From contig CANRFU010000010.1 in assembly GCA_947629975.1 (NCBI GenBank), positions 1 to 35,101 on the forward strand: 35,101 nucleotides of DNA, in the 5' to 3' direction. The notes under the pieces are model-generated. The model saw nothing but the letters and a program-made list of their open reading frames with translations, ran no database searches and had not been told where the DNA came from. A program made the translations under genes and the position numbers. Every line of letters begins with the position of its first letter. Position 1 is the stretch's first letter. This DNA is from an uncultured Oscillospiraceae bacterium. GTDB lineage: Bacteria; Bacillota; Clostridia; Oscillospirales; Oscillospiraceae. Positions 1-35,101 of the stretch are shown here, one piece after another.

Positions 1-180
1 GGAAAGCCCGAAAACACGGGCTATACCGACATTTAAGAACTTCTAAAGAGATAATCAAAATTCCTATCTAATTTTTTGCAAAAATACATATAAATGAAAT
101 GTGAACAATTGCACCATAGAATGTAGGGCACTTGGTGGGACCGGATCACCTTCATATAATCTTTTGAGAGGGATACAATC

Positions 181-969
181 ATGGATGCAACTCAAATAGA
201 GGCCGAAAAAGATTACATCGCTCGATGGTCAAAAAACGCGCTTCAGCACTTTGATGACGGAGACTACCATTGGATATGCGATATTCTAAATAAGTTTCCA
301 GTTTGTCGAATTTTTGAAATAGGGTGTGGTGCAGGATATTCCACACTGACTTTTTTACAAGAAGGATTTGAGGTCATTTCTATTGACATAAACCGCGAAG
401 CCATTGAGTACACCAAGACATTGTTAGAAGATTACCAACTCTCCGTGGAAGTAGCCACAACGGGTGGTGAGCAGGCTGACGATGCCGATGCGTTGTTGTG
501 GAACGTGGACTTAGTTACTGAAGAACAAAAGATCATCCGGTTTATTCAGAATCTGGCAGAAAAAGGAACGCAAATTGACTTGATCGTTCTTTGCAACCCT
601 GGGGGTCAAATTACTGCGGAGATAACGCAGTATGAGGAAAAATATCTTCTTTGGGGTGGGTTTATCGAAGAAGAAATCAAACAATGCTACGAAAATGGGA
701 ATATCGGATTCCTCCATAAGTGGGCAATGATTTATGCTGCTTGTCATTTAGCAATACAGACTGACACGCCGATTTTGCTTATCGAAAGAGATGCTCAAGG
801 TAAAATAAAAAATACACTAGAACAGATTGGTGAAGAAACTGGGTGTAGAAAGATACTGGAATCTTGCAGACAGATAAAAGAAGCGCCTCAAGATGGGATA
901 CCACTCAGAAACATTGAAGATCCTGATGATAAATTGGTTTGGGGGGCAGCTCTGTACTCACCCCGCTAA
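181..969 (+). CDS. class I SAM-dependent methyltransferase-like protein
   Basis: ORF with RBS-like gagaggg upstream; FEIGCGAGYSTLTFLQEGFEVISIDIN matches the motif I glycine loop and acidic motif II of Rossmann methyltransferases. Confidence 0.7.
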   Translation: MDATQIEAEKDYIARWSKNALQHFDDGDYHWICDILNKFPVCRIFEIGCGAGYSTLTFLQEGFEVISIDINREAIEYTKTLLEDYQLSVEVATTGGEQADDADALLWNVDLVTEEQKIIRFIQNLAEKGTQIDLIVLCNPGGQITAEITQYEEKYLLWGGFIEEEIKQCYENGNIGFLHKWAMIYAACHLAIQTDTPILLIERDAQGKIKNTLEQIGEETGCRKILESCRQIKEAPQDGIPLRNIEDPDDKLVWGAALYSPR

Positions 970-1017
970 ATTAGATATGGCCGCCGTATGATTTTTTCTT
1001 GATTCCAAAATCAACAA

Positions 1018-2814
1018 ATGGAAAGGTTGCTGGAGATGCGTATATCTTTTTCAATGGACGGCATTAGAAGCATGAATCAGTTATATACATATACGACAGA
1101 ACATGTTCCAGAATATGGAGATGAGCGGATAGAAATCTATCATGGCGAGAATTACTGTAAAAATGTGATTTCTGATGTGTTTAATTCACTGGCGCAGTCC
1201 GACTGGGCCGAGCAAAGGTACTGTGGTTCTCATGATCGCATAGCGAATGAGACATTTCTACTCTCATCAACTACCGGTGCAGAGTATAATGTATCATTTG
1301 CTATTAACACATACAATCATGAGGCAGCTCGGTTAGAAATTACCATTACTGCACAAGATACCGCGGATTATGACCATAGACTCGAAAAACTGAAAATAGC
1401 CTTAAAGGACCGGCTTATTCCAGATTGGTACCAATGCACATGGCTTGTAGACGAGCAAATGGTTGCGTTGTGTAAAAACGCATTCGAAAGGACCTTTGTA
1501 ATCGAAAATAACTTGAGAGCTTTTGCAAGCAAAATCCTTATTCACTTCCTCGGTGTAGACTGGATTAAAAGAGCAGGCTTAGAAAAAGAAAAACAGTCGG
1601 TAGACGTCCTGAAAGAAAAGTTTCTCCAGCGTGTTTCGGATTTTGACAACATTAATACTGACTTCCTTTCTATGACCCTTGAGACGTTGGTTAAAGTAAT
1701 GTTCAGTGGAATTATATACAAAGATCATGTTGCCCTGAACCGACAGGACTATGCAACGCTTCAGGAGATGTGTAACAGAAGTGGCTCAGGACAAATTATA
1801 TCTCAGTATATAAAAAAACGTAGAATTGTGGATACGGAAATTTGGGATAAACTCTTTGTCCCATACATTGATGACCCGGACGCTTTTAGGGCTGCTATTC
1901 ACAGTTTTATTGAGGATCGTAATCATATTGCACATAGTAAAGTACTCTCTTGGAGTGCCTATCAAGTAATGCTTCGGGATTTTGACAAAATGGACTCCCT
2001 AATTATGTTGGCAGATACTAAGTTCGAGCATGAAGAGGCGGCAGATGAGGTTAAACTAACATGGCTGGCAGAACAGGAAAATAATGAATATGAACAAGGA
2101 TACTATCGTGACCGGCTGGCCAGCGAAACTGGTATGGACATTCTAGATGAAAATGAAATAGAAAACTGGTTTAATGAAATCCTGTATGGGCTATTCAATT
2201 TGGTCTATCAACATTATCATCTGGATGTTTGTTATGATATTTCTAATTTTGCCACACCTGATGAAGGAGAAGTCGCATTTACAATATCCTGTCCAGCTGT
2301 TGAGGATGGCCATGCCAAAATAGATATCGTTATGGATTATTTTATTGATGATGAACTCGAAGGAGACAGTGTTTGCCATATTGAAGCCAGAAACGGGAAT
2401 GGAGACGTAATCGGAAAAGCAGAAATCCGATTTCACAATGGGAACGGGTGTGAAAATGAAGAAGGAATTATGGAGGCTACCGATAGTTCTGAATATGATA
2501 CATCTGAGTTGGCCGAGTTCCAAGATGAACTATTTGCTGCTATCGATGCGTTGAACCCTTATCCGGGAAAACTGGATGCGCTTTCCTATGAAAACAAAGG
2601 GGCGGTGCAATTTGTTGCCGATTTTCCTTGTGAGCAGTGTGGAAAGTTTGGCGTATCCATCAATGAAACTTTTCTGACTGTAGGAAGATGCTGTTATTGT
2701 GGCTACGAAAACGAATTAGCCGAATGTGTACGATGTGGACAACTGGTAAATCAAAACGATCTTGAGCATGGCTTGTGCCCGTCATGCGCTGCCGATATTG
2801 ACGACGGGCATTAG
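1018..2814 (+). CDS. large hypothetical protein with HEPN-type Rx4H motif and C-terminal zinc ribbons (start could be 1036)
   Basis: 598 aa ORF; FIEDRNHIAHSK contains R-x4-H in a helical context; C-terminus has CEQCGK...CCYCGY...CVRCGQ...CPSC. Confidence 0.65.
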   Translation: MERLLEMRISFSMDGIRSMNQLYTYTTEHVPEYGDERIEIYHGENYCKNVISDVFNSLAQSDWAEQRYCGSHDRIANETFLLSSTTGAEYNVSFAINTYNHEAARLEITITAQDTADYDHRLEKLKIALKDRLIPDWYQCTWLVDEQMVALCKNAFERTFVIENNLRAFASKILIHFLGVDWIKRAGLEKEKQSVDVLKEKFLQRVSDFDNINTDFLSMTLETLVKVMFSGIIYKDHVALNRQDYATLQEMCNRSGSGQIISQYIKKRRIVDTEIWDKLFVPYIDDPDAFRAAIHSFIEDRNHIAHSKVLSWSAYQVMLRDFDKMDSLIMLADTKFEHEEAADEVKLTWLAEQENNEYEQGYYRDRLASETGMDILDENEIENWFNEILYGLFNLVYQHYHLDVCYDISNFATPDEGEVAFTISCPAVEDGHAKIDIVMDYFIDDELEGDSVCHIEARNGNGDVIGKAEIRFHNGNGCENEEGIMEATDSSEYDTSELAEFQDELFAAIDALNPYPGKLDALSYENKGAVQFVADFPCEQCGKFGVSINETFLTVGRCCYCGYENELAECVRCGQLVNQNDLEHGLCPSCAADIDDGH

Positions 2815-2972
2815 AGTAAAACACACAAACTATCTTTTGTTTCTTTTGCAAATCGGTCCTGTGTTACTATCATGATATATCGAACGCAGTTGTATCATTT
2901 CCTCTATCAGTGAAATATAATATGACTAAATCAAGAATCATAGAATCCATCCAGCAAAAAGAGTTACTCCCC

Positions 2973-3500
2973 TTATTCCAATGGAAAAATCTCTCCAAGA
3001 AGTTCCAAACAGTCCCTAGAGGAATAGCCCCAAAGAATAGAACTGAGCGCCTCCACCGCCTTTTCACGCCTACGGTAATATGTCGCTCTACTGATGTCTC
3101 TTATATGCGGCTGAAGTTGTTCGATAATATCATTTGTACTTTCGAATTGCTGCGGGATCAGATATGTATAGTACAAGATCCAATAGTATGCTTCTCCGTT
3201 TTTATGTTTAGTGCGGAGCAGATCAACTGCGCTATCTACCAATTTGAGCATCTTATTGCTTCGCTCTATACAGCGGGCGTGGTTCTCAATTTGTGTCCCG
3301 CTCAAATCGGCGCCAGCCATATATACAGATTCCAGGAAATCGTCAATGCTGCTGCTGTATTCGCACTCAAACTCTTTTTTCAACTGTTGGACGGACAGTT
3401 CCATGCTCCAGACAACGTCGCGGTACTTTTTCAGGAGACGCCATGTGTCATGATAACGTGGATCTTCTGTAACGCTCTTTTGCAAAGGCTTTTTTGCCAT
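2973..3500 (-). CDS. ArpU-like / sigma-like phage or mobile-element regulatory protein
   Basis: 175 aa ORF; C-terminal HTH-like ISRATYYRRREKAVEALSSILWG; located next to repA. Confidence 0.45.
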   Translation of the reverse strand: MAKKPLQKSVTEDPRYHDTWRLLKKYRDVVWSMELSVQQLKKEFECEYSSSIDDFLESVYMAGADLSGTQIENHARCIERSNKMLKLVDSAVDLLRTKHKNGEAYYWILYYTYLIPQQFESTNDIIEQLQPHIRDISRATYYRRREKAVEALSSILWGYSSRDCLELLGEIFPLE

Positions 3501-3531
3501 AATGTGACCTCCTCAGTAGGTTGTATTGCAA

Positions 3532-4539
3532 TCAATCGTAGAACCCCTGCGCCATATCGTGGCTTACCTGGGATGCGTAATACTGACCCATAGTAATCGG
3601 CGCATTGTAGAGAGCCGACAAGGTGTACGATTTTATGTTGCGGATCAACGACGTGTTGTTGTTCATGCACTCCAGCACATAGGCGATATGGAACTTGTCC
3701 AGTTTCAAGAACCGGTTTTTGACCACCCCGGTCGGAATGTCTTCCCCCGCGATGCGGATAAAGTCTTTGTGGGAACAGCACACCTCCACCATGAGTTCCA
3801 CATAGCCCTCCAGCACATCCGCATCATAGGGGTGTTCCTGGAGCAGAAGGTCAAAGTCGATGTTCTCCTTGATTAGCTCCCGGTAAGAATCCATCTCATC
3901 TATCCTCATCCGGCGTTTGCTTCGGACCACAACAGGCCGGCCACGGGCGGAGGGGGAAGGGGGAAGGATAGATAGGTCAGTATCGTTCAATTCAGTATGA
4001 TTATACTCAGTATTATTTGAGGCGGTTTTCCCGAAGTCTTGGGTTCTACCACATCGAAGTCTAGACTTCGGTTTTTCAGAAGTCAAAGCATCGGTGCTGC
4101 CCGGAAGTCCAGACTTCGGTTTTTCAGAAGTCTGCATCCCATCCGCTGGTGGGGATGGATTAGGGTGGTCCGGTGGAGAAGGAGTAAATCTTTTTAAGTA
4201 GATGAGGGTCGGTTTGCCTTGCCCTTGCTTGTGGCGTTCGATTAGGCCAATCCCGCCGCATAAATCAAGCTCCTTAAACAATCGTACCGCCTTATCTTTT
4301 CCACAGCCCAGCATCGACAAAGCATCCTCTAGGGTGAAGTAAATGTAAACGCGACCCGCATTGTCCAGCCATCCGTTACGGACGGACAACCCCATTCGAT
4401 CCAGCATGAGTCCATAGAGAATCTTGGCCTCCATGGAGACACTCGAAAAACGCGGTTCAGTGAAAAGCGTTTTCGGAATACGATAGAAGCTGAACTGCTC
4501 CGCTTCATTTCCGTAGAAGTAATCCAGATCTAATGACAT
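3532..4539 (-). CDS. repA: replication initiator protein A (RepA_N-type N-terminus)
   Basis: Start taken at MSLDLDYFYGNEAEQFSFYRIPKTLFTEPRFSSVSMEAKILYGLMLDRM, the typical RepA_N winged-helix start of Firmicute ICEs/plasmids; preceded by gaggagggtcac RBS. Confidence 0.85.
   Translation of the reverse strand: MSLDLDYFYGNEAEQFSFYRIPKTLFTEPRFSSVSMEAKILYGLMLDRMGLSVRNGWLDNAGRVYIYFTLEDALSMLGCGKDKAVRLFKELDLCGGIGLIERHKQGQGKPTLIYLKRFTPSPPDHPNPSPPADGMQTSEKPKSGLPGSTDALTSEKPKSRLRCGRTQDFGKTASNNTEYNHTELNDTDLSILPPSPSARGRPVVVRSKRRMRIDEMDSYRELIKENIDFDLLLQEHPYDADVLEGYVELMVEVCCSHKDFIRIAGEDIPTGVVKNRFLKLDKFHIAYVLECMNNNTSLIRNIKSYTLSALYNAPITMGQYYASQVSHDMAQGFYD
4056..4132. repeat. two near-identical 29-bp repeats (4056-4084 and 4104-4132) inside repA, each with a 14-bp palindrome or near-palindrome
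   Basis: gaagtctagacttcggtttttcagaagtc and gaagtccagacttcggtttttcagaagtc; one mismatch, 48 bp start-to-start. Confidence 0.85.
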
Positions 4540-4569
4540 AGTGACCCTCCTCAAATCGTCATAAAAAAG

Positions 4570-4604
4570 CCACACCGCAACTGAATAAAGTCAGTTGCGG
4601 TGTG
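4570..4604. other. inverted repeat / hairpin upstream of repA
   Basis: ccacaccgcaactga-ataaag-tcagttgcggtgtga, long near-perfect arms. Confidence 0.7.
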
Positions 4605-4820
4605 ATGTATATAAGGAATATTCAACGGCATTCACCGTTTATTCATCGAAGAAAATTTTGGCTATCACCTCCCTGTTGACGGGGCTGTCAACCAGCTAAT
4701 TTGCGGTTTTTCTCCGCATTGCCAAAATGTAGCGAAAAATCAGGTCTGAGAAGTTAGACAAAATCAGCAGAGCGCCGCATTTTTCATTACTTTCTGGCCT
4801 GCTTCTATTATACCGCAAGC

Positions 4821-4853
4821 GTCGATGCGGCGCACGATTCCGGTTGCTTTCAT
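4821..4853 (-). pseudogene. 5' remnant of an AbrB/MazE/SpoVT-family regulator gene
   Basis: Minus strand reads aggaggaatttcc-ATG..., MKATGIVRRID, then diverges (ACGIIEAGQKVMKNAALC*) instead of the usual D-L-G-R-V-V-I-P-K continuation. Confidence 0.65.
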
Positions 4854-5005
4854 GGAAATTCCTCCTGCGGTTTATATTTCTCAATGGGTATTATCCGCAG
4901 GTTTTGGAAGGGTATGCAGGCCGAACCGCTGGATTTGTATGGAAAAGAGCGCAAAAATTTGCCGGGAACAGGCCGTTTTGAATGCGCTTCCGCACCGGAC
5001 AGACG

Positions 5006-5035
5006 AAAGCGGCCGCTCAAAAAAGCGGCCGCTTT
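5006..5035. terminator. rho-independent terminator downstream of the assT operon
   Basis: aaagcggccgct-caaaaa-agcggccgcttt perfect 12-bp arms with flanking A/T. Confidence 0.8.
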
Positions 5036-5058
5036 TGCGCGGTACAGGGCGTTTGGAC

Positions 5059-6975
5059 TCAGCAGGTGATCTGCAGGCCGGTCTCGTACTTGGTGTCGTC
5101 GATGATCACGCGGATGTCATAGGTGCCGGAAAGCCCCGCCTTGTTGACCGAGTAGTTGATGGGGCGCTTGAGGGCGTTCTCGTCCAGCGTGCTGGCGTCC
5201 AGGAAAGTGCCCATGCACATGGCTTTGAAATCGCCCTTGGAGGTGGACATGAAGTAGGGGTGGCTCTCCTCGCCCTGCTCCAGCAGCAGCAGGACCATCT
5301 GGCCCTTCATAAAGGTGGCGTGGAGGGTGAAGCGGTCCATCTCCTCGGTGAGACTGGCCTCGCACTTTTCAGGGATCATCTCGCCGGAGGGATCCATCGG
5401 GATGTTGGTCTCGAACTCCTTGGTGACGCCCATCTCGCCCAGGATCCTGCCCTTGCCCAGCTCCAGGTTGATGCCGTCGCTGTACGGCTTCAGCTTCTCG
5501 CCGCGATAGTAGTTGCCGTGGACCTTGAGCTCCAGCATCAGCTTGTTGTTGTCGATCTCGGTGGTGATGGAGTAGATGGAGCCGCCCAAATGCCGGATCA
5601 TCGGGCCCAGCATCTCGGAGGGCTCGCCCTCGGCGGTGTAGGCGATGCCGCCGGAGTGGACCATGTAGTGCCCCTCGTTGTAGAACTCCACGTTGCAGAT
5701 GTAGGGGGAGAAGAACGCGGCGCCCCGGTCCTTGCCGTACTCCCAGACCTGCTCGATGGTCATATCCTTGGTGTTGATGTGGTAGCGCACGCCCCGGGAG
5801 TAGTTGTCCTTGGCGGGCAGATATTGCTCGGGGTCGCGGGCGCCGTAGTGGTGGTTGTCGAAGCACATCACGTCGCCGTCGGGGGTGATGAGGTTAGCGT
5901 GCTGCTCATACTGCCAGCCGAAGTTGCTGCCGATGGGCTTGAAGCAGTATTTCTCCACGAACTCCCTGGGCCAGCCATAGTGCTCCTTTTCCGGGTCGTC
6001 GAAGACCTGGGGATCGGTGATGACCCAGTTGAGCTTGCCGGTGTCGAAGTCGATGTTGACCATGGAATTCACATGGCGGCCGGAGAAGGTAAGAGAGTTG
6101 GTGTTGGGATCGTACCACACGGCGTTGTTATGGAACCAGTCCTCCTCGGACCAGCTGCCGGAGCGGCCGTAGCCAACGGGCATGAAGTCCTTGTAGTCCC
6201 AGGTCTTGAGGATCTCGCCGGTCTCCCGGTCCACCAGCACGCACATATCCTCCACGGTCTCGCTGGTCAGGTCCTCGGTGAGGATGAGCAGATTGCCGTC
6301 GGGCATCTCGAAGGAGTCGTGATGGTAGCCGCCGGGGAGGCGGAACTCCTTGTAGATCTTGCCGCACAGGCTCATCTCGTACAGGCCGGACATGTAGTAG
6401 GGGAGCTTGAGCAGACGGTCGGTGCCGATGACCACGTTGCCGTTGCGCAGACGCTTCATATCGAAGGAGCAGGGCACGTTCAGATGCCAGCGGGCGTCGC
6501 CCCGATAGTCGTAGGCCACGGCCAGATCGTCGGTGGCGGGGGTGACGAAGATCAGGTTGTCCTGGAGGTACTCGGGAGTGGTGTCCATGGAGATGATGGG
6601 GTCTTTCCCGTCGAAGACGTCGGGCGTCTCGATGGTGATGACAGCCTTCTCACCCCGGTAGGCCTGGATCTCCACCTGGTTGGCGTAGTTGGAGTACAGG
6701 CCCACGATGGGCAGGACGTGGGTCTTGGCGGGGGCGAAGGTGTGGTAGATGTTGCCCTGGGGCCGGATCTTGCCCAGGACGGTGACCGTGATGGCGACCT
6801 CCTCCTCGGTCTTGAAGGCGATCACCGCGGACAGGGGGTTGATGAAATACAGATTGAGCTTGACCAGGGGGTTTTGCAGGGTGTAGCCGCCCTGTTCCAG
6901 CTCGGCGAGCATCTCCTGCTCCGCCTGATACTGGCGCTCGATGATGTGCTCCTTGAACTCGTATTTGACAGCCAT
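5059..6975 (-). CDS. assT: aryl-sulfate sulfotransferase (ASST family), no signal peptide
   Basis: 638 aa; beta-propeller repeats with DWFHNNAVWYDPNTNSLTFSGRHVNSMVNIDFDTGKLNW, EQHANLITPDGDVMCFDNHH, YSRGVRYHIN typical of arylsulfotransferases; N-terminus is hydrophilic. Confidence 0.8.
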   Translation of the reverse strand: MAVKYEFKEHIIERQYQAEQEMLAELEQGGYTLQNPLVKLNLYFINPLSAVIAFKTEEEVAITVTVLGKIRPQGNIYHTFAPAKTHVLPIVGLYSNYANQVEIQAYRGEKAVITIETPDVFDGKDPIISMDTTPEYLQDNLIFVTPATDDLAVAYDYRGDARWHLNVPCSFDMKRLRNGNVVIGTDRLLKLPYYMSGLYEMSLCGKIYKEFRLPGGYHHDSFEMPDGNLLILTEDLTSETVEDMCVLVDRETGEILKTWDYKDFMPVGYGRSGSWSEEDWFHNNAVWYDPNTNSLTFSGRHVNSMVNIDFDTGKLNWVITDPQVFDDPEKEHYGWPREFVEKYCFKPIGSNFGWQYEQHANLITPDGDVMCFDNHHYGARDPEQYLPAKDNYSRGVRYHINTKDMTIEQVWEYGKDRGAAFFSPYICNVEFYNEGHYMVHSGGIAYTAEGEPSEMLGPMIRHLGGSIYSITTEIDNNKLMLELKVHGNYYRGEKLKPYSDGINLELGKGRILGEMGVTKEFETNIPMDPSGEMIPEKCEASLTEEMDRFTLHATFMKGQMVLLLLEQGEESHPYFMSTSKGDFKAMCMGTFLDASTLDENALKRPINYSVNKAGLSGTYDIRVIIDDTKYETGLQITC

Positions 6976-6990
6976 GGCGCATTCCCTCCG

Positions 6991-7302
6991 TTAAGATTTG
7001 AATTCTTCGATCAGCTTCACAAGGGCGGTCTTCTGCTGGAGGCCGGTGAGCCGCTTCTTCTCCTCCCCGTCCTTGAACAGGATGATGGTGGGGTAGCCGG
7101 CCACGCCGAATTCTTTGCACAGATCGGGGTTGGCCTCAAAGTTGACCTTGAGGATGCTCAATTCGGGGAAGAGCTTTTCGATGTCCTTGAGCACGAAGCC
7201 CAGCATTTTGCAGGGCCCGCAGGTGGCGGAAAAGAAATCGGACAGCACCAGGCCGGAGCCGTACTTTTCCTTGAATTCTGTGGCGTTGACTTCCTGGATC
7301 AT
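6991..7302 (-). CDS. trxA: thioredoxin
   Basis: 103 aa; FFSATCGPCKMLGFVLKDIEKL active site CGPC; GYPTIILFKDGEE. Confidence 0.93.
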   Translation of the reverse strand: MIQEVNATEFKEKYGSGLVLSDFFSATCGPCKMLGFVLKDIEKLFPELSILKVNFEANPDLCKEFGVAGYPTIILFKDGEEKKRLTGLQQKTALVKLIEEFKS

Positions 7303-7329
7303 GGGTAGGACCCTCCTGTCTTTTTGTGA

Positions 7330-8304
7330 TCAGATCTCGTGAGCCTGGATGTAATGGGCGGCCTCCTGCCCGGCGATGGCGCCGTCGGAGCAGGCGGTGA
7401 TGCTCTGCCGGAGGAATTTGACGATGACGTCGCCCGCGGCAAAGACCCCGGGGACGCCGGTGCGCATGTGGGCGTCCACCGTCACGTAGCCCCGGTCCAG
7501 GATGCCCAGATCCTGGCAGAACTCGGTGGTGGGGATCAGGCCGATGAACTCGAACACGCCGTCGCAGGGGATCACGTGCTCCCCCATCAGCTTTTCGTCC
7601 ACGGTGTCCGCCGGGCCGAACCTGGGGTCCTTGTCGTTTTCGTTGTTCCGAACCCGGACGCCGGTGAGCTTCGTCTCGCCCTCGAACCCCAGAACGTCCT
7701 GATAGACGTAGATCTTCACGTTCTCCTTCTGGCGCAGCCGGTCGCAGACCATGGGGTCGGCGGTGAGGCCCAGCATAGTGACGATGGTCAGGCTTTTGGC
7801 GATGTCGGCCAGGAAGAGGGACTCCTCCACGGCGGAGTTGCCGCCGCCGACGACCACGCAGTCCTTGCCCCGCATCTGCTCCCCGTCGCACACGGCACAC
7901 CAACTGATGCCGTTGCCGGAGAAGCGGTCCTCGCCGGGGGCGTCCAGCACCCGGTGGCGGGTGCCGGTGGCGATGAGCACGGTCTTCCCCTCGAAGACGG
8001 CGCCGTCCTCCTCGCATACCACCTCTTTCAGCAGGGGGCCCTTGTCCCGGACGGCCACCACGGTGCGGTAGTCAAAGGTGATGCGCTCATAGGTCTGGGT
8101 GTGCTCGAACATCTTCATGGCCAGCTCGGCGCCGTTGATGTTGTCGAAGCCGGTGTAGTTCTGGATCTCGTTGGTGTTGATGAGCTGCCCGCCGGGGGCC
8201 AGCTTATCCAGCATCAGCACCGTCAGGTCGGCCCGGGCGGCGTAGATGGCGGCGGTCATGCCGGCGGGGCCGGCGCCTACGATGATAAGATCATACAGGG
8301 GCAT
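7330..8304 (-). CDS. trxB: thioredoxin-disulfide reductase
   Basis: 324 aa; GAGPAGMTAAIYAARA FAD motif, CAVCDG redox motif, GGGNSAVEES NADPH motif. Confidence 0.93.
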   Translation of the reverse strand: MPLYDLIIVGAGPAGMTAAIYAARADLTVLMLDKLAPGGQLINTNEIQNYTGFDNINGAELAMKMFEHTQTYERITFDYRTVVAVRDKGPLLKEVVCEEDGAVFEGKTVLIATGTRHRVLDAPGEDRFSGNGISWCAVCDGEQMRGKDCVVVGGGNSAVEESLFLADIAKSLTIVTMLGLTADPMVCDRLRQKENVKIYVYQDVLGFEGETKLTGVRVRNNENDKDPRFGPADTVDEKLMGEHVIPCDGVFEFIGLIPTTEFCQDLGILDRGYVTVDAHMRTGVPGVFAAGDVIVKFLRQSITACSDGAIAGQEAAHYIQAHEI

Positions 8305-8338
8305 TTTGCATCCTCTCCTTTTGAACGAATTTGGCCGG

Positions 8339-9829
8339 TCAGCCCATCATCAGGGTGGCGAAGGGGATGCCCAGCCCCAGCACAAGGACGATCTCCACCA
8401 GGGCGTAGACGGCGGAGTACTTGTAAACGTCGCCGGAGTTCAGGTCCTTATTGGCAAACATCATGGCCGCAAAGGGAGAGGCCGCGGGGGTGAGCATGGC
8501 GGACTGGAGCACGAAGAAGATCAGCAGGGTGACCATGGGGGCCACGTTGGCGCCGGTGGCGTTGCCGTAGGTCAGGATGATGGGCTGGAGGAGCATGCCG
8601 ATCACCAGGGAGTTGCACACGTTGGTCAGCACGAAGGCCACCATCAGCAGGGCGATGGTGAACACCAGGGTGGACATATTCTGGAAGATGGGGGAGAGCA
8701 GAGCGCCCAGCAGGGCGGCCACGCCGGTGGCCTCGCTGGTCAGCACGCTGCCCAGCAGGATGGCGGTGGCGCAGATGAAGAAGGTGGGCCAGGCGAAATC
8801 CCGCTGCATACTGGTGACGAAATTGACCGTGGGCTTCCCGTCGGAGAGGACGATGGCGCCCATGATGCCCATGTAGAGGGCGGCAAAGCCCATGGAGTTG
8901 GCGCTCAGGAACTGCATGACGGGGATGCCGGGCAGCAGGGAGGGCACCAGCATCACCAGGACGTAGGCGCAGAAGGTGCCGAAGATCAGCTTCTGGCGGG
9001 TGTTCATGGGGGGCAGGGCGGTGCTGTCCAGTTTCTCCATGGTCAGGTCCTTCAGCTTATCCACGTTGGGGCGCAGGATGAACTTGGTGACCAGGATGGC
9101 CACGGCCAGCTCCAGGATGCCCATGATGAAGCAGGTGATGAAGTACTTGCCGTCGTTGATGACCACGTTGGGATCGATGCCCCGGTAGTTGCTCAGCAGG
9201 GCCAGGCCGTTGGACATGTAGGGGGGAACGGGGAAGCCCAGCAGGGCGGCCACCACGATGAGGATGGTCATCAGTTTGGGATACTTATCCTCCCTGGTGT
9301 AGCCCAGATCCTCGTAGATGCCCTTCATGATGGGCCAGAACAGGAGGATGGGCACGAACGCGCCGATAAAGACGCTCATCAGATAGCAGCACAGCAGGAT
9401 CATGCAGGTGAAGACCCAGGGGTGGCCCAGGTTGACCTTCAGGGTGAGGAAGAAGCGGCCGATGTAGTGGGTGATCTTCTCATAGGTCAGGCAGGCGGTG
9501 ATGGCCATGATGAAGAACAGCTGCACCACGGTGGGGTTGCCAAACCACTCCTTCAGCACGCCGTTCATGGGCATATAGCCGGTGAAGGCCACCGCCACGG
9601 CGGAGAGGATGCTGCACCAGACCGGGTCCACGGTGGTCCACAGATACAGGGTGCCCACGAAAACGCCCAGGACCTTCCGGCCCACCTCGGTGACGGTGCC
9701 GTCGGGATAGGGGATGGGGAGCAGTGGAACGATGAACATGATCAGGATGCCGATGATCGCGTGGATGATCTTGCTGTTGAACTGGAATTTGACGCTGCTG
9801 TCGGGAATCGTGTTTGGCATGTGATTCAC
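8339..9829 (-). CDS. SLC13/DASS-type anion permease
   Basis: 496 aa polytopic hydrophobic protein; start and TM pattern typical of SLC13 family permeases. Confidence 0.7.
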   Translation of the reverse strand: MNHMPNTIPDSSVKFQFNSKIIHAIIGILIMFIVPLLPIPYPDGTVTEVGRKVLGVFVGTLYLWTTVDPVWCSILSAVAVAFTGYMPMNGVLKEWFGNPTVVQLFFIMAITACLTYEKITHYIGRFFLTLKVNLGHPWVFTCMILLCCYLMSVFIGAFVPILLFWPIMKGIYEDLGYTREDKYPKLMTILIVVAALLGFPVPPYMSNGLALLSNYRGIDPNVVINDGKYFITCFIMGILELAVAILVTKFILRPNVDKLKDLTMEKLDSTALPPMNTRQKLIFGTFCAYVLVMLVPSLLPGIPVMQFLSANSMGFAALYMGIMGAIVLSDGKPTVNFVTSMQRDFAWPTFFICATAILLGSVLTSEATGVAALLGALLSPIFQNMSTLVFTIALLMVAFVLTNVCNSLVIGMLLQPIILTYGNATGANVAPMVTLLIFFVLQSAMLTPAASPFAAMMFANKDLNSGDVYKYSAVYALVEIVLVLGLGIPFATLMMG

Positions 9830-9933
9830 TCCTCTTCTTTTCTCAGGATAGGACTGTTTGGATGCCCGCGGAAAAAGACACCGGTCGAAACAGATATATT
9901 ATACAATATTTACATCCGCGAAGATAGAACATA

Positions 9934-9949
9934 TGTTAATTTTTGAACA
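9934..9949. promoter_or_regulatory. candidate Crp/Fnr-type operator between the SLC13 gene and the regulator
   Basis: TGTTAA-TTTT-TGAACA, 16-bp dyad (5/6 matching positions per half, N4 spacer). Confidence 0.5.
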
Positions 9950-10050
9950 AACATGCGTTAAATTTCAGACAAGCTTTTGGGAAAAATGAGTCTTCCCTTT
10001 TCTGACAGATATGATAGAATGACCGGGAAAGGCAAAGAACAGAGAGGGGG

Positions 10051-10728
10051 GTGGCTGACACGGATGTGAAGGAGCGCGCGGCGGAGCTGTTCCGCCAGAA
10101 CGGGAAGCGGCTGGAGTTCCTCCCGGGGGAGAACCTCTTCAACTCCGCCCTGGACCAGGGCGGAAGCTTCGCCCACTTTCTGGACAGCGGGTCCTGTTCC
10201 CTGTCGGGCTTCACCCGGGACGGCAGGGAGCATATCTTCCTCTACTTTCACGGCCAACGGGTGGTGGGCTTTATGCAGCTCATGCCCATCGAGTTCGGGG
10301 GGGATCCGCCCCACATCGTCGTCACCGCCAAGACCCCCTGCGTGGTCTACCGGGTGACCCGGGAGCAGTTCCAGGGGTTTTTGCGGGAGGAATCCTCCTT
10401 CCAGACCTATATGCTCCAGGTGGTGTCCGAGAACTATCTGAATCTCATCAAGCACTATCAGTCCGGCCAGGGCCAGTGCGCCACCAGCCGGCTGTGCGCC
10501 CTTCTGCTGGACTACGCCGGGCGGGAGGGGGATGCGCTTTGTATGCCCGCCTATTTCAATATGGCGGAGTTCTCCCGCTATCTGGGGGTCCATACCGTCA
10601 CGGTGTCCCGCATCATGGTCCAGCTGAAGCAGCGGGGGTACATTGAAAAGCAGGGCCGCCGGATCCTCCTGAGGGACCCGGAGGGACTGGGCCGGCTGAT
10701 CCGGGATCAGTCCAACTTCGACTTCTGA
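10051..10728 (+). CDS. Crp/Fnr family transcriptional regulator
   Basis: cNMP-binding-fold N-terminus plus HTH MAEFSRYLGVHTVTVSRIMVQLKQRGYIEKQGRRILLRD; GTG start after agagagggg. Confidence 0.9.
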   Translation: MADTDVKERAAELFRQNGKRLEFLPGENLFNSALDQGGSFAHFLDSGSCSLSGFTRDGREHIFLYFHGQRVVGFMQLMPIEFGGDPPHIVVTAKTPCVVYRVTREQFQGFLREESSFQTYMLQVVSENYLNLIKHYQSGQGQCATSRLCALLLDYAGREGDALCMPAYFNMAEFSRYLGVHTVTVSRIMVQLKQRGYIEKQGRRILLRDPEGLGRLIRDQSNFDF

Positions 10729-10751
10729 GAGATACCCGCGCCAGATATAAG

Positions 10752-10780
10752 AGCGCCGCCCCGGATCCCGGGGCGGCGCT
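10752..10780. terminator. bidirectional terminator between convergent genes
   Basis: agcgccgccccgg-atc-ccggggcggcgct followed by ttcg. Confidence 0.8.
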
Positions 10781-10797
10781 TTCGTATCTGTGTCCCG

Positions 10798-11568
10798 TCA
10801 TGGGGCGGAGAGCGGCCGGAACACGTATTCCTCGCCCCAGGGGAGGGACGCCCGCGCCGCCGCCACGCCGAAGACGCGCTCCACGCTCCCGTTGGCGCAG
10901 AGATCCGCCGGGGCGCCGTCAGCCACCACGCCGCCCCCGTCCAGCAGGATCACGCGCCGGGCGTACCGCAGGGTCAGGTCCAGGTCGTGGAGGACCATGA
11001 CGACGGTCTTTCCCATGCCGGCCAGGTGGCGGGCCAGTTCCATCACCTCGAACCGGGCGCGGATGTCCAGGTAGGTGGTGGGCTCGTCCATGAGGATGAC
11101 GCCGGTGTCCTGGGCCAGGGCCATGGCGATATAGACCTTCTGCCGCTCGCCCCCCGAGAGGGAGGCCATCCCCCGCTGGGCCAGATGGGAGCAGCCCACC
11201 CACTCCAGGGCGGCGCGGGCGGCGTCGAAGTCCTCCCGCCGGTATTGCCGGGGGAATGAGAGGTAGGCGAAGCGGCCGTGGAGGACCATGCGCAGGGCGG
11301 TCAGCTCCGGGACGTTGCGCCCCTGGGGCAGATAGGCCATCCGCATGGCCCGCTGCTGGGGAGAGAGTTCCTCCAGGGGCGCGCCCTCCAGTAGCACCTG
11401 CCCCCCGAGGGGGGGCAGCAGGCCGGAGGCGGTCCTGAGCAGGGTGCTCTTGCCGCAGCCGTTGAGGCCGCCGATGACCGTGATCTCCCCGGGGGACAGC
11501 GCCAGGTCCAGGTCCCGGAGGACGGGCTGTCTGCCGTAGCCCGCCGTGAGGCGGCGGAATTCAAGCAT
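10798..11568 (-). CDS. ABC transporter ATP-binding protein (iron/cobalamin FecE/BtuD type)
   Basis: MLEFRRLTAGYG...GGLNGCGKSTLLR (Walker A), LSGGERQKVYIAMALAQDTGVILMDEPTTYLD. Confidence 0.92.
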   Translation of the reverse strand: MLEFRRLTAGYGRQPVLRDLDLALSPGEITVIGGLNGCGKSTLLRTASGLLPPLGGQVLLEGAPLEELSPQQRAMRMAYLPQGRNVPELTALRMVLHGRFAYLSFPRQYRREDFDAARAALEWVGCSHLAQRGMASLSGGERQKVYIAMALAQDTGVILMDEPTTYLDIRARFEVMELARHLAGMGKTVVMVLHDLDLTLRYARRVILLDGGGVVADGAPADLCANGSVERVFGVAAARASLPWGEEYVFRPLSAP

Positions 11569-12583
11569 GGATGCGCCCCCCTCTCTGCCGGATGAGCAGG
11601 ACCAGGAAGAAGGGGACCCCCAGGAAGGCCAGGAAGATGCCGGCCGGGAGTTCATAGGGGGCGAAAAGGAGCCGGGCGGCCAGATCGCACAGGGCCGTCA
11701 GGGCCGCGCCGCACAGGGCGGACATGGGGATCAGCCAGCGGCTGTCCGCGCCCACCAGGGTCCGCCCCAGGTGAGGGACGATGAGGCCGACAAAGCCCAG
11801 CAGGCCGCAGAAGCTGACGCTGGCCCCCGCCAGCAGGGCGGACAGGGCCAGCAGCAGCACCCTGAACCGCCGCACCGGGAGGCCCAGGCCGTGGGCGGTG
11901 GTCTCCCCCATGGAGAGCACGTCCAGCTCATTGGACAGCAGGAAGGCCAGCAGGATGCCCGCCAGGATGACAACGACGGCGGGCCAGAGCCGCCCTCCGG
12001 CGCCGGTGACGCCGGAGAAGCCCCCCACCCGGAAGTCCACGCTGCTCATGGCGGTGTCGGGGAAGAAGGCCCGCAGGGTCTCGCTGACGGCGTTGAGCAG
12101 GGCGTTCACCGCCACGCCGGACAGGACCACCGTCAGCCGGGAGGCGCCGGTGAGCCGGCCCAGGCAGGACACCAGGACCACGGCGGCCAGCGCACCCAGA
12201 AAGGCGGCCCCGGACATCACCCAGCCGGCGGCGGAGAACACGCAGCAGACGGTGACGGCCAGCCCCGCCCCGGCGTTGACCCCGATGATATTGGGGGCGG
12301 CCAGGGGGTTGGCCAGCACCGACTGGAGGATGCACCCCGCTGTGGCCAGCCCCGCCCCCGCGGCCAGACAGGCGGCGGTGCGGGGCAGACGGGAGTACCA
12401 GAAGATGCGCCCCGCCGCCGAGGTCCTGTCCCCGGTGAGAAGGCTCTGCCAGATCTGGGCGGGGGACAGGGGCACCGCCCCCAGGGCAAGGCTGAGCAGC
12501 CCGGCGGCCAGCATGCAGAGCAGCGCCCCCGCCATCAGCAGGCCCCGGCGCTTATCCGAAAAGGATGCGGGCAAGTCCCTCAT
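11561..12583 (-). CDS. FecCD-family ABC transporter permease
   Basis: 340 aa polytopic protein; GAGLATAGCILQSVLANPLAAPNIIGVNAGAGL and FCGLLGFVGLIVPHLGR signatures. Confidence 0.93.
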   Translation of the reverse strand: MRDLPASFSDKRRGLLMAGALLCMLAAGLLSLALGAVPLSPAQIWQSLLTGDRTSAAGRIFWYSRLPRTAACLAAGAGLATAGCILQSVLANPLAAPNIIGVNAGAGLAVTVCCVFSAAGWVMSGAAFLGALAAVVLVSCLGRLTGASRLTVVLSGVAVNALLNAVSETLRAFFPDTAMSSVDFRVGGFSGVTGAGGRLWPAVVVILAGILLAFLLSNELDVLSMGETTAHGLGLPVRRFRVLLLALSALLAGASVSFCGLLGFVGLIVPHLGRTLVGADSRWLIPMSALCGAALTALCDLAARLLFAPYELPAGIFLAFLGVPFFLVLLIRQRGGRIHA

Positions 12584-13553
12584 ATGCCTCCCCCCAGCGG
12601 TCGTTAGGTTTCAGATTGTAGAGCTTCTGATCCATGAAGTAGAGCTTCCCCTCCTTCACGGCGGTGAGGCCGCTCCAGGCGGGGCTGCCGGTGAGTTCGG
12701 CGGTCAGCGTCTCCCGGACCGCCGCCTCGTCGTTGCCCTGGAGGACGATGAAGATGAGCTCGGGATCGTCCGCGATGATCCGCTCCAGGCTCAGGTCCTC
12801 CAGCAGGGAGTTGTCGCTGTCGGCGATGTTGACGCACCCCAGGTCGGTGAGCATATTGCCCAGGACGGTGCCCTCCCCGCCCTTGGCCTTCACGCTGGAG
12901 GAGCTGGCCCGGAGGTAGAGGACGGTGGGGTGGGTGTCCTCAGACCTGGCGCGCTCCACCACCGCGTCGATCCGGGCCTGGGCGGCGAGGCCGTTGCTCT
13001 CATACAGGTCCCGGCGGCCGGTGATCTGCGTGCAGATGTCCAGCATGTGGAGATATTCGGGGAAGTCGTTCACATCGAAATAGGCGGCGGGGATGCCCAT
13101 CTCCTCGAAGGTGGGCATCAACTCCACGTCGATGTCCGTATTGGGGCTGGCGATGATGAAGTCCGGCTCCACTGACAGCAGCAGTTCCAGGCTGATGTTC
13201 CGGGTGGTCCCCAGGTCTATCACGCTCTCGTCCAGCCCCAGGTCGAACTGGGTCCAGGCGTCGTTGGCGGTGGCCGCGATGTCCCCGCCGGCCAGGCTCC
13301 ACACATGGGCGAAGCTGCCGATGAGGGGGACCACTCGCCGGGGGTTTTTGGGCACGGTGACCTCCCGCCCCAGATCGTCGGTGAAGGTGACGCTCTCCTC
13401 CGCCGGCTCCGTCTCCGGGAGGGCGGACCCGGCCGGAGCGGCCGCGGAGGGGGGGGGGGCGGGAGATCCGGTCACGGCAGGCCCCCCGGCCCCGCAGGCG
13501 GCCAGGGTCAGGGCAAGCGCGAGGCACAGGGCCAGAACTGCGCGTTTTTTCAC
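12552..13553 (-). CDS. ABC transporter substrate-binding lipoprotein (FecB/BtuF type)
   Basis: Lipobox MKKRAVLALCLALALTLAACGAGG; TFTDDLGREVTVPKNPRRVVPL typical of periplasmic_BP_2 proteins. Confidence 0.92.
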   Translation of the reverse strand: MKKRAVLALCLALALTLAACGAGGPAVTGSPAPPPSAAAPAGSALPETEPAEESVTFTDDLGREVTVPKNPRRVVPLIGSFAHVWSLAGGDIAATANDAWTQFDLGLDESVIDLGTTRNISLELLLSVEPDFIIASPNTDIDVELMPTFEEMGIPAAYFDVNDFPEYLHMLDICTQITGRRDLYESNGLAAQARIDAVVERARSEDTHPTVLYLRASSSSVKAKGGEGTVLGNMLTDLGCVNIADSDNSLLEDLSLERIIADDPELIFIVLQGNDEAAVRETLTAELTGSPAWSGLTAVKEGKLYFMDQKLYNLKPNDRWGEAYEGLARILFG

Positions 13554-14986
13554 AGAGATCCCTCCAGTCTCGATTCCAGCAGGGCGCGGACCATGCCTTC
13601 GCCGGTGGTGTCCGCGCTCCGGGCCAGGACGGAAAGCCCCAGTTCTTCGGCCCGCCTGGCGGTGTGGGCGCCGATGCAGATGCAGCCCTTCCGGGGAGGG
13701 CGCCCGCCTCCGGAGAGGTAGTTCTCCGCCCCGCCGGCGGAGCCGAGGAGGAGGTAGTCCACCTCCTCGTTCCGGACGGGGCCGGGGATCAGGCGGTACA
13801 GGACGAGGCGTTCCCAGGCCACCCCGGCGGCGGTCAGGATCCGCTCCGGGGCGTCGGAGGCGTTTTCCGCCCCGGCCAGGAGCACCGGCCCCTCCCCCCG
13901 CTCCGCCAGGGCCCGGCCCAGGGCGGCGGTGTCATGGGTCCGGGGGGTCAGGTCGGGGTAGATGCCGCGGCGCTCCAGCGCCCCGGCGGTGCCGGGGCCC
14001 ACGGCGGCGAACTTCACGCCGGAGAGGGCCCGCAGGTCCAGGCGGTCTTGGGCCAGAAGGCGGAAAAAGACCTCCGGCCCGTTGGGACTGGTGAAGGCGG
14101 CCCAGGCGGGCTTCCGCTCCAGGGCGGCGGCCAGCCGGCCGGCGGAGCAGGCCGGCTCCACCCGGCTGGTCTGAAGGGCGAGGACCTCGCCGCCCCAGGG
14201 GAGCAGGGCGGCGCGGAGCTTGTCCTGGAAGCTCCGGGTGCCGGTGACGCCCACCCGGACCCCGTCCAGAGGGCGGGCAGGGCCGGTGAGGTCCAGGGCG
14301 GCGGTGTCCCCCACCACGATGACGGCGGGAGGCGGGAAGCCCTCGGCCAGGGGGGCGATGTGGGCCAGATCTCCCCGGACCACCGTTCCGCCCACCACGG
14401 CGGCGGGGGTGCCGGGGGGCTTCCCGGCGGCCATGAGCCTCCGGGCCAGGGCCTCCAGCCGGGACAGGCCCATGAGGAACACCAGCGTGCCGGAGAGTCC
14501 CGCCAGCCGGTCCAGGTCCTCGGGGAGGCCGTCGCCGGTGCCGGCGGTGTGGGCGGTGATCACATGGAAAGAGCGGCTCACCGCCCGGTGGGTCACCGGG
14601 ATGCCCCACAGCTCCGGGACGGCCACCGCCGAGGTGACGCCGGGGACCAGGGCGAAGGGGACCCCCGCCGCCCGGAGGGCCAGGGCCTCCTCGCCCCCGC
14701 GGCCGAAGACGAAGGGGTCGCCCCCCTTGAGGCGGCATACGTTCTTCCCCGCCCGGGCCAGGGAGATCAGGGCCTGGTTGATCTCCTCCTGGGAGGCGCT
14801 GTGTTTCCCCAGACGCTTGCCCATATAGTGGAGTTCCGCGCCCGGGCCGGCCAGGTCCAGCAGGCCCTCGGGCAGCAGGTCGTCATAGACCACCGCGTCG
14901 GCCCTTTTCAGGCACTCCAGGCCCGCCAGGGTCAGCAGGTCCCGGCGGGCGCACCCGGCGCCCACCAGCCAGACGAATCCGCTCAC
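13550..14986 (-). CDS. cobA-hemD: fused uroporphyrinogen-III C-methyltransferase / uroporphyrinogen-III synthase
   Basis: N-terminal GFVWLVGAGCARRDLLTLAGLECLKRADAVVYDDLL and RLKGGDPFVFGRGGEE (SUMT); C-terminal HemD-like domain GVRVGVTGTRSFQDKLRAALL. Confidence 0.92.
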   Translation of the reverse strand: MSGFVWLVGAGCARRDLLTLAGLECLKRADAVVYDDLLPEGLLDLAGPGAELHYMGKRLGKHSASQEEINQALISLARAGKNVCRLKGGDPFVFGRGGEEALALRAAGVPFALVPGVTSAVAVPELWGIPVTHRAVSRSFHVITAHTAGTGDGLPEDLDRLAGLSGTLVFLMGLSRLEALARRLMAAGKPPGTPAAVVGGTVVRGDLAHIAPLAEGFPPPAVIVVGDTAALDLTGPARPLDGVRVGVTGTRSFQDKLRAALLPWGGEVLALQTSRVEPACSAGRLAAALERKPAWAAFTSPNGPEVFFRLLAQDRLDLRALSGVKFAAVGPGTAGALERRGIYPDLTPRTHDTAALGRALAERGEGPVLLAGAENASDAPERILTAAGVAWERLVLYRLIPGPVRNEEVDYLLLGSAGGAENYLSGGGRPPRKGCICIGAHTARRAEELGLSVLARSADTTGEGMVRALLESRLEGSL

Positions 14987-15600
14987 GGCGCTCCCTCCTC
15001 CCGGTCCAGACAGGTCCCGATCTCCTCCTCGGTCAGGGGCCGGCCCTTTTCCAGGGCGGCGGCGAGGCAGGCGCGCAGAAAGGCCGCCCGCCGGGGCTGC
15101 CGGGAGAAGGCCGCCTTCGCCCGGGGGCGCAGGGCCTCCATCTGGTCAAGGATGTCCTCGAGGCGGCCGGGCAGCACCTCCCCCAGCCGGTCCCGGACCC
15201 AGGCGGCGGCCAGGGGGCTGGCCCCGCCGGTGGAGACGGCGGCGGTGAGTTTTCCCCGCCGGAGGACCGCCGGGAAGATCACCGAGCAGTATCGGGGCAT
15301 ATCCACCACGTTGAGGGGGATCCCCCGCTCCCCGCAGAGCCGGGAGAGGGCCTCGCCCACGGCGGGGTCGCCGGTGGCGTCCACCACCAGGGCGCAGCCG
15401 TCCAGGTCGCCCTCCTCCACCTTCCGGGGGAGGAGCCGGACGGGCAGGGCGGCCAGTTCGGGCAGGACCTCCGGGGCGGCTACGGTGACGCCGGCGCCGC
15501 ACTCCAGCAGGGCCGACGCCTTGCGCAGAGCTACCCTGCCGCCGCCGGCCACCAGACACCGTTTTCCGCTCATCTCCATGAACAGGGGGAACCAGGCCAT
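14983..15600 (-). CDS. precorrin-2 dehydrogenase / sirohydrochlorin ferrochelatase-type siroheme synthase (CysG N-terminal domain)
   Basis: FPLFMEMSGKRCLVAGGGRVALRKASALLECGAGVTVAAPEV; LNVVDMPRYCSVIFPAVLRRGKLTAAVSTGGASPLAA. Confidence 0.92.
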   Translation of the reverse strand: MAWFPLFMEMSGKRCLVAGGGRVALRKASALLECGAGVTVAAPEVLPELAALPVRLLPRKVEEGDLDGCALVVDATGDPAVGEALSRLCGERGIPLNVVDMPRYCSVIFPAVLRRGKLTAAVSTGGASPLAAAWVRDRLGEVLPGRLEDILDQMEALRPRAKAAFSRQPRRAAFLRACLAAALEKGRPLTEEEIGTCLDREEGAP

Positions 15601-15630
15601 GGCGGACCTCCTCTCTTCCTGATAGGGTGA

Positions 15631-15660
15631 GAGGGCCCCGACGGCCTCGTCGGAGCCCTC
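15631..15660. other. intercistronic hairpin between asrC and the siroheme synthase gene
   Basis: gagggccccgac-ggcctc-gtcggagccctc; no T-tract on the minus (transcript) side. Confidence 0.6.
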
Positions 15661-15685
15661 TAATATGGGTTTGCGGATCAGACGC

Positions 15686-16753
15686 TCAGGCCTTGGGACC
15701 CGCGGTGTGGTGCATGGACATGGGTTTCACGTTGAAGTTGGAGCGGTACTCGGTCTCGTGCCAGAAGATGTCCTCCGCCACCAGGCACTCGGGATTGAGC
15801 TCCACACCCTCCAGGATGATCTCCTTGAACTTCTTGTAGCCGGCCCGGTCGATCAGGTGGCCGCCGTGGAGGTACTCGGGCTTGTAGTCCATGACCCAGG
15901 CGGAGAACTTCTGCCAGTTCTTCAGCACGCCCATGATCACGTCCTCGCTGGCCCAGTTCAGGAACATCTTGCCGGCCCGGGGGGTCTGACGGCCGGTGCG
16001 GCCGCCCAGGATGACCTTGTACAGGGGCTTCTCCCGGCGGGTCCAGGCGCTGGTGGGGCAGACCCGGGCGCACTCGCCGCAGCCCACGCAGCAGCAGGGG
16101 TCCTTGTCGATCTTGCCGGTGGCCTCATTGAGGGAGAGGACCCGGGTGGCGGCGTGCTCGCACTGATTCACGCAGCGGGCGCAGCCGATGCAGCGCTCGG
16201 GGTGGTAGTCGATCTTGGTGGTGCCGATGATGCCGAAGTCGCACATATGGGCCTTGTTGCAGTCGTTGGGGCAGCCGGAGATGTTGATCTTGATGTGGTA
16301 GTGGCTGGGGAAGATGATGGACTCGATCTTCCGGGCCAGCTCAAAGGTGTTGATGTTGGCGCAGATGCAGTGGTAGTTGCCGATGCAGCCGGTGATGTTC
16401 CGGGCGCCGATGGTGGGGTAGCCGCTCTTGGGGTCCCAGGGGTGAGGTTCATGGGCCACGGTGTCCATGTCCACGCCGCACAGCTCGGCGTCCACCTCGC
16501 GGATGTAGGACTCCAGGTACTCGTTGACGGCGGGGATGTCCTCGTACTTGATGCCGGTGATGTCGAAGGTCTGCCGGGTGCCGAAGTGGAAGTTGCCGTC
16601 GCCCCAGGTGTCGGCGATGTGCTCCACATAGGTCAGGTATTTGGCCGCCACCATGCCGCCGGGGACGCGCATCTGCAGCATGAACTCCCCGGGGACTTTG
16701 GACTGGCGGAAGCAGTTGAGACGTACCTTTTTGACGTTGATGTCTTTGTTCAT
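15686..16753 (-). CDS. asrC: anaerobic sulfite reductase subunit C (siroheme + 4Fe-4S)
   Basis: MNKDINVKKVRLNCFRQSKVPGEFMLQMRVPGG; siroheme-binding NISGCPNDCNKA; ferredoxin motifs CIGCARCVNQCEHA and CVGCGECARVCPTSA. Confidence 0.92.
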   Translation of the reverse strand: MNKDINVKKVRLNCFRQSKVPGEFMLQMRVPGGMVAAKYLTYVEHIADTWGDGNFHFGTRQTFDITGIKYEDIPAVNEYLESYIREVDAELCGVDMDTVAHEPHPWDPKSGYPTIGARNITGCIGNYHCICANINTFELARKIESIIFPSHYHIKINISGCPNDCNKAHMCDFGIIGTTKIDYHPERCIGCARCVNQCEHAATRVLSLNEATGKIDKDPCCCVGCGECARVCPTSAWTRREKPLYKVILGGRTGRQTPRAGKMFLNWASEDVIMGVLKNWQKFSAWVMDYKPEYLHGGHLIDRAGYKKFKEIILEGVELNPECLVAEDIFWHETEYRSNFNVKPMSMHHTAGPKA

Positions 16754-16769
16754 ATCCTTCGCTCCTCTC

Positions 16770-17561
16770 TCAGTCCACCAGGTCGCGGGCCACGGAGTAG
16801 GGGAACACCGGCCCGTCCAGGCACACATAGACTTCGTCGATGCGGCAGTGGCCGCACTTGCCGACGGCGCAGGACATCTTCCGCTCGAAGCTCATCCAGA
16901 TGTTCTCCACCTTGGCACCGCACTTGAGCAGCTCCAGGCCGGTGAACTTCATCATGGGCGGGGGACCCACCACCACGACGGCGTAATCGTCTCCCCACTG
17001 GTCGAAGGGGATCTCCTTGACGAAGGCGGTGACCATGCCGGTGCGCCAGTTCTCTTTGACGTCGTTGTCCAGGGCGTAGATGGTGGTGAACTTGTTCTTC
17101 CACTCCTCCAGCTCCTTGTGGAAGACGATGCCCTCCTCGTTCTTGAAGCCGCAGATGAGGGTCACGTCCTTCACCAGGCCGGGTCCGGCGGCGAAGGCGT
17201 TGAGCATGGAGCGGACGGGGGCCAGGCCGGTGCCGCCGGTGATGACCACCATGTGCTTGCCCCTGAACTGGTCCACGGGCCAGCCTTTGCCGTAGGGGCC
17301 CCGGAGGAAGAGGGTGTCGCCGGCGGTCTTCTCAAAGATCACGTTGGTGACCTTGCCCACGTTGCGGATGGTGAACTCCAGCCAGCCGTCCCCCTGGGCG
17401 GAGACCGAGATGGGGGCCTCGCCGATCATGGGGATGGACAGCTGCATGAACTGCCCGTGGGCCACTTTCGCGTCGGTGGCCACCCGGAACGTCCACTCGT
17501 GGACGCTTTCCTTATGTACGTCCAGGATCTTGCAGGGATAGGGCTGAACGGGATTGATCAT
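16770..17561 (-). CDS. asrB: anaerobic sulfite reductase subunit B (FAD/NAD-binding)
   Basis: Start at MINPVQPYPCKILDVHKES; HMVVITGGTGLAPVRSMLNAF; C-terminal CAVGKCGHCRI 2Fe-2S-type motif. Confidence 0.9.
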   Translation of the reverse strand: MINPVQPYPCKILDVHKESVHEWTFRVATDAKVAHGQFMQLSIPMIGEAPISVSAQGDGWLEFTIRNVGKVTNVIFEKTAGDTLFLRGPYGKGWPVDQFRGKHMVVITGGTGLAPVRSMLNAFAAGPGLVKDVTLICGFKNEEGIVFHKELEEWKNKFTTIYALDNDVKENWRTGMVTAFVKEIPFDQWGDDYAVVVVGPPPMMKFTGLELLKCGAKVENIWMSFERKMSCAVGKCGHCRIDEVYVCLDGPVFPYSVARDLVD

Positions 17562-17575
17562 CTCTGGCCACCTCC

Positions 17576-18619
17576 TTATGCTTTGCCCAGGTCCGCCTTG
17601 ATCTCGGCAACGGCGGCGCTGACTTTGTTGACGGTCGCGGAAATGGAGATCAGCTCGGGGCAGCGGTGGGTGCACCGGCCGCAGCCCACGCACATGTGGC
17701 GCTCGCCGAAGCGGGCCTTGTAGTCGTGGAACTTATGCAGGACCTTGTAGCGCATCCGGTCCCCGGCGGTGGAGCGGAACTCCCGCTGGCCGGCCATCTG
17801 GTCGAAGCCGGCGATCTGGCAGGAGGCGGTCACCCGGCGGCGCTCGCCCACCTCGGGGTTGTCGCCGTAGATGACGTCCCGGGTGGTGAAGCAGGTGCAG
17901 GTGGAGCAGGCCACCGTGCAGGCGCCGCAGGAGACGCACCGGGCGTCGTATTCCTTCCACATGGGGTGCTTCTTCAGGGCCAGACGGACCTCTTTGTCGC
18001 TGAGGTCGGGCACTTCGACCTTCAATTCGTTTTCGGTGACGAACTCAGGGGCAAAATCGCAGCTGTCACACCCGGCGAAGAAGGGCTCCAGCTCGGGGTC
18101 GGTGACCTTGACCTCCATGCCGCCGTCGGAGAACTTCACGGCGGCGGAGTAGTCCCCCTCGTCCACGGCGTTGGACCCCATGGACACGCAGAAGCACGTG
18201 TCGTCCCCGCCGTTGCAGTCCATCAGGATGAACTTGACCCGCTCCCGCATCCGGGCGTAGTACAGGTCGGTGAAGCCGCCGTTGCCGGCGAAGATCCTGG
18301 CCTGGATCTTCTGGGCGTTGATGTCGCAGGGCCGGGCGAAGATCAGCACGGGCTGCTCCTTGACCTTGCTGGCGCGGTACTCGTCCTCGGTGAAGTAGAA
18401 AATGGCCTGCTGAATGGGGTTGATGACTTCCTTGGCGGGGTAGTCCGATTTGACCTGCCACACGATCTCGCTGGCGCTGGAGACCTTGTCGTAGCGGATG
18501 GAATCGGTGGCCGAGTAGCGGCCCTGATTGACAAAACGCTTGGGAGCGTAGACCGCGTACTTCTCCGCCAGCGTTCCCAGGACCTTGTCGGCCTGCTGGG
18601 TGTTCAGGATGTAACTCAT
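17576..18619 (-). CDS. asrA: anaerobic sulfite reductase subunit A (4Fe-4S)
   Basis: MSYILNTQQADKVLGTLAEKY; CVSCGACTVACSTCTCFTTRDV and CVGCGRCTHRCPELISI. Confidence 0.9.
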   Translation of the reverse strand: MSYILNTQQADKVLGTLAEKYAVYAPKRFVNQGRYSATDSIRYDKVSSASEIVWQVKSDYPAKEVINPIQQAIFYFTEDEYRASKVKEQPVLIFARPCDINAQKIQARIFAGNGGFTDLYYARMRERVKFILMDCNGGDDTCFCVSMGSNAVDEGDYSAAVKFSDGGMEVKVTDPELEPFFAGCDSCDFAPEFVTENELKVEVPDLSDKEVRLALKKHPMWKEYDARCVSCGACTVACSTCTCFTTRDVIYGDNPEVGERRRVTASCQIAGFDQMAGQREFRSTAGDRMRYKVLHKFHDYKARFGERHMCVGCGRCTHRCPELISISATVNKVSAAVAEIKADLGKA

Positions 18620-18675
18620 CCAAGCACTCCTCCTCGTGGATTGTATTGTGTTTTTACCCAAGGCTCATACCTGAA

Positions 18676-18704
18676 ATCATACCAGTTTTCGACTGATTTG
18701 TAAA
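18676..18704 (-). promoter_or_regulatory. sigma-A-like promoter of the asr operon
   Basis: Minus strand TTTACA-17-TATGAT. Confidence 0.65.
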
Positions 18705-18721
18705 GAACGAAAGTAGCTGAG

Positions 18722-18779
18722 GACACTATAAGTTTTTACCTGTTAGTTGAGGCTAAATCTGGCGAAAAACCTTATAGTC
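18722..18779. promoter_or_regulatory. inverted-repeat operator candidate upstream of asrA
   Basis: gacactataagttttt (18722-18737) and aaaaaccttatagtc (18765-18779) are inverted copies. Confidence 0.65.
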
Positions 18780-18802
18780 ACCTTGGCGCGGGCCCGTCCC
18801 AT

Positions 18803-19720
18803 TCATACTCCCGCCGGATCTGAAAAAGAACCGCCGTCCTCGTCCTTGGCCAGATCCGCGCAGATACGCCGGAAGCGGGCAAAGGCGTCGCTCTGGTACT
18901 TGTTCCGGTGATATGCCAGCACAAATTCCCGGGACAGGTCCAGTCCCTCCGCCCGGAAGGCCCAGAGGTCCCCGCGGTCCAGGCTGTCCCGGAGGATGCG
19001 GGGGGACAGGGCGGACAGGCCGAAGCCGCGGACCACCGCCTGCCGGATGGCCTCCGGCTCGCTGGACACCCAGCCCACATGGTAGCGGACCCGGTGCTTT
19101 TGGAGTTCCCGCTCCAGCTGGGCGCGGGTGCCGCTGCCCTCCTCGCGAAGGAGGAAGGTCTGGCCGTCCAGTTCCCCGGGGGAGATCACCTCCCGGCCAA
19201 AGAAGGGGTGGTCCCGCCCGCAGATGAGGGAGAGGGCGTCCTTCACCACCTGTTCCCGCACCAGGTCCGGGTGGGTGACCAGCCCCTCCACCAGGCCGAT
19301 GTCCAGTTCATAGCGGAGCAGCCGCTCCTCGATGCTCCGCGTGTTGGCCACGAAGACCTCCAGGTTGATCTGGGGCAGTTCCCGGCGCAGCCGGTCCAGC
19401 AGGGGGCACAGCACGCTGCACCCCACCGTGGCGCTGGCCCCCACCCGCAGATGGGGCCGCTGGGTGGCCCCCCGGAGGAAGGTCTCGGTCTCCCGGGCCA
19501 GATTCAGGGTCTCCCGGGCGTACTCCAACAGAGTGCGGCCCACGTCGGTGAGGTGGAGGGAGTGGGCGTAGCGCTCGAACAGGAGGACGTCGTACTCCCG
19601 CTCCAGATCCACCACCACCTGACTCACCGAGGACTGGCTGATCCGCAGTTTACGGGCCGCCGCGCTCATGGTGCCGCACTCCACTACCGCGGCGAAGATC
19701 TCAAGCTCTCTGGTGGTCAT
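18803..19720 (-). CDS. LysR family transcriptional regulator
   Basis: Start at MTTRELEIFAAVVECGTMSAAARKLRISQSSVSQVVVDLEREYDVLLFERYAHSLHLTDVGR, canonical LysR HTH. Confidence 0.93.
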   Translation of the reverse strand: MTTRELEIFAAVVECGTMSAAARKLRISQSSVSQVVVDLEREYDVLLFERYAHSLHLTDVGRTLLEYARETLNLARETETFLRGATQRPHLRVGASATVGCSVLCPLLDRLRRELPQINLEVFVANTRSIEERLLRYELDIGLVEGLVTHPDLVREQVVKDALSLICGRDHPFFGREVISPGELDGQTFLLREEGSGTRAQLERELQKHRVRYHVGWVSSEPEAIRQAVVRGFGLSALSPRILRDSLDRGDLWAFRAEGLDLSREFVLAYHRNKYQSDAFARFRRICADLAKDEDGGSFSDPAGV

Positions 19721-19768
19721 CGGTCCGCCCTCCTCTGGTATAAGCGTTTTCCTGTGCTTCCAGAGATC

Positions 19769-19797
19769 ATGATAAGGTTTTTCCGCTGTTCTGTCAA
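19769..19797 (-). promoter_or_regulatory. sigma-A-like promoter of lysR, overlapping an operator-like motif
   Basis: Minus strand TTGACA-17-TATCAT; spacer contains gaaaaacct. Confidence 0.65.
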
Positions 19798-19822
19798 CCC
19801 CGCGCCCACCTTGGGAAAGACC

Positions 19823-19850
19823 TTGCATCCCGCCGGAAACATGGTAAAAT
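19823..19850 (+). promoter_or_regulatory. promoter candidate for the MBL-fold gene
   Basis: TTGCAT-16-TAAAAT. Confidence 0.5.
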
Positions 19851-19892
19851 AGAGAAAGATGGGAGACCGGACCGCTGAAAGGAGGGGCGCCG

Positions 19893-20693
19893 ATGAAACT
19901 CACCATGCTGGGAACGGGCCACGCGGTGGTGACGGAATGCTACAACACCTGCTTTGCCCTGGAGGAGGACGGAAAGTACTTCCTGGTGGACGGCGGGGGC
20001 GGCGCCGGCCTGCTCCGGCAGCTGAAGCGGGCCGGCCTGGACTGGCGGGAGATGCGGGAGATCTTCGTCACCCACAAGCACATCGACCATCTGCTGGGCA
20101 TTATCTGGATGATGCGGCTGTTCTGCCACCACATCGCCGCCGGCCGCTGCCGGGACGAGGTCCGCATCTACGGCAACGGCGAGGTGATCTCCATCCTCCG
20201 GGAGATGGCGGGCAGGCTCCTCACCCGCCAGGAGGCGGAGCAGATCGGCGGGAAGCTGCGGCTGATCGCCGTGGACGACGGGGAGCGCCGGACCGTCAAC
20301 GGCCGGGAGGTGACCTTCTTTGACATCCGCTCCGCCAAGGACCGGCAGTTCGGCTTTTGCATGGAACTGGACGGCGGGGGGCGGCTCACCTGCTGCGGCG
20401 ACGAGCCGTACCACCCCTGCGAGCGCCCCTACGCCCAGGGGAGCCGGTGGCTCATGCACGAGGCGTTCTGCCTGCACAGCCAGGCGGATGTGTTCAAACC
20501 CTACGAGAAGCACCACTCCACCGTCAAGGATGCCTGCGAGGCGGCGGAGGCCCTGGGCGTTCAGAACCTGATTTTGTACCACACGGAGGACACGGACCTC
20601 CCCCACAGGAAGGAGCGCTATCTCAGCGAGGGCAGGAACTACTTTTCCGGCAATCTGTACGTGCCGGACGATCTGGAGACCATCCGGATCTGA
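19893..20693 (+). CDS. MBL-fold metallohydrolase (RNase Z / ElaC-like)
   Basis: MKLTMLGTGHAVVTECYNTCFALEEDGKYFLVDGGGG; HKHIDH (HxHxDH) zinc motif. Confidence 0.85.
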   Translation: MKLTMLGTGHAVVTECYNTCFALEEDGKYFLVDGGGGAGLLRQLKRAGLDWREMREIFVTHKHIDHLLGIIWMMRLFCHHIAAGRCRDEVRIYGNGEVISILREMAGRLLTRQEAEQIGGKLRLIAVDDGERRTVNGREVTFFDIRSAKDRQFGFCMELDGGGRLTCCGDEPYHPCERPYAQGSRWLMHEAFCLHSQADVFKPYEKHHSTVKDACEAAEALGVQNLILYHTEDTDLPHRKERYLSEGRNYFSGNLYVPDDLETIRI

Positions 20694-20726
20694 GGCTCGA
20701 AGGCCCCGGCGGGGCCGGGGCGCGGC

Positions 20727-20760
20727 GAGGCGGCGGACGGGAGACCCCGTCCGCCGCCTC
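20727..20760 (+). terminator. rho-independent terminator
   Basis: gaggcggcggacggg-agac-cccgtccgccgcctc followed by ctttgattt. Confidence 0.75.
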
Positions 20761-20834
20761 CTTTGATTTGGGCCAAAGTGTACAAGGCCGCCTGACATTC
20801 TGTCGCGGGATTTGAGGAAAACGTCAAATTTCTG

Positions 20835-20863
20835 TTGACACCCGCGGACAAAGGAGCTATAAT
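20835..20863 (+). promoter_or_regulatory. consensus sigma-A promoter of the acid-sugar cluster
   Basis: TTGACA-17 bp-TATAAT, exact consensus. Confidence 0.85.
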
Positions 20864-20966
20864 CGATTACAGTTAAAACCATCATTGAAATCGCATGGCA
20901 TTGGCAGCAGGTGAAGGGAGGAGACGAACCGCACGCTGCCAAAATTCATTTTGGGAGGTTGGTTCC

Positions 20967-22271
20967 ATGGCAAAATGTGTCGTGGTGGCGGACGACCTGA
21001 CCGGCGCCAACGCCACCGGCGTGCTTCTCAAGAAGAGCGGATTCGACACCCTTACCCTGCTGCACTCCTCCGCCGGGCCGGCCGCGTGTCCGATCGAGTG
21101 CGACTGCCTCGTCGTCCCCACCGACAGCCGTTCGGTCAGCCCCCAGGAGGCCTACGACCGGGTGCGGGAGGCCCTCGCCTCCCATTCCGGGCCGGAGGTC
21201 CGCTTCTATGCCAAGCGCATCGACAGCACCCTCCGGGGCAACCTGGGCAGCGAGACGGACGCTTTCCTGGACGCCCTCGGCCCGGAGTACATCGCGGTGT
21301 GCGTGCCCTGCTTCCCCAGCTCCGGCCGGGTGATCGTGGGGAGCCACCTTCTGGTCAACGGGGTCCCGCTGCGCAGGACCGAGGTGGCCGCCGACCCCAA
21401 GTGCCCCATCCACACCACCGATGCGTTTTTGCTGTATCAGGGCCAGACGAAGTATCCGGCGGCCGCCATCCACCTGGACGAGGTCCACAACGGCGCGGAG
21501 CGCCTGGCCGGCCTGATCGCCGCCCGACGGGATGAGGGCGCCCGGGTCCTGGTGGTGGACAGCGTGACCGAGGAGGACCTGGAGACGGTGGCGGAGGCCG
21601 TGGCCCTCTCCGGGATCCCCGCCGTCAGCGTGGACCCGGGTCCGTTCACCGCGTGCCTGGGCAGGCGGCTCATCCCCCGGGAGAAGGCGAAGACGCCGGC
21701 GGGGAAGATCTTCTGCGCCATCGGCTCGGTCAACGGCGTGGCCGGCGCCCAGACCCGCGCTCTGCTGGCCGGCCGCCCGGTGACGGCGGTCTACCTGGAG
21801 ACGGCCGAGATCCTGGAGAGCGACGAGCGCCGCCGGAAGGAGATCGAACGGCTGACGGCCGAACTGGTCCGGCGGCGGGGGGAGTCCGATATCCTGGCGG
21901 TGATCGGCTGCGGCATCGACCCCAAGCGGCGGGTCCCCTTCGAGCCGTACATGGAGCGGTGGGGGCTGGACGCCGAGGGGCTGTCCGCCCGGATCAACAC
22001 CGCCTTCGCGGAGGTGACGCTGGGGGTGCTGGAGGCCTGCCCGGAGATCGGCGGGGTGTACTCCACCGGGGGCGACATCACCGCCGCCATCCACAGCGCC
22101 GCCGGCACGGTGGGCCTGCGCCTGCTGGACGAGGTGCTCCCCCTGGCGGGCTACGGCATCGCCATCGGCGGGACGCTGGCGGGCAAGGCGTTTGTCAGCA
22201 AGGGCGGCATGGTGGGCGATGAGAACGCCATGGTCACCTGCACGGATTACCTGCTGGAACATCTGAACTGA
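20967..22271 (+). CDS. four-carbon acid sugar kinase family protein (DUF1537)
   Basis: Start at [26 protein letters not shown] after gggaggttggttcc; next to a PdxA-like dehydrogenase. Confidence 0.88.
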
Positions 22272-22291
22272 GAAAAGAGGAGGAAGCAAGT

Positions 22292-23293
22292 ATGAGACCG
22301 TTGATCGCAATCCCCATGGGGGACCCCGCCGGCATCGGGCCGGAGATCGTGCTGAAGACCGTGGCTGACGAAGAGACCCAGCGCATTGCCCGCTGCATCG
22401 TGGTGGGCAGCCGGAAGGTCATGGAGTACGCCATGGACTATCCCGGCAGCCCCCGGCTGGAGATCGTGACCGTGGACGATCCCGGGGAGGGAAGGTATGA
22501 ACCCGGCGTGCTCAACCTGATCGACCTGGACAACGTGGATATGGATCAGTTCCAGGTGGGCAGGGTCAGCGGCATGTGCGGCCGCGCTGCCTACGACTAC
22601 ATTGCCAGGAGCATCGAACTGGCAAACGCCCGAATCGTTGATGCGGTGTCAACGACGCCTATCAATAAAGAATCTTTGAGAGAAGGAGGGATCAATTTTA
22701 TCGGTCATACGGAGATCTTCAGCGCGCTGACCCACTCCAACGACCCCCTGACCCTGTTCGAGGTGAACAACCTCCGCGTCTTCTTCCTGTCCCGCCACGT
22801 GTCGCTGCGCAAGGCCTGCGATATGGTCACAAAGGACCGTATCATCGACTATGTGGAGCGGTGCACGGAGGCCCTGCGGAAGCTGGGCGTGACCGAGGGC
22901 ACCATGGCCATCGCCGGGCTCAATCCCCACAGCGGGGAGCACGGCCTGTTTGGCGACGAAGAGGTGAAAGAGGTCTTCCCCGCGGTGGAGGAGCTCCAGA
23001 AGCGGGGCTACAAGGTGGTGGGTCCCATCGGAGCGGACTCGGTGTTCTCCCAGGCGCTCCACGGCAAGTACAACAGCGTGCTGAGCCTCTATCATGACCA
23101 GGGACACATCGCCACAAAGACGCTGGACTTTGAGCGCACCATCTCCATCACCGCCGGGATGCCTATCCTGCGGACCTCCGTGGACCACGGGACCGCGTTC
23201 GACATCGCCGGAAAGGGGATCGCCAGCGCGGTGAGCATGAAGGAGGCCGTGCGCCTGGCAGTCAAGTACGCCCCCGCGTTTTTGCAGAGCTGA
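22292..23293 (+). CDS. pdxA2: PdxA-family 4-hydroxythreonine-4-phosphate dehydrogenase (PdxA2 type)
   Basis: [87 protein letters not shown]. Confidence 0.9.
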
Positions 23294-23358
23294 GACGTCC
23301 GTTGGCATTTCACACCGGCACAGAACGAAATTATCATTGAGTGAGAGGAGTTGTCATT

Positions 23359-24723
23359 ATGGAAGGTCCCAGAATGCTTATCGCCCTGTTGATCGGCATC
23401 GTCATCCTGGTCTTGCTGATCCTCAAGACAAAGGTCCACGCGTTCCTCGGTCTGATCATCGCCGCTGTCATCATCGGCCTGATCGGCGGGATGGATCCCG
23501 TCCAGATTCCCACCTCTATTATCAACGGCTTCGGCGGGACGCTGGGCAGTATTGGCATCATCATCGGCTTCGGCGTCATGATGGGCCAGATCTTCGATAA
23601 GACCGGCGCCGCCGAGCGGATGGCAATGACGTTCATCAAGCTGTTCGGCAAGAAGCACGAACACTGGGCCATGGCCCTGACCGGCTTCATCGTCTCCATC
23701 CCCATCTTCTGCGACTCCGGCTTCGTGGTGGTCAGCCCCATCGCCAAGGCCATCTCCAAGAAGACCCGGCGCTCCATCGTGGCCATCGCCGGCCCGCTGG
23801 CGGTCGGCCTGGTCATCACCCACTCCCTGGTCCCGCCCACCCCGGGCCCCCTGGGCGTGGCCGGCACCTTCGGCGTTGACGTGGGCCAGTTCATCCTGCT
23901 GGGCATCGTCATCGCCCTCCCCATGGCCATCATCTCCACCCTGTACTGCCAGTGGCTGGGCAAGAGGCTCTACCAGATCCCCGCCGACAACGACGAGGGC
24001 TGGGAGCGCCCCGAAAAGATCGAGGAGATCGTCAGCGACGACGTGCTCACCCCCTCCCGGGAGCTTCCCTCCGCCTTTGAGAGCTTCCTGCCCCTGGTGG
24101 TGCCCATCATCCTGATCCTCCTGAACAACCTGCTTGCCGCGATCAAGGTGACCGGCATCGTCAGCACCATCTTCACCTTCCTGGGCACCCCCATCATCGC
24201 CGTGGGCATCGGCCTGCTGCTGGCCATCTTCGTGCTGGGCCGCAACCTGGACCGGGCCACCGCTCTGGCTGAGATGGACCTGGGCATCAAGTCCGCGGGC
24301 ATCATCATCCTGGTGACCGGCGGCGGCGGCGCTCTGGGCCAAATCCTGAAGGACAGCGGCACCGGCAACTATGTGGCCGAGCTCCTGTCCAAGACCGCCA
24401 TCCCCATCATCATCCTGCCCTTCCTTATTGCCACCATCGTCCGCTTCATCCAGGGCTCCGGCACCGTGGCCATGGTCACCGCCGCCGGCATCTGCGCCCC
24501 CATCATCCAGGCCGCCGGCGCCAATATGCTGCTGGGCGCCTTCGCCTGCTGCATCGGCTCCCTGTTCTTCAGCTACTTCAACGACAGCTACTACTGGGTC
24601 GTCAACAACCTGATGGGCATGAAAGATACAAAGGACCAGATCCGCAACTGGTCGGTCACGTCCACCATCGCGTGGGGCGTCGGCTTTGTGGAACTGCTGA
24701 TCCTGAGCCTGTTCATGCACTGA
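23359..24723 (+). CDS. GntP-family gluconate/acid-sugar:H+ symporter
   Basis: Polytopic protein; IFDKTGAAERMAMTFIKLFGKKHEHWAMALTGFIVSIPIFCDSGFVVVSPI; LVPPTPGPLGVAGTFGVD is the GntP signature. Confidence 0.92.
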   Translation: MEGPRMLIALLIGIVILVLLILKTKVHAFLGLIIAAVIIGLIGGMDPVQIPTSIINGFGGTLGSIGIIIGFGVMMGQIFDKTGAAERMAMTFIKLFGKKHEHWAMALTGFIVSIPIFCDSGFVVVSPIAKAISKKTRRSIVAIAGPLAVGLVITHSLVPPTPGPLGVAGTFGVDVGQFILLGIVIALPMAIISTLYCQWLGKRLYQIPADNDEGWERPEKIEEIVSDDVLTPSRELPSAFESFLPLVVPIILILLNNLLAAIKVTGIVSTIFTFLGTPIIAVGIGLLLAIFVLGRNLDRATALAEMDLGIKSAGIIILVTGGGGALGQILKDSGTGNYVAELLSKTAIPIIILPFLIATIVRFIQGSGTVAMVTAAGICAPIIQAAGANMLLGAFACCIGSLFFSYFNDSYYWVVNNLMGMKDTKDQIRNWSVTSTIAWGVGFVELLILSLFMH

Positions 24724-24763
24724 GTCCGGACGGTCTGCGTTCAGCGGGAAAAACCGATAGAAC

Positions 24764-24804
24764 AAGCGGCGGGGATCCTTGCCATGCAGGGACCCCCGCC
24801 GCTT
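24764..24804 (+). terminator. rho-independent terminator after GntP gene
   Basis: aagcggcggggatcc ... ggacccccgccgctt followed by ttt. Confidence 0.75.
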
Positions 24805-24907
24805 TTTGAAAAGCGCGCGCAGCCCATTGCTTTTTCTCCCGCGATGTGGTATGCTTTCCGAGATATGGGCGCAGCGCCCGGTCCAGAAAAGTAAGGAGGA
24901 AATCATC

Positions 24908-25708
24908 ATGGGTTTTTTGACAGGTAAGACCGCCATCATCACCGGCGCCGGCCGGGCCGTGCTCAGCGACGGCCGCTGCGGCTCCATCGGCTACGGGATC
25001 GCCACCGCCTACGCCAAGGAGGGGGCCAATCTGGTCATCACCGGCCGCAACGTGAAGAAGCTGGAGTCCGCCAAAGAGGAGCTGGAGCGGCTCTACGGCA
25101 TCAAGGTGCTCATCCTCCAGGCCGACATCAACGCCGCGGCTGACAACGAGGCGGTGGCCCAGAAGGTGGTGGACGAGACCATTGAGGCCTTCGGCCGCAT
25201 CGACGTGCTCATCAACAACGCCCAGGCCAGCGCCTCCGGCGTGCCCCTGGCCCAGCACACCACCGAACAGTTCGATCTGGCCCTGTACTCCGGGCTGTAC
25301 GCCGTCTTCTATTACATGAAGGCCTGCTATCCCCATCTGAAGGAGAGCAAGGGCTCCGTTATCAACTTCGCCTCCGGCGCGGGCCTCTTCGGCAACTACG
25401 GCCAGTGCGCCTACGCCGCCGCCAAGGAGGGCATCCGCGGCCTGAGCCGGGTGGCCGCCACCGAGTGGGGCCCCGACGGCATCAACGTCAACGTGATCTG
25501 CCCCATCGCCTGGACCGCCCAGCTGGAGAACTTCCAGAACAACTACCCCGACGCCTTCAAGGCCAACGTGAAGATGCCCCCCATGGGCCACTACGGCGAT
25601 CCGGAGACCGAGATCGGCCGGGTGTGCGTTCAGCTGGCCCACCCCGACTTCAAGTACCTCACCGGCGAGACCCTCACCTTGGAGGGCGGCATGGGCCTGC
25701 GGCCGTAA
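24908..25708 (+). CDS. SDR-family oxidoreductase with extended nucleotide-binding loop
   Basis: MGFLTGKTAIITGAGRAVLSDGRCGSIGYGIATAYAKEGANLVITGRN; LINNAQ; YAAAKEG active site. Confidence 0.88.
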   Translation: MGFLTGKTAIITGAGRAVLSDGRCGSIGYGIATAYAKEGANLVITGRNVKKLESAKEELERLYGIKVLILQADINAAADNEAVAQKVVDETIEAFGRIDVLINNAQASASGVPLAQHTTEQFDLALYSGLYAVFYYMKACYPHLKESKGSVINFASGAGLFGNYGQCAYAAAKEGIRGLSRVAATEWGPDGINVNVICPIAWTAQLENFQNNYPDAFKANVKMPPMGHYGDPETEIGRVCVQLAHPDFKYLTGETLTLEGGMGLRP

Positions 25709-25727
25709 CGCCCCCGTCAAAGCACAG

Positions 25728-25765
25728 AAAAGCCGCCCGGCGCGGGAACGCGCCGGGCGGCTTTT
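25728..25765. terminator. bidirectional terminator between convergent genes
   Basis: aaaagccgcccggcgcg-ggaa-cgcgccgggcggctttt. Confidence 0.85.
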
Positions 25766-25783
25766 GCCGTCAGACCGTTGTGC

Positions 25784-27064
25784 TCAGCCGTCCAGACCGG
25801 CTACCGCCACGCCCTCAATGGCCACCGCGAGGGGACCGCTGTAACGGGCAGAGGAGTACCGCTCCCGGGAGAAGGTCATATGCTTCTGGCACTCCAGGAT
25901 GCTGCCGTTCACCGAACCGCCGGTGACAGGGGTGACCGTCTCGCCGTCGTACAGGTAGGCCAGGCGGATCTCGCCGCCGAAGTGGCCGGAGAGGCTGTTC
26001 ATCTGGAAATCGGAGAAGGCGGCCACGTAGAGATGGGGCCGCCGCTTCAGATCCGCCAGGGGGACCGAGCCGGAAGGCACCTCTATGCGGCGGTACTGGC
26101 CGGTGGGCTCGATACCCAGATAGTGGGCGCAGCGGGCGCCGCCGTGGATGGCGCGCAGCACGCCGTCCTCCACGAGCGTGCGGTCCCTCAGCGGGATGCC
26201 CTCGCCGTCATAGGGCTCCGCGGCCTTGAGGATCACGGTGACCGCGTCGCCCTGGACGCCGTCCCCCTGGACGGAGCGGCCCACGGCGAAGTCGGAGTAT
26301 TTTTGATAGATCATGCCTGACGAGGACCGGTCAAGATAGTAGGAGAACAGCTCCCGCATATGCTCGTCGGAGAGGATCACCGTGTACGTGCCCGCCTTGG
26401 GGGGACGGGTGGCGGCGGCCCGATCCCTGGTCCGGGTGAGGGCCTTCTCCACATCGGCGCGCAGGGAGGCGGCGTCCGGCTCCAGGCAGCGGAATTGGTG
26501 ATAGGTCTCCACGTCGGCGGGAGAGGGGCACTGGACCACATACTCGCCGGACACCTCGCAGGTCTCCCAGCTCACATCCACGCCGCCGGAGCTGACGATC
26601 CGGTGGAGTTTCCGGGTGGAAAAGATCTCGGCGGAGTTGAGGAATACGTCGCCGCGGGTGTCGGCGGCGAACAGGGCGTCCGCCATGGTCTTGAGGTTCT
26701 CCTCCGGGCTCTTGCCCGCGAAGCCGCTCTTTGAGGGCAGAAAGTCCTCGCGCCTCCCCTCGTACAGCGGATACCAGGGGTTCCCGACGAAGGAGGCGGC
26801 GTGCCAGGCGGAGGACAGGGCCTCCTTCACCTCGTCCCCGGTCATGCCGGGATAGACAGGGGCGTCGCAGGCGCCCAGCAGTTTTTGGCCGTCCCGCCCG
26901 AAGGCGCGGTACACGCTCACCGTGTAGTCGGTGAGGACGGTGCGCCGGGTGAGGTCCAGCCGCTTTTTTACGAAGAAGGCCTCGGCGGACTGGCTCTCGG
27001 TCCGGGAGATCCGATAGGTATCGATGCCCAGATCGGCCAGAGCGTTCAAAATCAGTTCGATCAT
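25784..27064 (-). CDS. TldE/PmbA-like metallopeptidase partner subunit
   Basis: Start at MIELILNALADLGIDTYRISRTESQSAEAFFVKKRLDL; adjacent to tldD; no HExxxH motif visible. Confidence 0.75.
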   Translation of the reverse strand: MIELILNALADLGIDTYRISRTESQSAEAFFVKKRLDLTRRTVLTDYTVSVYRAFGRDGQKLLGACDAPVYPGMTGDEVKEALSSAWHAASFVGNPWYPLYEGRREDFLPSKSGFAGKSPEENLKTMADALFAADTRGDVFLNSAEIFSTRKLHRIVSSGGVDVSWETCEVSGEYVVQCPSPADVETYHQFRCLEPDAASLRADVEKALTRTRDRAAATRPPKAGTYTVILSDEHMRELFSYYLDRSSSGMIYQKYSDFAVGRSVQGDGVQGDAVTVILKAAEPYDGEGIPLRDRTLVEDGVLRAIHGGARCAHYLGIEPTGQYRRIEVPSGSVPLADLKRRPHLYVAAFSDFQMNSLSGHFGGEIRLAYLYDGETVTPVTGGSVNGSILECQKHMTFSRERYSSARYSGPLAVAIEGVAVAGLDG

Positions 27065-27077
27065 ACCGGTCCCCTCC

Positions 27078-28508
27078 TCAGCCCAGCCGGATGCGGGCCT
27101 TGATATACGGCCCGCCGTCGGAAACTTTGACCCACTCCTTGGCGCCCTTGCCGCAGAATCCGCCGCCGGAAAGCTCCACATCGGGGCTCATCATGGTGAT
27201 GGATTTCAACAGGTCGGGCACGTATCCGGTGAGGACGATGGGGGAGAAGATGCGGCCGGTCAGCCGGCCGTCCTTGATCTCCCGGGCGAAATTCACCATG
27301 CACTGGATGCCCCAGTTCTTGGGGTCCTCCATGCCGCTGGAGGGGTCTTCCAGCAGCAGGCCGTCTTTCACCGAGGCGATCATGTCCTCCACGGAATCGG
27401 CGCCGCCCTCAAACCAGGTGTTGGTCATGCGGGTGTAGGCCTTCCGGCGGTAGCTCTCCCGGCGGCCGTTTCCGGTGGGCTCGGTGCCCAGGGCCACGGC
27501 GGACTGGTAATCGCTGATGCCGGTTTTGAGCACGCCCTTGTCGATGACGACGGTGTCGTGGGCCATGACGCCCTCGTCGTCAAAGAAATAGGTGCCGGTC
27601 TGGGGGGCGGAGCAGGCCCCGTCGTGCATGGTCACCAGGGGGGAGGCCACATACCGGCCGATGAACTGCCTGGCCTGCGCCCGGTCCTTGACGAACATAT
27701 CCATCTCCACGCCGTGGCCGAAGGCCTCGTGGACGATCATGCCGGTGACCTCGGGGGTGCAGACGCACTCGTACTCGCCGGGGACTATGGGGACGCTGTC
27801 CAGCAGTTCGATGGTGGTGGCGGCGATCTTCTCCACGCCGCTCTCCAGCCGGTCCAGCAGTTCCATGCCGCCCAGGCAGGAGATGGACTTGTAGCTGTTT
27901 TTCAGCTCCTGCCCCTTCCGCGCGATCACAGTGGCGCCCCCGGTGGTCCACATCACGTCCTGCTGCAGGTCCTTTCCGGGGGAGAGGAACAGTTTGGAGG
28001 TGCGGTTCCACTCCGCCCGGACCGCGCAGTCCAGCACCTTATCGCTGTAAGCCAGGCCCCGCTCCTTGATGGCGTTCAGCCGGGCCAGGATCACGTCGTC
28101 CCCCAGCTCATCCGGGTCCACCTCATAGTCCGTGCTGCCGGAGAAGACGGCCTTTTCCTCCGCCGGGGCGGTGTAGACGCCGGCGGTCACGCCCTCGGGC
28201 AGGGCGATCTCCGCCATGGCGGCGGCCCGGCCGATCTGCTCCAGGATGCCGGGCAGCAGTTCCTCCGAGATCTGGTTGAAGGAGTGCTCCGACCAGTGCC
28301 CGCCGTCGAAGACCTTTACCACGAAGCCCCGGCCGGAGAATATGCCGCCGTCGGCGAGAGAGGTGGTGACGCGGTTCACCCGGTAGGACTTCTCCCGGAT
28401 GTCGGACGCCAGGATGGAGGCGTAGGGATACCGCTCCAGCAGGGCGGCCAGCAGCTTTTGGAACAGGGGTTTGTTTGCCCGCAGATACGGGCTGTCCTTG
28501 ACTTTCAT
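27078..28508 (-). CDS. tldD: TldD-like metallopeptidase
   Basis: Start at MKVKDSPYLRANKPLFQKLLAALLERYPYASILASD; GMIVHEAFGHGVEMD contains HExxxH. Confidence 0.88.
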   Translation of the reverse strand: MKVKDSPYLRANKPLFQKLLAALLERYPYASILASDIREKSYRVNRVTTSLADGGIFSGRGFVVKVFDGGHWSEHSFNQISEELLPGILEQIGRAAAMAEIALPEGVTAGVYTAPAEEKAVFSGSTDYEVDPDELGDDVILARLNAIKERGLAYSDKVLDCAVRAEWNRTSKLFLSPGKDLQQDVMWTTGGATVIARKGQELKNSYKSISCLGGMELLDRLESGVEKIAATTIELLDSVPIVPGEYECVCTPEVTGMIVHEAFGHGVEMDMFVKDRAQARQFIGRYVASPLVTMHDGACSAPQTGTYFFDDEGVMAHDTVVIDKGVLKTGISDYQSAVALGTEPTGNGRRESYRRKAYTRMTNTWFEGGADSVEDMIASVKDGLLLEDPSSGMEDPKNWGIQCMVNFAREIKDGRLTGRIFSPIVLTGYVPDLLKSITMMSPDVELSGGGFCGKGAKEWVKVSDGGPYIKARIRLG

Positions 28509-28630
28509 ACGGGACCTCCTGAAAGTGATTCTCACAGCGACTATGATATTCTTTCCGCCGCCGGTTGTCAAGCGGGGACAGAAAGCGGGGCGCCGGTTTC
28601 CCGGCGCCCCGCGGAGGGGTCCTCTGAGTC

Positions 28631-30286
28631 TTAATCGTCCCAGTCGCACTCGTGGTCCAGCACGGCGCCGGTGGCCCCGTCGATGGTGTACTCGTACTCG
28701 TAGCCGTTGCACTTGAACTCGATCTCGTACTCGATGCGGCCGTGCTCGTACTCCCGCTCACACTTCATCCGGCTGACCTGGCTGGCCGTCAGGCCCGCGT
28801 GGGTCAAAGCCGCCGCCTTGGCCCGGTCCGCGCCGATGTCGCCGGTGCCGGCGGTGGGGGCCTGAGTGGCGGGCGCGGGGGTGTTCTGCGGAGCAGGGGT
28901 GCTTTGCGGGACGGGGTTGCTCTGCCCCCGGACGGGCTCGGTCTCATACTTGAGGATGGAGCCGTCAGCGGCCAGAACGGTGTACTCGTACTCGGTATTG
29001 TTATAGATGAACTCCAGCTCATACTCCAGCCGGCCGTCGTCGTAGTCCCGCTCCACCTTGACCCAGGTGACCTGGCTGGCCGACAGCCCCGCGTGGGTCA
29101 GCGCGGCGTTCTTGGCGGCGTCCACGCCGATGTCGGTGACGGCGGGCGTCTGAGGCCTGGGGGTCGCCTGGGGCGCGGGGGTGGTCTGCGGGGCGGGGGT
29201 GGTCTGAGGTGCGGGGGTGCTCTGCGGGGCAGGGGTAGTCTGAGGCGCGGGGGTCGTCTGCGGGGCGGGAGACTGGGTGTTGTGGTGACCGCCGGCAGCA
29301 GAGGGAAGGCCGCTGGTCCGGAGGATCTCGCCGGTAAAGGCGTCCACGATGCAATCGAAGGTATCGGAGCTGTGGTGCCCGCCCAGTTCCACCTCATAGT
29401 GAGGCGTGGGGTCGTCCAGTTCAGGATCCACCTCCACGGTGACGCAGTCTACGGACAAGGTCCCGGCGTAGGTCTCCGCGGCGATGCGGGCCGCCTCCCT
29501 GCCGATGGGCATGGCGGGGGCGCCGATCAGGATCAGGTCCCGCAGCTCCTCCACGCTGAGGGCGGCCAGCTCCTCAAAGTCCAGGGAGGGATTCAGGTCC
29601 AGGACCTGGTTCACCAGGGCGGCCTTGCCGGTGGACACGCCGTACTGCTGGGCCTGGGCGTCCAGAGCGGCGTCGGTGGGCAGGTTCTGGCTCAGCACCC
29701 CGGCCTGGCTGGCGGCGCTTTGCAGCACCCCGTCCACCGTGGCGGTGAGCTGGGCCTGGAGCCGGGCGGCCCGGTCGGCGTTGCTGTCCTCCACCGAGAT
29801 GAGGATGGCGGAGGAGATGTCGTTCAGGTAGCCGTGGCGGACCAGGGCCCCCACGATGGCGTTCACCGCCACGTCCAGCTTGGAGCCCTCCAGGTCCCGG
29901 CCGTTGTCCATCTCCGCCATGATGACGGCGCCGTCCGCGTTGACGCCCCGGCAGGACAGCACCCGCTCGTTCTGGTTCACTTTCAGCTCGATGCTGGGGT
30001 TCACGTCCAGCGAGATCACGCTGGCCACGGCCCGGTTGCTCTGATACCACATGCCGCCGGCGGCCCCGCCGGCCACCAGGACCAGCGCGAGACAGGCGGC
30101 GGCCAGGCCCATCCACCAGCGGAACCTTTTGGCGGGTTTCTGGGTATTGACAGTTTGATTGTTCTGTTCCAGCATGATCACATTTCCTCTCCTTTCCCCA
30201 CAGCGGGACAGGACCCCCTCCAGATCGTCGGGGGCGGCGTGTTCCAGTGCTTTGGCCAGCATCTCTTCCAGCTCCCGATCGGTCAT
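28631..30286 (-). CDS. RsgI-like membrane anti-sigma factor with C-terminal PepSY repeats
   Basis: Single TM (WWMGLAAACLALVLVAGGAAGG), then VASVISLDVNPSIELKVNQNERVLSC (RsgI-like); TPAPQ linker; repeated GVDAAKNAALTHAGLSASQVTWVKVERDYDDGRLEYELEF units. Confidence 0.8.
   Translation of the reverse strand: MTDRELEEMLAKALEHAAPDDLEGVLSRCGERRGNVIMLEQNNQTVNTQKPAKRFRWWMGLAAACLALVLVAGGAAGGMWYQSNRAVASVISLDVNPSIELKVNQNERVLSCRGVNADGAVIMAEMDNGRDLEGSKLDVAVNAIVGALVRHGYLNDISSAILISVEDSNADRAARLQAQLTATVDGVLQSAASQAGVLSQNLPTDAALDAQAQQYGVSTGKAALVNQVLDLNPSLDFEELAALSVEELRDLILIGAPAMPIGREAARIAAETYAGTLSVDCVTVEVDPELDDPTPHYEVELGGHHSSDTFDCIVDAFTGEILRTSGLPSAAGGHHNTQSPAPQTTPAPQTTPAPQSTPAPQTTPAPQTTPAPQATPRPQTPAVTDIGVDAAKNAALTHAGLSASQVTWVKVERDYDDGRLEYELEFIYNNTEYEYTVLAADGSILKYETEPVRGQSNPVPQSTPAPQNTPAPATQAPTAGTGDIGADRAKAAALTHAGLTASQVSRMKCEREYEHGRIEYEIEFKCNGYEYEYTIDGATGAVLDHECDWDD
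29148..29274. repeat. 18-bp-unit tandem repeat encoding (T/S)TPAPQ linker
   Basis: Protein QSPAPQTTPAPQTTPAPQSTPAPQTTPAPQTTPAPQATPRPQTP; approximate bounds. Confidence 0.8.
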
Positions 30287-30861
30287 GCGCGGTCATCTCC
30301 TTCCAGTTGGGTTCTCAGTTTTTCCAATGCTCTGCGGTACTTGGACAGCACCGTGGACAGGGGCAGCTCCAGCAGGGCGGCGATCTCCCGGTGCTTCAGC
30401 CCGGAGGAGGCGTGGAGCAGCACGATCTGCCGCTCCTGGGCGGACAGCGTTTCCAGGGCGTCCTGGAGGACCGCCTTGTCCTCCGGCGTGACGTTCGGGG
30501 CCTGGGCCGGGAGGGCGTTCCACTCGTCCTCGGTGAGCTCCCCGAAGCGGGCGGACTGCCGTAGCTTCATCCGGGCCAGATTCCGTGTCACGGTGAGCAT
30601 CCAGGCCATGGGCGAGCCCTGGCTCTGATAGGAGCCCGCCTTCTGCCACACGGTCACAAAGGCGTCCTGGGCGACGTCCTGGGCGTCGTGGGAGTTTTTC
30701 AGCACGGACAGCGCCATGGCGTACACCGCGCCCCGGGTCAGGCGATAGAACTGCCCCAGGGCGTCCCTGTCGCCCCGGGCGACGGCGGCCAGCAGCCGGT
30801 CCAGCAGTTCCCGGTCGGGTCCCTGTTCCCGCTCCGCCGTGTCAACGGCCGTTATCAGCAT
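30283..30861 (-). CDS. ECF-type RNA polymerase sigma factor
   Basis: 192 aa; sigma region 2 (HDAQDVAQDAFVTVWQKAGSY) and region 4 (LSAQERQIVLLHASSGLKHREIAALLELPLSTVLSKYRRALEKL); 4-bp overlap with anti-sigma gene. Confidence 0.93.
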   Translation of the reverse strand: MLITAVDTAEREQGPDRELLDRLLAAVARGDRDALGQFYRLTRGAVYAMALSVLKNSHDAQDVAQDAFVTVWQKAGSYQSQGSPMAWMLTVTRNLARMKLRQSARFGELTEDEWNALPAQAPNVTPEDKAVLQDALETLSAQERQIVLLHASSGLKHREIAALLELPLSTVLSKYRRALEKLRTQLEGDDRA

Positions 30862-31032
30862 CCCACTGTCACCTCCTGTTCGCCTAAGGAATGCATGGGG
30901 AGAGGATTTTATTGCACGGAGAGGAAAAATTTTTCAAATTTTTTCGCACCCTCATTATAGTCGCCTTCCCCGTGAAATGCAAGATGCGGCCCGCCCGCAG
31001 GAAAATATTTGAACAGATTTAGAGAAAAGGTG

Positions 31033-31061
31033 TTGTATTCAACGGTTTTTTTTGGTACACT
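31033..31061 (+). promoter_or_regulatory. promoter candidate for the M16 peptidase gene
   Basis: TTGTAT-17-TACACT; spacer contains T8. Confidence 0.5.
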
Positions 31062-31116
31062 GAATACCGATGATAAAACTTGGCCGCGCCCGCGGCCGGA
31101 AGGACTGAATACGCTT

Positions 31117-34017
31117 ATGAATCTGCAAACAGGGGCCAAATTCCACGGCTTCACCGTGAAGTACAGCCAGGAGCTGCCCGAGATCAAGGGCACCCTCTAC
31201 CGCATGGAGTACGACAAAAACGGCGCCGATCTGGTCTGGCTGGACCGGGCGGACGACAACAAGACCTTCTGCATCGCCTTCAAGACCATCCCCCAGGACG
31301 ACACCGGCGTGTTCCACATCCTGGAGCACTCGGTGCTGAACGGCTCGGAGAAGTACCCGGTGAAGGAGCCCTTCGTGGAGCTGCTGAAAAGCTCCCTCCA
31401 GACCTTCCTCAACGCTATGACCTATCCGGACAAGACGGTGTACCCGGTGTGCTCCCGGAACGACCAGGATTTCCTCAACCTGATGGACGTGTACCTGGAC
31501 GCGGTGCTCCACCCTCTCGCGGCCACCGACCCCCACGGCTACCGGCAGGAGGGCTGGCACTACGAGCTGGACGGCCCCGACGGGGAACTGACCTGCAACG
31601 GCGTGGTGTACAATGAGATGAAGGGGGCCTACGCCGACCCGGAGACCCTGGTGGGGGCGGGCCTCTACCGCCTGTTGTTCCCGGACAACTGCTACGGCTA
31701 CGAGTCCGGCGGGCACCCCGACCACGTGCCCGAACTGACTTATGAGAACTACCTGGCCAGCTATCACCGGTTCTACCACCCCTCCAACTCCCGCATCTTC
31801 CTGGACGGGGAGATGGATCTGGACGCGGTGCTGGGCAAGCTGGATGACTTTTTGAAAGAGTTCGACCGCATCGACCCCGACGCGGACATCCCCGTGCAGG
31901 CCCCGGTGGCCCCGGCGGAGCGCACCGAGTTCTACGAGATCGGCCCCGACGAGGACGATGCGGAGAAGGTGCTGCTGTCCGCCGGCTGGGTGTTCGGAGA
32001 CTGGTCCGAGCGGGAGAAGGTCTACGCCGTGGACGTGCTGGCCGACGCCCTCTGCGGCTCCAACGAGGCCCCGCTGAAGAAGGCCCTGCTGGAGAGCGGC
32101 CTCTGCCAGGACGTGTCCATGAGCGTGGCCAGCGGCATCCAGCAGAACGTGGTGGATCTGCTGGTGCGCAACACCACGCTGGAAAAGAAGGACCAGGTGT
32201 GGGAGACGGTCCGCCGGGTGCTGGAGGAGCAGGCCGGCGGCCTGGACCATGAGCGGCTCCACGCCCTGCTGAACCGGCAGGAGTTCTCCGTCCGGGAAAA
32301 AGACTTCGGCACCGCCCCCAGGGGGCTCATCTACGGTCTCAACGCTCTGGACACCTGGCTCTACGGCGGCGACCCCGCCCTGCCCCTCCGGGACGGGGAG
32401 TTGTTCGCCTCCCTCCGGGAGAAGATGGACCAGGGCTGGTTCGAGACTTTCCTCCGGCAGGTATTTCTGGACAACCCCCACCAGGCGCGGCTGTGCCTGG
32501 TCCCCTCCAAAACCGTGGGGGAGGAGAAGCGCGAGGCCGAGCGGGCCCGCCTGGCGGCGGTCAAGGCCGGCTGGTCCGAGGCCGAGATCGACAAGGTCCT
32601 GGACGACTTCAAGGCCCTCCGGGCCCGGCAGGAGCGGCCCGACAGCCCCGAGGAGCTGGCCACCCTGCCCAAGCTGGCGCTAAGCGACATCCCCGCCGCG
32701 TGCAGGCCCCTGCCCCACTGGGTGGGGGAGCTGGAGGGCCGCCCCCTCCTCCATCAGGACGTGGACGCCGACGGCATCCTCTATCTGGATCTGCATTTCG
32801 ACGTGTCCGACCTGCCCCTGGACGAGCTGACCAGGCTGCCCCTGCTGGGGACCCTGCTGGGCCAGCTGGCCACCGAAAGGTACGGCGTCCTGGAGCTGCA
32901 GAGCCGCATCGAGAGCGGTCTGGGCCGGTTCGCCGTGGCCACCGCCAACTACGCGAAGATGGGCCAGACCGGGACCACCACGCCCCTGGTCACCGTCAGC
33001 GCCGCCCTGCTGGATCACCGCAAGGGGGACGCCCGGGAGCTGATCGCGGAGGTGCTGCACCACACGAAGTTCGACCCCGCCCAGGTGTACAATCTGCTCC
33101 GCCAGCAGCGGATCGGCCGGGAGCAGGCGGTGCTGGGCCGGGGCGATATGTTCGCCGCCCTCCACGGCTCCGCCGCCTGGTCCGCCAAGGGCGCGGTGGA
33201 CGACGCTCTGAGCGGCGTTGCCCAGCTCCGCTGGCTGCAAAAGGCGGAAAAGGAGTTTGAGACGGACGGCGCCGCCCTGTGCGGGGAGCTTGCCGCCCTG
33301 TGCGAAAAGCTGTTCGTGAAGGAGCGGGTCACCGTCGGCCTCACCGGGCGGATGGACAAGGACTGGCTGAAGGATGTGCTGTCCGACCTGCCCGCCGGAA
33401 CGATGGGCGAGCCGGCCGTCTATCTGCCCCGGGGAGATCAGGCGGAGGGCTACTCCATCTCCGCGGACATCGGCTTTGCCGCCCGGTGCGGCAGCCTCAC
33501 CGCTCTGGGGGAGCGGCCCACCGGCACCGCGCTGGTGGCCGCCCAATTGATCTCCCTGGACTACCTGTGGAACGAGGTCCGGGTGAAGGGCGGGGCCTAC
33601 GGCACCGGCCTCCGGGTGCGGGACGACGGCGATGTGCTCTTCACCTCTTTCCGGGACCCCCGGTGCGGCCAGTCCCTGAAGACCTTCACCGGCGCGGGGG
33701 CCGCTCTGCGGACCTTCTGCGACGGCGGCGAGGCCCCGGACAAGTATATCATCAGCACCATCAGCGGCCTGGAGCCGGTGGTCACCCCCCGGATGGAGGG
33801 GGTGCGGGCCGCCGCCATGTACTTTACCGGCAAGACCCAGGCCGACCGCCAGCGCCAGCGGGACGAGGTGCTGGGCACGACCCGGGAGGGCCTCCGGGCC
33901 TTCAGCGGGATTCTGGACAGGGTCTGCGAGTCCGCCTCCATCTGCGTGGTGGGCGGCCAGGCGGCTCTGGACGGCTGCGGCGATCAGCTGGACAGCCGGG
34001 AACCCCTCCAGGCGTGA
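31117..34017 (+). CDS. M16C-family (presequence-protease-like) zinc metallopeptidase
   Basis: Start at MNLQTGAKFHGF after ggaagga; DDTGVFHILEHSVLNGSEKYPVKEPF (HxxEH) and FLNAMTYPDKTVYPVCSRN. Confidence 0.92.
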   Translation: MNLQTGAKFHGFTVKYSQELPEIKGTLYRMEYDKNGADLVWLDRADDNKTFCIAFKTIPQDDTGVFHILEHSVLNGSEKYPVKEPFVELLKSSLQTFLNAMTYPDKTVYPVCSRNDQDFLNLMDVYLDAVLHPLAATDPHGYRQEGWHYELDGPDGELTCNGVVYNEMKGAYADPETLVGAGLYRLLFPDNCYGYESGGHPDHVPELTYENYLASYHRFYHPSNSRIFLDGEMDLDAVLGKLDDFLKEFDRIDPDADIPVQAPVAPAERTEFYEIGPDEDDAEKVLLSAGWVFGDWSEREKVYAVDVLADALCGSNEAPLKKALLESGLCQDVSMSVASGIQQNVVDLLVRNTTLEKKDQVWETVRRVLEEQAGGLDHERLHALLNRQEFSVREKDFGTAPRGLIYGLNALDTWLYGGDPALPLRDGELFASLREKMDQGWFETFLRQVFLDNPHQARLCLVPSKTVGEEKREAERARLAAVKAGWSEAEIDKVLDDFKALRARQERPDSPEELATLPKLALSDIPAACRPLPHWVGELEGRPLLHQDVDADGILYLDLHFDVSDLPLDELTRLPLLGTLLGQLATERYGVLELQSRIESGLGRFAVATANYAKMGQTGTTTPLVTVSAALLDHRKGDARELIAEVLHHTKFDPAQVYNLLRQQRIGREQAVLGRGDMFAALHGSAAWSAKGAVDDALSGVAQLRWLQKAEKEFETDGAALCGELAALCEKLFVKERVTVGLTGRMDKDWLKDVLSDLPAGTMGEPAVYLPRGDQAEGYSISADIGFAARCGSLTALGERPTGTALVAAQLISLDYLWNEVRVKGGAYGTGLRVRDDGDVLFTSFRDPRCGQSLKTFTGAGAALRTFCDGGEAPDKYIISTISGLEPVVTPRMEGVRAAAMYFTGKTQADRQRQRDEVLGTTREGLRAFSGILDRVCESASICVVGGQAALDGCGDQLDSREPLQA

Positions 34018-34071
34018 CGCCGTTTTATTCAGCGGTAATTGCAAACACTCGGAGTATTGCGGGGTGAGGCT

Positions 34072-34446
34072 ATGAATATCCATGAATCTGCGGAAAACTA
34101 CCTGGAGGCCATCCTGGCCCTGGGGGAGAAGGGGCCGGTGCGCTCCATCGACGTGGCCCAGTACCTGAATTTCTCCAAGCCCAGCGTCAGCCGGGCCATG
34201 AGTCTGCTGCGGGAAAACGGCTATGTGATCATGGATGCCGGCGGCTTTCTCACGCTCACCGACGCGGGGCTGGAGATCGCCGAGCGCATCTATGAGCGGC
34301 ACCTGCTCATCACCAAGTGGCTGGTCCACCTGGGCGTACCGGAGGATATCGCCGCCGAGGACGCCTGCAAGGTGGAGCACGATCTCAGCGTGGAGTCCTT
34401 CGAGGCGCTGCGGGGCCGCATCGCCCGGGATCTGGAGGACGGCTGA
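34072..34446 (+). CDS. DtxR/MntR-family metal-dependent transcriptional regulator
   Basis: MNIHESAENYLEAILALGEKGPVRSIDVAQYLNFSKPSVSRAMSLLRENGYV; ERHLLITKWLVHLGV...ACKVEHDLS metal-ligand-like residues. Confidence 0.88.
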   Translation: MNIHESAENYLEAILALGEKGPVRSIDVAQYLNFSKPSVSRAMSLLRENGYVIMDAGGFLTLTDAGLEIAERIYERHLLITKWLVHLGVPEDIAAEDACKVEHDLSVESFEALRGRIARDLEDG

Positions 34447-34552
34447 GGTTTTCAGAATCTTTCCGTTTCCCGTATTGAAATCTGCGGCCCGAAATGGTAA
34501 GATAGAATCAACAACGGGGGACCGCCCCGAAATCGACAAGGAGTGATCTCAT

Positions 34553-34978
34553 ATGGTCAGAGTCATCATGGGGCCCAAGGGCACCGGCAAATCCAAAACG
34601 ATGGTGGACCTCATCAATTCCGCCGTGGATAACGAGCACGGCTATGTTGTGGCGATCGCCCACAATTCCAAGCTGAACTTTAAGATCCATTACTCCATCC
34701 GGGTGGTGGACACCTCTGAATATAACATCCCCAACTATGACACCCTGAAGGGGTTCCTCTACGGCCTGTACGCCAGCAACTACGACATCACCCACGTGTT
34801 CATCGAGAGCCTGAACAAGCTGGTGCCCACCGACGGCAACAGCGACGTGGAGCCCTTCCTAGACTGGCTGGAGGGCTTCTCCCAGCAGAGCGGCATCAAG
34901 TACACCGTGTCCATCAGCGCGGACGCGTCCCTTGCCAGCGAGGGCGTGCGGAAGTACTTCTACGAGCCTGAGACCTGA
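34553..34978 (+). CDS. small P-loop NTPase-like hypothetical protein
   Basis: 141 aa; Walker A GPKGTGKS near the N-terminus; ITHVFIES is Walker-B-like. Confidence 0.6.
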   Translation: MVRVIMGPKGTGKSKTMVDLINSAVDNEHGYVVAIAHNSKLNFKIHYSIRVVDTSEYNIPNYDTLKGFLYGLYASNYDITHVFIESLNKLVPTDGNSDVEPFLDWLEGFSQQSGIKYTVSISADASLASEGVRKYFYEPET

Positions 34979-34990
34979 TCCGAAACAGAA

Positions 34991-35022
34991 AGAAGCCCCG
35001 GAGGAATCCCTCCGGGGCTTCT
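34991..35022 (+). terminator. rho-independent terminator
   Basis: agaagccccggagg-aatc-cctccggggcttct. Confidence 0.8.
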
Positions 35023-35036
35023 CATTGTCAAAAGAA

Positions 35037-35059
35037 AACCCCGCCATAGTGGCGGGGTT
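35037..35059. other. perfect hairpin, no clear T-tract
   Basis: aaccccgcca-tag-tggcggggtt. Confidence 0.6.
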
Positions 35060-35101
35060 GAAAAGAGGTTATACCGATAAAGGTGAAAAAACTCCTAATG
35101 T

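Follow-up and report, generated by a model that had tools for sequence, protein, structure and literature searches.

The window analysed here is a 35,101-nucleotide stretch of DNA from an uncultured, anaerobic Oscillospiraceae bacterium, which probably lives in the gut. Its minus strand carries a unit of four genes, encoding an SLC13/DASS-type transporter, a TrxR, a thioredoxin (Trx) and an arylsulfotransferase (AssT), which are separated by gaps of 34 bp (SLC13/TrxR), 27 bp (TrxR/Trx) and 15 bp (Trx/AssT) and adjoin a divergent Crp/Fnr gene (Table 1). The open reading frames, their order and their strand confirm the initial annotation in this respect, and the terminator that it placed after assT corresponds to a GC hairpin (about 5006-5035) whose T tail is weak and which is missing from the pattern-scan list. 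The SLC13 gene starts with an ATG at 9820 preceded by a ribosome-binding site, and a GTG at 9829 likewise lies in the open frame.

The unit had also been described as a self-contained operon. This description does not hold, as asrABC and genes for siroheme synthesis, overlooked at that stage, are encoded upstream of it at 13550-18619, also on the minus strand, and make the unit part of a sulfite-reduction cluster. All three Asr subunits scored above their equivalog cut-offs, whereas the LysR-type protein did not reach the YeiE equivalog score and is best regarded as a YeiE relative only; YeiE binds sulfite in Cronobacter (PMC12880088). A profile search of the cluster revealed no PF01507 (PAPS reductase) domain. 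Sets similar to the Fe/haem/B12-type ABC importer were found after asrC in one related locus (L019) and after AssT in another (L035).

Table 1. Location and assignment of the features in the window.
Feature	Position	Strand	Basis
AssT gene, 638 aa	5059-6975	-	PF05935 + PF17425, UPEC AssT sequence/fold matches
Trx gene, SATCGPCKM	6991-7302	-	PF00085
TrxR gene (CAVC)	7330-8304	-	Pyr_redox_2, TIGR01292 below cut-off
SLC13/DASS-type transporter gene	8339-9820	-	PF00939
Putative Crp/Fnr operator TTAACATATGTTCT	9926-9939	-	9/10 to WTAAC-N4-GTTAW
Crp/Fnr-type regulator, divergent	10051-10728	+	cNMP_binding + HTH_Crp_2
ABC importer, Fe/haem/B12-type	10798-13553	-	Pfam Peripla_BP_2, FecCD, ABC
Uroporphyrinogen-III methyltransferase + HemD fusion, siroheme synthesis	13550-14986	-	TIGR01469 over cut-off, HEM4
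Precorrin-2 dehydrogenase/ferrochelatase, CysG N-terminal type, siroheme synthesis	14983-15600	-	TIGR01470, 133.5 > 62.3 bits
AsrC, catalytic subunit, anaerobic sulfite reductase	15686-16753	-	TIGR02912, 355.5 > 324.1 bits
AsrB, NADH/FAD subunit	16770-17561	-	TIGR02911, 325.7 > 288.6 bits
AsrA, ferredoxin-like subunit	17576-18619	-	TIGR02910, 409.9 > 323.2 bits
LysR-type regulator, upstream of asrA	18803-19720	-	best NCBIfam YeiE NF040889, 210/480 bits, below cut-off

With regard to the transporter, the protein matched PF00939 with an E-value of 3e-14 (53.3 bits against a gathering score of 27) and TIGR00785 with 35.3 versus 198.6 bits. An SLC13 gene was found in most related loci, and in most of these the Crp/Fnr gene was divergent as well. 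A CprK-type chlorophenol sensor was considered for the regulator: CprK structures matched it at an E-value of about 1e-4, other Crp/Fnr proteins being better matches. The minus-strand promoter region of the unit contains a TATAAT at 9898-9903, which would centre the putative operator near -41.5 of the predicted start. Of 20 homologous intergenic regions, 16 contained a perfect WTAAC-N4-GTTAW motif, compared with a mean of 0.13 in shuffles; a search for this operator in front of asr operons not linked to the unit gave inconsistent results.

AssT and its thioredoxin couple

AssT matched PF05935 (E=7e-95, 318.6 bits) and the N-terminal Ig-like domain PF17425 (64.1 bits), both above cut-off. Its sequence matched PDB 3elq/4p04, and its AF2 model (pLDDT 89.6) had UPEC AssT as top PDB fold match (TM 0.63). 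In the alignment, H219, H282, N284, R300 and H359 correspond to UPEC H252, H356, N358, R374 and H436, and the catalytic residues H219, H282, R300 and H359 were conserved in every sampled relative. Because the catalytic His/Arg residues of the UPEC enzyme are kept, sulfuryl chemistry is to be expected of AssT as judged from its sequence, and the earlier suggestion that its fold may have left classic sulfuryl transfer is not supported. The protein begins with MAVKYEFKEH and has no N-terminal hydrophobic segment; it contains nine Cys, of which Cys638 is the last residue, in agreement with the initial annotation, which had noted the lack of a signal peptide and several Cys including the last residue.

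Among the 42 aligned AssTs, Cys371, Cys427 and Cys587 were near-invariant, and the C-terminal Cys, present in 34 of 42, was not the best-conserved one. A role for Cys638 as a CysH-like swinging thiol was rejected, since 8 of the 42 clade members lack it, as do most second copies. Cys427 and Cys587 were likewise rejected as Trx-specific, both occurring in AssTs without a Trx neighbour. Position 371 was Cys in all window-clade AssTs and hydrophobic in 18 of 20 outgroup AssTs, with two gains by parsimony, in operon-type enzymes. As judged by strand register, Cys371 would lie about two residues away from His359 across a hairpin. It is absent from the Trx-linked AssTs of three loci (L089, L095 and L098) and from a natural AssT-Trx fusion (see below), and Cys371 is therefore not essential to every version of the system.

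The operon Trx contains CGPC and scored 75.5 bits to PF00085, but reached only 81 bits against the housekeeping thioredoxin equivalog (cut-off 96.8). It has a Thr (T27) where Trp usually precedes CGPC, and both T27 and CGPC were kept across the clade alignment; a second thioredoxin elsewhere in the genome is canonical (WCGPC). The TrxR contains WCAVC and Pyr_redox_2 (FAD/NAD(P) domains). Its best NCBIfam match was TRX_reduct, and since it scored 283.6 bits against TIGR01292, below the cut-off of 343.5, it is filed on its sequence as a divergent, TrxR-like reductase.

The window AssT has the fold and the catalytic His/Arg set in common with UPEC AssT (PDB 3elq, 3ets, 4p04), and each of the two genes adjoins a dedicated thiol-disulfide pair. 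However, UPEC AssT is periplasmic, with a structural disulfide and an oxidising pair, whereas the window AssT is cytoplasmic and has a reductive NADPH-Trx couple, an importer and a sulfite reductase encoded alongside it. The window unit thus falls outside the AssT-DsbL/DsbI systems, having no signal peptide and a thioredoxin and TrxR in place of a DsbA/DsbB-like pair. The parallel to DsbL/DsbI drawn in the initial annotation stands formally only, as DsbL/DsbI oxidise a disulfide.

Linkage of the unit to sulfite genes

The comparison covered 42 loci from related genomes, 36 unit-bearing genomes and a background of 200 Lachnospiraceae genomes. The TrxR-Trx-AssT order was kept in 41 of the 42 loci, indicating that the gene order is beyond chance. 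The expected linkage of AssT to trx, trxB and SLC13 thus held in related genomes, and the notion that a cytoplasmic AssT has its own conserved Trx/TrxR pair as well as an importer is supported. Moreover, in 19 of the 33 loci whose flanks were long enough, SLC13-TrxR-Trx-AssT(-AssT2) leads straight into asrABC without a change of strand; otherwise Asr is encoded elsewhere in the genome (10 loci) or absent (4). Trx-TrxR also accompanies AssT where Asr is distant or absent (L002, L013-L015, L027-L036).

It is also evident that asrC is enriched in genomes with the unit (32/36, versus 37/200 in the background; Fisher 4e-16). The window's three subunits resemble AsrABC of Salmonella and clostridia in exceeding the equivalog cut-offs, but its AsrC belongs to a divergent subtype tied to AssT-Trx (350-377 bits for AssT-linked AsrC versus 457-574 for others). 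When background genomes were chosen by this subtype alone, two of four had a window-type AssT, adjoining asr both times, compared with none of 29 genomes with canonical AsrC only (p=0.011). No Sat-type ATP sulfurylase was found in the 36 genomes with the unit and no PF01507 protein in 14 asrC-positive genomes, indicating that sulfite there arises without a PAPS/APS source. All four asr-less genomes with the unit encode YeiH, on which sulfite resistance in Salmonella mainly depends (PMC12880088), in two cases directly after AssT, and a TauE-type sulfite exporter gene adjoins AssT in L090. In L113 a distant AssT is naturally fused to thioredoxin, adjoining TrxR and yeiH; no further fusion was found among 248 genomes of its order (1/248). 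Taken as genomic context, these observations strongly support sulfite as the output of the unit.

A proposed route from sulfate esters to sulfite

We consider it reasonably probable that the cluster performs sulfate-ester reduction, comprising ester import, desulfation by AssT, Trx-dependent sulfite release and sulfide formation by Asr. For this route we infer substrate class, direction, thiol chemistry, thiol acceptor and electron flow as follows. SLC13 would import an organic sulfate ester, probably an aryl one, and AssT would move the sulfuryl group onto the catalytic His359, with an alcohol or phenol leaving. A thiolate, of either AssT Cys371 or Trx CGPC, would accept the group from sulfo-His to give S-sulfo-cysteine, which Trx would attack or resolve to yield sulfite and oxidised Trx, whose disulfide TrxR would reduce again with NADPH. 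The net reaction would be R-OSO3- + NADPH -> R-OH + HSO3-, the latter then being reduced to sulfide by AsrABC with siroheme, at the expense of NADH.

The acceptor could instead be a small thiol (cysteine, CoA or sulfide), Trx reducing its S-sulfo product to sulfite in the same overall reaction. Thioredoxin/glutaredoxin systems cleave S-sulfocysteine, and Trx-linked AssTs without Cys371 agree with such an acceptor; the AssT-Trx fusion and the double gain of Cys371 suggest a protein-bound thiol, and we regard the small-thiol version as rather unlikely. Two roles were initially offered for the Trx couple; with asrABC, yeiH and tauE adjoining the unit, that of a catalytic electron donor is a much better fit than redox maintenance. 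Ordinary aryl-to-aryl transfer by AssT, with Trx/TrxR only keeping conserved Cys reduced, would suit a cytoplasmic enzyme with three near-invariant Cys and its own redox couple, but it seems improbable given the separate canonical thioredoxin, the presence of Cys427 and Cys587 in AssTs lacking a Trx neighbour, and the asrABC, siroheme, yeiH and tauE genes that it leaves unexplained. Least probable is that Trx/TrxR serves general sulfite/sulfide handling (e.g. persulfide or oxidised thiol repair) with AssT merely co-regulated where sulfated aromatics and sulfite co-occur: Asr and yeiH do mark sulfite exposure and all genes share one neighbourhood and a single Crp-type regulator, but Trx-TrxR remains with AssT without a nearby Asr and is fused to it in L113.

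The proposed sulfate-ester reduction may share the logic of PAPS/APS reductase (CysH, PF01507), in which a thiol attacks an activated O-ester sulfuryl group and Trx frees sulfite from S-sulfo-cysteine. This proposed likeness would be mechanistic only, as the fold of the reductase is unrelated to AssT, its substrate is an ATP-derived nucleotide rather than an organic ester, and a covalent sulfo-His is expected first in AssT. The cytoplasmic-type ASSTs of Desulfitobacterium and Hungatella are of the same subfamily as the window AssT (the Bacillota AssTs in the comparison share about 50-60% identity), but have been studied only as biocatalysts (PMC11576661; PMC13426309). They use p-nitrophenyl sulfate as substrate and, with no thiol added, carry out plain sulfuryl transfer to phenols (PMC11576661). 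The Hungatella paralog in those assays, however, is probably a different protein from the one encoded in the operon. This phenol transfer was counted against sulfate-ester reduction, as were the Cys371-less Trx-linked AssTs, the confinement of the fusion to a single genome, and a distant or absent Asr. According to a 2026 review, which leaves thioredoxin unmentioned, what PAPS-independent aryl sulfotransferases do physiologically is poorly understood (PMC13426309). Among open-licence papers, none joined arylsulfotransferase, thioredoxin and sulfite, none joined three of PAPS reductase, arylsulfate, sulfohistidine and thioredoxin, and nothing was found on AssT-Trx-sulfite coupling, which is weak evidence of absence because the search was limited to such papers.

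We give an even chance to the broader claim that a beta-propeller sulfotransferase reduces sulfate esters to sulfite with NADPH and thioredoxin but no ATP, and that this is a new way into the sulfur cycle. On this reading the sulfite would feed Asr sulfide formation or be exported, and the reaction would be widespread among gut Lachnospiraceae, Erysipelotrichaceae and their relatives, with sulfate conjugates from host and diet as substrates. If true, this would be an unrecognised bacterial route to sulfite and hydrogen sulfide, saving the ATP that sulfate reducers use for activation. The cluster would give PAPS-independent aryl sulfotransferases a concrete role, the supply of a sulfite reductase from sulfate esters. 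Since the conjugates made by the host liver (phenyl, p-cresyl, indoxyl, drug and steroid sulfates) are sulfate esters, the route would be a source of hydrogen sulfide in the gut, and would also deconjugate drugs and hormones there in a way that surveys of sulfatases and sulfate reducers do not count.

Gene organisation in the window and in related loci

The initial annotation had described four minus-strand genes, for a transporter, thioredoxin reductase (TrxR), thioredoxin (Trx) and AssT, together with a divergent regulator gene, and we found them exactly as claimed, with intergenic gaps of 34, 27 and 15 bp within the four-gene unit; AssT also proved to lack a signal peptide (N-terminus MAVKYEFKEH). 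The genes for an anaerobic sulfite reductase (AsrABC) had been overlooked. When the ORFs of 63 AssT loci were clustered, AsrA, AsrB and AsrC, followed by HemA and siroheme synthesis genes, were often encoded downstream of the unit on the same strand, and a whole-genome search for AsrC gave a match inside the window itself. Here AsrC is followed by two siroheme genes, which overlap the genes of an ABC importer that perhaps supplies cofactor or iron for Asr; similar importer sets lie beside asrC in L019 and beside AssT in L035 (L-numbers denote AssT-bearing loci of other genomes). Since AsrABC, siroheme genes and a Fe/haem-type importer are found there, almost all of the region from 5059 to 18619, which is on the minus strand save for the Crp gene, is consistent with a role in sulfate-ester and sulfite metabolism.

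Features of the window
Feature	Position	Strand	Remarks
AssT		minus	PF05935 (7e-95), PF17425
Thioredoxin of the unit		minus	PF00085
Thioredoxin reductase of the unit		minus	Divergent member of its family
Transporter of the unit		minus	DASS/SLC13-like
Regulator		divergent from the unit	Crp/Fnr family
Putative Crp/Fnr dyad	9926-9939		TATAAT at 9898-9903
ABC importer	10798-13553	minus	Fe/haem/B12 type; overlaps siroheme genes, ends beside Crp gene
AsrC	15686-16753	minus	NCBIfam, over equivalog cut-off
AsrB	16770-17561	minus	NCBIfam, over equivalog cut-off
AsrA	17576-18619	minus	NCBIfam, over equivalog cut-off
RepA_N/DUF6017 replication initiator	3532-4575	minus	Directly downstream of assT
Four-carbon acid-sugar kinase (SBD_N/NBD_C), PdxA, GntP permease	20895-24723	plus	Genes in a row

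The replication-initiator gene suggests that a mobile element, or what is left of one, borders the cluster, and the kinase-PdxA-GntP row is plausibly a sugar-acid catabolic operon.

Scanning 85,462 species genomes yielded 42 related loci, from Lachnospiraceae, Erysipelotrichaceae, Hutsoniella, Anaerococcus, Niameybacter and others. TrxR-Trx-AssT occurred in the same order and on the same strand in 41 of them, in most cases with SLC13 ahead and a divergent Crp gene, and in many with a second AssT directly behind the first. The unit is real, conserved and part of a larger sulfite cluster. L013, L015 and L041 carry, at about 12.0-16.4 kb, a convergent second AssT-SLC13-Crp set without Trx, facing the Trx-AssT unit. 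A conserved neighbour of about 240 residues near the Crp gene (L028:15100-15819, homologs in 16 loci) had no Pfam match at 1e-5 and reads like a phosphoribosyltransferase.

The dyad WTAAC-N4-GTTAW was perfect in 16 of 20 SLC13/Crp intergenic regions, compared with a mean of 0.13 and a maximum of 2 in 60 dinucleotide shuffles, a somewhat flattering contrast as the motif was picked after inspection of the regions. Given the position of TATAAT, the window copy would be centred at about -41.5, a class II activator position.

Association with sulfite metabolism

Among the 33 loci with enough flanking sequence, asr directly followed AssT in 19, and in ten further loci it lay elsewhere in the genome. 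Of the 36 genomes that have the unit, 32 contained asrC, against 37 of 200 in a Lachnospiraceae background (Fisher p ~4e-16, uncorrected for phylogeny). Unit-linked AsrC scored 350-377 bits and other AsrC 457-574 bits. Window-type AssT (>1000 bits) was found in 6 of 8 background genomes with the low-scoring AsrC subtype, four of the eight being known beforehand, and in none of the 29 with only canonical AsrC; for the four new genomes the comparison is 2/4 versus 0/29 (p=0.011), and asr adjoins the AssT unit in the two positive ones (L133, L134).

None of the 36 unit-bearing genomes encoded a Sat-type ATP sulfurylase. Fourteen asrC-positive genomes with the unit, some of them incomplete MAGs, had no PF01507 protein, hence neither CysD nor PAPS reductase. 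These absences speak against a different origin of the sulfite. The four unit-bearing genomes without Asr point the same way, as all encode YeiH, directly after AssT in L033 and L034, 6.4 kb off in L035 and about 27 kb off in the fourth. In Salmonella, sulfite resistance depends mainly on YeiH (PMC12880088). Among the 32 Asr-positive genomes, 14 likewise encode YeiH, and its adjacency to AssT therefore counts more than its mere presence. Upstream of AssT in L090 lie genes for AsrA/AsrB-like proteins and for a TauE-type sulfite exporter. Sulfite is thus likely to be the product of the pathway.

Active site of AssT and its thioredoxin partner

The structure model of AssT (pLDDT 89.6) matched AssT of uropathogenic E. 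coli (UPEC) best, and in the alignment UPEC H252, H356, H436, Asn358 and Arg374 are conserved as H219, H282, H359, N284 and R300. Cys371 aligns with UPEC Ile448; it is present in every window-clade AssT and in every second copy, and 18 of the 20 Bacillota AssTs of the outgroup have Leu, Val, Ile or Met there. In a quick tree the second AssTs group with L095 and L098 (Val at 371), apart from the first AssTs; by parsimony Cys371 would therefore have been gained twice, both times in AssTs of the unit, though recombination is possible. Because the strand boundaries are 358-363 and 369-373, Cys371 would face residues 360-361 across the hairpin, about two residues from His359.

The unit Trx is not the housekeeping one, since the source genome has a separate WCGPC thioredoxin and the operon type carries Thr in place of this Trp throughout the alignment. 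A different TrxR-Trx pair (CHVC) lies beside more distant AssTs in L089, L091, L093 and L094, and L096 has the CHVC thioredoxin without TrxR beside AssT. In L113 (6607-8424), a short, distant AssT (PF05935/PF14269) continues in frame into a thioredoxin domain as a gene fusion (PF05935 at 139-387, PF00085 at 501-601, CQHC motif), with TrxR before it and YeiH and a Crp gene after it; L091 and L093 have the matching short AssT, the Trx and the TrxR as individual genes in a row. This fusion and the recurrent adjacency argue that Trx acts on AssT directly.

A proposed thioredoxin-dependent reaction

From family knowledge, the sulfuryl group would be expected to pass from the ester to His359; judging from gene content, attack by Cys371 or Trx itself would come next, followed by Trx-dependent release of sulfite. 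We lean modestly towards this Trx-thiol mechanism as stated. The parallel with PAPS reductase would be one of logic rather than of descent. The sulfuryl-transfer potential of activated aryl sulfates is about that of PAPS, and ATP would therefore be unnecessary.

Purified ASSTs of Desulfitobacterium, Dehalobacterium and Hungatella effluvii use p-nitrophenyl sulfate as sulfate donor and phenols as acceptors (PMC11576661). Seven AssT paralogs are encoded in H. effluvii (L003/L137-L141). Several of them are accompanied by an SLC13, Crp or TrxR gene of their own, an arrangement that points to sets specialised for different substrates; the paralog that fits the published figure of 58.5% is probably L139, which adjoins a TrxR gene, rather than the enzyme of the operon. 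A review from 2026 that makes no mention of thioredoxin calls the physiological role of ASSTs poorly understood (PMC13426309), and our search of open-licence literature found no paper on AssT-thioredoxin-sulfite coupling. The unit and the sulfite genes probably constitute a Trx-driven pathway that reduces sulfate esters; the component families are known, and their combination and the proposed reaction appear to be new.
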